Below, in pieces: positions 1 through 64,000 of a stretch of DNA of 64,000 nucleotides. Every line of letters begins with the position of its first letter. Position 1 is the first letter of the stretch. The notes below the pieces were generated by a model. The model ran no database searches and was not told the DNA's origin. It was given only the letters and a program-made list of their open reading frames with translations. The DNA is taken from contig NZ_CP118574.1 in assembly GCF_028898845.1 (NCBI RefSeq), positions 744,001-808,000 of the forward strand, given 5' to 3'. A program made the translations under genes and the position numbers. The DNA comes from Streptomyces sp. WZ-12 (GTDB taxonomy: Bacteria > Actinomycetota > Actinomycetes > Streptomycetales > Streptomycetaceae).

Positions 1-486
1 CACAGCGGCGGAGTGCCCTCGGCGGCAAACCCGTCGACTGACGTGTCCAGCCCTCCCGCCTCAACTACCGAGTGGGGCAAGGGAGATTACGAAAAGGCCA
101 TGAAGCGTCTGGCCCGCGCCGTCCACGACCAGGATGCCGAACTCGTCGATGACGGCTACCCGTACCTCACGGAGGGCCTCCACCGGACCTTCCGCACCCC
201 TGGCAACCGGCCCTACCGCCTCGACATCAGCTGTGACGCACCCGGAGCGGGCGAAGAACTCACCCTTCGTCTCCAGCGCGGCGATGCGGCACAGGATTGG
301 GCGGTGACCTGCAACGACCGGGAGGCGGACCGCTTCAACATCCCTGCTACGAGCCGCCCGTTCACTGCCGCCATCCCTACCCTCGACAGCAAGACCACCG
401 GCATCATCCACTGGCGGCTGAACACCATCAGCAAGGAGCAGATCGAGGACTGCGCCGACGACATCAAGGGCTGCGACAACGAGTAG
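1..486 (+). CDS. Truncated secreted protein or lipoprotein of unknown function (C-terminal part)
   Basis: The reading frame is open to the left edge of the window, so the start is missing; a GTG at 13 is only the first in-window candidate. The visible part begins with a Ser/Thr/Pro/Ala-rich stretch, as found after the lipobox of Streptomyces lipoproteins. A folded domain of about 130 residues with four cysteines follows. I do not recognise the family. The export assignment is inference from composition only. It converges with the serine hydrolase gene that ends at 635. Confidence 0.6.
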   Translation, partial: HSGGVPSAANPSTDVSSPPASTTEWGKGDYEKAMKRLARAVHDQDAELVDDGYPYLTEGLHRTFRTPGNRPYRLDISCDAPGAGEELTLRLQRGDAAQDWAVTCNDREADRFNIPATSRPFTAAIPTLDSKTTGIIHWRLNTISKEQIEDCADDIKGCDNE

Positions 487-626
487 TGATGTGTCGGGTG
501 GTGCCGTACGTCTGCCGAGGCGAGCGTCACGTGCCGGCGTCGGCGTGGGTCGAGTTCCACCGCAACGTCCGACGCATGCCGAGTCGGCGGCGTCACCAGT
601 CTGCCGGCGGCTTGGTACCGGTACCC

Positions 627-647
627 GCTACCGGCTACCGGCTACCG
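627..647. repeat. Three tandem copies of GCTACCG
   Basis: Three perfect 7-bp copies lie between two convergent genes. The stop codon of the leftward hydrolase gene (635-637) falls inside the second copy, so slippage here would change the last codons of that protein. Confidence 0.8.
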
Positions 648-1507
648 GCCAGGTCCCGGTGGATGACGCGGGCGGCGGCCTCCACGGTGGCCACCCCGTA
701 GCCCATGGTGTCGCTGCCGCTGGAGAGGACGGCCATCGCGTAGTCGTTGCCGCTGTCGGTGAACGAGCCGACGCTGTGCACCCGCCAGCCCCGACCCGTA
801 CGCGGTAGCCAACCGTTCTTGACGTGGACGGTCGCCGAGGCGGGCGCCCCCGCCGGTACGCCCCACCGTTGGTCGGAGGCGACGTGCCGCATGAGGTCAA
901 GCGCGTACTCCCGGGACTTGGGGCTGAGCACCGTGCCGTCCGTCGTCAGCAGCCGCATCAGGGTGAGTTGGTCGGCGGCGGTGATCTGGGTGAGGCCCCA
1001 GGAACCGTGGGTGCCGGGCACGGTGTCCGGCATGCCCGCCAGGTTCAGGAAGTGCTGCATCCCGGCCGGGCCGACCTGGTGCCACAGGGCATTGGTCGAG
1101 GCGTTGTCCGATTTGGTGATCATGGCGGTGGTCAGCTTGACCTCGTTCGGCGTCAGCGCACGATGTGCCTCCTCGGCCTGCCTGAGCAGCGCTCCGAGGA
1201 CGGTGACCTTGACCACGCTCGCGGAGTCGAAGGGGGTGCCGGCCCGGAACTCGCAACTCGTCCCGGAGCCGCGGTCGTAGAGGGCGAGCGCCGAAGAGCC
1301 CCGGCGCCCCTTGAGCGCGTCGGCGATGTCGTGGGACAGGGTGGGGGCCAGACCCTCCTGCTTCGAGGTGCAGACCACCTCGGCGTGGCCCACCAGGGCG
1401 CTGCCGGTGGTCTTCGAGGTGGGGCTCGCCGCGCTTAGAGCCGTGACCGCCACGCCGGTGGCCATCAGTGCGGCCAGCCCGCGGAGTGCGATGGGTGATC
1501 TGTACAT
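635..1507 (-). CDS. Secreted class A beta-lactamase-like serine hydrolase
   Basis: This 290-residue protein carries the three motifs of penicillin-recognising serine hydrolases: SVVK with the nucleophile at Ser97, SDN at 133-135, and KNGW at 230-233 in place of KTG. The order and spacing fit the class A beta-lactamase fold. The ATG at 1507 is preferred to an in-frame TTG at 1594 because it begins a signal peptide (positive start, hydrophobic core about 8-25, Ala-rich cleavage region). It probably acts outside the cell on beta-lactams or peptidoglycan peptides. Since KTG has become KNG and I see no clear omega-loop glutamate, true beta-lactamase activity is uncertain. It stands alone. Confidence 0.85.
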   Translation of the reverse strand: MYRSPIALRGLAALMATGVAVTALSAASPTSKTTGSALVGHAEVVCTSKQEGLAPTLSHDIADALKGRRGSSALALYDRGSGTSCEFRAGTPFDSASVVKVTVLGALLRQAEEAHRALTPNEVKLTTAMITKSDNASTNALWHQVGPAGMQHFLNLAGMPDTVPGTHGSWGLTQITAADQLTLMRLLTTDGTVLSPKSREYALDLMRHVASDQRWGVPAGAPASATVHVKNGWLPRTGRGWRVHSVGSFTDSGNDYAMAVLSSGSDTMGYGVATVEAAARVIHRDLAGSR

Positions 1508-1950
1508 GAAGGCGGTGTGTCCTGTCGCGGTGTGCGTTCTCCGGCCCGGCTCCCGAGAGGGAATCGCCCGGCATTTCACCGGTACGGCTATCAAGCGACG
1601 CCCCGCACTCGGAAGCGGACACTCCGAAAGAATGCGATCCCATTGCCCGATGCGAGAAGAGAGATTGCACGCGATATTCGCTCAACAGAAAATAGGGATA
1701 GATCGGGCTACGGCCGCGGGGCAGGCAGGCGCGAACTAGCTTAATCCCGCGGCCAGTTGACCGCTCGGCCGTCATGAACGAGCTCCGCCGGTAGCGCTCC
1801 GCTGTTGGCCGAAACGCCCATTCGCACAAACGTCATAAACTAACCCAATGTCCAAAAATGCCCCACCGCTGGCCGTGCGATGCCTCCTACGCCCGTTGGC
1901 CCCGTGGTTGCATGACGCGTCATTCGTCTTCCGGCATTCAGGGGGTGCAC

Positions 1951-2259
1951 GTGAAACGCCGACTCGCCGCCGTGGTGGCCACCACGGTCGCAGCGCTCGG
2001 GCTCAGTACAGGAGCCGCTTTCGCCTCGACGTTCGTTGCGTACGAGGGGCCGTACTTCACCGGGCGGCAGCAGGTCATCACCGCCTGCTGGGGACCGCAA
2101 AGGATCAACTTCCACGGTTCGTACAAGTGGTACGGGACGGGGCAGACCGGAGACATGTCAAACGTGTTCGGCGGCCCCACCGTCTTCGCCCTCCCCAGCA
2201 ACCACAACTCGGAACAGGGCACAGGCTTCGGCTGGCAGAGCATCAGCATCATCTGCTGA
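1951..2259 (+). CDS. Small secreted crystallin-fold protein, peptidase inhibitor I36-like
   Basis: This 102-residue protein has a signal peptide (residues 1 to about 24) and then one domain rich in Gly, aromatics and Asn, with the F-x-G-R-Q pattern of beta/gamma-crystallin-like proteins. Streptomyces metalloprotease inhibitors (family I36) share this fold, but mature size and cysteine number do not match exactly. Inhibition is therefore a family-level guess. The GTG at 1951 is chosen because a GGGGG purine run lies five to six bases upstream and the next residues form the signal peptide; an upstream in-frame ATG would add a basic, unlikely leader. A strong hairpin follows the stop. Confidence 0.7.
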   Translation: MKRRLAAVVATTVAALGLSTGAAFASTFVAYEGPYFTGRQQVITACWGPQRINFHGSYKWYGTGQTGDMSNVFGGPTVFALPSNHNSEQGTGFGWQSISIIC

Positions 2260-2272
2260 ACGCCCCGTTGGG

Positions 2273-2304
2273 CGTGGGGTCCGGGCCCGCTCCCGGACCC
2301 CACG
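2273..2304 (+). terminator. Hairpin terminator after the crystallin-fold gene
   Basis: A perfect 13-bp stem with a 6-base loop starts 13 bases after the stop codon. There is no T-run, which is usual for Streptomyces terminators. Confidence 0.8.
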
Positions 2305-2749
2305 TCAATCGCGTGCCCTGGCGCGCCGAGCCAGCGCCACGGTCTGGTGACGGCACGGATGCGCTGCTGCCAGCCTCCCTAGCCGGGTGGCGCCGGGTGG
2401 CAGCGGAGCTACGCAGCAGGTCACCTCGACGAGTACGCAGGCAGGTTCGGGATCACAGCCGAGCTCAGGGGCGCCCCGGCGAGGCAGCATCGGCCAGAGC
2501 GACCGCCGGGGCATCAACGATGCTCCCATGCGGCCGCGGCACTTGGCGCTCCGGGCTCTGACGGTTCGTGGCGTGATCTTTCCACTGCTGAGGGTCTTCG
2601 GCCATCAGTCCGAGGAGCCCTACCACCCCACATGCTCCGGCTGCTTGCCGGAGACCGACCACGCTCCGAAACCGCCGGTCGCAACCTGCGGGATTCGCTC
2701 GGGTGCCACCTTCCACCACTGCCCGCCAACTGCGTTGCGTGCGGGGCCG
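2305..2749. other. Stretch with no convincing gene
   Basis: Short open frames on both strands lack a ribosome site, family signature and a codon pattern like the neighbours. I see nothing else here. The dioxygenase operon ends at 2750. Confidence 0.5.
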
Positions 2750-3727
2750 TTATGAGGCCGGTGGGCTGGCGAGGTGGTCACGATCTGACGGTTTGCCGTC
2801 GTGGGGGTGGGCGAGTGAGGTGGTGTAGTCGGTGTCGTCGCCTGCTACGACGCGGCTGTGTTGTCCCTGTACTGAGACGGGGATGTCGCCGGCGAGGGTG
2901 ATGCGTTGCATCCGGCGGGGGTGCGGGTCGTAGTCGCGCACGGCGTAGTGCTCGGTGGAGCGGTTGTCCCAGAAGGCCACGTCTCCTTGGGTCCAGCGCC
3001 ACCGTACGGCGTGTTCGGGGACGGGGATGTAGGTCCGGAGCAGTTTGAGCAGGGGCTGGGAGTCTTCGGGTGTCCAGCCGACGAAGCGGCGGATGAACTT
3101 GCTGAGCAGCAGCAGTCGTTCGCCTGTTTCGGGGTGGACGCGGACGACGGGGTGTTCGGTGATGAAGCTGCGTGCGGTGAACGTCTCACGCATCGTGCGG
3201 GCCTCCGCGCTGTCGTCGGAACTCCGTGTCGGCGCGTTGTCGGGGGTGTTGGCGTGGACAGCCCACAAGTTGTCGGCGAGGGTGCGCAGTTCCTTGGGCA
3301 GTGCGGTGTAGGCAGTGGCGGTGTTGGCCCATACGGTGTCGCCGCCGTAGGGCGGGAGGGAGACCGCGCGGAGGATGGAGCCGAGGGGCGGGCGGTGGAT
3401 GAAGGTGACGTCGGCGTGCCAGAAGTCGGCGCGGAGCGGGGAGTTCTGGTAGTCGAGGTCGAGGATGGCGGGGGCGCCGTCGAGGGACGGCAGGGTGGGG
3501 TATGCGGTGGTGGGGGTGCCGAAGCGCCGGGCCAGGCGCTCTTGGGTCGGGCCGTCCAGTCCGTGTTGGCCTCGGAAGAAGACGACCTTGTGTGTGACGA
3601 GGGCGGTGCGAATCGCGGTGATGGTGTCCTGTGGCAGGTCCGAGGCGAGGTCGATGCCGCGGATCTCGGCGCCGATGTTGCCGGTGATCCTGACGATGTC
3701 CAGATCCTTGGCAGAGAGTGGGGTCAT
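2750..3727 (-). CDS. TauD/TfdA-type Fe(II)/2-oxoglutarate dioxygenase
   Basis: This 325-residue protein is the usual length for the TauD/TfdA family. The iron ligands are visible: H104-x-D106 in WHADVTF, and the distal H260 in the N-R-S-T-E-H-Y-A segment, followed by Arg residues near 271-275 that should bind 2-oxoglutarate. The family hydroxylates or cleaves small molecules using O2 and 2-oxoglutarate. It is the last gene of the five-gene leftward operon; the ATG at 3727 follows the P450 stop by 29 bases. By context it should oxidise the amino acid handled by the adenylation enzyme, carrier protein and P450 upstream, either on the carrier or after release. The substrate is unknown. Confidence 0.88.
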   Translation of the reverse strand: MTPLSAKDLDIVRITGNIGAEIRGIDLASDLPQDTITAIRTALVTHKVVFFRGQHGLDGPTQERLARRFGTPTTAYPTLPSLDGAPAILDLDYQNSPLRADFWHADVTFIHRPPLGSILRAVSLPPYGGDTVWANTATAYTALPKELRTLADNLWAVHANTPDNAPTRSSDDSAEARTMRETFTARSFITEHPVVRVHPETGERLLLLSKFIRRFVGWTPEDSQPLLKLLRTYIPVPEHAVRWRWTQGDVAFWDNRSTEHYAVRDYDPHPRRMQRITLAGDIPVSVQGQHSRVVAGDDTDYTTSLAHPHDGKPSDRDHLASPPAS

Positions 3728-3756
3728 GGCGGGCTGTTCCCTCCGATGGGGTGCCG

Positions 3757-4959
3757 TCAGGCGGGGGTGGTTCGTGGGATGAGTCGCACGGGGAGCTCGG
3801 TGGGATAGTGGAAGGGGCCCGCTCGGAAGTGGCTGGCCGGGTGGGTGGGGCCCGCGAGTTCGAAGCGCCTGGCCAGCGCGGTCAGCAGGAACTGCAGTTC
3901 TGTGAGGGCGAGTTGAGCGCCCACGCAGGCGTGCGGTCCGCCGCCGAAGGCGTGGTGGGCTTGTGGGGAGCGGTGCGGGTTCCAGGACGGCGGTGCGCCG
4001 ATGCGTGCGGGGTCGCGGTTGGCCGCGGCGAGCAGCAGCTGTACTCGGGCGCCCTTGGGGATCGCGGTGTCGCCCAGTGTGAGAGCGCGGCGGGCGAAGC
4101 GGACCGTGCTGTGCAGCGGCGGGTGGAGCCGGAGGCTTTCGGTGACGACCGCGTCGGCGGGGATCGTGCCGTTCGCCACCTCGTCCCAGGTATGCGGGTG
4201 CTGCTGCAGGCACCAGAGCAGGTTGCCGATGGCGGCGGCTGTCGTCTCCGTGCCGGCGGCCAGGAGCAGGAGGGCGGTGCGGATGGGTTCGGCCGAGCGG
4301 TCGACGGCGGAGTCGGGCGGGACGTCGGCGCACAGGCGTTGCAGCAGCGAGCCGTGCGGTACTCCGGTACGGACCGCGTGCCGGAGCCGGTCCGCGAGGA
4401 TGTCCCGGGAGGCCAGTGCCGCTTGCATGCCGGTTGTCTGGTCGGCGATGTGGCCGATGACGGGCCTGAGTTGTCGCCAGATCCACGGCCATTCATGGTC
4501 CGGCAGACCCAGGATGCGGCAGATGACGCGGGTCGGCAGGGGTTGGGCGAAGGTCTTGATCACGTCGACGGGTGTGTCGGTGACGGCCCGCTCGATCAGG
4601 TCATCAATCACGGGGATGACGGCGCTCTGGGTCCAGGTGGGCATGTGGCGGGTGGTGAACCAGGAGACCTGTTGGCGGGCCGGTCGGTGTCGGGGGGCGT
4701 CCAGGTCGATCGCGGTGGGGCCGAACAGTTGGCGGGTCGCCCTGAAGGGGAAGCCGACGGCCAGGTCCGGGTGCCGCAGGCCGTGGTGGACATCGCTGTG
4801 ACGGGCCGCGTAGTACGTGTGCTCGACCCGTTCGTAATGGAGCCCCGGACAAGCCAGCAAGGCGGCGTAACCCGGCCAGGGATCGGGGGATCCGAGCGGT
4901 GGGAGCGATGCCTGCGCGCAAGGCCGGGACGCGGTGGCGTGCGAGTCTGGGCCGGTCAT
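3757..4959 (-). CDS. Cytochrome P450, probable carrier-bound amino acid hydroxylase
   Basis: This is a full-length 400-residue actinobacterial P450. The I-helix motif AGTETT is at 235-240, the K-helix ESLR at 274-277, and the haem loop FGGGPHACVG has ligand Cys345. The ATG at 4959 overlaps the thioesterase stop in an ATGA, indicating coupled translation. In antibiotic clusters, P450s next to a stand-alone adenylation and carrier pair (NovI beside NovH, NikQ beside NikP1) beta-hydroxylate the tethered amino acid. I infer the same role here from context, not from sequence alone. Partner ferredoxin and reductase are not in the window. Confidence 0.9.
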   Translation of the reverse strand: MTGPDSHATASRPCAQASLPPLGSPDPWPGYAALLACPGLHYERVEHTYYAARHSDVHHGLRHPDLAVGFPFRATRQLFGPTAIDLDAPRHRPARQQVSWFTTRHMPTWTQSAVIPVIDDLIERAVTDTPVDVIKTFAQPLPTRVICRILGLPDHEWPWIWRQLRPVIGHIADQTTGMQAALASRDILADRLRHAVRTGVPHGSLLQRLCADVPPDSAVDRSAEPIRTALLLLAAGTETTAAAIGNLLWCLQQHPHTWDEVANGTIPADAVVTESLRLHPPLHSTVRFARRALTLGDTAIPKGARVQLLLAAANRDPARIGAPPSWNPHRSPQAHHAFGGGPHACVGAQLALTELQFLLTALARRFELAGPTHPASHFRAGPFHYPTELPVRLIPRTTPA

Positions 4960-5726
4960 CGTGGTCTCGTTTCCTCGGGCACCGCCGCTGCCAGGACGGG
5001 GGCGGGGTCGGCGTGGACGAAGAAGTGATCGCCCGGCGAGATCCGCAGGCTCCAGTGGCCGGCGGTGTGGTGGTGCCACTGGGCGACCTCCGGTACTGGC
5101 ACCAGGCGGTCCTCGGTGGCGGCGAACGCGGTGATCGGGCACGGGAGCGGGGCACGTCGGCGGGGCACGTACGTGTCGTAGATCTCCAGGTCCGTACGGA
5201 TGCGCGGCAGCCACAACCCTGCCAGCCGCGGGTTGTTCGCCAGGGACGGGGGCAGCCCTCCCAGGTGATCCAGGGCCTTGAGCAGGTCGGGTCCGGGCAG
5301 GTGGTGCAGCGGTGGTGAGCTGTGGGGCAGATGGGGCGCGGCGGCGGAGGCGACGATGAGGATGCGGGGGCCGGGGAGTCCGCGCTGGAGGAGCCAGTGC
5401 GCGGTCTCGAATGCCAGCAGCGCACCCAGACTGTGCCCGAAGAAGGCCCACGGAACGGTGTCGCCACGGTCTGCCAGGGCGGGACCGAGCGCCTCCGCAA
5501 CGGCCCGCGCGCTGCGCAGCGGCGGCTCGGCGACGCGGCTGTCCCTGCCGGGCGGCTGCACTGCGGCCATCCGCACACCGGGGGGAGCCGCGGCGGCCCA
5601 GTTCAGGCAGCCGGCCGCCGAGCCGCCTGCATGCGGGAAGCACAGCAGGTGCAGCCGTGGGAGAACCGGCTCGGGTCCCAGACGGATCCAGTCCGTGCTC
5701 GGTGACATGGTCCACCTGCCCGTCAC
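4956..5726 (-). CDS. Type II thioesterase (alpha/beta hydrolase)
   Basis: This 256-residue protein shows the type II thioesterase pattern: a LLCFPHAGGSA segment near residues 27-37, nucleophile Ser99 in GHSLG, and a C-terminal GDHFF segment carrying the catalytic His. Such enzymes release acyl or aminoacyl groups from carrier proteins, either as editing or as the planned release step, as NikP2 does in nikkomycin supply. The GTG at 5726 overlaps the carrier-protein stop in a GTGA; an in-frame ATG at 5708 is the alternative. In this operon it should free the oxidised amino acid from the carrier protein. Confidence 0.88.
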   Translation of the reverse strand: MTGRWTMSPSTDWIRLGPEPVLPRLHLLCFPHAGGSAAGCLNWAAAAPPGVRMAAVQPPGRDSRVAEPPLRSARAVAEALGPALADRGDTVPWAFFGHSLGALLAFETAHWLLQRGLPGPRILIVASAAAPHLPHSSPPLHHLPGPDLLKALDHLGGLPPSLANNPRLAGLWLPRIRTDLEIYDTYVPRRRAPLPCPITAFAATEDRLVPVPEVAQWHHHTAGHWSLRISPGDHFFVHADPAPVLAAAVPEETRPR

Positions 5727-6028
5727 GGTGTTCTCGATGTTGACGTCCCGTCAGCGCCCCTGACGGTAGGGCCGGGCGGTGTGGAGTCGACCACGACCTC
5801 ATGGATCCCTGCGAGGGTGTGGAAGGACTCCAGTTGGTAGTTCTCGACCACGATCTCCGTGCCGATGAGGCGTTCCAGGAAGACGATGAGTTCCACGACG
5901 GCGAGCGAATCCAGGATCCCCAACTCGAACAGGTTGGAGTGGGGGGTGATGGCCGCCACGTCGGCGTCGGGGCGAATGGCCGAGAGGAACGTGCGCAAGC
6001 GCGCTTCGAGTTCTGGTTGACTCAGCAT
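5723..6028 (-). CDS. Stand-alone peptidyl/acyl carrier protein
   Basis: This 101-residue protein has the carrier-protein signature L-G-I-L-D-S-L, with Ser41 as the phosphopantetheine attachment site. A helical domain covers residues 1-82 and a short disordered tail follows. It starts seven bases inside the end of the adenylation gene and its stop overlaps the thioesterase start, so the genes are tightly coupled. Its likely job is to carry the amino acid activated by the adjacent adenylation enzyme while the P450, and perhaps the dioxygenase, act on it. A 4'-phosphopantetheinyl transferase is needed but is not encoded nearby. Confidence 0.9.
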   Translation of the reverse strand: MLSQPELEARLRTFLSAIRPDADVAAITPHSNLFELGILDSLAVVELIVFLERLIGTEIVVENYQLESFHTLAGIHEVVVDSTPPGPTVRGADGTSTSRTP

Positions 6029-7791
6029 GGCTCTTTCCCTGTCCCTGTCCCTGTCCCAGTCCCGGTCGGGGTATCCCGGTCGTGTGCGGTCCCGGGTTGC
6101 CCCGGGGGCTCGGGGAGCGGTTGCCTGGCTGTCGGGTGGTCACACGGCCCACGGGGGTCGGCCGCTGCGGGGTGCGTGGGAGTGCCTGGGGCGCCGCCTG
6201 GAGCCGCTGCGATCATGCGCAGTGCCGTTGCCTGTGCCGCGTGCCGGTCGAGCTTTCCCCCTGCGGTTCGTGGCAGCGCGGGCACAACCAGCACGTAGGC
6301 GGGCTGCATGTAGTGCGGCAGGCGCATGCTGCACCAGGCGCGCAACTCCTCTTCCACACAGTCCTGTTCCTCCCCGCCGGTGACCACGGCGACGAGGGCC
6401 GCCAAGCGGCTACCCAGGTCGCCCTTCACCGTGACCACGAGGGCTTCGACCACCGCAGGATGTGCGGCCAGGTGCGTCTCGACCTCCTCCACCTCCACCC
6501 GATTTCCATGGATCTTGACCTGCAGGTCCTTGCGGCCGGCGAAGGTGAACAGCCCGTCCCGCTCTCTGCGCAGCAAGTCGCCGGTGCGCAGGACGCGTTC
6601 ATGGCTGTCCGGGCATCCCGGCGGCGCGACCAGCGCGCGACTGGTGGCGTCGGGGTCCAACCAGTACCCGGAGAACAACGCGGCGCTCCGCAGGAAGAGT
6701 TCACCAGTCTCGCCCACGCCGACTTCGTGACCCGCGTCGTCGAACACGAGCATCTCGGCTCCGGGGTGGGCGGGGCCGATCGGCACCTGCCGCAGATCAT
6801 CCGGGAGCGGGTCGGCAAGCTCCAGGAAGGAACAGGCAATGGACTCCGACTGCCCGAAGGCGTTCACCAACTGCACCCCGGGCAGCGCCTTGCGCAACGC
6901 CCGCAACAGCTCGACGGAGTACGCCTCGCCGCCCATCAGCAGCCCCCGTAGCGAGGTGCACGCGGACAACTCCTGTGTGGCATGCCGCAACACCGGCGGC
7001 CAGATGGAGGGAACGCCGCTCACATGGCTCACGTCCATCCGCGCCAAGTACTCCACGAAACGCCGAGGGTGACGCAGCAGCATCCGCGGAACCTGAACCA
7101 GCGTCCCGCCAGCGCCCGTTGCCCAACCCAGGTCGAGCAGCGAGAAGTCGAAGTTCAGCGGGGCGAACGACGCGACGCGGTGGTGCGGCGAAGCCGGCAC
7201 CTGCCGAGCCATCCCCCGGAAGAAGGCCAGCGCGGCCCGATGTGTCATCGTGATGCCCTTGGGTCGCCCAGTGGTGCCCGAGGTGAAGATCAAGTACGCG
7301 ACGTCGTGCTCCGCCGCCCCGCCACGGACCCGCTCCGAAGAACCGGGGACACCACCCGAAACCGCCACACCATCGCGCAACAACCGTATGCACACCGGGA
7401 TTTCGGCAACCGCCGGCTGCTCCTCGACCACGGCACGAGCGGTCGGCCGTGCCGCCGCGGCGATCGCCGCCTTGCGCGCCTGGGGAACGTCCGGAGCGAC
7501 GGGCACGTAGATTGCACCGAGCAGCGAACACGCCACCAACACCACCACCGCCTGCGGGACCGGATCGCATTCGACCAACACCCTGTCGCCATGGCCGATC
7601 CCGCGCTCCGCCAGTTCCGCGGCCAGGCGCTCGGCACCGAGCGCCAACTCCTCGTACGTCAGGCACTCGTCCTCGCGCAGCACCGCCACCTGGTCGGGCC
7701 GGACCAGTCCGGCGTGCAGGAAGTACTCACCAATGGACCGCGGACCGCGGCTCACCACCTCGTGGACCAGCGACGTCGTGTCCTGCATCAT
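6022..7791 (-). CDS. Stand-alone NRPS-type adenylation enzyme
   Basis: This 589-residue protein is a complete ANL-superfamily adenylating enzyme. Motif A3 is SGTTGRPKG at 171-179, A7 is RTGDL, A8 is GRKDLQVKIHGNRVE, and A10 is GGKLDR with the catalytic Lys. The A4 region has F-D-F-S with Asp215 where amino-acid-activating domains keep the Asp that binds the alpha-amino group, so an amino acid substrate is likely. A by-eye alignment to GrsA gives a pocket read of about D-F-L-S-L-G-A-A, which I cannot match to a substrate. The tail after A10 is low complexity, ending in a repeated Thr-Gly run. It starts the operon, with AAGGGG just upstream; the second ATG at 7788 has better spacing. Confidence 0.9.
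   Translation of the reverse strand: MMQDTTSLVHEVVSRGPRSIGEYFLHAGLVRPDQVAVLREDECLTYEELALGAERLAAELAERGIGHGDRVLVECDPVPQAVVVLVACSLLGAIYVPVAPDVPQARKAAIAAAARPTARAVVEEQPAVAEIPVCIRLLRDGVAVSGGVPGSSERVRGGAAEHDVAYLIFTSGTTGRPKGITMTHRAALAFFRGMARQVPASPHHRVASFAPLNFDFSLLDLGWATGAGGTLVQVPRMLLRHPRRFVEYLARMDVSHVSGVPSIWPPVLRHATQELSACTSLRGLLMGGEAYSVELLRALRKALPGVQLVNAFGQSESIACSFLELADPLPDDLRQVPIGPAHPGAEMLVFDDAGHEVGVGETGELFLRSAALFSGYWLDPDATSRALVAPPGCPDSHERVLRTGDLLRRERDGLFTFAGRKDLQVKIHGNRVEVEEVETHLAAHPAVVEALVVTVKGDLGSRLAALVAVVTGGEEQDCVEEELRAWCSMRLPHYMQPAYVLVVPALPRTAGGKLDRHAAQATALRMIAAAPGGAPGTPTHPAAADPRGPCDHPTARQPLPEPPGQPGTAHDRDTPTGTGTGTGTGKEPC
6034..6066. repeat. Hexanucleotide repeat TGTCCC inside the 3' end of the adenylation gene
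   Basis: About five tandem copies of a 6-bp unit (two of them diverged) encode the Thr-Gly repeats of the protein tail. Length variation here would stay in frame and would not touch the catalytic domain. Confidence 0.75.
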
Positions 7792-8454
7792 GTCCCCTTA
7801 GCTCAAGCCCGATGCAACCGCAGTGAGATCTGATCCCATTGGGCCTGCGAACGCCGCACAGGCCCACCAACGTCATGAGCGGCTCCAGCACCTGCCAACC
7901 AGCGCCAATCCGACACACGCCTCCTCACGGGCAACCGATGTCGCCGGCCCCAGGCACCCCGTCGTCCGACGAGCCGCCCACCGGCCATGCCCCCAGTCCG
8001 CCAGAACCAGGACCTGAGCGAAACGATTACCACCCAGTAGGTTCGTGAACGTGTTGAAACCGCTCTCAGTCTGCGGGCGCCTCTACAGGCTGCCGCCATC
8101 GGCAGCGGACCGGACGGTTCGTCAACAGCCCGCGGCGGAGTGGTTTCCCCAACCCGCGACCCGACTCCGCGGCGTCATCAAGGAGTTCACGCAGTCCCGC
8201 TACGCCACACTCCTCTTGGTCGATCCCCCACCCGCCCGGAACCGGGCCGGCTCAGCATGCCCGGAACACCGACTGGCTGAACAAGGCGCTCGCCTCAAGA
8301 CTGAACAAGGCGCTCGCCTCAAGCCGGCAAGCAGGCCCGTGAACTGGCAGGCCAGTGACCGAATTTGATCACTATTGGTAATCGGGCTGGGACCGTAGGG
8401 TCATTGTCTGGCCCGCGGTGCGCGGGAATGTGATGCAGAGAAGGACGGACGAGG
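7792..8454. other. Intergenic stretch between the divergent adenylation operon and lectin gene
   Basis: It should hold the promoters for the leftward operon and the rightward lectin gene. A possible frame at 8045-8368 has no family match and runs through a tandem repeat, so I do not call it. No clear operator is visible. Confidence 0.5.
8277..8323. repeat. 24-bp tandem direct repeat
   Basis: Two adjacent copies (8277-8300 and 8301-8323) are identical over 23 bases. They lie about 130 bases upstream of the lectin gene start. Confidence 0.85.
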
Positions 8455-9333
8455 GTGACGGTCAAGATCTTCGAGGGCAGCGGCGTCGAGGTGTGCCCGA
8501 AGGGCTGGTACGCGGTCTACGAGCACGAGGACTTCAACGCCAAGGAGCGCGGTCGCGTCCTACTGGCCGACCAAACACTGGGTGATGTGCGGGCGTTCGG
8601 CTTTGACGGCCGTGTCCTGTCAGTGGTGAACCACACCGAACAGAGCCTGGCCCTGCACGTCGAGGCCGGCTTCAAGGGCTTCGCCGCCCAGGTAGGACCC
8701 CGTGACGAGCTTGGGTCCCTCGCGGAGAAGGACACGCGGGAGATCGACGACCTCGGCGCCATCGTGGGCGCCTCCCGCACCACCCTGGGCCCGGTGTTGA
8801 GGAACGGGACGGCCTCCATCCGTCTCTTCCCGCACGGCTCGGACGCCGCACAGGTGCAAGGGAACAGGCTGCCCGTCGAGGAAGGCACCTACATCCTCGC
8901 CAATATCGGCAGCGGCAAGGTGTTGGACATCCTGGGCAAGGAGAACGAGAGCGGGGCGAACGTCGGCCAGTACACCCGGCACGGCGGCCCCAACCAGCAG
9001 TGGACGTTCAAGGCCGTACGGCGCGCCGGCCGCCAGTCCCCGTGGGACGTCACCGGCGAGTACGAAATCACCTCCAAGGCCAGCGGTATGTCCCTCGACG
9101 TCGACAAGGCCGGCCTACAGGACACCGCCAACATCCAGCAGTGGACGAGGAACGGCAGCACCAACCAGCGCTGGTGGGTCACCCCCCTCGGCGACGGCGT
9201 CTTCGTGATCAGCAACGTTCCCAGCGGCAAGACCGTGGACGTCGCCGGCATGTCGATGGACAACAGCGCGAACGTGCAGCAGTACACCTTCAACGACACC
9301 GACGCACAGAAATGGCGCCTGGAGCGCATCTGA
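8455..9333 (+). CDS. Ricin-B-type lectin protein with an N-terminal crystallin-like segment
   Basis: Residues about 145-292 form a beta-trefoil (ricin B / CBM13) domain with three repeats ending in the Q-x-W signature: NQQW, NQRW and AQKW. The family binds sugars. Residues about 15-75 resemble the beta/gamma-crystallin or I36 pattern (W-Y-A-V-Y-E-H-E-D-F). There is no signal peptide or membrane helix, so it appears cytosolic or leaves by an unusual route, which is odd for this domain. The GTG at 8455 follows a purine-rich GACGAGG. An 11-bp hairpin lies 34 bases after the stop. The ligand is unknown. Confidence 0.82.
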   Translation: MTVKIFEGSGVEVCPKGWYAVYEHEDFNAKERGRVLLADQTLGDVRAFGFDGRVLSVVNHTEQSLALHVEAGFKGFAAQVGPRDELGSLAEKDTREIDDLGAIVGASRTTLGPVLRNGTASIRLFPHGSDAAQVQGNRLPVEEGTYILANIGSGKVLDILGKENESGANVGQYTRHGGPNQQWTFKAVRRAGRQSPWDVTGEYEITSKASGMSLDVDKAGLQDTANIQQWTRNGSTNQRWWVTPLGDGVFVISNVPSGKTVDVAGMSMDNSANVQQYTFNDTDAQKWRLERI

Positions 9334-9367
9334 CGGCCGCGGCCTGAAGGCCCCTCAGGAACCCCAA

Positions 9368-9394
9368 GCAGGCCCTGCACACCGCAGGGCCTGC
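9368..9394 (+). terminator. Hairpin terminator after the lectin gene
   Basis: A perfect 11-bp stem (GCAGGCCCTGC and its complement) with a 5-base loop. Confidence 0.8.
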
Positions 9395-9793
9395 CAGCCA
9401 TCACAGGCACGTCACACCCTCGCCGTGATGCCCCGCGTGCCCCATGAGAATCCGAGGAAGGACTGTCACCCACCGGCGCGCGAATCTATTCGCTCGCGGA
9501 CTTCAACCCATGCCCGCTGGATGGCCGCAAGAGCGTGCGGCCTGGCCGCAGCCAGCATGTCGATCAGCCGGGAGAAGGTCGGTCGGAGGCCACCGGCCCG
9601 GACACGGCGGGCTCGGCCCTCAGCCAGAGAGACACACAGCTCGCATCGATGGCGACACCTCGGGAGAACTCCCTGTCAATGAGGCGAATTTCAGTCTGAT
9701 GCCCGCACCGTGCCGAGACTGGTGGTCGGGCCGCCCCGACACGTGCCACAGTGCAACGTCCACTGACCCCAGGACACGTGAAAGCGAGGCACC
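9395..9793. other. Stretch with no convincing gene upstream of the metallothionein-like gene
   Basis: No frame here carries a recognisable domain. It presumably contains the promoter of the small cysteine-rich gene, but I see no confident -35/-10 pair or metal-sensor operator. Confidence 0.45.
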
Positions 9794-9901
9794 ATGACGA
9801 CCAACGAAGGAACCGTTGCCAACGGCTGCGAGTGCGGCCCCGGTTGTAGCTGTGGCTGCCAGCAGGGCGGCCCCTGCCAGTGCGGTGGGAGCTGCGGCTA
9901 G
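9794..9901 (+). CDS. Metallothionein-like cysteine-rich peptide, 35 aa
   Basis: The frame from the ATG at 9794 encodes 35 residues, eight of them Cys (12, 14, 18, 20, 22, 28, 30, 34), spaced as C-x-C, C-x-C-x-C and C-x-C with Gly, Gln and Pro between. There is no aromatic residue. This composition is the hallmark of metallothioneins, which bind Zn(II), Cu(I) or Cd(II) in thiolate clusters. A GAGG ribosome site lies four bases upstream and a hairpin starts 13 bases after the stop, so it looks like a compact single gene. No metal sensor is adjacent, so the metal is unknown. A thiol-rich RiPP precursor is less likely because no modification enzyme is nearby. Confidence 0.7.
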   Translation: MTTNEGTVANGCECGPGCSCGCQQGGPCQCGGSCG

Positions 9902-9913
9902 AAAGGGTCAACT

Positions 9914-9944
9914 GGAGCCCCTGGACGGCGTGTCTGGGGGCTCC
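9914..9944 (+). terminator. Hairpin after the metallothionein-like gene
   Basis: An 8-bp perfect stem (GGAGCCCC with GGGGCTCC) and a 15-base loop. Confidence 0.65.
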
Positions 9945-10240
9945 GGTGCGCTGAAGCACGGCCGACCAGCACTCAGGCGGAGCCACTCCGAACACCCCCG
10001 CCGGAAACGAGCGGCGCCCCGGCCAACGGCTTCGCCCGCCGCCCCCAGGACGCAATGCGCCACGCGACGACTGGGCGGCATGACGCCAAGGCCCGGGCCC
10101 CGGCGGCCCCACATGACGCTTTCCGGGGAAACGCCGATTGCGCCCGCCTGTTCATGCCGTCTACTACAGGTCAGGTATCGGTGCTCAGAGAGCAAGGGCC
10201 GCCACGATCGTGACACTGCCCGCCTGTCCCAGGCGCCGTC

Positions 10241-10438
10241 CTACATGCGGACGACGATCATGCCGTTCTGCCTGTTCGTCAGCATCGACAGCAGCGCCAC
10301 GCCCAGGCCCGCAACGGCGAGTCCGCCGACGGCGAGAACCATGGTGTTCTGGCGGCGCCGTTCGAGGTCTTCTGCCTCAAGAGTGAGTGCCGGGTCGGGT
10401 GCTGGGGCCGCGGACGGTTTCGGGGGCTGGGTGCTCAC
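10241..10438 (-). CDS. Small single-span membrane protein
   Basis: This 65-residue protein has a Pro/Ala-rich N-terminus, a charged segment around residues 21-30 and one membrane helix at about 33-53. Its GTG start overlaps the stop of the upstream gene in a GTGA, so the two are translated together. The segment A-G-x-x-V-(6)-N-R-x-N after the helix resembles one in the upstream protein, suggesting an ancient duplication. Function is unknown. Confidence 0.65.
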   Translation of the reverse strand: MSTQPPKPSAAPAPDPALTLEAEDLERRRQNTMVLAVGGLAVAGLGVALLSMLTNRQNGMIVVRM

Positions 10439-10848
10439 CAGTGGTCCTTTGCTGCGGAGGAAGGGGTGGCGGGGGGACGCGACCAGTTCGGGGCCTGGCC
10501 ACTGGGGATCCCGGCGCTCTGATTCGGGTTGTACGGAGGTGCCACGTAGTGGCCGATGACCGTATTGCGGCGGTTTTCCAGCGCCTGGAAAACCGAGATG
10601 CCAGCCATGAGCAGCGAGGCGGCCGTCGAAAGCAGCATCAGCTGGTGGGTGCTGAGCGTAGGAAGAGCGAAATAGGCGTGTAGTCCCTGCCGACGTGGCC
10701 TCACATTTCCTGAGGGCGGGCGATCCGACGCGGCGGGGCCCTGAAGGCCAGTGGGCTCGGACGGGGTCTGTGGAGCCGATACAGGAGGTACTCCGCCCTG
10801 GTCGGCTTCCCCGTTGTCGTGGCCGCTACCGTCGCGCACTCGGTTCAT
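10435..10848 (-). CDS. Small single-span membrane protein, partner of the downstream gene
   Basis: About 137 residues: a polar, disordered N-terminal half (about 1-65), one membrane helix at about 68-90 followed by A-L-E-N-R-R-N, and a Pro/Ser/Asn-rich tail. The start is uncertain. An ATG at 10869 and a GTG just downstream are also in frame, and none has a good ribosome site. The stop overlaps the start of the next gene. The pair may form a small membrane complex; this is inference from coupling and shared motif. Confidence 0.55.
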   Translation of the reverse strand: MNRVRDGSGHDNGEADQGGVPPVSAPQTPSEPTGLQGPAASDRPPSGNVRPRRQGLHAYFALPTLSTHQLMLLSTAASLLMAGISVFQALENRRNTVIGHYVAPPYNPNQSAGIPSGQAPNWSRPPATPSSAAKDHW

Positions 10849-10924
10849 ATTTCGCAAATTACTGCACATAAGCACGGCACGCTCGTCCAGCAAAGCAACG
10901 CGTTGGCCGGGGACCGCCACCGCG

Positions 10925-11130
10925 AGCCTGCGCTACCTGTCGGCTCGTCTGCAGAACTGCCGCCGGGAACGCGGCACTCGATGGCGCCGGCTGCCCGCCG
11001 GACGGCAGGCGCTGCTCGCCCTCGCGCACCCGCGCCTCGGCCATGCATATGCCCAGCTCGCAGCCGGCTCCGGCGTCGGCACTACCACTGCCTACAGGTA
11101 CATCGTCGAGGCCGTCGAGATCCTGGCCTC
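10925..11130 (+). pseudogene. Relic of an IS transposase N-terminus
   Basis: One frame encodes R-x-L-P-A-G-R-Q-A-L-L-A-L-A-H and then G-V-G-T-T-T-A-Y-R-Y, which I recognise as the helix-turn-helix N-terminus of a common Streptomyces IS5-type transposase. The catalytic part that should follow is absent; the similarity stops near 11130 and the lipoprotein gene begins at 11267. No terminal inverted repeats are evident. It is a dead fragment. Confidence 0.65.
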
Positions 11131-11266
11131 CCACAAGGGTGCCTTCCGGCATGCCTTCGCACCTGCAGGCAGGCACGCACATGGCACTCGGTCGGCGGGA
11201 ATCTGAGTACGCGCACTCATGCGGCCGGCCCCCGTCGCAGCGCAAGCTGGCTGCGGAGGTTCGCAG

Positions 11267-12043
11267 ATGACGGAAACCGTGCGGGCCCGGTGGCGCCGGG
11301 TCCGTGGGAAGTGCGGCCGAGCAGGCGGGTTGCTACTGGCGTTCGCGTTGGTGGGGCTGACCATGGCGTGCTCCCGCGAGCCGTCGAAGAAGGCACTGCA
11401 CGCGCGGGCCATGTCGCCGGCGGCGGAGTCCCGCAGGGCGGAGGAGGAACGGAAGATGCGCGCCCTGATCGCGCGCCTGGCCGCCGTCCCGGGCCTGGAG
11501 CACGTGCTCACACACTTCACCGACTCCTGCACCCGGCCCTACAACGGCTCGATCTTCGAGAACAACCGATCCCCGCACGTCCTCCGGTGCGACATGCAGG
11601 CCGTCGCCTACTTCGGTGTTCAGGGGGACATCGCCGACGTGTTGCGCCGCATCCGAGCGGCCGACATCGCCGCCTGGGGACCGCAGGACAGCGCGGGGCG
11701 GGACGTACCGCACGCGGCAGGCACCGTGACCTACGCGCTCGACTACCTGCGCCGTCACGGCCGCCACCCGGACGGCAGGACGATGCCAGCACCGACGCTC
11801 AAGGCTCCCGGGCTCCAACTCGACTGGGACTCGCCCGACACTCCACTCCCCCACCGGGTCAACGAACCCACCCCGTGCCCCACCATCGACCTCGGCGAGA
11901 TCCACCAGCGCTGCACCACACACCCGGAGTCCCCGACGAGCCTGACGGCCGCCCGGACCCGCTACGGCACCATCCTCTCCCTCAACCTCGGAGGCTGGGG
12001 CTCCTCCGCGTCCGAGTACTTCACCGTCCCGCGCGGGAAGTAA
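11267..12043 (+). CDS. Lipoprotein of unknown function
   Basis: This 258-residue protein has an Arg-rich start, a hydrophobic segment (about 20-34) and the lipobox L-T-M-A-C, so the mature protein should be lipid-anchored on the outer membrane face. The remainder (about 220 residues) is soluble with Cys residues that could pair, and I do not recognise the family. The ATG at 11267 follows GGAGG by seven bases; the upstream in-frame start would lengthen the signal sequence needlessly. It lies directly after an IS relic, with a broken gene beyond it. Confidence 0.75.
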   Translation: MTETVRARWRRVRGKCGRAGGLLLAFALVGLTMACSREPSKKALHARAMSPAAESRRAEEERKMRALIARLAAVPGLEHVLTHFTDSCTRPYNGSIFENNRSPHVLRCDMQAVAYFGVQGDIADVLRRIRAADIAAWGPQDSAGRDVPHAAGTVTYALDYLRRHGRHPDGRTMPAPTLKAPGLQLDWDSPDTPLPHRVNEPTPCPTIDLGEIHQRCTTHPESPTSLTAARTRYGTILSLNLGGWGSSASEYFTVPRGK

Positions 12044-12239
12044 CGGCGCCCCCTCCCGGTAGCCGCGCCCCAGCCCCGGCCCCGGCCCCACGGTGCCTGG
12101 CTCGGCACACAACTTGGTACTGCCACCAGGCTCATCCCCCGCCAATGGAACGGGCGTTGACCACACCCCAACCCTCCAGGGCCGGGGACGGGGACGCAGG
12201 CAGGGACAGGAACAGGCGATGGGCCGGACCCGTCGAGGT

Positions 12240-12780
12240 CGGGGCCGATGAGGAGGCCGCGGACCGGCGCACCGCCAGCTGGTCCGGGCAGGCAACCGGC
12301 TATGTCGGTCCGCTCCCCGGCTCAACCGTACGGCGCGCAGCAGTTCCCGCACGATGCCCGCATTATCCATCGCCCAACCGGTATGGGGTTCCAGGGTGTT
12401 GGGGGCGGCGCGGTGTTCGAGGTTCGACCAACGCGCGCCGTCGGCATTCCGGGTCGCGCGGGAGGCGCGGCCCCGGACGAGGAGGCGCGCGAAGTCCGCG
12501 CGGTCGCCCTGCTCGGCCATCCGGTCACAGGCCAGCGCCAGCACGCCAGCGGTGTCGCAGCATTGGCTGGCTGTTGTTGTCCCCGAAGCCGAGCCGCAGG
12601 CGACGCGGTAGGCCGGAGTGGGTCACGGTGTGTCAACAGCGATCGGCGAGCGCCTGCCAGGCAGGGTCGTCGAGGACGTCCCGGAGCGGCCGCAAGACTT
12701 GAACGCCGCCGGTCGGGCCGTGGCACCAACCCTCGGCGCCAGTGGCGAGTTTGACGGGGCCCGCTGCGCGATCGGCTCGG
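12240..12780 (-). pseudogene. Decayed LanC-like (lanthionine synthetase C family) gene
   Basis: Read leftward, one frame gives G-W-C-H-G-P-T-G near 12719-12735, then an in-frame TGA at 12634-12632, then G-F-G-D-N-N-S-Q. A frameshift near 12565 leads to C-C-D-T-A-G-V-L-A-L-A and finally G-W-A-M-D-N-A-G-I-V-R-E-L-L near 12350. These blocks in this order match the zinc-site and core motifs of LanC-like proteins (W-C-x-G, then C-C/C-H-x-x-A-G, then G-W-x-x-G-x-A-G-I). The stop, the frameshift and the missing N-terminal barrel show it is broken. No lanthipeptide precursor or dehydratase is visible nearby. Confidence 0.6.
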
Positions 12781-12948
12781 TGAACATGCGGACGTCGACG
12801 GCACCGCCGCTACAGCGCAAAGCCGAGCGCTTGCCCGTCTTCACCAGCATCGCCCGCACCCTCATCTGCTGCCGCAGACCGGCCAATTGAGACGGCCTCG
12901 TTAGGCATACTATTCCGGCAGAAGCAGTACAGATATGGAGCGTTTTCG

Positions 12949-13881
12949 TTGACTGTCGGAACTCTCACCAAGCGCGCGGTCGCCCTCGCGGGTGGCACCC
13001 TGCTCGCCCTCTCCCCCCTCACCGCTCAGGCCGCGACACCCGCGCCCGCCCAGCCCGAACCGCAGCCGGCCCTCGCCGCCAAGGGCGCGACGTTGGTGGA
13101 CGACACCAGCGGCGACACGCTCTTCGGCAAGGACGCGGACGCGGTCCGCCCGATAGCCAGCACGGCGAAGATCATGGCCGCATCCCTGGTGCTCGACACC
13201 GCGGGCGCCGACCTCGACCGCCAGGTCCCCGTGAAGCAGGAGTACCGGGACTACGTCACCGAGCACGGCTCCAGCACCGCGGACCTGCAGACCGGTGACA
13301 AGATGACGGTGCGTCAACTGCTGTACGCGACCCTCCTCCCCTCGGGCGCCGACGCCGCCTACGCGCTCGCCGACGCCTTCGGCACCGGCGCCACCAGCGC
13401 CGAGCGCACCACATCGTTCATCGCGAAGATGAACACGAAGGCCGGTGAACTCCACCTGCCCCACACGAAGTTCACCTCCTTCGACGGAGGCGGCTCCGAC
13501 TCCAGCACCCCCACCGAGCTGGCCGAGTTGGCCCAGCACGCGATGAAGAACGACATCTTCCGCACCGTGGTCAAGACCAAGCAGTACAAGGGCGAAGCGC
13601 CCGCTGCCAACGGCCGCACCCGCTACTACACCTGGACCAACACCAACCGCCTCCTCGACTCCTACGACGGCGCCATCGGCATCAAGACCGGTACCACCAC
13701 CCCGGCCGGCGACTGCCTGGTCTTCGCGGCCACTCGCGGCGGCAAGACCCTCGTCGGCACCGTGCTGAACAGCACCGACCGCTACGCCGACGCGACGAAG
13801 CTGCTGGACTACGGATTCGGTTCGAGCTCCGCGAAGGGCACGAAGCCGCGCGCCCTCCCGGCGAACGCTCAGCGCGACTGA
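12949..13881 (+). CDS. D-alanyl-D-alanine carboxypeptidase (low-molecular-weight PBP, S11 family)
   Basis: This 310-residue secreted protein has a signal peptide (about 1-28) and the three active-site motifs of S11 penicillin-binding proteins: STAK with Ser71 and Lys74, SGA at 132-134, and KTG at 246-248. The family trims the terminal D-Ala from peptidoglycan stem peptides. The second motif is usually S-x-N; here Ala takes the Asn place, which may alter activity. The start is TTG at 12949, eight bases after GGAG. There is no C-terminal anchor helix. It converges with the GH18 gene across a hairpin. Confidence 0.88.
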   Translation: MTVGTLTKRAVALAGGTLLALSPLTAQAATPAPAQPEPQPALAAKGATLVDDTSGDTLFGKDADAVRPIASTAKIMAASLVLDTAGADLDRQVPVKQEYRDYVTEHGSSTADLQTGDKMTVRQLLYATLLPSGADAAYALADAFGTGATSAERTTSFIAKMNTKAGELHLPHTKFTSFDGGGSDSSTPTELAELAQHAMKNDIFRTVVKTKQYKGEAPAANGRTRYYTWTNTNRLLDSYDGAIGIKTGTTTPAGDCLVFAATRGGKTLVGTVLNSTDRYADATKLLDYGFGSSSAKGTKPRALPANAQRD

Positions 13882-13901
13882 TCCGGCCACGACGCCGCAG
13901 G

Positions 13902-13932
13902 GCGTGCGGCCACCACCACGGCGGCCGCACGC
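13902..13932. terminator. Bidirectional hairpin between convergent genes
   Basis: A perfect 10-bp stem (GCGTGCGGCC) with an 11-base loop lies 20 bases after one gene and just before the end of the other. Confidence 0.8.
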
Positions 13933-13950
13933 TCCAAGTCAGCCTGCGCC

Positions 13951-15015
13951 TCAGCCCTTGCCGAGGGTGTCCGTGAACGCGTACGGCGACTGCGAGACAC
14001 CGCTGCACACCGGCGAGGACGCCGGCTTCATGCTCCGCGCGGCCGCCATGCCCGCCTTGGCCGACGGAGCCGCGGCATCCGGTGCCTTGGCGGCCGCGGT
14101 ACATGCCTGGTCGCGGCTCACGGACCAGTAGGACATCCGCCCGACCCCGTTGCTCGCCGCCCAACTCGCCACCGATGCGGCGTTGTCCAGGCTGAAGGTG
14201 GAGCCGTCGTCGTTCACACCGATCATCGGCGTGATGCCGAGGTTGGCGTAGGTGTAGCTGGGGTCCACGGACTGCATCTGCGCCAGGGTGGCCTTGCCCG
14301 CACTGATCGCGGCCGCGCCCATGTCTGCGCCGGTGCCCTGCCCGTAATCCATCGTCATGACGTTGACGTTGTCCAGCTTCACGCCGGCCGCGTTGGCGGC
14401 CTTCAGCACGTTGACGCCGTCGCCGGTCAGCCCGTCGGGCAACACCGGCAGCGTCACCGAGACGGTCAGCCCGGAGTTCTTCGCCTTCAGGTCCTTGATG
14501 GCGGTCATCTGCCGGGCCACGCCCGCGGTGTCCGCGACGGCCGCACCCTCGATGTCGAAATCCAGGGAGTTGGCGCCGTAGGCGGTGATCTCCTGCTGGT
14601 AGCCCTCGTCGATCTTCCCCTGGTCGGTGCAGGTGAACGCCAGCGGCTCACCGCCCGCTCCCCCGGAGGAGATGATGACGCTGGCACCCTCGCTCTTGGC
14701 CTTGGCGATCACGGGGTCGACGTTCGGATCGCTACCGACGGGGAGCGTGTCACCCCAGACATTGTTGCAACCGGTGCCGATGGTGAACGCGGCGGTGTAG
14801 GTCTTCACGCCGTGATCCGTGATGGCCGCGTCGAGCTTGCCTACGCCGGAGTTGCTCATGTCCACGTACGGGGCGAACTGCCCCGCCGCGTCGAGGCGGG
14901 TCACCGGTCGGAGCGGCTGCGGGTGCGCGGTGCTCGCGCTGGCGGCGGTGATTCCTACCGCGCACAAGGCTCCGGCGGCGGCCGCGGCCAGGGCAATGCG
15001 GGTCGACTTCCTCAT
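13951..15015 (-). CDS. Secreted glycoside hydrolase family 18 (chitinase-like) protein
   Basis: This 354-residue protein has a signal peptide (residues 1-28) and one GH18 barrel. The catalytic strand reads L-D-F-D-I-E-G with Glu156 as the probable acid. The S-S-G-G-A-G-G strand near 117-122 and the late M-S-Y-W-S-V strand also fit the fold. The acceptor motif is N-S-L-D-F-D-I-E instead of D-G-x-D-x-D-x-E, which also occurs in actinobacterial chitinase-like proteins. It should hydrolyse chitin or related polymers outside the cell. The ATG at 15015 is chosen because it begins the signal peptide and is preceded by GGAAGGA. Confidence 0.88.
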   Translation of the reverse strand: MRKSTRIALAAAAAGALCAVGITAASASTAHPQPLRPVTRLDAAGQFAPYVDMSNSGVGKLDAAITDHGVKTYTAAFTIGTGCNNVWGDTLPVGSDPNVDPVIAKAKSEGASVIISSGGAGGEPLAFTCTDQGKIDEGYQQEITAYGANSLDFDIEGAAVADTAGVARQMTAIKDLKAKNSGLTVSVTLPVLPDGLTGDGVNVLKAANAAGVKLDNVNVMTMDYGQGTGADMGAAAISAGKATLAQMQSVDPSYTYANLGITPMIGVNDDGSTFSLDNAASVASWAASNGVGRMSYWSVSRDQACTAAAKAPDAAAPSAKAGMAAARSMKPASSPVCSGVSQSPYAFTDTLGKG

Positions 15016-15444
15016 CAGCGTCCGGTCCTTCCGTGGGGGGAGGGGGAAGAGCATGACCGTTCACCGACAACAGTTGGACTAGACCAAGGCCGCCGTCAAG
15101 AGCCCAGCGGTCCCCAACCGCCCTGTCTTTGAACCTTCTTGGGCCGCTCCTGAAGCCCGCCTTGCCATCCAGCCTGCCGGCCCATCAGGCATCCCACCGC
15201 ACACGATCTCCCAACCCACACGGTGCGATGTCCCCGTCGAATTCCGTCGCCAACACCCGCCGGATGTCGAGAACCTGCGAGCCGCACCCGCTGCCTAGGC
15301 GACGGCACCGCGCCCTGATCTCATGCCGAGGAACCCACCGGAACCCGGCGGAACTCACCAGAACCCAACGGAACTCGGCGGTCCACCGCTGCGCCGAGAG
15401 CGTCCCGCCAAGGCGATCACGCCGAACGAAGGAAGGAAACGCGC
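15016..15444. other. Divergent intergenic region with short repeats
   Basis: It separates the leftward GH18 gene from the rightward hydrolase. At about 15329-15382 there are several imperfect copies of a roughly 10-13 bp GGAACYC-containing unit. No gene or clear operator is seen. Confidence 0.5.
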
Positions 15445-16137
15445 ATGGGCAACGTGCTGCTGGTCCACGGAGCGTGGAGCGACGGCTCGATCTGGCGGGA
15501 GGTCGTCGGCGACCTGCACGACCGGGGACATCACGTGCTGGCCGTCCAACTGCCGATGACCTCGCTCGCGGACGACATCGCCTGGACCCGCAGGCACATC
15601 GATGCGCTGACCGGCCCGGTCACGCTGGTCGGCCACTCCTACGGCGGCACCGTCATCTCCGGCGCGGCGTACGACGATCCCCGGATCAGCTCGCTGGTCT
15701 TCGTGGCCGGCTACGCGCCCGACGAGGGCGAGACCATCCCCATGCTCAGCGACAAGGGCGCCAAGATGCCCGGCCGCACGGCCATCCACTTCGACCCGGA
15801 CGGCTGGTCAACCCTCAACCCCGAGCAGTTCGGCAACGCACTCGCGCACGACCTGCCGCCCCGCGTAGCCCGAACCCTCGCCGCCGTCCAGAAGCCCACC
15901 CACGGAACCTGCCTGGCGACCCCGGCACCCCCGGCCGCCTGGCACGCCCTCCCCTGCGGCTACGTCCTCTCGACCGACGACCGCATGCTCGACCCTGGCC
16001 TCCAACAATGGTTCGCCACCCGTACCCAAGCCACCCGCACCGAACTCCCCACCAGCCACCTCTCCCCCCTCACCCACCACGAGGCAGTAGCCACCGCCAT
16101 CACCCGGATGTTGCCCGCGAAGACGCCTCGCCGTTAG
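15445..16137 (+). CDS. Alpha/beta hydrolase
   Basis: This 230-residue cytosolic protein has LVHGAW at residues 5-10 (oxyanion region), nucleophile Ser in GHSYGG near residue 66, and a late T-S-H-L-S-P segment with the catalytic His. It resembles the small EstC/salicylate-esterase-like hydrolases common in actinobacteria. The substrate is unknown. A GAAGGAAGG ribosome site precedes the ATG. The TAG stop (16135-16137) overlaps the first bases of the adjacent IS remnant, but the protein looks full length. Confidence 0.82.
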   Translation: MGNVLLVHGAWSDGSIWREVVGDLHDRGHHVLAVQLPMTSLADDIAWTRRHIDALTGPVTLVGHSYGGTVISGAAYDDPRISSLVFVAGYAPDEGETIPMLSDKGAKMPGRTAIHFDPDGWSTLNPEQFGNALAHDLPPRVARTLAAVQKPTHGTCLATPAPPAAWHALPCGYVLSTDDRMLDPGLQQWFATRTQATRTELPTSHLSPLTHHEAVATAITRMLPAKTPRR

Positions 16138-16757
16138 GGTCCGTCGTGAAAGTGCTGGTCACAGCCACTCGTTGAGGACTGCGACCAGCACGGTCGTCTC
16201 GTGGCGGACCGCGAGCTTGTCATACCTCGTGGCTACAGCCTGGTGGCGCTTGAGGCGGTTGATCCCGCACTCGACCGCGTGCCGCTGCTTGTAGTCGTCC
16301 TTGTCGAACTTGGGCGGCCGTCCGCCTCGCGATGAGCCCGCCGGGCGGTTCCATCTGGAGATCCCCCTTTTCGCCGCCCCAGCCGCGTGTTGGTGGGCCC
16401 GGCAGACCGTGGAGTCGATGTTCACGTCCCAGGTGATCAGGCCCTTGGCATCCGCCTCGGCCTGCAGCTGAGTGACGATCCGGGCCCAAGTGCAATCGCG
16501 CTGCCAGCGCCGAAACAGGTCATAGACCCGGTCCCACGGCCCGTAGCGTTCCGGCACGTCACGCCAGGGAGCACCCGTCCGGGTCCGCCACCGTATGCCG
16601 TCTATCAGCTGCCGCCGCGTCCATACCGGCGGACGGCCCGACTTGATGCCCCGTGGCAACAGCGGCTCAAGTCGGGCCCACTGGCCGCTCGTCAGATCCC
16701 CACGTCCCACAGGACGCGATCCTCAACGATAAAGATCAACTTTCGCAAACAGACCCT
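16136..16757. mobile_element. Decayed IS5-type insertion sequence with terminal inverted repeats
   Basis: The ends carry related inverted repeats. The left reads AGGGTCCGTCGTGAAAGT from 16136 and the right, read inward from 16757, reads AGGGTCTGTTTGCGAAAGTT. They match except for a few substitutions and one indel. I see no clear target duplication. The element is about 620 bp, shorter than the 850-900 bp of intact relatives, because the transposase gene has an internal deletion. Confidence 0.7.
16159..16710 (-). pseudogene. IS5-family transposase with internal deletion
   Basis: The 183-residue frame keeps the N-terminal DUF4096-like domain (L-T-x-x-Q-W-x-x-L-x-P-L-L-P), the first catalytic Asp in V-N-I-D-S-T, and the C-terminal [11 protein letters not shown] block with the catalytic Glu. 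About 90 residues between K-R-G and G-G-R-P-P, where the second Asp lies in relatives, are missing. Near K-R-G the frame leaves the family sequence, whose K-G-D-L-Q continuation is found in another frame, so a frameshift accompanies the deletion. It cannot be catalytically active. Confidence 0.75.
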
Positions 16758-16764
16758 GGTCGAC

Positions 16765-17559
16765 CTACGCGGTTGTGGCGATGCCGCCGTCGACGGGGAT
16801 CACGGCGCCTGTTAGGTATGCGCCTGCCCGGCTGGCGAGGAACACGGCGACACCCGCCATGTCGTCGTCGCGGCCGATCCGGCGCAGTGGGGCCGACGCC
16901 GCGATCGCCTCGCCGAACTCATCGAGGGTTGCCGCCATCATCGTCGACGGGAACGGTCCCGGCGCCACGGCGTTCACGGTGACGTGCTGCGGTCCTAGTT
17001 CCCTGGCGAGCACTCTGGTGAGTTGATGCAGTGCGGCCTTGCTGCTGGAGTACGAGTAGTTGGGCCGCTGGGGGATGTGGATGGCGGCGATGCTGCCGAT
17101 GTTGATGATCCGCGCGGGATCGTCGGCGGTGCCCGCCCTGCGAAGTGCGGGCAGCAGCGCCTGGACCAGCCAGAACGGCGACTTCAAGTTGAGGTCGACG
17201 ACCGTGTCCCAGGCCGCGTCTGGGAACGTCGCCAGCGGCTCGTCCCACATGGCGCCCGCGTTGTTGACGAGGATGTCGAGATGCTCCGAGTCGGCGGTGA
17301 CGAGGTCGGACAGTCGCCGACACTCGTCGTGGCGGGACAGGTCGGCGGAGATGGCCCGCACCTCACCGAATTTGGACAGCTGTTCCTGCGCCTGAGCGCA
17401 CGCTTCTGCGTTGCGTGAGCTGATGACCACGCGGACGCCCGCCTGGAGAAGGCCACGCGCGATCATCATTCCGATGCCTCGGGTACCACCGGTGACGAGC
17501 GCGCGCTTTCCGCGCAGATCGAAAAGTTCTGCATGCGTTGAGAATTGGTTGTCTACCAC
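16765..17559 (-). CDS. Short-chain dehydrogenase/reductase (SDR)
   Basis: This 264-residue classical SDR has the cofactor loop T-G-G-T-R-G-I-G near residues 25-32, the N-N-A-G motif, a catalytic Ser in I-G-S-I-A and the Y-S-S-S-K active-site pair, plus a C-terminal P-V-D-G-G segment. It should reduce a ketone or oxidise an alcohol with NAD(P)H. The GTG at 17559 is chosen because GGAAAG lies eight bases upstream and the longer frame would run through the promoter. It lies 215 bases downstream of psmH in the same direction. It has its own MerR-type promoter and is not among the eight psm genes I recall. Confidence 0.85.
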   Translation of the reverse strand: MVDNQFSTHAELFDLRGKRALVTGGTRGIGMMIARGLLQAGVRVVISSRNAEACAQAQEQLSKFGEVRAISADLSRHDECRRLSDLVTADSEHLDILVNNAGAMWDEPLATFPDAAWDTVVDLNLKSPFWLVQALLPALRRAGTADDPARIINIGSIAAIHIPQRPNYSYSSSKAALHQLTRVLARELGPQHVTVNAVAPGPFPSTMMAATLDEFGEAIAASAPLRRIGRDDDMAGVAVFLASRAGAYLTGAVIPVDGGIATTA

Positions 17560-17627
17560 TTGCCGCTTTCCAGTTGGTCGTGCGGGATGATGCGTCGACG
17601 CGTTGGGTGTTCGGTTCAGCTGTCTCA

Positions 17628-17658
17628 ACGCTATGGCCTTGGAGTGCACTCCAAGCAA
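17628..17658 (-). promoter_or_regulatory. MerR-type promoter and operator upstream of the SDR gene
   Basis: On the minus strand TTGCTT (-35, 17658-17653) and TAGCGT (-10, 17633-17628) are separated by 19 bases. The spacer region contains the perfect 18-bp palindrome CTTGGAGTGCACTCCAAG (17638-17655). A 19-bp spacer holding a palindrome is the established layout for MerR-family activation, and this palindrome is close to NmlR/AdhR-class sites. The transcript would have a leader of about 65 bases. No adjacent MerR gene is present. Confidence 0.7.
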
Positions 17659-17774
17659 GCGGATCAGGGTCTCCCGACGGACCGCGTGCGCAACCGCCGT
17701 AGGCGATTCCGAGCTCAGCATGCGGTCGCACCTCCCCCAACGGTCGGTCGTCTCAACTCGTCATCGGCTCACCA

Positions 17775-19256
17775 TCACCTCACCTCTGCCTTGGCCGCTT
17801 CTGCGGCGATGTGTGGTGGGGCCGCACCGCGGACGGCGTGCCACGCCTCGTGTATGTGGTGGTCTTGGGTGCGGGTGCCTCCGGTGGCGAGGCGGAGGAA
17901 GATGACGCCGTTGTGTTCGGAGTGGGTGAGGAAGGTGGTGCCGTTGGCGTTGATGGTCTGGAGGAGGTTGCGGTTGTCGGCTTCGGAGCCGTTGAGGCGG
18001 AAGGTCACCAGGCCCAGGGTGGGTGGGGCGAGCAGGGTGAAGCGGTCGTCGGCGCCGAGCAGTTCGGCGAAGAGTTGGGCGTGGCGGACGCCGGTGCGGA
18101 TGTGGGTGCGCAGTCCTTCGGCTCCGTACCAGCGGACCACGGACCAGAGTTTCAGCGCGCGGAAGCGACGGCCCAGGGGGATCTGCCAGTGCCGGTAGTC
18201 GGTCACCCGGCCCGATTCCGAGGCGGCGTTGCGCAGGTATTCGGGGAGCACGCTCAGGGCGCCGACGAGGGCTTCGGGGTCGGTCACCCACAGCAGGTCG
18301 CAATCGAAGTTGGTCAGCAGCCACTTGTGCGGGTTGGTGCAGTACGAATCGGCGTAATGCACACCGTCGTTGACCCAGCGCAGCTCGTCGCAGACCGCGG
18401 CCACGCCGGCGTAGGCGGCGTCGACGTGGAGCCAGACCCCGTAGCCGCGGCAGATCGGGCCGATGTCCTCCAGGGGGTCGAAGGAGAGGTGGGAGGTGGT
18501 GCCACGGGTGGCGACCACCATGAGCGGGGTGAGACCGGCGGCCAGGTCGGACCGGATGCGGGATTCCAGGTCGGCGTGGTCCATGGCGCCGTTGGCGTCG
18601 GTGGCCACCTCGCAGACGGCGCGCAGTCCCAGTCCGGCGATGACGGCTGCCTTGGCGGCCGCGGAGTGTGTCTGGCGGGTCAAGTAGACGCGGTAGCGGC
18701 GTTCGCTGGTGCCGTTCTCGCGGGTGCGGCCCGCACTGGCGCGGTGCAGGGCGGTGAGCAGCGCGACCAGTACGGCGCTGGAGGCGGTGTCCTGGATGAC
18801 GCCCTTGCCGCGGAAGCCGTCGGGCAGTCCGAGCAGGTGCACGAACCAGTCCAGCATCTGCTGTTCGACCTCGGTGCAGGCGGGGCTGGTGCTCCAGTTC
18901 ATGCCTTGGACGCCCAGACCGGCGGAGAGCAGTTCGGCCAGGACGGCGGGGCCGGAGGCGTTGGCGGGGAAGTAGCCGAAGAATCGGGGGTGTTGCCAGT
19001 GCATCAGGCCCGGGAGCACGATCCGTTCGAGGTCGGCGAGGAGTGCCGGGAAGCCCTCGCCGTGCTCGGGCGGGGTCGCCGGTAGTTGGGCCCGGATGCT
19101 GCCCGGTTCGACGGGTGGAGCGACCGGTAGGTCCTCCAGGTGTTGCCAGTAGTCGGCGATCCAGTCGATGGTCTGGTGGCCCAGGGCGCGGAAGGTGTCA
19201 TGGTCCATGTGAGGGGTGTGGGTGGTGTGGGGGGACTGCGCGTCGGTGGGCTTCAC
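17775..19256 (-). CDS. psmH: PLP-dependent aromatic L-amino acid decarboxylase, probable PsmH
   Basis: This 493-residue group II decarboxylase has PLP Lys311 in N-P-H-K-W-L, Asp279 in H-V-D-A-A-Y-A-G, and His197 in the T-H-S-A-A segment that stacks on the cofactor. The family turns tryptophan, 5-hydroxytryptophan or DOPA into amines. In the physostigmine pathway, PsmH makes serotonin from 5-hydroxytryptophan. The GTG at 19256 overlaps the stop of psmG in a GTGA. It is the last gene of the eight-gene operon. The symbol rests on matching gene content, order and cluster length to the published psm cluster from memory, not on a sequence comparison. Confidence 0.88.
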   Translation of the reverse strand: MKPTDAQSPHTTHTPHMDHDTFRALGHQTIDWIADYWQHLEDLPVAPPVEPGSIRAQLPATPPEHGEGFPALLADLERIVLPGLMHWQHPRFFGYFPANASGPAVLAELLSAGLGVQGMNWSTSPACTEVEQQMLDWFVHLLGLPDGFRGKGVIQDTASSAVLVALLTALHRASAGRTRENGTSERRYRVYLTRQTHSAAAKAAVIAGLGLRAVCEVATDANGAMDHADLESRIRSDLAAGLTPLMVVATRGTTSHLSFDPLEDIGPICRGYGVWLHVDAAYAGVAAVCDELRWVNDGVHYADSYCTNPHKWLLTNFDCDLLWVTDPEALVGALSVLPEYLRNAASESGRVTDYRHWQIPLGRRFRALKLWSVVRWYGAEGLRTHIRTGVRHAQLFAELLGADDRFTLLAPPTLGLVTFRLNGSEADNRNLLQTINANGTTFLTHSEHNGVIFLRLATGGTRTQDHHIHEAWHAVRGAAPPHIAAEAAKAEVR

Positions 19257-20458
19257 AGCAGCGGCTCCTTCAGGTGGCGGGCCAGGTAGCGGATGCCGTC
19301 GGTGCCGCCGGTGCCGGGCACATCGCCGATGGTCTTCTTCGCGACGCCGAGGTGGGTACGTTTCCACCGCGCCCACTGGCCGTTGACCGCGTCGACGGCC
19401 AGGCGTACGTCCTCGGCCGCGGCCCGGTCGTGCGTCTCCAGGCGGTCGGTGGCGCGGGCGAGCGCGGTGGAAAGCGAGGGGGTGTGGGGCGGGGCCGTCT
19501 CCAGGTCGACCGCGGCCAGGGGTTCGGGGCGGAGGGCGGCCTCGCCGCGGCAGCGTCGCTCCAGGCGCGCGAAGCCGGGTGACTGGAGGGCACCGGTGCC
19601 TGTGGTGGCCGCGCGGATCGCGGCGAACTGGGCGGGGTCGATGATGGCGACCAGGCGGAAGACGTGCTGGGCGCGGGCGAGGTTGGCGGCGGTGGCGTGC
19701 AGCGACGCGGTCAGGGCAGCGGTGTCGGGGGTGGGGACCAGGGCCTGTTGGTGGGCCTGGGCGGTGTGGAACGCGGCCTGTTCGGCGAGGAGTTCCATGA
19801 TCTGCACGCTGCGCAGGAACAGGGGCTCGTCCGGCTGTGCCGTCGCCACCGGCAGGGACGACTCCACCAGCAGCTCCAGCGGTTCCGGGAGTCCGGCGCC
19901 GCCCGCGGACAGCAGTCGGTTGCAGCGGTGCATGGCCTGTGCGATGCCGGTGTGCCGGGGCCTGGTGTCGGCGTCCGCCCAGCCGTGGTGTGCGTCCAGG
20001 TGGCGCGCGAGGTGGGTGGCCGCGGTGGAGCGGAAGCGGCGTTCGCCGAGGCGTTCCTCGCGGGCGGCCCGTCGCAGTTCGTGCCGGACCAGGTCCGCGG
20101 TGAGCAGTGCGGACAGTTGGGCGGCGCGTTGGGGAAAGTCGCCCAGGCGGGACCACTGGCCGAACAGGGCGGTCATGGTGTAGGCGCCGTAGGAGGGTGC
20201 CTTGCGCAGGGAGCTGGTCAGGCAGGTCAGCCAGGCCGTGGTGGCCCATTCCAAGGTGCCTGGTTCGAGGGGGCGGCTGCGGGCCCAGTCCCAGGCGTCG
20301 AGGAGCCGCGACTGAAGTCCGCCGGGCAGCGCCGTGGTGCCGTGAGCCCGTATGACGCGGGTGACCGGGCGGTGCGGGAACGGTCCGGGTGGGCCCTTGC
20401 GGATGCGCTGGAGCCAGGCGTCAACTGCCCGTTCCGCGTGGTCGGTCGGGGTCGTCAT
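19253..20458 (-). CDS. psmG: Tryptophan 2,3-dioxygenase-like haem protein, probable PsmG
   Basis: This 401-residue protein has the C-terminal signature of the tryptophan dioxygenase superfamily: W-K-R-T-H with candidate haem ligand His369, then I-G-D-V-P-G-T-G-G-T-D-G-I-R-Y-L. An upstream G-A-L-Q-S-P-G-F-x-R-L-E block matches the S-G-x-Q-S-x-x-F-R-x-x-E motif. The N-terminal half is diverged. Relatives in natural product clusters (MarE; the haem-dependent aromatic hydroxylases such as LmbB2 and SfmD) insert one oxygen instead of cleaving the ring. As the known pathway starts from 5-hydroxytryptophan, I infer tryptophan 5-hydroxylation. The gene overlaps psmF by 38 bases. Confidence 0.8.
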   Translation of the reverse strand: MTTPTDHAERAVDAWLQRIRKGPPGPFPHRPVTRVIRAHGTTALPGGLQSRLLDAWDWARSRPLEPGTLEWATTAWLTCLTSSLRKAPSYGAYTMTALFGQWSRLGDFPQRAAQLSALLTADLVRHELRRAAREERLGERRFRSTAATHLARHLDAHHGWADADTRPRHTGIAQAMHRCNRLLSAGGAGLPEPLELLVESSLPVATAQPDEPLFLRSVQIMELLAEQAAFHTAQAHQQALVPTPDTAALTASLHATAANLARAQHVFRLVAIIDPAQFAAIRAATTGTGALQSPGFARLERRCRGEAALRPEPLAAVDLETAPPHTPSLSTALARATDRLETHDRAAAEDVRLAVDAVNGQWARWKRTHLGVAKKTIGDVPGTGGTDGIRYLARHLKEPLL

Positions 20459-20990
20459 CGATGGGGTTTCTCCATACGGGGAACATGGGTGGGCCGTCGG
20501 GAAGGTGCAGCGTCCGGGTGTTGCGGAATCCGTGACGGAGCATCAAGCGTGCGCCGCGCCAGGTACTGGCCTCGGCGTAGGTGCCGACGCGGTCGCGGTC
20601 AGCCAGCGCGGTGAGGCGGGAGAGCATCCGTCCGCCCAGGCCGGAGTCCTGGTGGGCGCTGCGCACGCCGTAGAACAGCAGGTAGTAGTGGGGGGCGTGC
20701 GGATGGTGTTCGTCCAGTCGGTTGCGCATCTCGCCCTCCCGGCCGCGGGCGGGGTCGTCGGAGAGTTGGGCGTTCGGAGGCAGGGCGAGCATCGCGGCGG
20801 TGCCCGGGGACAGTTCGACGATCCCGCCGGCCGCGTGGACGCGGCCGGCGACGCCCGAGAAGAAGCGGGTGAGGGCTGCCGTTCCGTCCGGGAAGACCCA
20901 CTGGGTCGGCGGATCGGCGGCGAACGCCTCGGCGAGGATGGCGGCGACCTCGGGGAGGTCGCGGGCCGTGGCGGTCCGGAAGGCGGTCAT
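20421..20990 (-). CDS. psmF: GNAT N-acetyltransferase, probable PsmF
   Basis: This 189-residue GNAT protein has its acetyl-CoA loop at Q-D-S-G-L-G-G in the helix following the beta4 strand L-L-F-Y-G-V-R. In the published physostigmine scheme PsmF acetylates serotonin to N-acetylserotonin; the acetyl group is needed for the middle steps and later removed. The ATG at 20990 overlaps the carbamoyltransferase stop in an ATGA, and the gene end overlaps psmG. The symbol is assigned by order and family. Confidence 0.85.
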   Translation of the reverse strand: MTAFRTATARDLPEVAAILAEAFAADPPTQWVFPDGTAALTRFFSGVAGRVHAAGGIVELSPGTAAMLALPPNAQLSDDPARGREGEMRNRLDEHHPHAPHYYLLFYGVRSAHQDSGLGGRMLSRLTALADRDRVGTYAEASTWRGARLMLRHGFRNTRTLHLPDGPPMFPVWRNPIDDDPDRPRGTGS

Positions 20991-22654
20991 GTGCGGCGGT
21001 ACAGACGGCCCTCGGACCAGATGGCGGGTACGCGCCCCCACGCCGCGGCCGAGGCCACGTCGGGGAAGAAGCCGCGGCCCTTGTGGTTGGCGCTGGTGTT
21101 GCAGAGCAGCGGGATGCCCGAGAGCTTCTCGTAGGCGGTCAACAGCTCGTGCACGAAGGGCGATTGGCGATCGTTGACGGTCTGGAGGCGCGCGGTGCCG
21201 TCGAGGTGTACGACGGCGGGGACCTTGGCCTCCCAGCCGACCCGGGTGTCGTGGTCGAAGAGCATGTGGGGGTCGGGCGTGCCCGGGGCGAACAGTTCCG
21301 GCGCCCGGTGTTCCAGGCATACCGGGGCGACCGGCCGGTACTCCTCACGGTCCTTGATGCGGTTGAGGTGTTCCTTCATGCCGGCGTCGGTGGCCGGGGC
21401 GAAGATGCTGCGGTGCCCCAGGGCGCGCGGGCCCAGCTCGGCCCGGCCGGTGAGCACGACGACGGGCGCGCCGGTGTCATGGAGTTCGCGGGCAAGTCCG
21501 TTGACGTCGCAGGCGGTTGAGGTCCATCCCGGCGGGTCGTCCAGCGCCGGCCGTAGGCGGGGGCCCTGGTAGACCGACCAGTCGAGGACGGCTCGGCCGC
21601 TGGTCCGCGCCCATTCGGTGGCGGCGGCTCCGAGGGCGGCCCCGGAGTCGTTGGGGAACGGTGGCACCCACACCTCCTCGAACAGGCCGGAGGAGCGCAG
21701 CAGGTTGTTCCACTTGATGTTCAGTGCGCAGCCGCCGGCCAGGCACAGGCGGGGCGGCAGGTCACGGCCGCGCACGGCGGCGCCGAGGGCGGCGTGCAGT
21801 CGACGGCCCACATAGCCCTGGAAGGTGGCGATGAGGTCCGCGTCCGTGGCGTCGGGCCAGGGGGATGCGTCGCCGTGCTTGAGCGCGTGGGCGAGGTCGT
21901 CCCCCATCGTGAACGACAGTTCCATGGCGTCGAGTTGCTCGGTGAGGACGGTGTCGAAGCCCGGGTCGTCCGTGCCGAGGGCGGCGTACGCCATGGCCTT
22001 ACCGGCCACGTCGAGGTTACGGGGCATCAACTGCGGGTCTTGGGCGGCGGGTTGGTGGGAGCCGCGGAACGGTGGGAGGGCGGCGCAGAAGTCCGCGAAG
22101 ATGCTGCCGTACAAGGGGAACAGCTCCCCCAGGCGCGTGACGCGGAGGGGTTGGGGTTCCACCCGGTACAGGACGGGAGTCATGCCGCCGTCCCACACCA
22201 GGACCAGTGCGTCCTGTCCGCGCCGGGCGAAGGGGCTGGTGGTGTAGGAACCCATCAGGTGTTGGGTGCTGTGGTGGTAGCCGCTGTAGGCGTGCCTGGC
22301 GGAGCCGAGCGGGAGCCCGATGAAGTCGCGCCGGGCCAGTACCTCGGCGCCGGGCAGGTCCTGGTAGGCGGCCACCGGCAGTACCACGGGGCGCCCCTGG
22401 TGGGAGACGTGCAGCAGCGGATTCCGCTGGTCCTGGCCCTGCGGGGCGAACCAGCCGTCCACCACGAACCGGTCGATGTCGCCGAGGGCGACCCCTTCCC
22501 TGGCGAGGACGTCCTCGGCCCGCTCCAGTCGGTCCAGCGGTTGGAATCGCCGACTGTTGTCCAGCTTCTCCATCTCCACGGAGAAGCGGAGCCTGCCGTC
22601 CTCGACGAGGGCCAGTCCGCCGTCGTGGGTGAGTTTCAGTCCGCAGATCAGCAT
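20987..22654 (-). CDS. psmE: NodU/CmcH-type O-carbamoyltransferase, probable PsmE
   Basis: This 555-residue protein is a full-length carbamoyltransferase. The N-terminal Kae1-like domain (about 1-355) has H-D-G-G-L-A-L-V near residues 10-17 and L-A-G-G-C-A-L-N-I-K-W-N late in the domain. The C-terminal domain has G-R-A-E-L-G-P-R-A-L-G-H-R-S-I. The family transfers the carbamoyl group of carbamoyl phosphate, via carbamoyl-adenylate, to a hydroxyl. Physostigmine carries a carbamate on the 5-hydroxyl of the indole, which fits exactly. It follows psmD by four bases. Confidence 0.9.
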   Translation of the reverse strand: MLICGLKLTHDGGLALVEDGRLRFSVEMEKLDNSRRFQPLDRLERAEDVLAREGVALGDIDRFVVDGWFAPQGQDQRNPLLHVSHQGRPVVLPVAAYQDLPGAEVLARRDFIGLPLGSARHAYSGYHHSTQHLMGSYTTSPFARRGQDALVLVWDGGMTPVLYRVEPQPLRVTRLGELFPLYGSIFADFCAALPPFRGSHQPAAQDPQLMPRNLDVAGKAMAYAALGTDDPGFDTVLTEQLDAMELSFTMGDDLAHALKHGDASPWPDATDADLIATFQGYVGRRLHAALGAAVRGRDLPPRLCLAGGCALNIKWNNLLRSSGLFEEVWVPPFPNDSGAALGAAATEWARTSGRAVLDWSVYQGPRLRPALDDPPGWTSTACDVNGLARELHDTGAPVVVLTGRAELGPRALGHRSIFAPATDAGMKEHLNRIKDREEYRPVAPVCLEHRAPELFAPGTPDPHMLFDHDTRVGWEAKVPAVVHLDGTARLQTVNDRQSPFVHELLTAYEKLSGIPLLCNTSANHKGRGFFPDVASAAAWGRVPAIWSEGRLYRRT

Positions 22655-22658
22655 GTCC

Positions 22659-23459
22659 CTAGCCTTCGCCCCGGGTCAGGACCCAGGTCTCGTAGTGGGT
22701 GGCGTCGGTGGTGGGGCGCTCGGTGTAGTTGTCGAACACCTCTGCCCGGGCGAAGCCTGCGGCGCGTGCCTGGGCGCGGACGGTGTCGTGGTCGAACGCG
22801 TACAACCGGTGCACCTCGCGGGTGCCGGCGTAGGTGTCCGCCGCGCCGTGGCGGGTGAACTGGGTGTAGTGCAGATCGCAGTAGGGGGTGTCGGGTTCGC
22901 TGGTGAAGTTCCAGATGAAGGCCAGGTCATCCTGATCGGCGGCCCACTTGCGGTTGCCCCAGTGCCCCTTGAGCAGTGCGGCGGTCTCGATGTCGAAGAC
23001 GAACGTCGCGCCTAGCGGCAGTATCTCGGCGACGGAGCGCAGGGTCTCGCCCAACGACCGTGCGTCGGGCTGGTAGTTGAGGGCGGCCGCGGTGCACACC
23101 ACGGCGTCCGCGGCGGTCGGCAGCCGTGCGGGCAGTTCCAACCGCCGGAAGTCGGCGGCCCGACCGACCCGGTTCTTCGCCAGCGCCAGCATGGTCTCGG
23201 AGCGGTCCAGGGCGATGACCTCGTAGCCGCGGCCCACCAGTTGTTCGGTCATCAGCCCGGTGCCGCAGCACAGTTCCAGCACCCGGTGCACGCGCTGTCC
23301 GCGGGCGGCCCAGAGGCGTTCGATGAAGTCCGCCATCCGCGTCCGGGGCGACTCTCCCCACTGGGCTATCGCGTAGTCGACGAGCCGGTCGTACACGTCG
23401 GCGGTCGCCGCGTAGGGCTCGGGCGTGCCGGCGTCCTGGTGTGGCTGTCCCTGCATCAT
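22659..23459 (-). CDS. psmD: SAM-dependent methyltransferase, probable PsmD
   Basis: This 266-residue class I methyltransferase has motif I E-L-C-C-G-T-G near residues 62-68. It is clearly paralogous to the next upstream gene: both have Y-D-R-L-x-D near the start, W-A-A-D-Q-x-D-x-A-F-I-W in the middle and A-G-F-A-R-A-E-V-F-D-N-Y-T near the end. PsmD in the physostigmine pathway methylates indole C3, which sets the quaternary centre and triggers pyrroloindoline closure. Which of the two paralogues is PsmC and which PsmD is assigned only by gene order. Confidence 0.8.
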   Translation of the reverse strand: MMQGQPHQDAGTPEPYAATADVYDRLVDYAIAQWGESPRTRMADFIERLWAARGQRVHRVLELCCGTGLMTEQLVGRGYEVIALDRSETMLALAKNRVGRAADFRRLELPARLPTAADAVVCTAAALNYQPDARSLGETLRSVAEILPLGATFVFDIETAALLKGHWGNRKWAADQDDLAFIWNFTSEPDTPYCDLHYTQFTRHGAADTYAGTREVHRLYAFDHDTVRAQARAAGFARAEVFDNYTERPTTDATHYETWVLTRGEG

Positions 23460-23479
23460 GTGCGGTGTCTGTCCTTCCG

Positions 23480-24265
23480 TCAGTTGCGGGTGAGGGCCCA
23501 GGTGTCGTAGAGCGTGGTCGCGTGGGCGGGGGCGTTGGTGTAGTTGTCGAACACCTCGGCGCGGGCGAAGCCGGCCCGCTCGGCGCTGCGCCGCACCAGC
23601 GGGTGGTCCAGGACGTACAGGCGGTGCTTCTCGCTCGTTCGCGCGTAGGTGGCACCCGCACCCTCACCACGGCGCAGGAACTGGGTGTAGAAGGCGTCGC
23701 TGTAGCGCTCGTCGGAGTTGGTGAACTCCCAGATGAAGGCGAAGTCGCCCTGGTCCGCGGCCCATACGCGATGCCCCGCGTGTTCGGTGACCATGTGGCG
23801 GGACAGCACGTCGAAGACGAAGACGCCGCCGGGGCGCAGGACGCGGTGCACGGCCCGGAAGACCTCGGTCAGCTCCTCCTCGCCGGCGGTGTAGCTCAAC
23901 CCCGAACCGGTGGAACTCACCGCGTCGACGGACGCCTCGGGCAGCGGGAGATCGGGCAACTGCGCCTGGATGAGCGGGATGTGCTTGCCGAGGCGCTGTC
24001 GGGCGAGGGCGAGCATCTGCGGGGACTGGTCGAGCCCGGTGACCGCGTAGCCGGCCCGGGCGAGGTCGTGCAGCACGCTGCCGGTGCCGCAGCACAGGTC
24101 CACCACGTCCCGCACGTCGCCGTCGCGCCGCGCCCACTGCTCGCGGAGGAACGCGACCCGTTCGGGGACCGGCTTCTCGTGCCAGTTCGCGATGATCCAG
24201 TCGTCCAGTCGGTCGTAGATTTCGGCGATGGCCCGGTACATCGGGGCATGCGCATCGGTTGCCAT
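23480..24265 (-). CDS. psmC: SAM-dependent methyltransferase, probable PsmC
   Basis: This 261-residue class I methyltransferase has motif I D-L-C-C-G-T-G-S near residues 56-63 and shares blocks over its whole length with the downstream paralogue. AAAGGA lies about seven bases before the ATG. By the published pathway it should methylate a nitrogen of the physostigmine intermediates, probably the carbamate, but I cannot derive this from sequence. It sits 22 bases after psmB. The tandem pair looks like a duplication followed by change of target. Confidence 0.78.
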   Translation of the reverse strand: MATDAHAPMYRAIAEIYDRLDDWIIANWHEKPVPERVAFLREQWARRDGDVRDVVDLCCGTGSVLHDLARAGYAVTGLDQSPQMLALARQRLGKHIPLIQAQLPDLPLPEASVDAVSSTGSGLSYTAGEEELTEVFRAVHRVLRPGGVFVFDVLSRHMVTEHAGHRVWAADQGDFAFIWEFTNSDERYSDAFYTQFLRRGEGAGATYARTSEKHRLYVLDHPLVRRSAERAGFARAEVFDNYTNAPAHATTLYDTWALTRN

Positions 24266-24287
24266 GCGGGGTCCTTTGCTGTGTGGG

Positions 24288-25217
24288 TCAGGCGAACGCG
24301 GCGGTCAACGCCCGTACCGCGTGCTGCCGTAGGGCGGCGGCGCGGGGGGCCACGCCGTCCAGGTGGAGTGCGCAGTGGACGAGTCCCGGACACCGCACGA
24401 GGGTGGTCGGCACGCCGGCGGCGGCCATCCGCGCCGCGTATGCCTCGCCCTCGTCGCGCAGCGGGTCGTACTCGACGGTGAGGACGGTGGCCGGCGGCAG
24501 CCCGGCGAGGTCCGGGGCGAGGGCCGGGGCGGCCCGCCACGGCGCGTCGTCCAACGGGCCTTCGGGCCGGCCCAGGTACGTGCGCCAGCACGCCTCCATC
24601 ATCGCCGCGGTGTTCTGGTAACCGGTGGCGAACTCCCGGTACGACGGGGCGTTCCGCCGCGGGTCCAGCGCCGGATTGATCAGGAGTTGGTGGGCGGGGG
24701 ACGCCACCGAACCGCGGGCTTCCAGGGCGACGGCGGCGGCGAGGGCCCCTCCCGCGCTGTCCCCGGCGACCGCCAACCGGGCGGGGTCGCACCCGAGCAC
24801 GGCGGCGTTCTCGTGGGCCCAGGCGGTGACGGCCCGGGCGTCGTCCAGCCCTGCCGGGAAGGGGTGTTCGGGCGAGAGCCGGTAGTCGACGTTGAGCACC
24901 GCCACCCCGGCCTCCACCGCCAGGGCCCGCAGCGGCGGATCCATGTAGGCGATGCTGCCGGCCGTCCAACCGCCACCGTGGAAGTACACGACGAGCGGGA
25001 GTCGGGTGCCTGGCCGCGGATGGTAGAGCCGGTACGGCACCTCACTCGTGCCGTGCACGGCCGTACCGTCGGTCACCCGGGCGACGGCGGGCGGCGGGGC
25101 GCAGAAGGCGACCATGCCCTCGACCGCGGTACGCAGGGTATCGGGGGTCATCGGCTGCGGAACCTCAGTCGCGTTGAGCACGTCGAGGAAGCGTTCTTTG
25201 ATGCGGGGGTCGAGCAC
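24288..25217 (-). CDS. psmB: HSL-family alpha/beta hydrolase, probable N-deacetylase PsmB
   Basis: This 309-residue protein belongs to the hormone-sensitive-lipase family of esterases (alpha/beta hydrolase fold-3). It has the oxyanion motif H-G-G-G at 80-83, nucleophile Ser154 in G-D-S-A-G-G, a D-P-L-R-D segment for the acid and a late L-V-H-C-A-L with the His. In the physostigmine pathway a hydrolase removes the temporary N-acetyl group after ring closure, and this is the only hydrolase in the operon. The start is GTG at 25217, 103 bases after psmA. Arylformamidase activity paired with PsmG is conceivable but less likely. Confidence 0.82.
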   Translation of the reverse strand: MLDPRIKERFLDVLNATEVPQPMTPDTLRTAVEGMVAFCAPPPAVARVTDGTAVHGTSEVPYRLYHPRPGTRLPLVVYFHGGGWTAGSIAYMDPPLRALAVEAGVAVLNVDYRLSPEHPFPAGLDDARAVTAWAHENAAVLGCDPARLAVAGDSAGGALAAAVALEARGSVASPAHQLLINPALDPRRNAPSYREFATGYQNTAAMMEACWRTYLGRPEGPLDDAPWRAAPALAPDLAGLPPATVLTVEYDPLRDEGEAYAARMAAAGVPTTLVRCPGLVHCALHLDGVAPRAAALRQHAVRALTAAFA

Positions 25218-25320
25218 GGGGAGCGGGCCCTTTCCTCGTGAACGGCACGGACGCCCTCGGCCTCGCCGTTGAGTCGGCCGGATCGCCCGTAACTGCTCTG
25301 CTGGAATGGCGAGTTGAGGA

Positions 25321-26319
25321 TTAGTCCAGGTGGGATGCGCGGGTCAGGAGGTTGCCGGCGATGCGCCGGGTGCACCGGTCCAGGGCGTCGCCCCGACCGG
25401 CTAACGCACGGAATCCGGTGGGCTGTTGGAGCAGTTCCACCGCTCGCAGCCGGTCTAGGTTGTCGAGCTCACCGATCCGGGCCCGCAGCTCGGAGGCACC
25501 GAAGAGGCCCTCGGGGCGCAGCAGTTCGGGCCCCTGTGCCGGGAATCCACCCGCGCCGGCCAGGTCCAGGTAGGGAGCGCCGTGCGGCCCGTAAATGCGA
25601 TCGGCGGCCACCCAGTCGGCCGCTCCGTCCAACAGTCGCGGCAGATCACCGAACCGCAGGGTGTGCACCACGGGATTGAGGTAGGCGTCCGCGTCGAAGA
25701 CGTCCTGCTCGGCCTGGTCCAGCGCGGTGCCGGCCCAGGCACCGGGCATGCCGTAGGCGTCGAGCGAGAGGGAGAGCCCCAGCGCCCTGACGACGTCCAG
25801 TCCCGTGGCGTCCTCGTGGGCGCCCATCAGACGGACCAGTTCGCGGTCGCGCATGCGTTGCGCCTCGCCGATGGCGTTGTACAGCCATACGTGCAGCAAC
25901 CCGTCGTCGGCCAGGTGGTCGCCGAGCCACTGGAGCCCGGCCCGGGGGTCCGGAAGGTGATGGACGACGCCGTAGCTATAGATGAATTCAAAACGGTCAG
26001 CCAGCGCGGGGCCCGATATCGCGCCGTCGATGAATTCCACATTACCGACCCCATGCCGCCGGGCCAGCCGTTGCGCGATTTCGCGTGAGGCGTCGCACGG
26101 TTCGAGCCCCACAAAGCGCACGTTGGGATATGCGCGCGCCAGCCCGATCAGGGTGTGCCCGGTGCCACACCCCGCATCGAGCACCGACCAACCGTCGGCC
26201 AGGCCACCCTCGATGACCAGTGGAAGCTCGCTCCCCACGACATCGATCAGCGGCCTCTCAACCCCTGGCGAGGGGAATGGAAAAGTCTCATAAAGGCGAC
26301 GCGTTGCGCTGGCGGCCAT
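25321..26319 (-). CDS. psmA: SAM-dependent methyltransferase, probable PsmA
   Basis: This 332-residue protein begins with a class I methyltransferase domain (motif I V-L-D-A-G-C-G-T-G near 46-54, then the V-G-L-E-P strand and Y-G-V-V-H-H-L). It continues with about 130 extra C-terminal residues typical of small-molecule methyltransferases in bacterial secondary metabolism. It is unrelated at motif level to the C/D pair. The ATG at 26319 has GGAAGGGA six bases upstream. As the first gene of the operon it is PsmA by order. It should supply one or more of the four methyl groups of physostigmine, most likely a late N-methylation. Confidence 0.82.
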   Translation of the reverse strand: MAASATRRLYETFPFPSPGVERPLIDVVGSELPLVIEGGLADGWSVLDAGCGTGHTLIGLARAYPNVRFVGLEPCDASREIAQRLARRHGVGNVEFIDGAISGPALADRFEFIYSYGVVHHLPDPRAGLQWLGDHLADDGLLHVWLYNAIGEAQRMRDRELVRLMGAHEDATGLDVVRALGLSLSLDAYGMPGAWAGTALDQAEQDVFDADAYLNPVVHTLRFGDLPRLLDGAADWVAADRIYGPHGAPYLDLAGAGGFPAQGPELLRPEGLFGASELRARIGELDNLDRLRAVELLQQPTGFRALAGRGDALDRCTRRIAGNLLTRASHLD

Positions 26320-28143
<1,824 letters not shown>

Positions 28144-28221
28144 GCACATCGGCGCCTTGCAGTTCCGGTGTGCGGTAGGTGGTGTGCGGTAGGCAGCGGA
28201 CGAGGCTCAACACACCAATAT

Positions 28222-28692
28222 CTACCCGTTGTTGGCGCCTTTCGCTCCAGGTGACGTGAGTGCGGCGTCCGCGGCATCGAGGATCTTGCCGAAGACATGG
28301 GCGACGACCGGCTTGGCCAGGACGCGGGTCAGCGCGGCGCCGACGACGGGAAGAGGGACCTCAAAGGCGGTGGTCCAGACGACGAGAGTGCCGCCGGGCA
28401 CTTCGGTGAAGGTCATCCGGCCCAGCTCGTGCCGGGCCGGCGGAAAGCTGCGTTCGACGACGTAGTCGAAGTCGTACGGCGGGTGGTAGACGGTGATCCG
28501 CTCGCGGAACCAACCGATCAACCACGTGTGCACCCGCACCGCGCCCACCCCATAGGGCGCACCCTGGCCCGGCCGCGCCAACCGCGCCTTGAGGACGAAC
28601 GGTGTGCGGGCGTAGTTGGTCGTCGTGGCGCACCAACTGAACACCTCTGCGATCGGCGCTGCGACAACCCGTCGCACGGTCAAGGTATCCAT
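28222..28692 (-). CDS. SRPBCC-superfamily protein
   Basis: This 156-residue protein has the START/Bet v1-like pattern: a start T-V-R-R-V-V-A-A-P-I-A-E-V-F-S-W, central strands ending in Y-D-F-D-Y-V-V-E-R, G-G-T-L-V-V-W-T-T-A-F-E-V-P, and a long C-terminal helix. Such proteins bind hydrophobic ligands or act as cyclases or hydrolases. The ATG at 28692 starts the domain and GGAGGGA lies upstream. It converges with dgdA. The ligand is unknown. Confidence 0.72.
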   Translation of the reverse strand: MDTLTVRRVVAAPIAEVFSWCATTTNYARTPFVLKARLARPGQGAPYGVGAVRVHTWLIGWFRERITVYHPPYDFDYVVERSFPPARHELGRMTFTEVPGGTLVVWTTAFEVPLPVVGAALTRVLAKPVVAHVFGKILDAADAALTSPGAKGANNG

Positions 28693-29028
28693 GCCGTTCC
28701 CGTCCCTCCTACTGGCCAGCCGGCGCGGAACAACCACCGCGCCCAGAGCACCGGCATGCCGCCCGTGTTCGCCAACCAGACGCCGCAGCCCCCACAACCG
28801 TGACACCACCCCGGACGACTGTGACGTACGCCACCGCACCCCCAACTCCCCCGTGGGCCAAACCCCTTACCAACTGCCGCGTCCTCTGCCGTTGCCTCTC
28901 GTACCCGCATGCTGTCGTCCATGAGTCGTACGACGCCGAACGCACGGGGTTCCGGTGCCGGCTCGTCAGCCAGGTAGCGCCCAGTGCACTCGCCTCGACG
29001 GCCCGCTCTCACGAGCACCCATTCATGC
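28693..29028. other. Stretch with no convincing gene
   Basis: It lies upstream of the SRPBCC gene and downstream of the small secreted gene. No frame has a domain signature. The SRPBCC promoter should be here. Confidence 0.45.
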
Positions 29029-29062
29029 CTCTTCCCGGGCCCACGCAGGCCCGGGAAGAGGG
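29029..29062 (-). terminator. Strong hairpin terminator after the small secreted gene
   Basis: A perfect 14-bp stem (CCTCTTCCCGGGCC) with a 6-base loop begins five bases beyond the stop codon of the leftward gene. Confidence 0.85.
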
Positions 29063-29067
29063 GTGAC

Positions 29068-29436
29068 TCACTGGTACAGCACGATCGAGTTGACCGGGGT
29101 GAGGTCGGCCCACCAGCCGTTCTGCGGTGCCATGTCGCTGTAGCAGTTGCCGGTGCCGTTGTAGCCCGTGCACAGCTTGGCGTGGGCGCCGCCGTACTGG
29201 TTGTTGAGGACCCAGTGGTACCCGTACTGGTTGTTGAGGTTGTGCGCGCCGTAACTCCAGAAGGTCAGGCTCGGCGCGACAGCCGGGTCCTCACCCTGCG
29301 GGTAGACGCAGACCGCGCCGTCCGGGCATCCGGCCCAGGAACTGGCGGGTGCGGCACTGGCTGCACCGATCGTGAGCACGGCCGCCGCGGCGGTGCCGGC
29401 CGCGAGGGCAGCGGCGCGTCGAAGCATGGTTCGCAT
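29068..29436 (-). CDS. Small secreted protein of unknown function
   Basis: This 122-residue protein has a clear signal peptide (M-R-T-M-L-R-R then an Ala-rich core, cleavage near residue 28). The mature domain of about 94 residues has four Cys and many Asn, Tyr and Gly, including a repeated L-N-N-Q-Y-G. It resembles the small peptidase-inhibitor-I36-like secreted proteins of Streptomyces in size and style but lacks a decisive motif. A GGGAGGGG ribosome site precedes the ATG and a strong terminator follows, so it is a single-gene unit. Confidence 0.75.
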   Translation of the reverse strand: MRTMLRRAAALAAGTAAAAVLTIGAASAAPASSWAGCPDGAVCVYPQGEDPAVAPSLTFWSYGAHNLNNQYGYHWVLNNQYGGAHAKLCTGYNGTGNCYSDMAPQNGWWADLTPVNSIVLYQ

Positions 29437-29937
29437 GAAAGTCCCCTCCCTGGTGGCGCCGACCGAGCGTCGATCGCTCGGCCGGCTGGCTCCTCAGCAT
29501 CGTGGAACGGCCCCGCCTCCCCCAGTGCGGAATCAGACATTACTGCCGCAAGTCTGTCCTTCTGGCGAGACTTCTGGCGTTCCCGGCATGCCCGATGTAA
29601 TGCCCTATGCACCGCGACAACCGCGACAGTACGGACCCCACCCCCACACTTCACCCACTCCACCCTCGGCCTACGCAACGCCGCCTCGACGTCGAGACCA
29701 GCCCAACTCCCTGACCGCGGCGACGAATTCGCGGCCTTCGGAGCGCGCGACCAGCCTGACGCCGGGCCACTCTGCGCCAGGCTCGGCATCTCGCTCCCGC
29801 CCCAAAGTCCTGAGGCGCCCGTGGACGAACGCGCCGTTGGTGGGGTTGTGGTCACGTCATTCCCGTTCAACCACCCTCAAGTCGAGGGCGGTCGCGCCCC
29901 ATTGCCCTTGCCCGGCCATTTGCGCATCCTTGCTGGC
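29437..29937. other. Divergent intergenic stretch without a convincing gene
   Basis: About 500 bases between the leftward secreted gene and the rightward monooxygenase gene. Some frames on the minus strand look weakly protein-like near 29690-29870 but have no start, ribosome site or family match. Promoters of both neighbours should lie here. Confidence 0.45.
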
Positions 29938-30801
29938 ATGCACTTCTCCATCAACATCCCCAACTTCGGCGACTTCGCCGACCCCCGCAACGTCGCGACC
30001 GTTGCGGCCGCCGCCGAACAAGCCGGCTGGGACGGGCTCTTCGTCTGGGACCACGTACTGCACCGGCAGCACCAAGGTCGCCCTTTCGGAGATCCCTGGA
30101 TGCTGCTGACCGCAGCCGCGCTGGCGACCTCCCGTATCCGGCTCGGCACACTGCTGACGCCCGTCCCCCGCTACCATCCGCAGCAACTCGCCCGTCAGGT
30201 AGCTACGTTGGACCAACTCAGCCACGGCCGGGCGACCTTCGCCGCCGGCCTGGGCGGTCCCATCGACGACGAATACCGCAGCTTCGGCGACACCGCCGCA
30301 CCGCGCCTCCTCGCCGAGCGGTTGGACGAGGGACTGGACCTACTGCGGAGCTTCTGGACCGGCGATCCGGTGAACCACCGCGGTCGGCACTACGAGGTCC
30401 ATGACGTGACGCTGCTGCCTGCGACCGCGCAGCAGCCCCATCCCCCCGTGTGGATTGGCGGATTCTGGCCGCATCGCGCGCCCATGCGGCGTGCGGCACG
30501 GTGGGACGGCGCGGTGCCACTGTTCGAGACGGCCCGACACGGGCACGTGCCCGACGTGGCGGAGGTACGTGAACTGGTCGACTACGTGCGCAAGTGCCGC
30601 CCGGCCACGGCCGAGCGCCCCTTCGAGTTCGTGATCGGCGGCGCCACCCCCTCGGACGCGGCCAAGGCCAGGGATGTGATCGGTCCGCTACACGAGGCCG
30701 GCGCCACCTGGTGGGACGAACGCCAGATCCAGACCGGCCCCGACCTGGACCGCCTCCCCCCAGTGCTACGCCGCATCGAGGCAGGGCCGCCTGCGCTCTG
30801 A
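29938..30801 (+). CDS. Luciferase-like monooxygenase (LLM class, FMN or F420)
   Basis: This 287-residue protein has the bacterial luciferase-like barrel: an F-S-I-N-I-P-N-F-G start, A-E-Q-A-G-W-D-G-L-F-V-W-D-H near 27-40, I-R-L-G-T-L-L-T-P near 66-75, and R-Y-H-P-Q-Q-L-A-R-Q-V-A-T-L-D-Q-L-S-H-G-R. In Streptomyces such proteins use reduced flavin or coenzyme F420 to oxidise or reduce small molecules. The ATG at 29938 begins the first strand; the long upstream extension has no coding character. The substrate is unknown. Confidence 0.82.
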   Translation: MHFSINIPNFGDFADPRNVATVAAAAEQAGWDGLFVWDHVLHRQHQGRPFGDPWMLLTAAALATSRIRLGTLLTPVPRYHPQQLARQVATLDQLSHGRATFAAGLGGPIDDEYRSFGDTAAPRLLAERLDEGLDLLRSFWTGDPVNHRGRHYEVHDVTLLPATAQQPHPPVWIGGFWPHRAPMRRAARWDGAVPLFETARHGHVPDVAEVRELVDYVRKCRPATAERPFEFVIGGATPSDAAKARDVIGPLHEAGATWWDERQIQTGPDLDRLPPVLRRIEAGPPAL

Positions 30802-30829
30802 ATCGTCGTTCGCCACCCCCGTTGGCACG

Positions 30830-30958
30830 CGCCGGGCCGAGTCGAGCCGTGTCGAGTCGAGTCGGGCCGCATCGGGCCGATACCAGCCCGAAGTCCCATC
30901 CCTACTCGGAGAGTTGGACAGGTTGGACAGGTTGGACGTGCTGGACGTGCTGGACGAG
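30830..30958. repeat. Two short tandem-repeat tracts upstream of a GNAT gene
   Basis: About 30837-30888 holds pentamers of the GTCGA/GTCGG type. About 30913-30958 holds five tandem copies of a 9-bp unit (TTGGACAGG, changing to CTGGACGTG). If translated, the second tract would give L-D-R/L-D-V repeats, but it lies before the likely start of the GNAT gene. Confidence 0.75.
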
Positions 30959-31000
30959 GACACTCGCTGGCGCAGCCCCTCCTGGACCTACGATGCGGCC

Positions 31001-31399
31001 ATGGCACTCACGTACGCATGGCGCGGCGATTTCGACAACGAGGCCGTCAACGCGCTCCACGGGGAGGCTTTCGGCCACGCTCCGACACCGATCGACTGGC
31101 AGACACAACTACACCGTCACAGCCTCGGTTGGGTCTGCGCCCGAGAAGGCGACAGGCTCGTGGGATTCGTCAACGTCGCCTGGGACGGCGGCGTCCATGC
31201 CTTCGTCCTCGACGCGATGGTCGCCCGGGACCTGCGCAAGGCCGGTGTCGGAACCGAACTCGTGGCGACCGCGGCCCGCAACGCCCGCGCGGCGGACTGC
31301 GCATGGCTCCACGTCGACTTCGAGGAGCACCTACGCCCCTTCTACTTCACCGCCTGCGGCTTCACTTCCACCAACGCGGGACTCATCGCCCTGCGTTGA
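31001..31399 (+). CDS. GNAT-family N-acetyltransferase
   Basis: This 132-residue protein has the core GNAT elements: a strand V-G-F-V-N-V-A-W, then V-L-D-A-M-V and the acetyl-CoA loop R-K-A-G-V-G-T-E-L, with a late F-Y-F-T-A-C-G-F. It should acetylate an amine with acetyl-CoA. The ATG at 31001 is preferred to an upstream frame start at 30914, which would translate the 9-bp repeats. The substrate is unknown and it stands alone. Confidence 0.78.
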   Translation: MALTYAWRGDFDNEAVNALHGEAFGHAPTPIDWQTQLHRHSLGWVCAREGDRLVGFVNVAWDGGVHAFVLDAMVARDLRKAGVGTELVATAARNARAADCAWLHVDFEEHLRPFYFTACGFTSTNAGLIALR

Positions 31400-31553
31400 A
31401 GGCATTTCCCGGCGTCTCCCAGCGCCGGCAGGGTCACCACAACGTTGAGCTTCGCAGAGCCACAGAGACCCCGGCATCCACACGAATCGCTCAAGACACT
31501 GCCTCTCCCCTACGATGTCCGCCAGAATCTCCGCTGGCAGGAAGGTAGTTGTC

Positions 31554-32372
31554 ATGACCGAGGGCTTTTCCGGCGTGGACCAGTCGAAGCCGAGCATCGC
31601 CCGGGTCTACGACTATCTCCTGGGCGGCAAGGACAACTACGACGTGGACCGCGTCATAGGAGACAAGTTCACCCGCGACCTGCCCGGTTCGGTGGCCATC
31701 GCGCACGCCAACCGGCAGAACCTCGTCCGTGCCGTGCGGGAGCTCGCGTTGGCGGGCATCGAGCAGTTCATCGACATGGGCAGCGGGCTGCCGACGGCGG
31801 ACAACGTCCACCAGGTCGCCCAGCGCCACGTCCCCGACGCCCGCGTGGTCTACATCGACAACGACCCCATCGTCCTGGCCCACGGCCGCGCCCTGCTTGA
31901 GGACAACCAACACACCCGCGTCATCCAGGCCGACGTCCGCGACCCACACAGCATCCGGGAACACCCGGACACCATCGACCTGATCGACTTCGACCGGCCC
32001 GTGGCGGTGATCCACAGCGCCATCCTGCACCACATCAACGACGACGAGGACCCCCGCTCCATCGTCAACTACTGGCAGCGGCAGGTCCCGTCCGACAGCT
32101 ACTTCTTCATCTCCCACTTCCGCAGCGGCGGCAACCCCGAGACCGCCGAGGCCGAGGCGGTGCTCCAGGCCACCTTCGGCCGCGGCCGGTGGCGCACCGA
32201 CCAGGAGATCCGCGACCTCTTCGGCGACCTGGAAGTCCTGCAACCGGGGATCGTCCCCAGCTCCCTGTGGCGGCCGGACACGGCGGAGGGAGTCACCCGC
32301 ATCGGACCGGCAGAGCGCGACCTGACGGTCTGGGAGCGGCTGATCGTAGGGGGCCTGGCCCGCAAGCCGTAA
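31554..32372 (+). CDS. S-adenosyl methyltransferase of the DUF574 family
   Basis: This 272-residue protein has the DUF574 (PF04672) hallmarks: S-I-A-R-V-Y-D-Y-L-L-G-G-K-D-N-Y near residues 13-28, F-I-D-M-G-S-G-L-P-T near 75-84, V-V-Y-I-D-N-D-P-I-V, and A-I-L-H-H-I-N-D-D-E-D-P. These are abundant actinobacterial SAM-binding proteins of mostly unknown target. The ATG at 31554 follows GGAAGG by nine bases. It converges with the ICMT-like gene. Confidence 0.9.
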   Translation: MTEGFSGVDQSKPSIARVYDYLLGGKDNYDVDRVIGDKFTRDLPGSVAIAHANRQNLVRAVRELALAGIEQFIDMGSGLPTADNVHQVAQRHVPDARVVYIDNDPIVLAHGRALLEDNQHTRVIQADVRDPHSIREHPDTIDLIDFDRPVAVIHSAILHHINDDEDPRSIVNYWQRQVPSDSYFFISHFRSGGNPETAEAEAVLQATFGRGRWRTDQEIRDLFGDLEVLQPGIVPSSLWRPDTAEGVTRIGPAERDLTVWERLIVGGLARKP

Positions 32373-32406
32373 GCGAGGCAGGACGCGCCGGGCGCAGGTG
32401 CGCAGT

Positions 32407-32427
32407 CCGTCGAGCGCCCGTCGACGG
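32407..32427. terminator. Short hairpin between convergent genes
   Basis: A 7-bp stem (CCGTCGA/TCGACGG) with a 7-base loop between the DUF574 gene and the ICMT-like gene. It is weak alone. Confidence 0.45.
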
Positions 32428-32468
32428 CACACGGTCCGCGGGCCATGAGCCACGTGGCATGGCCGGCC

Positions 32469-33047
32469 TCACCACACACCGGGCACAAGCCTGCGGGTCC
32501 GGGCGGCGTACGCCCCGTACTCCTCGCCCAGCGCGTCGAGCAACATCCGTTCCTCGACGCGTATCCGGTATCCCAGTGCGAGCAGACAACATGCGGCGAT
32601 CACCAGCGCGGACGCCACGTTGTCCGTCAGAAGTGCGAGATCCATGCCGGCGATCAGGATCCCGGTGTAGGCGGGATGCCGCACCCATCGGTACGGGCCC
32701 GTGGTGACGACCTGATGGTCCTGCTGGATGTGCACGGTGCCGCGGAAGAAACGCCCCAGCGTGACGATGGCCCACAACCGGAACCCCAACGCGGCCCAGG
32801 CCACGAGCAGCACCGCCATCTCCACACCCAGTGCGCGCGTTGAGTACGACAGACCGGGCAACGCGTGCCGGATCGGCGCCGCCAACACGACCCCACCGCC
32901 GATCAGCACCACGAAGACCAGAAGGCTGATCCACTCCGTTCGCTCGGTTCGTTCGCTGCGGACGCGCTGCCGTATTTGGAGCAGGACTTCGGCCGCCGCC
33001 CAGAGCCAGATGGTGATGATGAGTGCGGTGTTCATCACGTGGTGCAT
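32469..33047 (-). CDS. Isoprenylcysteine carboxyl methyltransferase-like integral membrane protein
   Basis: This 192-residue protein has about four or five membrane helices and the ICMT/PEMT-type SAM-binding end: G-P-Y-R-W-V-R-H-P-A-Y-T-G near 119-131 and E-E-R-M-L-L-D-A-L-G-E-E-Y-G-A-Y near 169-184. Bacterial members methylate lipids or small hydrophobic compounds; the substrate is not predictable. The ATG at 33047 follows a GGGGGG run. It is divergent from the proline iminopeptidase gene. Confidence 0.85.
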   Translation of the reverse strand: MHHVMNTALIITIWLWAAAEVLLQIRQRVRSERTERTEWISLLVFVVLIGGGVVLAAPIRHALPGLSYSTRALGVEMAVLLVAWAALGFRLWAIVTLGRFFRGTVHIQQDHQVVTTGPYRWVRHPAYTGILIAGMDLALLTDNVASALVIAACCLLALGYRIRVEERMLLDALGEEYGAYAARTRRLVPGVW

Positions 33048-33259
33048 CGCAGTACCCCCCAACCGTTCCAAACTTCCGTACCCCGCCAGGGATTCGCACC
33101 ATCTCACCATCGCACCGAACCCAGGTGGAGCGGCTCAACTCATGGGTGGAGCCCGGGTGGAGAAACGGGCCACATCGCCCTGGCCACGCCCGTAACTCCG
33201 TCCGGTTCAACACCCAGATCAGCACACCAGGTTGAGAAAATTCCACCCGCCCGAACCAC

Positions 33260-33275
33260 GATCTTCCGTAAGATC
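33260..33275. promoter_or_regulatory. Small inverted repeat before the iminopeptidase gene
   Basis: GATCTT and AAGATC flank a 4-base loop, about 45 bases before the chosen start. It could be an operator or a leader hairpin. A 12-bp direct repeat GGTTGAGAAAAT (33230-33241 and 33309-33320) surrounds it. Confidence 0.35.
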
Positions 33276-33318
33276 GACGGCCATGGTCAAAAACACGGTC
33301 GGGAATGTGGTTGAGAAA

Positions 33319-34290
33319 ATGCTGGAGAACTCGGTTGAGCTATACCCTCCGACCAACCCCTACGACAACGGTTTTCTCGACACCGGAGACGGCAACCGCA
33401 TCTACTACGAACAGCTCGGCAACCCCCAAGGCAAACCCGCACTGAGTGTCCACGGCGGCCCGGGGGCCGGTGCGCCACAGCGGCCGGTACGTGTCTGGGA
33501 CCCCGAGTGCTACCGCCTCATCCGTTTCGACCAGCGCAACTGCGGCCGTAGCACCCCGCACGCCAGCGATCCGACGGTAGACATGACCCTGAACACCACG
33601 CAGCACCTGATCGACGACATGGAGCGACTGCGCGAACACCTGGGTATCGAAAGGTGGTTGCTGGCCGGCGGCTCCTGGGGCTCGACGCTCATCCTGGCCT
33701 ATGCGCAACAGCATCCCGAGCGGGTCACCGAGATCTCCCTCGCGGCGGTGACGACGGCGAGCCGCAACGAGATCGACTGGCTCTACCGGGGCGCCGGACG
33801 CTTCTACCCCGAGGCGTGGGACCGGTTCCGTGACGGCGTCCCCGAGGACGAGCGGGACGGTGACCTGCTGGCAGCCTACGCGCGGCTCATGGAGAACCCG
33901 GACCGGGCGATTCGGGAAAAGGCCGCCGCCGACTGGCTCGCCTGGGAGGACGCCGTCATCTCGAACGAGCCCAACGGCGTGCCCAACATGTACAGCAACC
34001 GAGAGGTCGATGCACGGATCGCGTTCGTACGCATCTGTGCGCACTTCTTCAGCAACGGAGCCTGGCTGACGGAGGACCAACTCCTGCGCAACGCCCATAA
34101 GTTGGCTGGAATTCCGGGAGTGCTGGTCCACGGCCGGCACGACATGGGGTGCCCGGTCCAGACGGTGTGGGAGTTGGCAAAGGCGTGGCCGGACGCGCGA
34201 CTCCACATCATCGAGGACTCCGGCCACGCCGGAAGCGAGGCGATGCAGCGGACGAGTCGGGCGGGCATCGAGGAGTTCAAGCACCGGTAA
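33319..34290 (+). CDS. pip: Proline iminopeptidase (S33 family)
   Basis: This 323-residue protein matches prolyl aminopeptidases in length and motifs: the start Y-P-P-T-N-P-Y-D-N-G-F-L-D-T-G-D-G, the H-G-G-P-G-A-G oxyanion loop, R-F-D-Q-R-N-C-G-R-S, nucleophile Ser in G-G-S-W-G-S, and a C-terminal D-S-G-H-A-G with the His. It removes N-terminal proline from peptides in the cytosol. The ATG at 33319 fits the family N-terminus; 33283 is in frame and possible. Neither has a strong ribosome site. Confidence 0.88.
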   Translation: MLENSVELYPPTNPYDNGFLDTGDGNRIYYEQLGNPQGKPALSVHGGPGAGAPQRPVRVWDPECYRLIRFDQRNCGRSTPHASDPTVDMTLNTTQHLIDDMERLREHLGIERWLLAGGSWGSTLILAYAQQHPERVTEISLAAVTTASRNEIDWLYRGAGRFYPEAWDRFRDGVPEDERDGDLLAAYARLMENPDRAIREKAAADWLAWEDAVISNEPNGVPNMYSNREVDARIAFVRICAHFFSNGAWLTEDQLLRNAHKLAGIPGVLVHGRHDMGCPVQTVWELAKAWPDARLHIIEDSGHAGSEAMQRTSRAGIEEFKHR

Positions 34291-34389
34291 TCTGCTGGCT
34301 CCAGCCCCAGCTCCAGGGAAATTCCTCAAGCTTGACGCCAATCGCTCGTCCCCCCGGGGAGCGGTGCCTGGTGGATCGCGTGCCGGCAT

Positions 34390-34435
34390 CGGGGATCCCT
34401 CAGGCACGCCGGCGGGCATGCCGAGGGAATCCCCG
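34390..34435. terminator. Hairpin between convergent iminopeptidase and methyltransferase genes
   Basis: The arms CGGGGATCCCTC (34390-34401) and GAGGGAATCCCCG (34423-34435) pair with one bulge. The loop can form a second small stem. Confidence 0.7.
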
Positions 34436-34453
34436 CTGTTCGGCCGCTGCCGA

Positions 34454-35209
34454 TCAGGTCAGCTCGGCCGTGATCTGCCAGAACGGCAGGAGAACCTTGC
34501 CGTGTTGGTCAACAGACACGGCATCGTCCGGCTCCGCGGCTTCCGATACGGCGGGCATCAGGCTCTGCCATTCCTGCCAGGTCAAGCCGGTGGTGTAGCG
34601 GCGGGGCTCCATGCGCCGGATCGTCCAGTCATCGCGGAGAGCCTCGCGCAGGCTGCGTTCGTCCGTCTTGGCCGGCATCTTCAGGCGGGCGGCCAACTCG
34701 CCGCGGAAGCAGAGGACATGAAGCCTCGCATCAGGCGCGCACACGCGGCGCAGTCCGGCCAGATACGCCCGTCGCTGATCGGCGTCCAGGCAGTGCAACA
34801 TGGCGCTGTCGACGACCGTACGGAAGCCGCCGGGGGTCGCGATGCCGTGCAACTCCGTCGCGTCGGCGACCGTGAAGGTCACCGGGCTTCCGGCGGCGCT
34901 GGCCTTGGCCCGGCTGCGCTCGATTGCGGAGGGTGCGGCGTCGAAGGCGGTCACGTCATAGCCGCGGTCGGCCAGGAACAGGGCGTTGTCCCCGAGTCCG
35001 CAGCCGGATTCCAACACCGGGCCGGTGATTTCGCCGGCCGCCTCCAGTTCCATGATCAACGGCTGGGGCGCGTCCAGTTGCCACGGAATGAGGTCCGACC
35101 GAGAGGCGTCCGTCACATAGGCGGTCCCACGCCCTTGGTACGCCGCCTCGAAGTCCAACACCGGCTCCCGGCCGCCTTGCTGGTCGCGCACGTCATGCGA
35201 ATCGGCCAT
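34454..35209 (-). CDS. SAM-dependent methyltransferase, TetR-linked
   Basis: This 251-residue class I methyltransferase has motif I V-L-E-S-G-C-G-L-G-D-N-A near 65-76, then Y-D-V-T-A-F-D-A-A-P-S-A, and D-S-A-M-L-H-C-L-D. It resembles the thiopurine/halide methyltransferase-like group that acts on small thiols, halides or metalloids. GAGGTGAGG precedes the ATG at 35209. It is divergent from a TetR gene 84 bases away across a 58-bp dyad, so it is the likely target of that regulator and may detoxify the regulator's inducer. Confidence 0.82.
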   Translation of the reverse strand: MADSHDVRDQQGGREPVLDFEAAYQGRGTAYVTDASRSDLIPWQLDAPQPLIMELEAAGEITGPVLESGCGLGDNALFLADRGYDVTAFDAAPSAIERSRAKASAAGSPVTFTVADATELHGIATPGGFRTVVDSAMLHCLDADQRRAYLAGLRRVCAPDARLHVLCFRGELAARLKMPAKTDERSLREALRDDWTIRRMEPRRYTTGLTWQEWQSLMPAVSEAAEPDDAVSVDQHGKVLLPFWQITAELT

Positions 35210-35227
35210 CCAACCCTCACCTCTTCT

Positions 35228-35285
35228 AGTAGACGGGGTCGTTCCTTAAGAAGAGTGTAGGCAGGAAGGAACACCAGCGTCTACT
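35228..35285. promoter_or_regulatory. Dyad-symmetric operator between a methyltransferase gene and a tetR gene
   Basis: Outer arms AGTAGACG (35228-35235) and CGTCTACT (35278-35285) and inner arms GTTCCTT (35241-35247) and AAGGAAC (35266-35272) share the same centre at 35256.5. The dyad fills nearly all of the 84-bp gap between the two divergent starts, as expected for an autoregulated TetR system. Confidence 0.65.
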
Positions 35286-35293
35286 GTTGGCCC

Positions 35294-35878
35294 ATGGCAG
35301 AGAGCGCGAACCCCGGACGGCGCCGAGGTGCGGAACTGGAGCACGCGATCTACGTCGCAACGCTGGACGAGCTGGCCGCGAACGGCTACGGCCGACTCAG
35401 CATGGAGGGCATCGCCGCCCGCGCCGGCACCGGCAAGGCCGCGCTCTACCGGCGTTGGCCAGGCAAACAGCCCCTGGTTCTGGACACCCTCCGCTACGCC
35501 CTGCCCCCGCTCCCCGAACCGGACCCGGAGCGCTCGACCCGGGAGAACCTCGCCCAGGCCCTCAGCGCCTTCAGCGACGTCCTGGCGGGCAGGACTCTCG
35601 TGCCGGGCATCGAGTTCATCGTCGACGTGTTGCGCGAGCCGGAACTGCGTGCCCTGTTCGCCGACCAGATCGTCGCTCCACGCCTCGAACACATCGAGTC
35701 GATCCTGCACGAGGGCGTGCAGGGCGGCGAGTTCGGCCCCGACGCCCTGCACCCAATGGCCGCCCGCACCGGCCCCGCCCTGATACTGCAGACGTACCTG
35801 CTCACCGGTCAGCCACCCGGCCCGCAGGAGATCGACCTCATCCTCGATACCGTGCTCCAAGGAACAACCACGCCGTAG
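35294..35878 (+). CDS. TetR-family transcriptional regulator
   Basis: This 194-residue protein has the N-terminal TetR helix-turn-helix (about 15-62: I-Y-V-A-T-L-D-E-L-A-x-x-G-Y-x-x-L-S-M-E-G-I-A-A-R-A-G-T-G-K-A-A-L-Y-R-R-W-P-G-K) followed by a helical ligand domain of the TetR_C_16 type. It likely represses itself and the divergent methyltransferase through the dyad upstream. The ATG is only nine bases from the operator, with no clear ribosome site, so the transcript may be nearly leaderless. Confidence 0.88.
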   Translation: MAESANPGRRRGAELEHAIYVATLDELAANGYGRLSMEGIAARAGTGKAALYRRWPGKQPLVLDTLRYALPPLPEPDPERSTRENLAQALSAFSDVLAGRTLVPGIEFIVDVLREPELRALFADQIVAPRLEHIESILHEGVQGGEFGPDALHPMAARTGPALILQTYLLTGQPPGPQEIDLILDTVLQGTTTP

Positions 35879-36242
35879 GCGCGGAGATGCGGTTGACCGG
35901 AAGCCAAGCCACTGGGATCCGGTAGGCACCGGGACGGGGTACACCCGGGCACGAAACCGCCAGCCAGCGCACACGCCTGACCACGGGTCATGGCAACGGG
36001 GCCGAGCTCGAAGCGCGACACCCGATACGCGACACCCGATACGCGGCGCTCGACGCCCGGCAGGGCGTTCAGCCCCCATCCCCCGGACAGGTTCTCACCG
36101 GATTCCGTCCACCTTTTGGCAACCATCACCCTGGTTGATTGCGTGAGTAAGACGTCAGACGGGCTCCGCTCGCGGCGGCACCGTGCCACCGCGGGGCCCG
36201 CGGAAGAAGAGGAAGATGCCCGTGATATCGGTCGGAAGTCGG
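35879..36242. other. Intergenic region with a 14-bp tandem repeat
   Basis: Two copies of GCGACACCCGATAC (36015-36028 and 36029-36042) precede the secreted beta-helix gene. The promoter for that gene should lie between the repeat and 36200. No gene is seen. Confidence 0.55.
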
Positions 36243-37796
36243 ATGCGGAAGCGCCGGAGGGCGTACGCGGTCACGGCCGCCGTTTGTGCCGCGGCAGCGT
36301 TGACCGCGACGCAGCTCTGCACCCAGGGGACCTCGCACGGATCGGTCGGATCCGCCGCCTCCCCTGTCGCGTCCTCACACGTCGACTGGCTGAGCATGAA
36401 AGGTGGACGTCTGGCCTACGGCCAGGACGCGCAGGGCAACCGGATCCCTGACTATTCCGCCGCGGGCTACGGAGGCGGCGGGGTGGCCCTGCCAAAGGCG
36501 CCCGTGAAGGTGACGGTCCCGGCACCGGGCCAGGCGGACGAGACGGCAACGGTACAGGCGGCGATCGACAAGGTCGCGGCCCTCCCACAGGACGGGACCG
36601 GGATCCGGGGTGCGGTCCAGCTCGCGGCCGGCAGGTACCACATCGCGGGGCAACTGCACCTCTCCGCAAGCGGGGTGGTCCTGCGCGGCGCAGGCACCGG
36701 CTCCACGGTGCTGGTGGCCGACCGGCCGTCGGTACGGACGCTGGTGACCTTCGGTGAGAAGTCCCGCTACGCCACGGTCGGAACCGCGCACAACGTCACC
36801 GACGAGTACGTGCCTGTCGGCTCCACCACCCTCACCCTCGGCAACACCACCGGGTTGAACGTCGGCGACGAGGTCGTCGTCGAGCGCCCCACCACCCAGG
36901 CATGGATCGACGCCCTGGGCATGACCGGTGCCTGGTCACCGAACTGGAGCCTGCGCTCAGAGCGGAAGATCACCGCGATCCACGGCGGCAAGGTGACTTT
37001 CGACGTTCCGCTGACGACGGCACTGGAGAAGCAGTACACCCAAGCCACCGTTTACCGGTACGCCTTCCCCCGCATCGACCACGTCGGCATGGAGGACCTC
37101 TCCCTCGACGGCCAGGCGATGAGCGGTGACCCGGACTACGCGAAGTCCTTCTACAACGCGGCACCTTGGGAGTTCAACGCGGTCCAGGACTCCTGGATCA
37201 CCAACGTCGTCTGGCAGCACTTCGGGGGCACCGGCCAGACCTTCCTCGGCCCGCAGAGCCGCCGCATCTCCGTCCTGCACACCCAGGCACTGGACTTCAA
37301 CACCACCGACTCCTCGGCCCGTTCGGAGGCATACCTCCTCCAGGGCCAGCAGAACCTCGTCCAGGACTGTGCGGTGACCGCGGCCAAGATCCATGCCTTC
37401 TCCACCTACGGCCGCCAGTCCGGCCCCAACGTCTTCTCCCGCTGCAAGGCGACCCTGGTGGACAAGACCTACGACGCCGGCGGCCACGAACGCTGGGGCA
37501 GCGGAACCCTCTACGACGACGTCACCCTCGACGGTTCGCTGCTCCTCGTCAACAACGGCAGCCGGGGCAGCGGCCACGGCTGGTCCGACGCCAACAGCAC
37601 CGCCTACAACTGCGCCCCGCAGCAGTACATGGTCCAAGAGCCCCCGACCGCCCACAACTGGGCCATCGGGTGCACCGGCACCCTCATGAAGGGCAGCGAC
37701 GGCCAGGTGCAGTCCAACGGCAAGCACGTCATGCCCGACAGCCTCTACGACCAGCAGCTCCACGACCGCCGCGCGACGGAGTCCGCACGCCGCTGA
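36243..37796 (+). CDS. Secreted right-handed beta-helix protein (pectate-lyase superfamily)
   Basis: This protein of about 517 residues starts with M-R-K-R-R-R and an Ala-rich signal peptide. The first repeat (T-V-Q-A-A-I-D-K-V-A, then G-A-V-Q-L-A-A-G-R-Y-H-I-A-G-Q-L-H-L-S-A-S-G-V-V-L-R-G-A-G) is the pectate-lyase-superfamily entry motif (PF12708 type). Many short strand repeats follow, rich in Asn, Asp, Gly and Ser. Members are polysaccharide lyases, hydrolases or epimerases; the substrate is not evident and the usual catalytic residues are not assignable by eye. Starts at 36216 and 36183 are also in frame. A 50-bp perfect palindrome follows. Confidence 0.78.
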   Translation: MRKRRRAYAVTAAVCAAAALTATQLCTQGTSHGSVGSAASPVASSHVDWLSMKGGRLAYGQDAQGNRIPDYSAAGYGGGGVALPKAPVKVTVPAPGQADETATVQAAIDKVAALPQDGTGIRGAVQLAAGRYHIAGQLHLSASGVVLRGAGTGSTVLVADRPSVRTLVTFGEKSRYATVGTAHNVTDEYVPVGSTTLTLGNTTGLNVGDEVVVERPTTQAWIDALGMTGAWSPNWSLRSERKITAIHGGKVTFDVPLTTALEKQYTQATVYRYAFPRIDHVGMEDLSLDGQAMSGDPDYAKSFYNAAPWEFNAVQDSWITNVVWQHFGGTGQTFLGPQSRRISVLHTQALDFNTTDSSARSEAYLLQGQQNLVQDCAVTAAKIHAFSTYGRQSGPNVFSRCKATLVDKTYDAGGHERWGSGTLYDDVTLDGSLLLVNNGSRGSGHGWSDANSTAYNCAPQQYMVQEPPTAHNWAIGCTGTLMKGSDGQVQSNGKHVMPDSLYDQQLHDRRATESARR

Positions 37797-37835
37797 TCCC
37801 ACGGCCGGACACCGATCCAACGGCGACGGCAACCC

Positions 37836-37885
37836 TGTGCCCGGCATGCCTGCTGCGCACGTGCGCAGCAGGCATGCCGGGCACA
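37836..37885. terminator. Perfect 50-bp palindrome, probable strong terminator
   Basis: Two 25-bp arms meet with no spacer at 37860/37861 and match perfectly. It begins 40 bases after the beta-helix gene stop. The cruciform or RNA hairpin would be very stable. The core includes CTGCGCACGTGCGCAG. Confidence 0.75.
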
Positions 37886-38052
37886 ACCGCACGCGGGGAT
37901 AGGGGAAGGCCCTCAGGGGAAGGACTCACGAGGCCCGCCCAACGGCCCGACCCGACGGGTCAAGGTGACGCCAACGCGATGCCGAGCTGATGTCGAGGCG
38001 ATGTCGAGGTGCGGGACAGGCACGCAGGAGCACACGCAGGCACGGGAGCACC

Positions 38053-39330
38053 GTGGAGTCGCGTCGGTTCAGCGGCGCACTCGACGCGGCGTCAGATCGG
38101 CTTCGGGAATCGGAGGTGCCGCTCGTGGACGGCGAGGGCAGCAGTTACGGACACCGCAGGATCGAGCGCGAGACGACGGCGGCCGATTGCCCCGTCTCGC
38201 GTGCGGACGACGGCAGTTGGCAGGTGCGCGGGTACGACGAAGCCCGCACCGTGCTGCGCAGCACCGCCACCGTGCAGGCCGGCCTCGGTATCGAGACCGT
38301 CGAGAACCTCCCCTCCCGTATCCGGCGGCCGGTGCTCTACCGAGACGGTCCGGAACATCGCGAGCACCGTCGACAGACCGCCCGCTTCTTCACACCGCGC
38401 CGCGTCGACGAGCACTACCGCGACGTCATGGACCGCGCCACGCGGGCCCAGTTGAACCAACTCACGTCCACAGGACGGGCGTTGCTCTCCGAACTGACCT
38501 TCAACGTGGCGATCGAAGTGGCCTGCGCGGTCATCGGACTGACCGAGAGCCGGCCCGGCATCAAGCGGCGCCTGGAACGCTTCTTCCCCGAGAGGTTCGG
38601 AACGCCCGGGCTGACGAGCCTGCACGGCATCTACTGGATGATGCGGCAGTGCACCAACTGGCTGCGTGTCTACCTGGGCGACGTACGGCCCGCCGTGCGG
38701 GCCAGGCGCCGCGGTCGCCGCGACGATCTCATCTCCCACCTGCTCGACGAGGGGTGCTCGACCAACGAGATCCTCGGTGAGTGCCTCACCTTCGCCGCGG
38801 CGGGCATGGTGACCACCCGCGAGTTCATCAGCGCGGCCGCCTGGCATCTGTTCTCCGACGCCGCACTGTTGACGCACTATCAGACGGCTCACGAAGCCGG
38901 CAGGATCGCGGTCCTCACCGAGATCCTTCGCCTCGACCCGGTCATCGGCCGCCTCAGCCGCCGCACCATCGAGCCTCTCGACCTGTCCGGCAACGGCGAT
39001 GCGGCCCTGACCGTACCGACCGGAGAGCGCATCGACATCCTCGTCGACCGCACCAACCTCGACGAACGGGCCGTGGGCCGACAACCGCAACGCATCTGTC
39101 CCGGGCGCGCCATGAGCGAGGGCACCGGTTCTCCCGCCCTGTCCTTCGGCGACGGCCCGCACAAGTGCCCCGGAATGCACATCGCTCTCCTGGAGACGGA
39201 CGTCTTCCTCAGCAGCCTGTTCGCCCTTCCGGGACTGCGCATGGCGACGCCACCCACGATCAGCTTCATCGACGGCATCGGAAGCTACGAACTGCGCCAC
39301 TGCGTCGTGGAGGTCGACACCGCTCCTTGA
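38053..39330 (+). CDS. Cytochrome P450 with an atypical I-helix
   Basis: This 425-residue P450 has the haem loop S-F-G-D-G-P-H-K-C-P-G-M-H and the K-helix E-I-L-R. The I-helix reads A-A-A-G-M-V-T-T-R-E-F, with Val in place of the acidic residue usual before the conserved Thr pair. The loss of that acid should affect proton delivery, so either the chemistry is unusual or the Glu three residues later compensates. The GTG at 38053 follows GGGAG by five bases. No redox partner or pathway gene adjoins it. Confidence 0.87.
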   Translation: MESRRFSGALDAASDRLRESEVPLVDGEGSSYGHRRIERETTAADCPVSRADDGSWQVRGYDEARTVLRSTATVQAGLGIETVENLPSRIRRPVLYRDGPEHREHRRQTARFFTPRRVDEHYRDVMDRATRAQLNQLTSTGRALLSELTFNVAIEVACAVIGLTESRPGIKRRLERFFPERFGTPGLTSLHGIYWMMRQCTNWLRVYLGDVRPAVRARRRGRRDDLISHLLDEGCSTNEILGECLTFAAAGMVTTREFISAAAWHLFSDAALLTHYQTAHEAGRIAVLTEILRLDPVIGRLSRRTIEPLDLSGNGDAALTVPTGERIDILVDRTNLDERAVGRQPQRICPGRAMSEGTGSPALSFGDGPHKCPGMHIALLETDVFLSSLFALPGLRMATPPTISFIDGIGSYELRHCVVEVDTAP

Positions 39331-39439
39331 CCCGCCGACGGCGAACGGGGCGGATGCTGCCGTGCGCGGCAGGAGCGAACAGCCGCCCCGGGCGCCCGGG
39401 CGCCGTGGCGTGCCCGAGCGCCGTGGCACGACGGCCGCG

Positions 39440-40642
39440 TCACGTCTGCGGAACGTCCTTGACGTAGACGATGGCGTCGCTGCCTGCCAAGTGGGCCGGG
39501 TCGAGGGGGAAGTAGCCGAACCAGGGGGACACCCGAGGGGCGGGGTGCGTTTCCGCGAGGGCGGTGGCCAGCCGGGGAGCATCGATGACGTAGCGGTCTT
39601 CCGGGAGCGCGTACAGGCGGCCTTCGACGGTGTCTGTGGGCGGGGTGTCCACCCCCTGGTGCCGGATGGTGCCGAGGGCGGTGGCCAGGAAGGCGTACTC
39701 CTCGCCCAGGCGGGCATTGACGAGCGCACCGGCACCCCACCATTCCAACGGCAGCTCGCCCATCCGCATGGTGCTCTTGTGCCGCTGGAGATGGAGGTTG
39801 TGGGCGAAGACCAGTGTCGGTCGCCGTTCCGCGAGGGCGAGGAGGTTGTCGGCCATCATCTGATCGCGTATGCCGACCAGGCGCGTCATGCGGCCCGGCG
39901 AGGTGTCGGCCATCCGGAAGTGGTAGCGCAGCAGGCCGGTGGCGGTGCGCGCGTAGAGGCGCGCCCGGTCCCAGTCCGCCCGCGAGGTCTCCGTGACGAG
40001 GTGCGGTGACTGCTCGTCGAGCAGAGAGGTCAAGTCATCCGCGAGCAGGCGCAGTTGGGCGGCGTCGGGTGACTGTCCTACGGACTGGGTCGGGTCCATC
40101 ATGGCGGCGGGGTTGCTCCATCGGCCGTCGGTGCCGAGCAGGCGGTCGAGCGAGTCCGCGGTGCACGGGAGCAGGTCCGCGTCCACGTGTGCCGAGAGGT
40201 AGGCGTGGAGTGCGGTGAGGGGCTGGCGGGGGCTCGCGGCGTCGGTGATCTCCAACGGGCCGTCGAAACCGGCGAAGTGGAGCCTTTCGGAGGCGGGGCG
40301 ACCCTCGTTGTAGGCGCGCATCCAGCGCACGAGTTCGCGGTTGGCGGCGGACGCGCCGAACCCGTGGCTGAATCCGCGCTCCATGACGCCGTCAAGGGAG
40401 CCCGTGCCCGAGGTGACGTAGTCGTTCACGACAAGGCCCCGCAGGCAGTCGCTCTCGATCGCAATCGTGCGGTAGCCCTCCTGCTCGACGAGCTGCCGGA
40501 AGAGGTCGTTGCGCAGATCGAGCAGGGTGTCCTCGCCGTGGGTGGGCTCGCCCAGGGCGAGCAACTGCGGCCGGGATGACAGCAGCCGCATGACAGCGCC
40601 GGCCGCTACGGCATGGGTGGTGTCTTGGAGGTCAGGAGCCAT
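39440..40642 (-). CDS. Erythromycin-esterase family protein
   Basis: This 400-residue protein has the erythromycin esterase (PF05139) signature G-E-P-T-H-G-E-D-T at 31-39 with His35 and Glu residues, I-A-I-E-S-D near 60-65, and M-R-A-Y-N near 108. The family includes EreA/EreB, which hydrolyse the macrolide lactone, and succinoglycan-type relatives with other substrates. The gene is divergent from a double-MerR regulator with a 58-bp gap, which suggests inducible control by a small molecule. A resistance role is plausible but not shown; the ATG at 40642 overlaps no other gene. Confidence 0.85.
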   Translation of the reverse strand: MAPDLQDTTHAVAAGAVMRLLSSRPQLLALGEPTHGEDTLLDLRNDLFRQLVEQEGYRTIAIESDCLRGLVVNDYVTSGTGSLDGVMERGFSHGFGASAANRELVRWMRAYNEGRPASERLHFAGFDGPLEITDAASPRQPLTALHAYLSAHVDADLLPCTADSLDRLLGTDGRWSNPAAMMDPTQSVGQSPDAAQLRLLADDLTSLLDEQSPHLVTETSRADWDRARLYARTATGLLRYHFRMADTSPGRMTRLVGIRDQMMADNLLALAERRPTLVFAHNLHLQRHKSTMRMGELPLEWWGAGALVNARLGEEYAFLATALGTIRHQGVDTPPTDTVEGRLYALPEDRYVIDAPRLATALAETHPAPRVSPWFGYFPLDPAHLAGSDAIVYVKDVPQT

Positions 40643-40646
40643 GACC

Positions 40647-40677
40647 TCAACGGTATCGTTGAACCTTCGGTTGAAAC
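40647..40677. promoter_or_regulatory. Putative operator between the esterase and double-MerR genes
   Basis: The palindrome TCAACGGTATCGTTGA (40647-40662, 6-bp arms, 4-base centre) adjoins a related half-site GGTTGAAAC (40669-40677). It lies in the short shared promoter of two divergent genes, so it is the natural binding site for the MerR-type product. Confidence 0.5.
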
Positions 40678-40700
40678 TTTGCTGCGAGATCGGCGGAACA

Positions 40701-41456
40701 GTGGGGGAAAACCTTCAAAGTCGTGGGCGACTCAGGCCGGTGGATCTGGCGCGTGGACACGGCCTGTCCACCCAGGCGATCAGGAACTACGAGGAGGCCG
40801 GCATCCTGCCGGTCGCCGAGCGCACGCCCCACGGCTACCGCGCCTATACGCCGTTGCACGCGGCGGCTCTGCGCGCGTTCCTGGCCCTGGTGCCTGGCCA
40901 CGGCCACCAGACAGCGACGTCGATCATGCGGGCGGTGCATCAGGACGCGGCCGACGAGGCGTTCCGACTCATCGATGAGAGTCACGCCCAACTCCTCGAC
41001 GACCGCCGAACGCTCCAGGCCGTGGAACGAGCCCTTCGCGACCTGGAGCCCACCGCCACCAGATCCGAGCCGGGTGCGGAGCCCGCCTCGCCATCCCCAC
41101 TGTCCGGCACCGCCGACACGTTCATCGGACCGCTGGCGGACAGGCTCGGCATCCGGCCCGCGACGCTGCGCAAGTGGGAGCGCGCCGGACTGGTGCGCCC
41201 GCGCCGCGCCCCAGGCACCGGATACCGTCTCTACGGTGAGGCCGATGTGCGCGATGTCCAGCTCACCCACCAACTCCGGCGCGGCGGCTACCTGTTGGAA
41301 CAGATCGCACCCCTGATCACCCAGGTGCGGGCGGCCGGCGGGCTGGAGCCGTTGGAAGCCGCGCTGCACGACTGGCACGGCCGACTGTCCGCCCGCGGAC
41401 GGGCGATGCTGACCGGAGCGGCCGAGCTGGAGACGTACCTCCGCGAGCGGGGATGA
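40701..41456 (+). CDS. Transcriptional regulator with two MerR-type DNA-binding domains
   Basis: This 251-residue protein has one MerR helix-turn-helix at about 11-51 (V-D-L-A-R-G-H-G-L-S-T-Q-A-I-R-N-Y-E-E-A-G-I-L) and a second at about 141-205 (L-A-D-R-L-G-I-R-P-A-T-L-R-K-W-E-R-A-G-L-V). They are joined by a helical stretch and a Pro/Ser/Glu-rich linker. Most MerR proteins have one such domain and dimerise, so two in one chain could make a pseudo-dimer. No Cys metal site is seen. The GTG at 40701 is the first start fitting the domain. Control of the divergent esterase is the likely role. Confidence 0.85.
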   Translation: MGENLQSRGRLRPVDLARGHGLSTQAIRNYEEAGILPVAERTPHGYRAYTPLHAAALRAFLALVPGHGHQTATSIMRAVHQDAADEAFRLIDESHAQLLDDRRTLQAVERALRDLEPTATRSEPGAEPASPSPLSGTADTFIGPLADRLGIRPATLRKWERAGLVRPRRAPGTGYRLYGEADVRDVQLTHQLRRGGYLLEQIAPLITQVRAAGGLEPLEAALHDWHGRLSARGRAMLTGAAELETYLRERG

Positions 41457-41562
41457 GGGCATCGGGGAATGCGCCAGGACCGCCACGCCTCGCGGGCTCG
41501 AATCAGAGCCCCGGAACTCCGCGGCACCGGAGACCTTTCGGCGACGGAGACGGCGACGGCAT

Positions 41563-41594
41563 CGATTCCGATGTCAACGTCGACATCGGAATCG
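41563..41594 (+). terminator. Hairpin downstream of the double-MerR gene
   Basis: A perfect 13-bp stem (CGATTCCGATGTC with its complement) and a 6-base loop, 107 bases after the stop. The stretch from 41457 to 41800 otherwise shows no gene. Confidence 0.65.
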
Positions 41595-41800
41595 GACAGC
41601 AGCTCGACCTCCGCCGGTTATGTCGCTTGCCAATTGCGAGCGTTCAAAGTCCTGTTGACGCTCCGGCGAACGCCCGGCGGATCGAGTGACCGTATCCCGC
41701 CGTGATCGTTAAGGCACGCATGCGGTGGGGAGAGACAGCACAGGGGAAGTGGGCCTGGTCCGGGTCGTATTCGACGGCCGGTGCGACGGCGGTGCGCACC

Positions 41801-43003
41801 ATGGGCACCGTGCGGAAGAAACAGGGTCTGCCGACGGTCGGCACAACGGCCCCGGCCGGCAGGGCTCAAAGCACGTCGGCGGTGCGGCTGTTCGGCGTCG
41901 ATCTGGCCCGCGGCTTTGCGGTGTTCGGGATGTACGCAGCCCATGTGGGTCCTTCTCCGGACCGGGGTGGCGCGATCGGCTTTGCGATGGAGTTGGCGCA
42001 CGGGAGATCCTCGGCGCTCTTCGCCTTGTTGGCGGGATTCACCGTCGTCCTCATCACCGGGCGGAACACGCCGAAGAGGGGTGTCGCCGGCCGTGAGGCC
42101 GTCGTCAAGGTGGCAATCCGGGCTGCGGTACTGGTAGTTGTCGGTTCCGCAGTCACCGTCACCGACACCCCCGTCGACGTCATCCTGGCCTTCTACGGTG
42201 TGTACTTCTTGCTCGTGCTGCCGCTGTACCGGCTCGGCGCCGGGCCGTTGGCGTGGATCGCGGCGGGGACCGCCCTCGTCTTTCCTCAGGTGCTGTATGT
42301 CGTGGCGCACGCGGCGGGTGGGCGCGGGTACGGGAGCCAGACGGGAGTGGACGATCTGTTCTCCCTCCTTGTCAGCGGCAGTTACCCGGCCATCACGTGG
42401 ATTCCGTTCGTGATCGCGGGCATGGCCGTTGCCCGCCTTGAGCTGACCTGCGCCACGGTCCGTGCGCGCCTCGCCCTCGTCGGTGTCTGTCTCGCCGTGA
42501 CTGGCTACGGGGGTTCCTGGCTGGCGTTGCGGCTCGTCCCCGGCGCAGCCCACGCCCTCATCAGCGCGGCCGGACCGGGCGCGGTGAGTGCATGGTGGTC
42601 CGACATCGCCGGCTACCCGACCTACCACACCCCCGCCTGGCTCTTGGCGGCCTCTCCGCACAGCCAGACGACGTTGTCGATCATCGGCAATACCGGGGTG
42701 GCACTCACCGTCCTGGCCACCTGTCTCATCGCCGTGGACACCAGTCCGCGCCTCCTCGCCCTGGCCCGGCCGGTGATCACGGTGGGATCCATGTCGCTGA
42801 CGGCTTACGTCCTCCACCTCGTCGCGATCAGGCTCTTGGGCATCGAGCAGGTGCCGGGATCACCGCTGCACGTTCTGCTCGGCTTCGTCGCCGTCGCGAT
42901 GGTTCTCGCCACTGCCTGGTCGTGGTTCTCCCGGCGCGGGCCGCTCGAATGGTTGATGAGCAGAACGACCGATCTCGCCCGGTACGTACCCGTAGGACGA
43001 TGA
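41801..43003 (+). CDS. Multi-pass membrane protein of the DUF1624/DUF418 type
   Basis: This protein of about 400 residues has about ten membrane helices. Its first core segment, V-R-L-F-G-V-D-L-A-R-G-F-A-V-F-G-M-Y-A-A-H near 30-50, is the typical start of the heparan-glucosaminide acetyltransferase-like DUF1624 and DUF418 families. R-S-S-A-L-F-A-L-L-A-G is the next conserved block, and the C-terminus has G-S-M-S-L-T-A-Y-V-L-H. Such proteins probably move acyl groups across the membrane. The start is uncertain: a GTG at 41702 is in frame, and neither has a good ribosome site. Confidence 0.78.
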   Translation: MGTVRKKQGLPTVGTTAPAGRAQSTSAVRLFGVDLARGFAVFGMYAAHVGPSPDRGGAIGFAMELAHGRSSALFALLAGFTVVLITGRNTPKRGVAGREAVVKVAIRAAVLVVVGSAVTVTDTPVDVILAFYGVYFLLVLPLYRLGAGPLAWIAAGTALVFPQVLYVVAHAAGGRGYGSQTGVDDLFSLLVSGSYPAITWIPFVIAGMAVARLELTCATVRARLALVGVCLAVTGYGGSWLALRLVPGAAHALISAAGPGAVSAWWSDIAGYPTYHTPAWLLAASPHSQTTLSIIGNTGVALTVLATCLIAVDTSPRLLALARPVITVGSMSLTAYVLHLVAIRLLGIEQVPGSPLHVLLGFVAVAMVLATAWSWFSRRGPLEWLMSRTTDLARYVPVGR

Positions 43004-43266
43004 GGCAGGCCCGCGGGACCTCAGGGCCGCCCCCCTTCCCGCCTCTTCCAGCCCCTTCCCATCTCATCGACGAGACAGCGCGCGACAGCGGTGACCGCTA
43101 TCCGGACGGACGTCGAAGCGGCGGGTGGCGGCGCGGAGCCGCGGACCCCGGCGGGCGACTGTAGCGAAGTTAATACACCGAGTCAGGGTGGCGAGGCCGC
43201 CAGAAAGGGAATGACCTCACACAACAGTCAATTAGTTGCGCAATTACTGAAGTTGGAGGGGAACCG

Positions 43267-43500
43267 ATGGCTGACAGGGTCAGTGGCGTGGTCCGGTGGT
43301 ACAACCAAGCCCGCGGCATGGGGTATATCGACGGGAACGACGGCCGCGAAGTGAGGGTGGACAGCCGCGCCATCGAAGACGGGACCTTCGTCGTCGAAGG
43401 TCTCCGGGTCAGCTACGTGCCCGTGGAGGACGAGAACGGCTGGCACGCGGAACACCTGAACATCGCCAAACACTCCTCGGGATCCGCCGACCACGCGTGA
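43267..43500 (+). CDS. Divergent cold-shock-domain protein
   Basis: This 77-residue protein begins G-V-V-R-W-Y-N-Q-A-R-G-M-G-Y-I, which corresponds to G-x-V-K-W-F-N-x-x-K-G-F-G-F-I of cold shock proteins. RNP1 has its Phe residues replaced by Met and Tyr, and the RNP2 region V-F-V-H is replaced by V-R-V-D. Nucleic-acid binding may be weakened or changed. A strong GGAGGGG ribosome site precedes the ATG. An imperfect hairpin follows. It may be a specialised RNA chaperone or no longer bind RNA. Confidence 0.8.
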   Translation: MADRVSGVVRWYNQARGMGYIDGNDGREVRVDSRAIEDGTFVVEGLRVSYVPVEDENGWHAEHLNIAKHSSGSADHA

Positions 43501-43521
43501 TCCGTACGACTGGCAACCTCG

Positions 43522-43548
43522 GGGGTGGACGGACGAGCCGTTCACCCC
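43522..43548 (+). terminator. Hairpin after the cold-shock-like gene
   Basis: Arms GGGGTGGACGG and CCGTTCACCCC pair with one mismatch around a 5-base loop. Confidence 0.6.
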
Positions 43549-43646
43549 TCGACGGTGGTCGACGCGCGGCTTGGCGGCACCGTGGCATCCGTCGGCTGCG
43601 CACACATTCTTGATCCACTCCCGAATCCCGCCATATGGTGACGCGC

Positions 43647-44684
43647 ATGGAGCTCACCTCGCGCCTGCTGGAGCAGTTCGTGGTGCTCGCCGAGGAGAAG
43701 CACTTCGGCCATGCAGCGCGCCGCCTGTCCATGAGTCAGCCACCGCTGAGCCAGGCGATCCAACGCCTGGAGCGCGGCCTTGGCGCGTCGCTGCTGGAAC
43801 GTACCGGCCGGGGCGTGAAGTTGACGGCAGCCGGCGCCGCCTTCGCGGCCGACGCCAAGCGGCTGCTGGAGGCGCAGAACGCGGCGATGGAACGGGTCCG
43901 CCGGATATCCCGGGGCGTCGAGGGCACCATCCGGCTCGGTTACGTGAGCAGCCTCGGGCACTGGCACCTGCCGCAACTACTCGCGGTGGCCGCCCGGGAG
44001 ATGCCGGGCATCCGACTGAGCGTCCGTCAACTGGCCTCGGTCGAACTGGCCGAGCGGGTCCGGGAGGGTGCGGTGGATCTGGCCCTGGTCCGGATGCCGG
44101 TCGCGGATCTCGCGGGTGTGGAAGTGCGGGAAGTCGCCAAGGAGCGCACCGTGTTGGCCGTGCCGCTCGGCCATCCACTCGCCGGAGCCGCCTCGATACC
44201 GCTCTCCCGACTTCGTGACGAGGAGTTCGTCACCGCCTCCCCGCGGGCCATATCCGAACTGCGGCAGATGATCCAGGATGCCTGCCGGGAGGCCGGCTTC
44301 GCACCGCGCAGCCGCGCCCAGGCCGAGGACTTGACCAGCATGCTGGGTTACACGGCGGCCGGGATGTGCGTCAGCTTCGTTCCGGAGCGCGTCGCGGCGC
44401 TCGGCCACCCCTTGGTCCGCTTCGTCCCGCTCGAAGGTGACGCCGACCGACTGGTGACCACGGTGGCGGCGCTCAGCCGACCGGCAGCCGACCCGGCGGT
44501 CACCACGCTGCTGAAACTGATGCAACGTCACCGCCCGGAAATCGAGGGCCCGAACGCGACGCGCACGGAGACACCAACACCAGAACCAGCACAAGCACAA
44601 GCAGCGACTGAAGCACCGGAACTTGCATCGGCATCTCAGGACGTGGAGGGGGCAGGGAATCCTACCGAGGACCGGAGGGCGTAG
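43647..44684 (+). CDS. LysR-family transcriptional regulator
   Basis: This 345-residue protein has the N-terminal LysR helix-turn-helix (F-G-H-A-A-R-R-L-S-M-S-Q-P-P-L-S-Q-A-I-Q-R-L-E at about 19-41) and a periplasmic-binding-like effector domain (about 85-295). The C-terminal 45 residues are a low-complexity Thr/Pro/Ala/Gln/Glu tail encoded by 6-bp repeats, not needed for function in the family. The ATG at 43647 is used because it starts the domain; GTG/ATG codons four to five residues upstream are possible. Its target is unknown; the nearest gene is the convergent P450. Confidence 0.88.
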   Translation: MELTSRLLEQFVVLAEEKHFGHAARRLSMSQPPLSQAIQRLERGLGASLLERTGRGVKLTAAGAAFAADAKRLLEAQNAAMERVRRISRGVEGTIRLGYVSSLGHWHLPQLLAVAAREMPGIRLSVRQLASVELAERVREGAVDLALVRMPVADLAGVEVREVAKERTVLAVPLGHPLAGAASIPLSRLRDEEFVTASPRAISELRQMIQDACREAGFAPRSRAQAEDLTSMLGYTAAGMCVSFVPERVAALGHPLVRFVPLEGDADRLVTTVAALSRPAADPAVTTLLKLMQRHRPEIEGPNATRTETPTPEPAQAQAATEAPELASASQDVEGAGNPTEDRRA

Positions 44685-44711
44685 CCGCCCGAGCGCTCCC
44701 CCACCGCGGCC

Positions 44712-45923
44712 TCAGGCAGCGGCGGGAGTGACCCTGATGGGCAGCCGGCGAAGGGCATGGGACCTGAACGAGGCGCGCCACTGGAGCTCTTCGGCCGGGA
44801 CCGCCAATTCCAGATGAGGGAAGCGGCGCAACAGTGTGCCCAGCCCGATCTGGATCTCCAGGCGCGCGAGTGCGGCCCCAAGGCAGTAGTGCAGGCCGTG
44901 CCCGAACGCGAGGTGTTGCGCATCGTCGCGGTGGATGTCGAAGCGGTCCGGGTCCGTGTGGCGGGCGGGGTCGCGGTCGGCCGAGCAGATGCCCAGCATG
45001 ACGGTGTCGCCGGCCGGGATGCGTACGCCTCCGATCTCGATGTCCTCGGTGGGGAAACGCCGTACGGCGAGCTGGTTGGGGTGCGCGAAGCGGAGTATCT
45101 CCTCGACCGCGTTGGGCAACAGGCTCGGGTCGGCACGGAGTGCGGCGAGCTGATCGGGGTGTTGGATGAGGGTCAACACCCCGCTGCTGATGAGGTGTTG
45201 GGCGTTCTCGGTGCCGGCGAAGAGAATCATGAAGGCGAGCGAGACGAGTTCGTTTTCGCTGAGCCGGTCGTCCTCGTCCCGCGCCGCGATCATTCCCGAC
45301 AGCAGGTCGTCGCCGGGAGCGGTTCGACGTTCGGCGACGAGGTGGAGGAGGAACTGATGGATATGCCCCACCGATTCGGCGACTTCGCCGGGATGGGCGG
45401 GGTCGAACATCGCGCCGACCCAACGGGAGAAACGACGCCGGTCGCCTTGCGGCACGTCCAGCAGGCCACCGATGACGACGAGCGGCAGCGGGTTGGCGAA
45501 GCCGGCGATGAGGTCCGTGGCGCCTTCCGCGGCAAGCGCGTCGGCGAGGCTTTCCGCCGCGTCGTGGATGAGGGCGCGCATGCCCTCGATACGACGCGGC
45601 GTGAAGGCCTTGGAGACCAGGCGGCGTAGCCGGAGGTGGTCGGCCGGGTCGATGTTGAGCAGATTGGCGTCCAGGGCAGGGGGAAGCGAAAAGCCCTTGT
45701 AACCGATGCCGGAGTCGACCTTGTTGACCGACAGCCTGGGGTCCGTCAGCCCCGCGCGCACGTCAACTTCGCGGGTCACGAGCCATATTGGGGATCCGTC
45801 CGGGGTTGCGATGCGGTGTACCGGGCCCTCTTCACGCAGCCGGGCGTAGATCGGGTAAGGGTCGGTGAAGTACGCGCCGTCGAATGGCATGGGTAATGCG
45901 GCAGCCGGGGCCTGTTGGGTCAT
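44712..45923 (-). CDS. Cytochrome P450 (CYP107-like) with Asn in the I-helix
   Basis: This 403-residue P450 has the haem loop A-F-G-H-G-L-H-Y-C-L-G-A-A-L-A-R and the K-helix E-E-I-L-R-F. The I-helix reads L-F-A-G-T-E-N-A, with Asn in the place of the first Thr of the usual A-G-x-E-T-T. Similar substitutions occur in some macrolide hydroxylases such as EryF-type enzymes, where the substrate helps proton transfer. The overall look is CYP107. The ATG at 45923 follows AAGGA. A long hairpin separates it from the upstream VOC gene. Confidence 0.88.
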   Translation of the reverse strand: MTQQAPAAALPMPFDGAYFTDPYPIYARLREEGPVHRIATPDGSPIWLVTREVDVRAGLTDPRLSVNKVDSGIGYKGFSLPPALDANLLNIDPADHLRLRRLVSKAFTPRRIEGMRALIHDAAESLADALAAEGATDLIAGFANPLPLVVIGGLLDVPQGDRRRFSRWVGAMFDPAHPGEVAESVGHIHQFLLHLVAERRTAPGDDLLSGMIAARDEDDRLSENELVSLAFMILFAGTENAQHLISSGVLTLIQHPDQLAALRADPSLLPNAVEEILRFAHPNQLAVRRFPTEDIEIGGVRIPAGDTVMLGICSADRDPARHTDPDRFDIHRDDAQHLAFGHGLHYCLGAALARLEIQIGLGTLLRRFPHLELAVPAEELQWRASFRSHALRRLPIRVTPAAA

Positions 45924-45955
45924 GCGTTGTCCTTGGCTCGTTCGGGGAGGCACAT

Positions 45956-46004
45956 AGGCGCGCCGCCCGGTCGTTCGCCGGGCGCTTGGTGGCGCGGCGC
46001 GCCT
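45956..46004 (-). terminator. Long hairpin between the VOC gene and the P450 gene
   Basis: An 11-bp perfect outer stem (AGGCGCGCCGC) encloses an inner CCCGG/CCGGG stem. It starts three bases after the VOC gene stop and so probably ends that transcript. Confidence 0.75.
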
Positions 46005-46006
46005 GG

Positions 46007-46390
46007 TCAGAGGGGCTGGAGCCGGGCGTGCAGGAGGCAGAATTCGTTGCCTTCCGGGGCAGCAAGGACGTGCCAACTCTCGGTGCCGGTCTGGCTGACG
46101 TCGACGGGCCTGGCGCCGAGCGCGAGCAGTCGCTCCAACTCGGCGCCTTGGTCGCGGTCGGTGGCGTTGACGTCGATGTGCACTCGCAGCTTCGCCGGCC
46201 GCGGATCGCTGCTTGGGCTGAGGACGAGGGTGGGCTGCGGGCCGCCGAAGCCGACGCCGGGTGGCCCGATCTCGATGCTTCCGTCGTCCTCCCGGCCGAG
46301 TTCGACGTAGCCGAGGACCTCGCTCCAGAACGCGGCGAGCCGATCGGCGTCGGCGGCGTCGATGACCAACTCACTGATGCGGCATGCCAT
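46007..46390 (-). CDS. VOC-superfamily (glyoxalase-like) protein
   Basis: This 127-residue single-domain protein has the vicinal-oxygen-chelate pattern: V-I-D-A-A-D-A-D-R-L-A-A-F-W-S-E-V-L-G-Y near 9-28, K-L-R-V-H-I-D-V near 69-76, and a final L-A-A-P-E-G-N-E-F-C-L-L with the metal-ligand Glu. It matches the glyoxalase-like PF18029 group. Roles include drug sequestration, isomerisation or dioxygenation; none is determined here. Confidence 0.85.
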   Translation of the reverse strand: MACRISELVIDAADADRLAAFWSEVLGYVELGREDDGSIEIGPPGVGFGGPQPTLVLSPSSDPRPAKLRVHIDVNATDRDQGAELERLLALGARPVDVSQTGTESWHVLAAPEGNEFCLLHARLQPL

Positions 46391-46440
46391 GTCGGCCAGT
46401 GTACGTAAACGACCGGGAGGTCGATCGTCGGCCGAGGAGG

Positions 46441-46962
46441 TCAGGCGCCGGGCCGGACCGGGCCGATCGCGGTGCCTGCGTCGACGGTCAGCGGGCCGTA
46501 GGCGGTGGACTCGCCGGGGATCACCCCGTCCGGAGTCCTGAGGGTGAAGGCCATCTCGTCGGCGGGGGCGCCGCCGGCGCTGTTGGGAACCTGGATGTCG
46601 AAGTGAATCGGGTGGCCGGGGCCGAAGTTGACCACCGTCTTCTGCGAGCCGTAGCGGCCGGCGCTGACCCCGTCCAGGGAGCCGTGGTGGTAGAAGCGCA
46701 CGTCGGTCGGCGACCCGGCAAGTCGGCACGGTTCGTACCCGGGCGCCGCTGTCATGGTGACCCGGTAGTGGCGGTGGCCCGAAGTGGCAGGCCCCTCCTT
46801 GATCTTGGCGAGGTGATTCGCCGGGCGGCATGCGGAAGGAGCCGGGCCGCCGACCGCCGTGCTCGGGGCGGTCGGTGACGAGGCCAGCGCCGCTCCCCCT
46901 CCCGTCGCGCCCGCCAACACGGTCGCGGCAGCGATGACGGCGATCTTCCGGATGGTTCGCAT
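46441..46962 (-). CDS. Secreted DUF4232-like protein
   Basis: This 173-residue protein has a signal peptide (M-R-T-I-R-K-I-A-V-I-A-A-A, cleavage near 28). Its beta-rich domain has the paired Cys and R-Y-R-V-T-M-T-A-A-P-G-Y-E-P-C-R-L-A-G-S-P pattern of DUF4232 proteins, which are common exported proteins of unknown function in Streptomyces. The ATG at 46962 is preferred; an in-frame GTG two codons upstream is possible, with GGAG upstream. Confidence 0.75.
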   Translation of the reverse strand: MRTIRKIAVIAAATVLAGATGGGAALASSPTAPSTAVGGPAPSACRPANHLAKIKEGPATSGHRHYRVTMTAAPGYEPCRLAGSPTDVRFYHHGSLDGVSAGRYGSQKTVVNFGPGHPIHFDIQVPNSAGGAPADEMAFTLRTPDGVIPGESTAYGPLTVDAGTAIGPVRPGA

Positions 46963-47143
46963 CACGAACACTCCATTCCTGCTTGGCAGTCCACGGCGTT
47001 GCGCCCGGGATCCGGGCCACCTCCACTCCTCCCCCACAACCAGCCCGACGAATGTCATAAGACCGTCACAAGCACATCAAACACCCGTTCCCCTGGCCGC
47101 AGCGTGCGGGCGACGTGGTCGGGTTCGGCTCTGGCGGCTGTGG

Positions 47144-47992
47144 TCAGTTCTCGGCGGGTAGTGGGTGTTCTTTGATGAAGTGGCGGATCTCGTCGGTGAG
47201 GGCGGCCGGGTTGTCGATCTGGACCAGGGTGCGGGCGTTGGGGATCTCCACGTAGCGCGCGTTCGGTAGCAGTTCAGCGAGGCGGCGACCCGTGGTGAGG
47301 GGCATCATGCGATCCTCGGCGCCCCAGGCGACCAGCGCGGGGCGGGTGAAGGAGGGCAGGTTCTCGGCCGCCTTCAGGTAGCAGTTCAGGTCCAGACCGT
47401 GGCAGAACTTGCCGAAGTCACGGCGGATTTGACGATTGGTCAACAAGGGGCGGTACCAACGGGCGATGGACTCCTTCGGGAGTCGCTTCTTCGCCATGCC
47501 GCCGAGCGACATCGGCATGCGGGCCAGGAGCGGGTAGCGGAAGGACTGGATGAGGAGGAACAGGCCGCCGGGAATCCTGCTGGCGCGGCGGAGCGTCCTG
47601 CCCTGGATGCCTGGCGGGTAGTTGTCCAGCGCCTCGCACGGGGTGAGGACCAGCCGGGCGATGCGCTCGTCCCGTACGCCGATGAGGAGTTGGGCCGTTC
47701 CGGCGTCGTTCTGGACGAGAGTGACGTCGCGGAGGTCCAGGCGGTCCATGAACTCGGCGAGCACGGCTGCGACGCCGTGCGCGGACAGGTCCGCGTCCGG
47801 CCGCATGGGACGCCGGTGACTGCCGATCGGCAGCACGGGAACCAGCACGCGGAAGTCTGGGCGGAGGGCGGCGACGACCTCGCCCCAGACCGATTCGTCG
47901 AATCCGAGGCCGTGCGCCAGGACCACCACCGGGCCGTCGCCGCCCGTGTCGTCGTAGTCGATGGTCCCTGCGCTCAGCTCGATCTCGGGCAT
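47144..47992 (-). CDS. Alpha/beta hydrolase with Asp in the nucleophile position and no obvious His
   Basis: This 282-residue protein has the fold's opening strand V-V-V-L-A-H-G-L-G near 23-31 and the cap of dehalogenase/epoxide-hydrolase-like proteins. The nucleophile elbow reads V-Q-N-D-A-G, putting Asp where Ser is usual, as in haloalkane dehalogenases. The C-terminal position that normally holds the catalytic His (x-G-H or R-H before Q-x-D-x-P) reads N-A-R-T-L-V-Q-I-D-N-P, so the His seems lost. The ATG at 47992 follows GGAGG. It is divergent from a TetR gene with a palindromic operator between, so its expression is probably inducible. Confidence 0.8.
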   Translation of the reverse strand: MPEIELSAGTIDYDDTGGDGPVVVLAHGLGFDESVWGEVVAALRPDFRVLVPVLPIGSHRRPMRPDADLSAHGVAAVLAEFMDRLDLRDVTLVQNDAGTAQLLIGVRDERIARLVLTPCEALDNYPPGIQGRTLRRASRIPGGLFLLIQSFRYPLLARMPMSLGGMAKKRLPKESIARWYRPLLTNRQIRRDFGKFCHGLDLNCYLKAAENLPSFTRPALVAWGAEDRMMPLTTGRRLAELLPNARYVEIPNARTLVQIDNPAALTDEIRHFIKEHPLPAEN

Positions 47993-48056
47993 GTCACTGC
48001 CTCCGCCTTGGTGTCGGCCTTGGGGTCGGTGTTGGTCCTGATCTTGGTTACGCACC

Positions 48057-48078
48057 CACTAGATAGATCGTTCTAGTG
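48057..48078. promoter_or_regulatory. TetR operator palindrome
   Basis: Perfect arms CACTAGA (48057-48063) and TCTAGTG (48072-48078) surround an 8-base centre. It lies between the divergent hydrolase and tetR genes, about 65 bases from one start and 57 from the other. Confidence 0.75.
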
Positions 48079-48134
48079 ACAGAATAAGGGAAGACCTCGG
48101 CCACCGACAACAGGCGCCACCGGGAGGCTCCATC

Positions 48135-48737
48135 GTGAGCAAGGGCAAGGACACCGGCAGCACGCCGGACACCAAGCAGCGCATCGTCACCGCGGGCACC
48201 GAGTTGTTCCGCCGCCGGGGCTACACCGGGACCGGCATGAAGCAGATCGCCGAGGCCGCCGGCGCCCCGTTCGGGTCGATCTACCACTTCTTCCCCGGGG
48301 GCAAGGCACAGCTCGGCGAGGAGGTGATCCGCACGTCGGGAGCCGTCTATCTCGGCCTGGTCGCCGCGCTCATGGAACCGTACGAGGACAGGGTGGCCGC
48401 CACCCGCGACGCCTTCGCCGCCGCGGCCGACACCCTGAGCGAGCTCGACTTCGCCGACCCGTGCCCGATCGCCACCGTGGCGATGGAGGTGGCGAGCACC
48501 AACGAAGCGCTGCGGCAGGCCACTTCGGAGGTCTTCGACAGTTGGATCGACGGTCTCGCCGCCTACTACGCGGGGGGCGGCATCCCGCAGCCCGACGCGC
48601 GCGAGACCGCGAGCGCAGTGATCGCGCTGTTGGAGGGGGCCTTCATGCTGGGCCGCGCCGCGCGCAGTACCGCCCCGGTGCTCACGGCTGGCAAGGCGGC
48701 CGCGGCCATCGTGCGCGCTGCGTTGGCCGGTGAGTGA
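48135..48737 (+). CDS. TetR-family transcriptional regulator
   Basis: This 200-residue protein has an N-terminal TetR DNA-binding domain (about 13-60: I-V-T-A-G-T-E-L-F-R-R-R-G-Y-x-G-T-G-M-K-Q-I-A-E-A-A-G-A-P-F-G-S-I-Y-H-F-F-P-G-G-K) and the LmrA/YxaF-like C-terminal domain (P-C-P-I-A-T-V-A-M-E-V-A). This group usually represses a neighbouring gene and responds to a lipophilic or reactive ligand. The GTG at 48135 follows GGAGG by seven bases. It likely represses itself and the divergent hydrolase. Confidence 0.88.
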   Translation: MSKGKDTGSTPDTKQRIVTAGTELFRRRGYTGTGMKQIAEAAGAPFGSIYHFFPGGKAQLGEEVIRTSGAVYLGLVAALMEPYEDRVAATRDAFAAAADTLSELDFADPCPIATVAMEVASTNEALRQATSEVFDSWIDGLAAYYAGGGIPQPDARETASAVIALLEGAFMLGRAARSTAPVLTAGKAAAAIVRAALAGE

Positions 48738-48844
48738 CTGGACTGGCCTTGTTGGGATGGGGAGTCGGTGCGCTGGTGGGGCCGGACTTCGATCGACGAC
48801 TCTCAGGGGTGCCGCGGGCGCGCCCGGCACCGTACGTTGGGCGG

Positions 48845-49666
48845 ATGGCGACTACCGCATCACAGGAGGCGTTCCTGCAGGCGTTCCACGCTGAGCATCC
48901 GTCAGTGACCGCGGAAGTATTCGGCCGTGGGCGTGCGTTGGACGGTCGGTCCAGCTACGAGATCTTGTGCGATCGGGTAGCAGGAAGCCGGCGGGTGCTG
49001 GACCTCGGTTGTGGTGATGGCCTGCTGCTTGAGTGCCTGGCCCGGGAGGACGACAGACAGCTCGCGGGAGTGGATCTGTCCGCGGAATCGTTGGCGCTGG
49101 CGCGGCGTCGACCGGCGCTGTCCGGCGCCAGGTTGGAACAGGGCAGAGCTCAGGAACTCCCCTTCGCCGACGACAGCTTCGACGCCTGCGCTGCCCACCT
49201 GGCGCTGATGCTGATGGGCGAGATCGAGCAGGTCGCAGCCGAGGTTGCCCGGGTGCTGTCGCCCGGCGGGGTCTTGGCGTGCGTGATGGGCGGTGGGGCC
49301 GTCGGTGGCGAGGCGTATGCACGGTTCCTCGGGCTGTTGCGGTCCACGGTCACGAATCTGCCTGCCGCGCAGCGCATTCCGGCGTTGGGCGATGGCAGGA
49401 CGCGCAGCCGCGACGGGCTGGACAGCGTTCTCGGCCCGGCGGGCTTCAGCGCGGTGGACTGGGAGACCATTCACCTGGATCTGAGCGGGCGGGTGGGGCA
49501 GGTATGGACGGCGGTCTCCGGCATGTACGACCTCGGTCCCCTCGATCGGGCGACTGTGGAGCGCCTGCGCGAAGCCTTCTTCGCCGAGGTGATGGATATG
49601 ACGACGCCGGGCGGGCGGGTCCCCTGCGCGGTCGCGATGCACGTAGCGACGGCGCGGCTGCGTTAG
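48845..49666 (+). CDS. SAM-dependent methyltransferase
   Basis: This 273-residue class I methyltransferase has motif I V-L-D-L-G-C-G-D-G near 51-59, L-A-G-V-D-L-S near 74-80, and L-P-F-A-D-D-S-F-D-A-C near 108-118 (methyltransferase type 11). The target is unknown. The ATG at 48845 has no ribosome site. A TACGTT hexamer seven bases upstream could be a -10 box, making the transcript nearly leaderless. It lies about 100 bases after the TetR gene in the same direction. Confidence 0.8.
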   Translation: MATTASQEAFLQAFHAEHPSVTAEVFGRGRALDGRSSYEILCDRVAGSRRVLDLGCGDGLLLECLAREDDRQLAGVDLSAESLALARRRPALSGARLEQGRAQELPFADDSFDACAAHLALMLMGEIEQVAAEVARVLSPGGVLACVMGGGAVGGEAYARFLGLLRSTVTNLPAAQRIPALGDGRTRSRDGLDSVLGPAGFSAVDWETIHLDLSGRVGQVWTAVSGMYDLGPLDRATVERLREAFFAEVMDMTTPGGRVPCAVAMHVATARLR

Positions 49667-49943
49667 GGGGCTCGCCGGCCGGTTGCCTTCCGTGTCGGCA
49701 ACGGCCAGGGCGGTGCCTGCGGCCACAGCCAGGGCCGGGGCCACGACCACGGCTCGACGGAACCGGAAGGCGCTCCGGGGAGGGGCAACGTTGCGCCGGG
49801 ACTCTTGACGTCTGCTCGATCAGCGCTGGTGTGCCCCCGATCTCCGTGGTCAACATCCGTCGTTGCAGCAGATATTGATGCTACGTCAAATGACCAATAC
49901 GGACGTCGTGATAGGCCGTGGCGGCTCGGCTACGCTCCCGCGA

Positions 49944-50729
49944 GTGACAACAGAATCAACGAACCCGACGAACTCGAAGAATCCGATGAACCCGACGAAT
50001 CCGACGAACGAAGCGGCCATTCGAGACTGGAACAGCATTCCCCGTGAGGCGTTGGAGGCGATGGAACCTTACGGCGACTTCGCCAAACGCCATCTGATCA
50101 ACCCGGTGCTGCTGCGCATGCTCGGCGAGGTGAGTGGACGCCGCGTCCTGGACGCGGGGTGCGGACACGGCTACTTCAGCCGCATGCTCGCCTCCCGCGG
50201 AGCCCGCGTCACCGGCGTCGAACCCACCGACCGGATGTTCGGCTACGCGGCGGAAAAGGAGCGCACCCGCCGCCAGGGCATCGAGTACGTGCAGGCCGAC
50301 CTGACCCAACTGCCGGACCTCGGGGGGCCGTTCGACTCCGTGGTCTGCAGCATGGTGTTGGCGGCGATTCCCGACTGGATGCCGGCGATGCGGGCCTGCG
50401 TTGAGGCGTTGCGCCCGGGGGGCCTGTTCGTCTTCTCCGTCAACCATCCGGCGTTCGAACAGCTCCTGTCGACATGGCGCGAGCACGGCGACTACCGCGT
50501 GCACCGCTACCTGGAGGAGTATCCGATCCCACAGACCCACGCCTCCGACTTCCACCGCCCGCTCTCGGCCTACCTCAACGAGCTCGCCGCCCTCGGCTGC
50601 CGACTGCGCGAAGTCGCCGAGCCGGGGCTCGATCCCCAGGCGGCGCATGAGGCGCAGGCCACCACGCCAGGCATCGAAAGCTATGTGCACCTGCCCAACT
50701 TCTTGATCGTTGCCGCCGAGCGCATGTGA
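49944..50729 (+). CDS. SAM-dependent methyltransferase with an Asn-Pro repeat leader
   Basis: This 261-residue class I methyltransferase has motif I V-L-D-A-G-C-G-H-G-Y near 68-77, V-T-G-V-E-P-T-D-R, and S-M-V-L-A-A-I-P-D-W. It resembles UbiE/Coq5-type and type 11 enzymes, including the late S-V-N-H-P-A-F. Residues 1-22 are a T-N-P/M-N-P/T-N repeat written by 9-bp units and look disordered. The GTG at 49944 has TACGCT eight bases upstream, so it may be leaderless; starts farther upstream are possible. Confidence 0.78.
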   Translation: MTTESTNPTNSKNPMNPTNPTNEAAIRDWNSIPREALEAMEPYGDFAKRHLINPVLLRMLGEVSGRRVLDAGCGHGYFSRMLASRGARVTGVEPTDRMFGYAAEKERTRRQGIEYVQADLTQLPDLGGPFDSVVCSMVLAAIPDWMPAMRACVEALRPGGLFVFSVNHPAFEQLLSTWREHGDYRVHRYLEEYPIPQTHASDFHRPLSAYLNELAALGCRLREVAEPGLDPQAAHEAQATTPGIESYVHLPNFLIVAAERM

Positions 50730-50775
50730 CGGTGTCGGTGGGCGGTGAGCGAATCCTGAGGGTGGCGCGGCCTCT

Positions 50776-50809
50776 CGGCTGCCGCGTTGTCTCTCGTACG
50801 CGGCAGCCG
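50776..50809. terminator. Hairpin between convergent methyltransferase and esterase genes
   Basis: A perfect 11-bp stem (CGGCTGCCGCG) with a 12-base loop. Confidence 0.75.
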
Positions 50810-50883
50810 GACCGTTCGTTGACGGCAGCGTCGGCAAACGCGGGGCCGAAGTGGCCACGCGTCCGCGGACGTTCCGGGTGCGC

Positions 50884-51900
50884 TCAGGCCTTGCGGAGGT
50901 GGGCGATGATGCCGTCGATGTCGCGGACCATCATGTCGCCGCGGACGAAGTGGCCGCCGCCTACCTCGTGCGAATCGTGCGGGATGCCGGCCCTGTCGAG
51001 GAGTCCCTTGAACTCGCGCTGGGTGGTGAGCACGCCGACCTCGTTGAACGTGTCGAACCAGTTGATCGGGTCGGGACTGGTGCCGGCGACCATGAAGATC
51101 CGCTTGTTGCGGTAGCTCTCGATGCGCTGGCACGGGTTGTCCATGTTGACGCGGTTCTCGTCCCAGGGCACGCCGTAGACCGTGCCGCCGCCCAGTTCGA
51201 TGGCCGCGGACGAGACGTTGGCCCAGTGGACGACCGCGCCGGGGACTCCCGCGACGGTCCCGCGCAGGCTGGCGGGGCCGGAGTGGGCGCTCACCGAGGA
51301 GAAGTGGCCCCAGTACTTGGCCGTGTACTTCAGCGCACCGAAGCCGCCCATCGAGAATCCGGACACCGCGCGCCCGTCAGGGGAGCTGTAGGTCCGGAAG
51401 TTCGCGTCGATCCACGGGATCAACTGGTTGATGTGGAAGTTCTCCCAGTTCCGGGCGCCGACGTTGGTGCTGACCGGGTTGGAGTACCAGCCGGCGTGCC
51501 CGCCGTCGGGCATCACCACGATGAGCGGCTTGCCGGCGGTCCAGGCTCGGATGTCCGTCACGGGCGGGCGGTCGAAGGCGATGAAGTCCTGGCCGTCGCC
51601 ACCGCCGTGGAGCAGGTAGAGGACCGGGTAGGTGCGACCGCTGGTGAGGTAGCCGTCGGGCAGCAGGACGTTGACGGCCGGGTTCCACCCGCCGACCTCG
51701 GCGGTCTGGAAGCGGTAGTACCACATGCGGGGATCGGACTCGCCGCGCTCCACGATGTGCAGCCCGGAGCCGTCGCCGGCGGCACTGGCCGGCGACGCCG
51801 ACGCGAGGGTTCCCCCCGCCCCCAGGGCCACCGCCGCGGAAATCCCACCGACGGCCTTCAGGACACCCCGGCGCGTGGGGTGCTTCTGCTCACTCAACAT
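50884..51900 (-). CDS. Tat-exported esterase (esterase D / antigen 85 fold)
   Basis: This 338-residue protein has a Tat signal (T-R-R-G-V-L-K-A, then a Gly/Ala core, cleavage near 40). Its PF00756-type esterase domain has Y-L-L-H-G-G-G-D near 93-100, nucleophile Ser in G-F-S-M-G-G near 181, and a late G-G-G-H-F with the His. Substrates in the family include feruloyl esters, acyl-trehaloses and other esters. AGGAGG lies only two bases before the ATG at 51900 but five before the next codon, a TTG at 51897, so TTG may be the true start. Confidence 0.85.
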   Translation of the reverse strand: MLSEQKHPTRRGVLKAVGGISAAVALGAGGTLASASPASAAGDGSGLHIVERGESDPRMWYYRFQTAEVGGWNPAVNVLLPDGYLTSGRTYPVLYLLHGGGDGQDFIAFDRPPVTDIRAWTAGKPLIVVMPDGGHAGWYSNPVSTNVGARNWENFHINQLIPWIDANFRTYSSPDGRAVSGFSMGGFGALKYTAKYWGHFSSVSAHSGPASLRGTVAGVPGAVVHWANVSSAAIELGGGTVYGVPWDENRVNMDNPCQRIESYRNKRIFMVAGTSPDPINWFDTFNEVGVLTTQREFKGLLDRAGIPHDSHEVGGGHFVRGDMMVRDIDGIIAHLRKA

Positions 51901-52231
51901 GACCTCCTGGAAGGGGAGTTGTCCGTACTTGAGTCCGATCACCACGGGACGTTCAGCAGTGGCCCCGTAAGTCCCTTGAGCTCAAGAAAGGGCAGGCTCC
52001 TTGGCGGCACCGGCCCGAGACCGCGACTGCGCTGCGCAGAGTGTGACCACCTGTGGTGAAATCCCGATGACATCGCGCGGGGAAGTCACATGTCAATCCC
52101 GAACGGATGTGTGCGCGTTGGGGCTCCCGTGCCCGTGCTTGCCGACGCTGGGATGACGTCGGTCAAGGAACCTTGATGCGTGCGATTCGCGTCCAATCGG
52201 ACAGGTCCAACTGATGCGGAGGAATCCCCAC

Positions 52232-53413
52232 ATGGAGAATGCACGTGTCCTCATCTCCGGCGCCAGCGTCGCCGGTCCGGCTCTGGCGTACTGGCTGAGC
52301 CGCTACGGGTGCCAGGTCACGGTGGTGGAGCGGTCCCCGGGACTGCGCCCGGGTGGGCAGGCGATCGATGTGCGGGGGCCGGCGCTGGGCGTCGCCGAGC
52401 GCATGGGCATCCTGTCCGAGATGCGCCAACTCGCCACCGACATACGCGGCATGTCGGTCGTTGATGCGTCCGGTGCGGAGCTGTACCGCAGCACCGAGCG
52501 CACCTTCACGGGCGGCGAGATCGACAACGCCGACGTCGAGATCATGCGCGACGACCTGTGTCACCTCATCCATCAGATCACCGCGGAGCACGTGGACTAC
52601 CTGTTCGACGACTCCATCACCACCCTCACCCAGGATGACCGGGAGGTCCATGTCACCTTCGAGCGCGGCGCACCCCGCACGTTCGATCTCGTCGTGGGCG
52701 CCGACGGGTTGCATTCCCCTGTGCGCCGGCTGGCCTTCGGCCCGGAATCCGACTACCTCCACCACCTCGGCAGCTACATCGGTCTGTTCACCACCCCCAA
52801 CTTCCTCGCCCTCGACCGCTGGCAGACCTACCACCAGAGCAACGAAGTGGGCGGCCTGGTCATGAGCGCCCGGAACAACGCCGAGTGCCGGGTGTATCTG
52901 GGCTTCCAGCAGCAGGAGCCGTTGGCGTACGACTACCGCGACACCGCCGCGCAGAAGCGGCTGCTCGCCGATCGTTTCGCCGGCGCGGGGTGGGAGCTCC
53001 CGCGCGCGCTGACGTACATGTGGGACGCGCCGGACTTCCACTTCGACTCAATGAGTCAGATCCGTATGGACAGTTGGTCGCGGGGCCGGGTGGTGTTGCT
53101 CGGCGACGCGGGCTACTGCGGCTCCCCCATGACGGGGCAGGGCACGAGCCTGGCGCTGATCGGCGCCTACGTACTGGCAGGCGAGCTGAAGGCCGCACGC
53201 GGCGACCACGTGGCTGCGTTCGCCGCCTACGAGAGGGAGCTCCGCGAACACGTCGCGGGCACCCAGCAGTTCGCGCTGGACAACCAGAAGCGCAGGGAGG
53301 ACGCGATGGCCGCCGCCACGCGGGACCAGGAGGAGGCGGCGCAGGCGATCGGCGACCGCGACATGCGGGCGTTCTACGAGTTCATCAACTCCCTTGAGTT
53401 GAAGGAGTACTGA
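52232..53413 (+). CDS. FAD-dependent aromatic-type monooxygenase (PHBH/TetX-like)
   Basis: This 393-residue protein has the three flavoprotein hydroxylase motifs: G-A-S-V-A-G-P near residues 10-16 (the dinucleotide loop, first Gly replaced in part), V-V-G-A-D-G-L-H-S-P near 158-167, and L-L-G-D-A-G-Y-C-G-S-P near 289-299. The group hydroxylates or inactivates aromatic compounds, including tetracyclines and rifamycins, with NAD(P)H. The ATG at 52232 follows GGAGG by eight or nine bases. The convergent MFS exporter raises the possibility of a resistance pair, but the genes are not co-transcribed. Confidence 0.87.
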   Translation: MENARVLISGASVAGPALAYWLSRYGCQVTVVERSPGLRPGGQAIDVRGPALGVAERMGILSEMRQLATDIRGMSVVDASGAELYRSTERTFTGGEIDNADVEIMRDDLCHLIHQITAEHVDYLFDDSITTLTQDDREVHVTFERGAPRTFDLVVGADGLHSPVRRLAFGPESDYLHHLGSYIGLFTTPNFLALDRWQTYHQSNEVGGLVMSARNNAECRVYLGFQQQEPLAYDYRDTAAQKRLLADRFAGAGWELPRALTYMWDAPDFHFDSMSQIRMDSWSRGRVVLLGDAGYCGSPMTGQGTSLALIGAYVLAGELKAARGDHVAAFAAYERELREHVAGTQQFALDNQKRREDAMAAATRDQEEAAQAIGDRDMRAFYEFINSLELKEY

Positions 53414-53499
53414 GCAGGAGCGGCGGTGGCGCGCAAGCCGCAGGGCGCGGGAGCACGCCATGAGCCGGGCTCGCCTGGAGTCGTGGGGCGGCGAGGGCG

Positions 53500-54753
53500 T
53501 CACGTGAGGCCCGCGGCCCGCTCCCCCGCTCCTCCCACCGCCTGGGGCGCGTTCGCACGGCGCGGGAGCAGTAGCGGGGTGGCCAGGAGGAGGACTCCGG
53601 CGAGGGCGATCGCGATGCGGGGGCTGGTCACAGCGGCGAGCAGCCCCCACGCGGCGGTCATGACCGAGATGCTGATGCTGGTACTGATCGACCATGCGGA
53701 CAGGGTGCGGGCGATCCGGTCGGGGGCGGTGTGGTCGAGTCGGCAGGTGGCCAGCACGGGGTTGAAGATGCCGCAGCAGGTCACCAGGCCGAGTTGGACG
53801 ACGATGATCAGGGCGATGCCGGGGACGCCGGGCCGGACGAACGCCAATCCGATCGGCCAGCATGCGCGCAGTGCCCCGACGGTTCGCAACACCTTGTGCT
53901 GCCCGTACCGGGCCACGAGTCGGTGTGCCAGGCGTGAGCCGATGAGGCCGCCGACGCAGGGGGCCGCGAAGGCGAGGCCGTACTGCCACGGCGCGAAGCC
54001 GAGGCGGCCGAGCAGGAGCACCGCGAGCAGCGGCTCGGCCGCCATGATGAGGCCGTTGACCAGGACCGCGTTGAGGAGCAGGGGGCGCAGCGTGGGGTGG
54101 CGGAGGATGTGGCGCCAGCCCTCCAACACGTCACCCGGGCGCAGCCTGAGCGGGCCGGTCCGCGTCGGGCGCGGCTCGCTCCCGCCGATGGCGCGGATGC
54201 CCAGGGCCGAGAGCAGATAGCTGACCGCATCGGCCACCACCGTCGTGACCGGGCCGAACAGCCCGATCGCGGCGCCGCCGAGCGGCGGTCCGACGACCGT
54301 CGCGGTCCATGTCGTGGACTCGAACCGGCCGTTCGCGACGAGCAGGTCCTCCGGCGGCACCAACGCCTTCAGATACGCACCGCTGGCCGCCTTGAACGCG
54401 ATGTTGGCCGTCGCGACGAGGACGGAGACGACGAGGAGTTGGGCAAAGCTGAGCCACCCGAGCGCGTACGTGGCGGGAATGCTCATCAATGCCGCGAAGC
54501 GGGCCAGGTCGGCGGCCACCATGACCGGTCGCTTGCGGTGGAACTCCACCCACGGCGCCAACGGCAGCGCCGCCACGGCCCCCACGGCGCGTCCCGCGGC
54601 GGCCAGCGCCGCCACCTGGGTCGGCCCCGAGTGCAGCACGAGGACCGCGATCAGCGGAAGCGCGCCGAATCCGAACCCGGTGCCGTACGCGCTGACCGCA
54701 TACGCCGACCACAACCACCCGAAGCGCCGCCCCAGCGCCCGCCTACCTGCCAT
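53500..54753 (-). CDS. MFS transporter, probable drug efflux
   Basis: This protein of about 417 residues has about 12 membrane helices. The region after helix 2 has P-W-V-E-F-H-R-K-R-P, matching the loop 2-3 signature of the enterobactin-exporter-like (MFS_3) group, and a central cytosolic loop lies near 195-220. Such transporters export macrolides, siderophores or other small molecules by proton exchange. The ATG at 54753 is chosen; the frame extends upstream without a better start. No regulator is adjacent. Confidence 0.82.
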   Translation of the reverse strand: MAGRRALGRRFGWLWSAYAVSAYGTGFGFGALPLIAVLVLHSGPTQVAALAAAGRAVGAVAALPLAPWVEFHRKRPVMVAADLARFAALMSIPATYALGWLSFAQLLVVSVLVATANIAFKAASGAYLKALVPPEDLLVANGRFESTTWTATVVGPPLGGAAIGLFGPVTTVVADAVSYLLSALGIRAIGGSEPRPTRTGPLRLRPGDVLEGWRHILRHPTLRPLLLNAVLVNGLIMAAEPLLAVLLLGRLGFAPWQYGLAFAAPCVGGLIGSRLAHRLVARYGQHKVLRTVGALRACWPIGLAFVRPGVPGIALIIVVQLGLVTCCGIFNPVLATCRLDHTAPDRIARTLSAWSISTSISISVMTAAWGLLAAVTSPRIAIALAGVLLLATPLLLPRRANAPQAVGGAGERAAGLT

Positions 54754-55100
54754 GCCCCACGCAACTCTCACCAGTTCGAACAGCCGCCACCGACCACGGC
54801 ATCCAAGCCACTGACGGCCGCCCAGAGCAAACAACCGACCCGCCCGGAACCACAACCGTGCGTTGTGCGGGCCTGCCTGAACTGGTCGGCACCTGGGGCC
54901 TGGACCCGCTTACGAGCCGATCCGCGGGGGCGGCCTTCCGGCCGGCTACCTTCCGACTGCCCTACGGACTGGTCTCAGGGCTGCCAGCCAAGTTGGGGCT
55001 GTGCCCCTCCGCCCTGCATATAGGACACATCCTGACCTCGATCATCTCTAACGTGGTGTGCACCGACGGACGAGGAACACCGAACCGAAAGGCGGAGACC
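54754..55100. other. Divergent intergenic region
   Basis: It separates the leftward MFS gene from the rightward DinB gene. A CATATAGG patch near 55016-55023 is a candidate -10 region for the DinB gene. No convincing gene is seen. Confidence 0.45.
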
Positions 55101-55658
55101 ATGACTGGCAACGAGTCGACCACGCACGCTGAGACCGAGGCTCCGGCCGTCACCGGTGAGCGCGCCGAATGGCTTGAGGCACTGGCCAAGCACCGGAACT
55201 TCCTGCGCTTCACCACCCGCGATCTCACCGACGAGCAGGCCAGGCTGCGGACCACCGCCAGCGAGATGTGTCTGGGCGGTCTGATCAAGCACGTCACCTC
55301 GGCCGAACGACTCTGGGCGGAGTTCATCCTGCACGGCCCCTCGGCGATGCCGGACTTCACCGCGCTGGCGGAGTCCGACTGGGCCCGCCGGGCAGACGAG
55401 TTCCGGTTGTTGGAGGACGAGACGTTGGCCGGCGTGTTGGCCGCGTACGCGGAGGTGGCTCGCCGGACCGACGACCTGGTCGCGACGCTGCCCGACCTCG
55501 GCGTCGCGTGGCCGCTGCCGAAGGCCCCGTGGTTCGGGTCCGACGCGCAGTGGTCGGCCCGCCGGGTGTTGATGCACATCATCGCCGAGACCGCTCAGCA
55601 CGCCGGCCATGCCGACATCATCCGCGAGGCCCTGGACGGCGCCAAGAGCATGGGGTAG
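55101..55658 (+). CDS. DinB/DUF664-family protein
   Basis: This 185-residue four-helix-bundle protein has the DUF664 pattern: L-I-K-H-V-T-S-A-E-R-L-W near 56-67 with the first metal-ligand His, and H-I-I-A-E-T-A-Q-H-A-G-H-A-D near 159-172 with the others. Relatives include mycothiol-dependent maleylpyruvate isomerases and mycothiol or bacillithiol transferases, so a thiol-transfer detoxification role is possible. GGAG lies five bases before the ATG. Confidence 0.82.
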   Translation: MTGNESTTHAETEAPAVTGERAEWLEALAKHRNFLRFTTRDLTDEQARLRTTASEMCLGGLIKHVTSAERLWAEFILHGPSAMPDFTALAESDWARRADEFRLLEDETLAGVLAAYAEVARRTDDLVATLPDLGVAWPLPKAPWFGSDAQWSARRVLMHIIAETAQHAGHADIIREALDGAKSMG

Positions 55659-55727
55659 GCCGGGTGCGGGTGCCTGCGAAGCCAGGCATCGGCTCCTTCC
55701 CCCGCAGCAGCCACCTCGGCGGCCGGC

Positions 55728-56249
55728 TCAGTCAGTCACCTGCCGTACGCCCGGCATGCGGCTGACTGCGCGGCTCAGCGCGGCGGTGCTCACGTCATTG
55801 CTCACCCGCGTCACCAGGCAGGCGCTCGGCTGCTGGGACTGCGACGCGGGTGGGAGGTAGTGAGCGCAACTTGCCCACTGCTGCGGCGAGATGAACTGCA
55901 CGGACAGGACTCCGCGCGTGGCCTGGAGGCCGGCCCGGAGCGCGTCCGTCTGCTCCGGAGTGGCGGTCTGCGTGACGAGGACCACGACCGTCCTCGTGGA
56001 GTTCCCGGCCTGCGCGGTGGGGGCGGGCCGCGCGGCGGCGGGCGTCCTGCCCTCCGACCACGGGGCCCATATCGCCAACGCCACGCCCGCGACGGTGAGC
56101 GCCGACAGCACCGCGACCCCGACCACGATCAACGGGGTGACCCGTCCCCTACCGGGCTGTTGGGGTGGTGTGGGGGCTGGTGTGCCGGGTGGGAAGCCGC
56201 GCGGTGGGAAGCTCGGCGGTATGGGCGGTGGTTGTGGTGGGGTCCCCAT
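55728..56249 (-). CDS. Stand-alone FtsX-ectodomain-like membrane protein
   Basis: This 173-residue protein has a Pro-rich cytosolic stretch (1-36), one membrane helix (about 39-62) and an exported domain (about 84-173). That domain reads V-V-V-L-V-T-x-x-A-T-P-E-Q, G-V-L-S-V-Q-F-I-S, and M-P-G-V-R-Q-V-T-D. This resembles the FtsX extracellular domain, which in cell division activates peptidoglycan hydrolases. FtsX itself has four helices and pairs with FtsE; neither is here. Cys128 and Cys144 may form a disulfide. The ATG at 56249 lacks a clear ribosome site. Confidence 0.65.
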   Translation of the reverse strand: MGTPPQPPPIPPSFPPRGFPPGTPAPTPPQQPGRGRVTPLIVVGVAVLSALTVAGVALAIWAPWSEGRTPAAARPAPTAQAGNSTRTVVVLVTQTATPEQTDALRAGLQATRGVLSVQFISPQQWASCAHYLPPASQSQQPSACLVTRVSNDVSTAALSRAVSRMPGVRQVTD

Positions 56250-56508
56250 GCCTGGCAATGATCCCGGATCCGATCCGCAAGGTCCACCAGGTCCACCAAG
56301 CCCGCCAGGTCCAAGTCCAGTGCGCTGGGCGGCGCGACAGCCCTGCCGATGCCGTCGGACCCGACGTCGTCGCCGTCCCCTCCGAGCGAAACGGCTACGG
56401 AACGAACGGCTACGGAACGCCTGTGACCGGAGCCACACCGCTCCGATGTCACAGTCGCCGACCCTGCGGCGTCCACCCGGCGTGAGCTCGACACGATCGG
56501 AGGTGTGG

Positions 56509-57693
56509 GTGTTGGCACGAGTAGTGGTTGTCGGCGCGGGCTACGCAGGTGTGGTGGCCGCGAACCGCCTCGCGGCCGCGGGGCGGCAGGGCGTGACGGT
56601 GACGGTGGTCAATCCGCGGCCGGAGTTCGTGGAACGCGTCCGGCTGCACGAGCACGCGGCGGGTGTGTCTGAAGCGGTGCGGCCGCTCCGCGAGCTGCTG
56701 CGCGGTGGGGTGCGGCTGCGGGTGGCGACGGTGGAGACGGTCGCCGAGCGATCGGTCCGGCTCGACGACGGTGACGCGCTCGAATTCGACTATCTGCTGT
56801 ACGCGGTGGGCAGCACGACGGCCCACGGCACGGCCGGGCGGGAGCACGCGTACGGTATCGCCGACCTCGACGGCGCCGAGGCGCTGCGCACACGACTGCG
56901 GAGCCTGGCTGCCGGGGCACGCGTGGTGATCGTCGGTGGCGGACTGACCGGGATCGAGAGCGCCGCCGAAATCGCCTATTCCTACCCGTCGTTGACGGTC
57001 GAGTTGGTCTCGCCGTCGGTTGCCGCGTGGTTGCCGGCATCGAGCCGGGCCCGCATCCAGCGCAAGTTGGTCAACGCCGGGGTCGTGCTGCGCACCGGGG
57101 TACGGGTGACTGGTGTCCGCCCCGACGGCGTGCAGACCGACGCCGGTTGGGTGCCGAGTGAGTGCACGGTCTGGGCCGGCTCGTTCGAGGTGCCGGACCT
57201 GGCGTTGCGCAGTGGCCTGCCGGTGACCGCCGACGGGCGCCTGCGCACGGACGACGCCCTGGTCTGCGTCGGCCATGAGCGGATCGTCGGTGCCGGCGAC
57301 GCGGTTGCGCCGCCCGAGGGCGTCGGCAGTCACCTCCGGATGAGCTGCCAGGCAGCGATGCCCATGGGCGCCCACGGCGCCGACACCGTCCTGGCGCTGA
57401 TACGGGGCGAACGGCCGGCTCCGCTCTCGATCGGCATGGTCGGGCAGGGGATCAGCCTCGGGCGGCGCGACGGGTTCATCCAGGCCGCGCACCGGGACGA
57501 CACCCCTCGGGACCTCGCCTTCTCGGGGCGGGCCGCGGCCGTGCTCAAGGAACGCGTCTGTCGGTTCACCGTGGCGTCGATGCGGCATGCGGGCACCTAC
57601 CGGTGGCTCTCCGGCCCGACACCGACCACGCCCGCACCCGCACCCGCGGCCTCGCGCACACAAGCACAGACACAGTCACAGGCACAGTCGTAG
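56509..57693 (+). CDS. NDH-2/FAD-dependent pyridine nucleotide-disulfide oxidoreductase
   Basis: This 394-residue protein has an N-terminal FAD loop V-V-V-G-A-G-Y-A-G near 5-13, a central NAD(P)H loop V-I-V-G-G-G-L-T-G-I-E near 141-151, and the late V-G-A-G-D-A-V FAD block near 262-268. It fits type II NADH dehydrogenase or ferredoxin-reductase-like flavoproteins. There is no redox Cys pair or clear membrane anchor. The C-terminal 25 residues are Pro/Ala and Gln/Thr/Ser repeats written by 6-bp units. GGAGG lies five bases before the GTG at 56509; the TTG at 56512 is possible. Confidence 0.85.
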   Translation: MLARVVVVGAGYAGVVAANRLAAAGRQGVTVTVVNPRPEFVERVRLHEHAAGVSEAVRPLRELLRGGVRLRVATVETVAERSVRLDDGDALEFDYLLYAVGSTTAHGTAGREHAYGIADLDGAEALRTRLRSLAAGARVVIVGGGLTGIESAAEIAYSYPSLTVELVSPSVAAWLPASSRARIQRKLVNAGVVLRTGVRVTGVRPDGVQTDAGWVPSECTVWAGSFEVPDLALRSGLPVTADGRLRTDDALVCVGHERIVGAGDAVAPPEGVGSHLRMSCQAAMPMGAHGADTVLALIRGERPAPLSIGMVGQGISLGRRDGFIQAAHRDDTPRDLAFSGRAAAVLKERVCRFTVASMRHAGTYRWLSGPTPTTPAPAPAASRTQAQTQSQAQS

Positions 57694-57851
57694 CCGCAAC
57701 CGTCACCCGGTGGGCGCGGGCGCCTCGTTGGGGAAGACAAACCCCTCGCCCCCCTTGACGAACGCACCACCGGCATCGCCAAATCGACGCAACGCCAAGA
57801 CCGCGGATCATCCGGCGCGACGCCACGTCGCGCAACCGAAGGAGCATCATC

Positions 57852-58325
57852 GTGAAGGCCATCATCGTGTGCACCTCCGTGTCCCACGGCAACACGAAGC
57901 GGGTCGCCGACGTCATGGGGCAGATCCTGCAAGCCCCCGTCGTCGACCCCGATGAGGTCGATGTGGCCGAACTCGCCACCTACGACCTGGTGGGATTCGG
58001 CTCGGGGATCTTCTCCATGCAGTTCCATCCCCGACTGCGCCAATTCGTCCAGACACTGCCAACAGCCGCGCGGGGCAAGGCTTTTGTGTTCGCCACCAGC
58101 GGCCTGCCCGAACTGCCGTTCCGGCCCTTCACCCGCCCCCTCGTCCGGCTTCTCGAACAGAAGGGGTTCGAGGTGAGCAGCAGCTTCTCGTGCCGCGCCT
58201 ACGACACCTGGCTGCCGTTCAAGATCGTCGGTGGCATCAACAAGGGGCGCCCCAACACCGTCGACCTGGAGGCCGCGCAGGCATACGCCCAAGGGCTACG
58301 GGCACAGGTCCACGCGGCGTCCTGA
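57852..58325 (+). CDS. Flavodoxin-family protein
   Basis: This 157-residue protein begins I-I-V-C-T-S-V-S-H-G-N-T-K-R-V-A, the phosphate loop of flavodoxins, and has F-G-S-G-I-F-S-M near 48-55 and F-A-T-S-G-L near 81-86 for the FMN ring. It should carry electrons or act in flavin-based reduction. AAGGAG precedes the GTG at 57852. It follows the NDH-2-like gene by 158 bases, so the two may serve the same redox process, though co-transcription is not certain. Confidence 0.85.
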   Translation: MKAIIVCTSVSHGNTKRVADVMGQILQAPVVDPDEVDVAELATYDLVGFGSGIFSMQFHPRLRQFVQTLPTAARGKAFVFATSGLPELPFRPFTRPLVRLLEQKGFEVSSSFSCRAYDTWLPFKIVGGINKGRPNTVDLEAAQAYAQGLRAQVHAAS

Positions 58326-58331
58326 CTGGCG

Positions 58332-58380
58332 CGCGGCCGGGAACGGCGGACCGGACTGCGTCCGAACACCCCCGGCCGCG
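58332..58380. terminator. Hairpin between convergent flavodoxin and VOC genes
   Basis: A perfect 10-bp stem (CGCGGCCGGG/CCCGGCCGCG) with a 29-base loop that can pair further inside. Confidence 0.6.
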
Positions 58381-58393
58381 ACGGCCATCGGCC

Positions 58394-58855
58394 CTACGAG
58401 ACGCAGAACTCGTTGCCTTCCGGGTCCTGCATGATCCACCAGTGACCGGCCGGGCCCTGGTTCACCTCGCGGACGCGGGTCGCGCCCAGTCCCTCCAGTC
58501 GTGCCACCAACTCGTCGCGGCCGCCGGACGCACCGGGCTCGCTGTGGACGTCGATGTGCAGGCGGTTCTTACCGATCTTGCCCTCGGGCACTTCCTGGAA
58601 GAGCAGTCGGCGCCCGCGGCCGACGCCGCTGGTCGCGTCGAACGGGTCCTCGGGGTGGCGGACGGCCGCGTAGCCACGGAAGGTCTTGCGGCCGCGGTGC
58701 TCGGCGATCGCCTCCTCGCCGATGTGCCCGGCGGCCAGCAACTGCTCGATCAGGGCGCCGGGGTCCTCCACCTCGTAGCCCAGCGCCGCGGCCCAGAAGT
58801 CCGCGAGCGCAGGCGCGTTCGTGCTGTCGATGACCAGTTTCCAACTCAATGTCAT
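58394..58855 (-). CDS. VOC-superfamily (glyoxalase-like) protein
   Basis: This 153-residue protein has the glyoxalase-like pattern: K-L-V-I-D-S-T-N-A-P-A-L-A-D-F-W-A-A-A-L-G-Y near 6-27, N-R-L-H-I-D-V near 98-104, and M-Q-D-P-E-G-N-E-F-C at the end. It is similar in style to the VOC gene at 46007 but with a longer middle. The ATG at 58855 begins the domain. The function is unknown. Confidence 0.83.
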   Translation of the reverse strand: MTLSWKLVIDSTNAPALADFWAAALGYEVEDPGALIEQLLAAGHIGEEAIAEHRGRKTFRGYAAVRHPEDPFDATSGVGRGRRLLFQEVPEGKIGKNRLHIDVHSEPGASGGRDELVARLEGLGATRVREVNQGPAGHWWIMQDPEGNEFCVS

Positions 58856-58945
58856 GTGACTGGTTGTATGCGTTGCATGAGCTCCGCCGCAACCACAGGG
58901 CCAGTTGCGGGACGAGGATCGCAACGCGGGTCCGCAACTCGGTTG

Positions 58946-59530
58946 TCAGCCTGTGGGATTCGGGCCGGGCGGCAGGTGGACCGTCATGATCAGGTGGCAG
59001 GTTCCGGTGCCCGCGCCTCGGTAGGCGTGGGGGGCGTCGCCGTCGAACGTGGCGGTCTGGCCGGCTTCGACGGTGTGCTCGGTGCCGTCGACGACCAGGG
59101 TCATCCGGCCGGCGGTGACGCTGACGGACTCCACGACTCCGGGCTGGTGGGGGTGACTGGGGTATTCCTCGTCCGGTTCGAGTTGCCAGCGCCAGACCTC
59201 GACGGGGGCCGGGCCCGAGGTGGTGAGCATGAGCCGGGCCTGGCTGCCCTGTCTGCCGGTCCACAGTGGCGCCACGTTGTCCGCGGCCACGATCCGGATG
59301 TGCCCCTCGGGCGGTCCCTGCATCAGGGCGGACACCGAGATGCCGAGGGTGTCGGCCAGCCTGACCAGGGTGGCCAGGTTGGGATTGCCCTGGGCCTTCT
59401 CCAGTCCCACCAGAGCCCCCTTGCTGACCTGAGCGCGCCGGCTGAGCTCGTCCAGGGACAGTCCCGCACGGGCCCGGGCCGCCTTGACGTTGTGCGCGAC
59501 CGTCCGCAGGGCGGCGGCTGTCTCGGCCAC
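58946..59530 (-). CDS. XRE-family regulator with a C-terminal cupin domain
   Basis: This 194-residue protein has an XRE helix-turn-helix near 12-66 (A-R-A-G-L-S-L-D-E-L-S-R-R-A-Q-V-S-K-G-A-L-V-G-L-E-K-A-Q-G-N-P-N-L-A-T-L-V-R-L-A-D) and a cupin domain near 105-190 (Y-P-S-H-P-H, then D-G-D-A-P-H-A-Y). Such regulators sense small ligands or metals through the cupin. The GTG at 59530 is preferred over an ATG at 59590 because the longer frame would read through the operator repeats. It is divergent from a DMT exporter, which it likely controls. Confidence 0.83.
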   Translation of the reverse strand: MAETAAALRTVAHNVKAARARAGLSLDELSRRAQVSKGALVGLEKAQGNPNLATLVRLADTLGISVSALMQGPPEGHIRIVAADNVAPLWTGRQGSQARLMLTTSGPAPVEVWRWQLEPDEEYPSHPHQPGVVESVSVTAGRMTLVVDGTEHTVEAGQTATFDGDAPHAYRGAGTGTCHLIMTVHLPPGPNPTG

Positions 59531-59568
59531 CTGATCACCATCCTCACCGTTTGACCATTTCAATGTAC

Positions 59569-59612
59569 CGCCCGGTCGTTTGGTTGACATCGGCCGGTCG
59601 TTCCATTGTACG
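59569..59612. promoter_or_regulatory. Promoter and paired operator repeats between the XRE-cupin and DMT genes
   Basis: Two direct repeats, CGCCCGGTCGTT (59569-59580) and CGGCCGGTCGTT (59591-59602), are 22 bp apart, close to two helical turns. A -35 TTGACA (59584-59589) and a -10-like TGTACG (59607-59612), with a 17-base spacer, overlap the second copy. Binding there should block transcription of the DMT gene. Confidence 0.6.
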
Positions 59613-59648
59613 GTGTGGTCGCTCCGCTGAACGGTAAGGGAATGTGCT

Positions 59649-60485
59649 GTGATCGCTCTGCTGCTGGCCCTCGGTAGCTCACTCGCCTACGGGTGCGCTG
59701 ACTTCCTCGGTGGGCTCGGCGCCCGCAAGGCGCATGTGCTGCGCACCGTGATGATCGCCGCTCCGGCCAGTCTCGCGGTCGAACTGCTGCTGTGGCCCGT
59801 GCTCGGCGCCTCGTTCAGCACCGCGGCTCTCGCCTGGGGCGCGGCGTCAGGCGTCGCCTCCGCCGCCGCGTTCGCCCTGCTCTACCGCACCCTGGCGATC
59901 GGCCCGATGAACGTGCTCTCGCCGGTGACCGCGCTGGTGTCCGCCGCGCTGCCCGTCACCGTCGGCCTGGTGCAGGGTGAGCGCCTGGCCATCGCCGGAC
60001 TGGTGGGACTGCCGCTGGCGCTGATGGCGGTGGTGTTGATCAGCGCCGGACACGGCGCCGGCTCGGCGCGCCCCTCGCGCACGGCATTGCTGCTGGCCTT
60101 CGGCGCGGGTGCCGCCATCGCCCTCCAACTCGTCTGCCTGCACCAGGCACCGTCCGACAGCGGAGTGGCGCCGCTGATCGTCGGCAGGGCGGTCTCCTCG
60201 GCCGTCACCCTGACCGCGGCGGGACTGATGCGCCGCAGACTGGGCGCCGAACGGCCCGCGTACGCGGTGTCGGCGACCGCCGGCGTGTTGGACTCCCTCG
60301 CGAACCTGCTCTTCCTGCTCGCCGCCCGCAGCGGGGACCTGACCGTCGTCGCCGTGATCACCGCCCTCTACCCGGCCGGCACGGTCCTGCTCGCCCGCGG
60401 CGTACTCGCCGAACGCATCCACCGCGGCCAACTCATCGGCCTGGGCACCGCCGCCGTCGCCGTCGGCCTCCTCGCCCTGACGTGA
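59649..60485 (+). CDS. EamA/DMT-superfamily transporter
   Basis: This 278-residue protein has ten predicted membrane helices in two EamA halves. The first begins L-L-L-A-L-G-S-S-L-A-Y-G-C-A-D-F-L-G-G and has the helix-4 block V-L-S-P-V-T-A-L-V-S-A-A-L-P-V. The second ends V-V-A-V-I-T-A-L-Y-P-A-G-T-V-L-L-A-R. Members export amino acids, nucleosides or drugs. The GTG at 59649 follows AAGGGA. A promoter with operator repeats lies just upstream. Confidence 0.87.
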   Translation: MIALLLALGSSLAYGCADFLGGLGARKAHVLRTVMIAAPASLAVELLLWPVLGASFSTAALAWGAASGVASAAAFALLYRTLAIGPMNVLSPVTALVSAALPVTVGLVQGERLAIAGLVGLPLALMAVVLISAGHGAGSARPSRTALLLAFGAGAAIALQLVCLHQAPSDSGVAPLIVGRAVSSAVTLTAAGLMRRRLGAERPAYAVSATAGVLDSLANLLFLLAARSGDLTVVAVITALYPAGTVLLARGVLAERIHRGQLIGLGTAAVAVGLLALT

Positions 60486-60627
60486 GCGGGCTCCACGGCC
60501 CAACTAGCCCGGCACGGCCCCGTTATGGGAACGGCCACCAAAAGCCCCGTCCCTCAAGTCCCCAAGCCTTCAAGCCCTCAAGTCTTCCCACCCGCTCAAG
60601 ACACCCCAACGGAAACGGAGTTCGTCG

Positions 60628-61341
60628 ATGCCCGCCGTCCGCATTGCCCCCGCCGTCGCAGAAGCCTTCCCCGACACCCTCATCGCCCTGGTCACCGCGA
60701 GCGGCCTGCGCGGCCACGATGCCTGGCCCGACACCGCCGCCGCCCTGGAGCACCTGGAGCGGCAGCTCGCCGATGGTGCCTGGCAGCCGGCCGACGAGGC
60801 GGATCCCCGAATCCAGGCATGGCACACCGCCTACCGCTCCTTCGGTACCAACCCCCGCCGCATCCGTCCCAGCGTCGACGCACTCGGCCGCCGCCTCGCC
60901 AAGAAGGGCGCGCTGCCGCGCATCAACCCGGCCGTCGACTCCTACAACGCCGTCTCCGTCCGGCACGGCCTGCCCGCCGGCGCCTTCGACCTCGACCGGG
61001 TGACCGGCGACATCGAGATCCGCCCCGCGCACGGCACCGAGTCCTTCACCCCGCTCGGCGAGCCGGACACCGTCGAGCACCCCAAGCCAGGCGAGGTCAT
61101 CTACGCGGACACCACCGACGTCCTCACCCGCCACTGGAACCACCGCGACTCCCACCGCACCCGCGTCACCGAGGACTCCGCCCACGTCGTCTTCGTCCTC
61201 GAAACCCTCCACGCCGACCGCGACGGGCACCTCGTCAAGACCGCGGCCGACGAACTCCGGGCCCTGCTCGCCCCGCACGCCGAACAGGTGGCCGTCTCCT
61301 ACCTGACGTCGACCCAACCCCGGGCAACTACAACGGCCTGA
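60628..61341 (+). CDS. B3/B4 (phenylalanyl-tRNA synthetase beta-like) domain protein
   Basis: This 237-residue protein matches the stand-alone B3/B4 domain: W-H-T-A-Y-R-S-F-G-T-N-P-R-R-I-R-P-S near 65-82, L-P-R-I-N-P-A-V-D-S-Y-N-A-V-S-V near 97-112, and a late E-V-I-Y-A-D and W-N-H-R-D-S. In the synthetase this domain edits mischarged tRNA; stand-alone forms are thought to deacylate tRNA or modify amino acids. GGAG lies eight bases before the ATG. A CAAG-rich short repeat lies at 60548-60590. Confidence 0.85.
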   Translation: MPAVRIAPAVAEAFPDTLIALVTASGLRGHDAWPDTAAALEHLERQLADGAWQPADEADPRIQAWHTAYRSFGTNPRRIRPSVDALGRRLAKKGALPRINPAVDSYNAVSVRHGLPAGAFDLDRVTGDIEIRPAHGTESFTPLGEPDTVEHPKPGEVIYADTTDVLTRHWNHRDSHRTRVTEDSAHVVFVLETLHADRDGHLVKTAADELRALLAPHAEQVAVSYLTSTQPRATTTA

Positions 61342-61816
61342 CCACGCCCGGGGCCGGCCACCCGACGCCCGCGGGGTGCCGACGAGCAGCGCGACGGCGG
61401 CTGACTCCTTGGCCAATGGGTGCTCCGATCAACCGTGTTCGGTGCCTCAGTTCCGGCCTTTCCCGACGCGGAAACGGGGCCGGTCCGGCGAACGTCATGG
61501 CCGCCGGACAAGTCTTTCGAGCGCGGTCGCATGCGTATGCGTATGCATTCCGTGGACGGCGCGGCGCCGCGATCCGAGGCAACGGCCCGCGCGCCAGAAG
61601 GCCGCTTTGCACGCCGTGCCCCACTGGGCCGCCATCGTGCCAGGAAACCGTCACCTTCCGTGCACACGGCGCAAGAACGTCCCAGGCCACGCCGGGGCCC
61701 GTTTCACGCCAACCCACCCCCGTAGGAGGGAACTTGGCTGATTTTCCGGTCAACGTATCGGTGATCGTTGCAGGATGTGGGCCGGCGACAATCGGACGCC
61801 AGAAAGGTCAAAGATC
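61342..61816. other. Stretch with no convincing gene
   Basis: About 475 bases between the B3/B4 gene and a small possible gene. Near 61533-61550 there is an ATGCGT repeat. No domain, terminator or operator is evident. Confidence 0.45.
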
Positions 61817-62005
61817 ATGGCGGAATACGGCACCACACCGCAGGACACTGCCCGCAGCAGCGCGACAGGCAACGAGGAAGCGTGCACGGCCCCGTTCCGC
61901 GCGCCCCGGGCCGCTCGACTCACCACCGCCGTGGCCGCCGCCCACCTAGCGCCCGTCAAGCGCAGCGCCGAGGCGGCCGCCAGCGTCAACCCCTGGATTC
62001 CTTAG
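61817..62005 (+). CDS. Possible small protein of unknown function, 62 aa
   Basis: The frame from the ATG at 61817 encodes 62 residues with an acidic, Thr/Ser-rich front and an Ala/Arg-rich second half ending N-P-W-I-P. AAAGG lies about ten bases upstream. The codon third positions are G/C-rich as in real genes. There is no signal peptide, membrane helix or known motif, and no modifying enzyme adjoins it, so it may be a small regulatory protein or not a gene at all. Confidence 0.4.
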   Translation: MAEYGTTPQDTARSSATGNEEACTAPFRAPRAARLTTAVAAAHLAPVKRSAEAAASVNPWIP

Positions 62006-62106
62006 GCCCGTTGACTCCACCGCTGCCCGCGGCCCGAGTCGGACGGAACGCCCGGCGACTCCCCTTGCGGTGCAGCCCGGCCCAAGGCGGCCGACGCTGC
62101 GCGCGC

Positions 62107-62811
62107 TCACGCCAGGAGGTGACTGGTGTGGGAAATGCGGCGGGCCGTGGCCGAGAGGGCGTGGATCTGGGGACCGACCTGTTCGATGCGGGTCACCGGA
62201 GTGGTGAAGGGCAGGCGGACGTCGCGGTGGGAGCTGGGGTATTCGAGGCGGAGGGTGATCCCGTAGCGGTCCATGGCCACCGGAAGCGCGCGCTGCACAC
62301 CGTCGTTGGGGACCGGGCGGACGAGCCGGAGCAGGAGCGGGACGAGTTCGGCGTGTGCGTCGACGAGGTGGGTCAGCATCTCCGCCTCGGCCTTCGCCAG
62401 CGGGTCGGGTTCGGTGCGCTCCAGTTCCTGGAGCGTGACGTAGCTGCGTCCCGCCGCGTCTTCCAGGACGGCCTGGCCGAACTCCAGGCACGCGCTCTGC
62501 TCGGACTGGGGGTCGTACGGGGCCGCCAGGAGCCCGGCCAGCGTGACCCGGGCACGCAGCCGGTCGCGCACGGGGGTGGGGGCGATGTCGGTGAGTTCCA
62601 AGCGGACCGGGACACGTCCGGTCGAGGCGGCGTCGGAGCCCTCGCCCGGGGCGTGCAGGTGGAACAGGCCCGTGCTCCCAGCACCGTTGAGACGGTGGAC
62701 TTCGCTGCGGAGCCCGTCGCTCACCACGGTCATGGAGTGGGAGACGGTCAGGATCGAGCGGACGCGCTCGGCGGCGGTCGGCGTGATGGCGCGGGCACGA
62801 GATGAAGGCAT
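62107..62811 (-). CDS. DUF2470-domain protein, iron-regulated
   Basis: This 234-residue protein has a C-terminal DUF2470 domain (about 145-225: M-L-T-H-L-V-D-A-H-A-E-L-V then V-A-M-D-R-Y-G-I-T-L-R-L). This domain is found in haem-binding, HugZ-like and pyridoxamine-oxidase-fold proteins. The N-terminal part (about 25-135) has the beta-barrel character of that fold. A haem or iron role is inferred. The ATG at 62811 follows GGAGAAG, and an iron box lies 32 bases upstream, so the gene should be expressed when iron is scarce. Confidence 0.8.
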   Translation of the reverse strand: MPSSRARAITPTAAERVRSILTVSHSMTVVSDGLRSEVHRLNGAGSTGLFHLHAPGEGSDAASTGRVPVRLELTDIAPTPVRDRLRARVTLAGLLAAPYDPQSEQSACLEFGQAVLEDAAGRSYVTLQELERTEPDPLAKAEAEMLTHLVDAHAELVPLLLRLVRPVPNDGVQRALPVAMDRYGITLRLEYPSSHRDVRLPFTTPVTRIEQVGPQIHALSATARRISHTSHLLA

Positions 62812-62842
62812 CCGGCTTCTCCCAGAGCGAGCAGTGGGCTAC

Positions 62843-62861
62843 TTAGGTTTGCCTAACCTAA
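62843..62861. promoter_or_regulatory. Iron box (DtxR/IdeR/DmdR type)
   Basis: TTAGGTTTGCCTAACCTAA matches the 19-bp consensus TTAGGTTAGGCTAACCTAA at 17 positions. In Streptomyces such sites bind DmdR1 with Fe(II) and block transcription in iron-replete cells. It sits immediately upstream of the DUF2470 gene. Confidence 0.85.
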
Positions 62862-62922
62862 CCCACTGCAGTTCGGAGCGCGAGCACCCCCTCCCGTGAC
62901 GACCCACGTGACGTTCACTTTC

Positions 62923-62967
62923 GGCCGGAGCCGTTTTGGACGGAGCGGTTTCGGACGGAGCGGTTTT
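62923..62967. repeat. 15-bp tandem repeat
   Basis: Two near-perfect copies of GGACGGAGCGGTTTC (62938-62952, 62953-62967) follow a diverged copy at 62923-62937. They lie in a gene-free stretch (62862-63089) between the iron box and a terminator. Confidence 0.75.
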
Positions 62968-63089
62968 CGTTCGAGCTCCGCCTCGTTGCCGAGGGAACTC
63001 AGCGGCCGCCAAGGCCCGTTCCCGCACACGCACGCATCCGCATTCACCGCTATCGCCGCATTCGCCCCAACCACCCCAAGAACGAAAAA

Positions 63090-63114
63090 TCCCCCGAGGC
63101 AAAGCCCCGGGGGA
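63090..63114 (-). terminator. Rho-independent terminator after the leftward methyltransferase gene
   Basis: An 11-bp stem with one mismatch and a 3-base loop. On the minus strand it is followed by a T-run (ATTTTTCG), which is rare in this genome type. It lies about 50 bases beyond the stop of the gene ending at 63164. Confidence 0.85.
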
Positions 63115-63163
63115 CGAACGACCCGCACCCTGCGCAGCGGAAAGAGGCGACGGGACGGCGGTG

Positions 63164-63982
63164 CTAGCCGACCGGCTTCCGGCCCCACGCGGAGATCAAC
63201 GGCGCCGTCGCGGTGTCGAGATGTCCCGACGCGATGTTCGCCAGGTGCTCCTCGATCTCCTCGGCCGTCGCCAACCCGGCCTCGATCAGCCGCCCGCGGA
63301 TCTGCCGTACGGTCGCGGCCTCCAGCGCGCTCCCGATCGGCGACGTGATCGGGAAGTACGCATCGGCCTCGACATCGACCAATCCGGCCGTACGCAGCAG
63401 CCGGGGCAGCGTCCGTCCGAAGGCGAGTTGCGCGCCCCGCTCCGCCAGCAACGCGCGAAAGCCGCGCCGGATCCGGTTCGCGAGCTCCTGCTCAGGGCCG
63501 TACTCGTCGGGGCAGGCAAGCGGTTGCAGCGCCGGATCGGCGTCCTCGACCAGCAGCCATCCGCCGGGCCGCAGGGCCCGCGCCATGGCCCGCAACGCGG
63601 CCTCGCGCTGCGGCACATGTACCAGGACGAGCCGGGCGTGCACCAGGTCGAACGGCCCTTCCGGCGCCTCGTCGGCACCCACGTCGTGCCGAGCCACCTC
63701 GTACGGCGCCCCGGCCTGCGGCATCCACGACGTGTCGAGATCGGTGGCCAGTACCCGGCCGTTCGCGCCGACCCGCTCGGCCAGCCACGCGGGGACGCTC
63801 GGACCGCCGGCCCCGACCTCCCAGCAGTTCCACTCGTCCGCAACCCCCAGCGCCCGCAGCCGCCGGAACGTCACCGGATCGAACAACTCCGACAGGGCCG
63901 CAAACCGCTCCCCCGCCTCGACCTGCCGGTTGTCGAGCAGATACCCCTTGCCGCGGGCTCCGGCCGCTTCATGGTCCGTCAC
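63164..63982 (-). CDS. SAM-dependent methyltransferase
   Basis: This 272-residue class I methyltransferase has motif I C-W-E-V-G-A-G-G-P-S-V near 53-63, V-L-A-T-D-L-D near 77-83, and V-H-A-R-L-V-L-V-H-V-P near 113-123. It is of the general type 12/25 small-molecule group. The GTG at 63982 is near the window edge, so upstream context and ribosome site cannot be judged fully. A T-tailed terminator follows. The target is unknown. Confidence 0.82.
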   Translation of the reverse strand: MTDHEAAGARGKGYLLDNRQVEAGERFAALSELFDPVTFRRLRALGVADEWNCWEVGAGGPSVPAWLAERVGANGRVLATDLDTSWMPQAGAPYEVARHDVGADEAPEGPFDLVHARLVLVHVPQREAALRAMARALRPGGWLLVEDADPALQPLACPDEYGPEQELANRIRRGFRALLAERGAQLAFGRTLPRLLRTAGLVDVEADAYFPITSPIGSALEAATVRQIRGRLIEAGLATAEEIEEHLANIASGHLDTATAPLISAWGRKPVG

Positions 63983-64000
63983 CGCCCGAACATCAAGTCG

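Follow-up and report, generated by a model that had tools for sequence, protein, structure and literature searches.

Physostigmine is a clinical cholinesterase inhibitor. Its genes in Streptomyces griseofuscus are said to have been described by Liu and colleagues in 2014 as a psm cluster of 8.5 kb, and the pathway reportedly includes carbamoylation, N-methylation and deacetylation steps. As described in the part of PMC8403405 that deals with them, PsmH and PsmF convert 5-hydroxytryptophan to N-acetylserotonin, and an extract of PMC10491745 presents PsmD as a methyltransferase whose C3-methylation is followed by cyclisation. The 2021 excerpt on PsmH and PsmF also states that a hydroxylase gene is absent from the psm cluster and, for S. 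albulus, supposes that a pterin-dependent aromatic amino acid hydroxylase (AAAH) supplies the 5-hydroxytryptophan (PMC8403405). Elsewhere, a passage citing Shi et al. 2023 introduces heme tryptophan hydroxylases as forming a new tryptophan dioxygenase sub-family (PMC13285481). Here we compare these systems with a locus found in a 64,000-nucleotide stretch of Streptomyces sp. WZ-12 (the window).

Results

Inspection of the open reading frames of the window revealed a psm-type operon of eight leftward frames, referred to here as A to H, that fill positions 17775-26319 (8545 bp). The frame coordinates bear out the gene count, length and close spacing given in the first-pass annotation. The gaps are 103 bp between A and B, 22 bp between B and C, 20 bp between C and D, and 4 bp between D and E, while the remaining pairs have stop/start overlaps of 4 bp (E-F), 38 bp (F-G) and 4 bp (G-H). 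The eight-gene unit contains no regulator or transporter gene, which we counted against the psm reading, and neither tRNAs nor, at gathering thresholds, any RNA families were found within the window.

The three methyltransferase genes lie in the upstream half of the unit, together with a hydrolase. A (25321..26319, minus strand; 332 aa) is the psmA orthologue, a SAM-dependent methyltransferase with matches to methyltransferase Pfam families and 84% identity to the S. griseofuscus methyltransferase W8QGX5. Orthologues place its start at 26319, rather than at the 26238 of the gene caller, and the resulting N-terminus, MAASATRRLYE, is common to the S. diastatochromogenes orthologue. A probably catalyzes one of the N-methylation steps. 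B (24288..25217, minus strand; 309 aa, GTG start) is the psmB orthologue, a hormone-sensitive-lipase-type hydrolase (Abhydrolase_3, E 8.4e-66) that carries the catalytic motifs HGGG and GDSAG along with D251 and H281, and has the same start position in S. diastatochromogenes and S. benahoarensis. It is likely the enzyme that removes the N-acetyl group. C (23480..24265, minus strand; 261 aa), the psmC orthologue, is a methyltransferase by Pfam, is 75-77% identical to the orthologues in the same two species, and is a paralogue of D (47-48% identical).

D (22659..23459, minus strand; 266 aa), the psmD orthologue, belongs to the Pfam methyltransferases and is assigned as the indole C3-methyltransferase. 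It matches the crystallised PsmD (PDB 7zgt) with E 1.2e-149 and 84% identity (222/265), and it keeps all seven of the cofactor and substrate residues of PsmD that are named in the portion of PMC11804793 used for the check (Y16, W34, T123, A126, Q130, E158 and L162).

E (20987..22654, minus strand; 555 aa), the psmE orthologue, is an O-carbamoyltransferase of the NodU/TobZ type with Carbam_trans_N and Carbam_trans_C domains. It matches TobZ with E 1e-33 and the NodU model over its full length at 594 bits, below the cut-off of 1000. F (20421..20990, minus strand; 189 aa), the psmF orthologue, is matched by none of the Pfam or NCBIfam models at E 0.001, and is classed as a GNAT-type N-acetyltransferase by sequence matches to the structures 2qec (E 1.9e-9) and puromycin N-acetyltransferase 7k09 (E 1.1e-8); it is 73-74% identical to its orthologues in S. 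diastatochromogenes and S. benahoarensis. H (17775..19256, minus strand; 493 aa, GTG start), the psmH orthologue, is a PLP-dependent aromatic amino acid decarboxylase (Pyridoxal_deC, E 2e-101) with the HKW motif, and its best match among PDB aromatic decarboxylases has E 1.6e-126.

G (19253..20458, minus strand; 401 aa), the psmG orthologue, is a divergent member of the tryptophan dioxygenase (TDO)/heme aromatic oxygenase superfamily, placed there by its fold and by 75% identity (299/401) to an S. griseofuscus protein annotated as a putative tryptophan 2,3-dioxygenase. Its AlphaFold2 model (pLDDT 87.5) has the predicted fold of the superfamily, with TDO, PrnB, IDO and MarE as best fold matches. 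G falls below the curated TDO cut-offs, at 30 versus 34.9 bits for Pfam and 43.3 versus 390.7 for NCBIfam, and the genome has a separate, canonical TDO frame above the Pfam cut-off. H369, R282 and a GTGG loop (G382-G385) are invariant in 10/10 aligned sequences and also line up with 2nox; we take H369 to be the proximal heme histidine and R282 the carboxylate-binding arginine. The roles of the arginine and of the loop are treated in an excerpt of PMC11904535. At the distal-histidine position (His55 of the Xanthomonas enzyme) G has V218, again in 10/10 sequences. We considered whether a missing distal histidine might mark hydroxylases, an idea weakened by the canonical TDO of the same genome, which has Thr there, and by other TDO-like proteins with Leu or His.

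The families proposed in the first-pass annotation thus stand for A, C and D (methyltransferases), B (hormone-sensitive-lipase-type hydrolase), E (carbamoyltransferase) and H (decarboxylase), and those of F and G are weak by profile and backed by sequence matches to structures (F) and by the predicted fold (G). Its match to the psm cluster is upheld by the three of eight proteins that were compared with S. griseofuscus (A 84%, D 84%, G 75%), and neither low identity nor a deviating gene order, which the annotation named as refuting it, was seen.

All eight genes recur, in the same order and direction and 73-84% identical, in S. diastatochromogenes NRRL B-1698 and S. benahoarensis. Neither locus has a flanking gene in common with the window, although the available flanks in S. 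diastatochromogenes span just some 2 kb upstream of A and 5 kb downstream of H. Peterkaempfera griseoplana also has all eight families (42-63% identical by tblastn) and the same 4 bp G-H overlap. There the layout is split, with C, B and A on one strand and D and E on the other, while a second contig carries G, H and an F truncated at the contig end. This layout suggests that the unit is made up of two blocks, ABC and DEFGH. Across these three species, the eight genes are the only predicted genes of the window held in common. The copy in N. eucommiae looks broken, with A, B, D, E and H in pieces and an F remnant of about 50 residues, or is possibly an assembly error. In comparisons with S. diastatochromogenes and S. 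benahoarensis, every one of the eight genes has a dN/dS within 0.19-0.45; A, D and E are better conserved (80-84% identity, dN/dS 0.19-0.34), and B, C and F are more divergent (73-82%, 0.40-0.45).

Searches for D as a single protein, in which six candidates were scored per genome such that a diverged orthologue could be missed, found none among 391 other genomes of the genus and one among 390 other genomes of the order. Plasmid records gave one match to the operon, covering 12% of the query, within H, from Nonomuraea gerenzanensis. No clean empty insertion site was found: the right flank (295 genomes) is matched about one gene at a time among the matches listed, and the left flank was searched in three genome entries, two of which gave the same rows and are apparently a single genome. 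Three further contigs (162036, 7090212 and 5624 bases) have protein matches to A and D and no G match among the 7996 best-word candidates scored, but this search listed one contig per 90% cluster, and a missing G there is evidence of neither absence nor presence.

Discussion

Conservation of the eight genes in two other species puts the operon far beyond chance, and we are highly confident that it is a complete physostigmine biosynthetic operon orthologous to that of S. griseofuscus. The strain therefore probably has the genes for physostigmine or a near relative. In the pathway that the gene set suggests, G would hydroxylate tryptophan at C5 via a histidine-ligated heme, H would decarboxylate 5-hydroxytryptophan to serotonin, F would acetylate the serotonin amine and E would carbamoylate the 5-hydroxyl. 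D would then methylate indole C3, upon which the amide nitrogen would close the pyrroloindoline ring. The N-methyl groups would be placed by A and C, possibly aided by D, and removal of the acetyl group by B would free a nitrogen for methylation. The product would be physostigmine itself or a near analogue, for example a nor-methyl derivative.

An end product other than physostigmine is the strongest alternative, although we consider it unlikely. If one N-methyltransferase, or the hydrolase, has changed its specificity, a psm-derived operon could yield an altered pyrroloindoline, for instance a nor-methyl or an N-acetyl (TAN-1169-like) one. The greater divergence of B, C and F relative to A, D and E, in both identity and dN/dS, is consistent with such a shift, and ions matching TAN-1169A and B in formula are described beside physostigmine in S. 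albospinus RLe7, where the excerpt also calls them pathway intermediates (PMC5511137). On the other hand, every gene is open and under constraint, and the substrate residues of PsmD are kept. As for physostigmine itself, the first-pass annotation held that the strain can make it or a close analogue. Such production is predicted from the genes. In a published trial, physostigmine was not detected from S. griseofuscus DSM 40191 under the conditions used, in a passage that is silent on the presence of the cluster in that strain (PMC8443760).

The first-pass annotation also had the pathway begin at 5-hydroxytryptophan. The TDO fold of G, its position beside H in 5/5 loci examined as DNA, and two carriers in which no pterin-type hydroxylase was found indicate that tryptophan is probably the starting point instead. 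The likeliest role of G is that of a heme tryptophan 5-hydroxylase, with which the operon would cover the whole route from tryptophan. We have good confidence in a self-sufficient operon of this kind, in which G is a histidine-ligated heme enzyme with Val at the distal-histidine place and a pterin-type hydroxylase is unneeded; this runs contrary to the excerpted statement that the cluster lacks a hydroxylase gene (PMC8403405). This reading may have been published already (Shi et al. 2023); no paper on the protein under the name PsmG was found in the literature searched.

A second alternative, which we judge improbable, has a pterin-dependent AAAH (PF00351) encoded outside the cluster supplying the 5-hydroxytryptophan, with G doing something else. 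The genome does have an AAAH (C1:1668686-1669459), as do 3/3 Streptomyces carriers examined (this strain, S. diastatochromogenes and S. benahoarensis), compared with 15/150 genomes of the genus, this one included. However, the AAAH genes of this strain and of S. diastatochromogenes have six predicted neighbours in common (one perhaps mis-called), which points to inheritance within the clade rather than linkage to psm, and the S. benahoarensis AAAH, 52% identical and at a contig end, has no neighbour in common. No AAAH was found in P. griseoplana and N. eucommiae, which have the cluster with G, although this counts softly given a fragmented assembly and a broken-looking cluster. We therefore take the association as mostly a clade effect. 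The excerpt itself suggests that the S. albulus AAAH, a W199F variant, may handle tryptophan poorly and that some unknown hydroxylase may be at work (PMC8403405). The placement of G beside H in the five loci likewise argues against this alternative. Finally, despite the broken-looking, possibly misassembled copy in N. eucommiae, there is very little chance that the operon is a decayed or silent remnant without a product, as all eight frames in the window are open and complete, their catalytic motifs are present and dN/dS is 0.19-0.45.

Few sequenced strains carry physostigmine genes, and the locus adds another complete Streptomyces copy of a known, rare cluster family, which supports the eight genes as the minimal set. 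It also offers a fresh enzyme set for making pyrroloindolines and N-acetylserotonin, and sharpens the first step into a testable point, namely which enzyme hydroxylates tryptophan.

Among known systems, psmA-H of S. griseofuscus is the closest: it has eight genes, the roles given to the letters D, F and H in the excerpted papers match those of our genes 4, 6 and 8, and 16-25% of residues differ in A, D and G. The heme tryptophan hydroxylases resemble G by description, G having the fold of the superfamily to which they are assigned. D also matches the indole C3-methyltransferase SgMT (9gdj, E 2.1e-54) and the PDB entry 9icz (E 1.4e-64). SgMT and StspM1, whose substrates are given in the excerpts as tryptophan diketopiperazines, stand further off, D being far closer to PsmD than to either.

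Operon layout and gene families

The eight leftward genes A to H, orthologues of the physostigmine genes psmA-H, are, as judged from their sequences, a further, intact-looking member of the known, rare psm family. They span positions 17775-26319 (8545 bp) of the window, which itself corresponds to C1:744001-808000 of a 9.55 Mb genome in two contigs. Re-reading of the window bore out all of the gene coordinates, gaps and overlaps that the first-pass annotation had given for an eight-gene operon, and A, B and H begin where their orthologues do, at 26319, 25217 (GTG) and 19256 (GTG), respectively.

Pfam places A, C and D among the class I methyltransferases, B among the HSL-type hydrolases, E among the two-domain carbamoyltransferases and H among the PLP decarboxylases, with C and D being paralogues that are 47-48% identical. 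The NCBIfam NodU model matches E over the full length, with a score below the model's cut-off, and a sequence search of the PDB matched E to TobZ and H to aromatic decarboxylases, for example tyrosine and DOPA decarboxylase. For F, there was no match in Pfam or NCBIfam; in the PDB sequence search, the protein resembles GNAT structures, puromycin N-acetyltransferase among them. For E, A, C and B, the roles are presumed here from their protein families. All eight genes appear to have a function under selection, with dN/dS of 0.19-0.45 in every one of them against both S. diastatochromogenes and S. benahoarensis (Nei-Gojobori method, own script).

psm clusters in other genomes

Sequences close to D and G are rare among the relatives sampled. 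In 392 genomes of the genus (own genome included), the strongest hit to D in any genome but the own had an E value of 1.1e-54 and 42% identity. In 391 genomes of the order (own genome included; the genus and order samples partly overlap), D was found at 81% identity in one other genome, G558, a member of the genus that is probably the S. benahoarensis genome, and the next-best match after it had an E value of 1.1e-54. Among 60 other relatives, the best match to G reached 29% identity (E 2.3e-18).

A scan of genome contigs with a ten-sequence D alignment returned 25 loci, the majority of them distant. Two of these loci, in S. diastatochromogenes NRRL B-1698 and S. benahoarensis, carry all eight genes in identical order, at 73-84% identity. 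Peterkaempfera griseoplana also has all eight families, divergent at 42-63% identity and distributed over two contigs, in a split, partly divergent layout in which C-B-A is opposed to D-E, followed by F-G-H; the product of this cluster could differ. In Nocardiopsis eucommiae the order is as in the window, but five genes (A, B, D, E and H) are fragmented, and all that is left of F is a stretch of some 50 residues located between E and G. This broken state reflects either decay or assembly error.

The eight predicted genes are all that the window has in common with the S. diastatochromogenes, S. benahoarensis and P. griseoplana loci. Compared with N. eucommiae, the window has three further matches: an S-adenosyl methyltransferase family protein (31515-32372; 40%, E 8.5e-54), a short-chain dehydrogenase (33%) and an AMP-binding protein (27%). 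The S-adenosyl methyltransferase family gene is upstream of A in both genomes and closer to A in N. eucommiae, and the dehydrogenase gene follows H in the window, but none of the three adjoins the operon in both genomes. We take these matches to reflect common families.

Downstream of H, the short-chain dehydrogenase gene occupies positions 16765-17721, and an IS4/5-type transposase is encoded at 16159-16710. Since window positions 16574-17234 are 96% identical to a stretch on another S. diastatochromogenes contig, the sequence suggests that DNA near the psm cluster has recently moved. Elsewhere in the window, a compact leftward operon at 2750-7791 (minus strand) is NRPS-like; its genes, which overlap or are closely spaced, encode an AMP-binding enzyme, a carrier protein, a thioesterase, a cytochrome P450 and a TauD-type dioxygenase.

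The hydroxylation step

Two proteins could supply 5-hydroxytryptophan: G, a tryptophan-dioxygenase-fold protein that may act as a tryptophan 5-hydroxylase, and a pterin-dependent aromatic amino acid hydroxylase (AAAH, PF00351) encoded at G000:C1:1668686-1669459 in the own genome (loci L080 and L083). The pterin-type enzyme is present in 3/3 Streptomyces psm carriers, compared with 15/150 genomes of the genus. A search of the remaining carriers, P. griseoplana and N. eucommiae, did not detect this enzyme. The surroundings of its gene are common to the own genome and S. diastatochromogenes, whereas those of the psm cluster are not. On balance, the evidence on this step favours G over the pterin-type hydroxylase.

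We also noted tryptophan-dioxygenase-like proteins at four loci (L047-L050) of another genus of the order. These are 29-32% identical to G, have a GTGY loop and a leucine at the distal position, and are possibly further indole-oxidising enzymes.

Comparison with the S. griseofuscus cluster

Liu et al. 2014 is reportedly the original paper on the physostigmine cluster. Our comparison with the reference cluster covered three S. griseofuscus proteins, the counterparts of A, D and G. A is 84% identical to the methyltransferase W8QGX5, D is 84% identical to PsmD (222/265; PDB 7zgt), and G is 75% identical to a 'putative tryptophan 2,3-dioxygenase' (299/401; P0018). The identification of the operon as the psm cluster, which had initially been read from the window alone, stands. 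Seven residues that one article names as cofactor and substrate contacts of PsmD (PMC11804793) are all kept in D. The strain may well make physostigmine. A second article describes psmA-H as the physostigmine cluster and has 5-hydroxytryptophan converted to N-acetylserotonin by PsmH and PsmF (PMC8403405); these two proteins of the published pathway correspond to genes 8 and 6 of the window operon.
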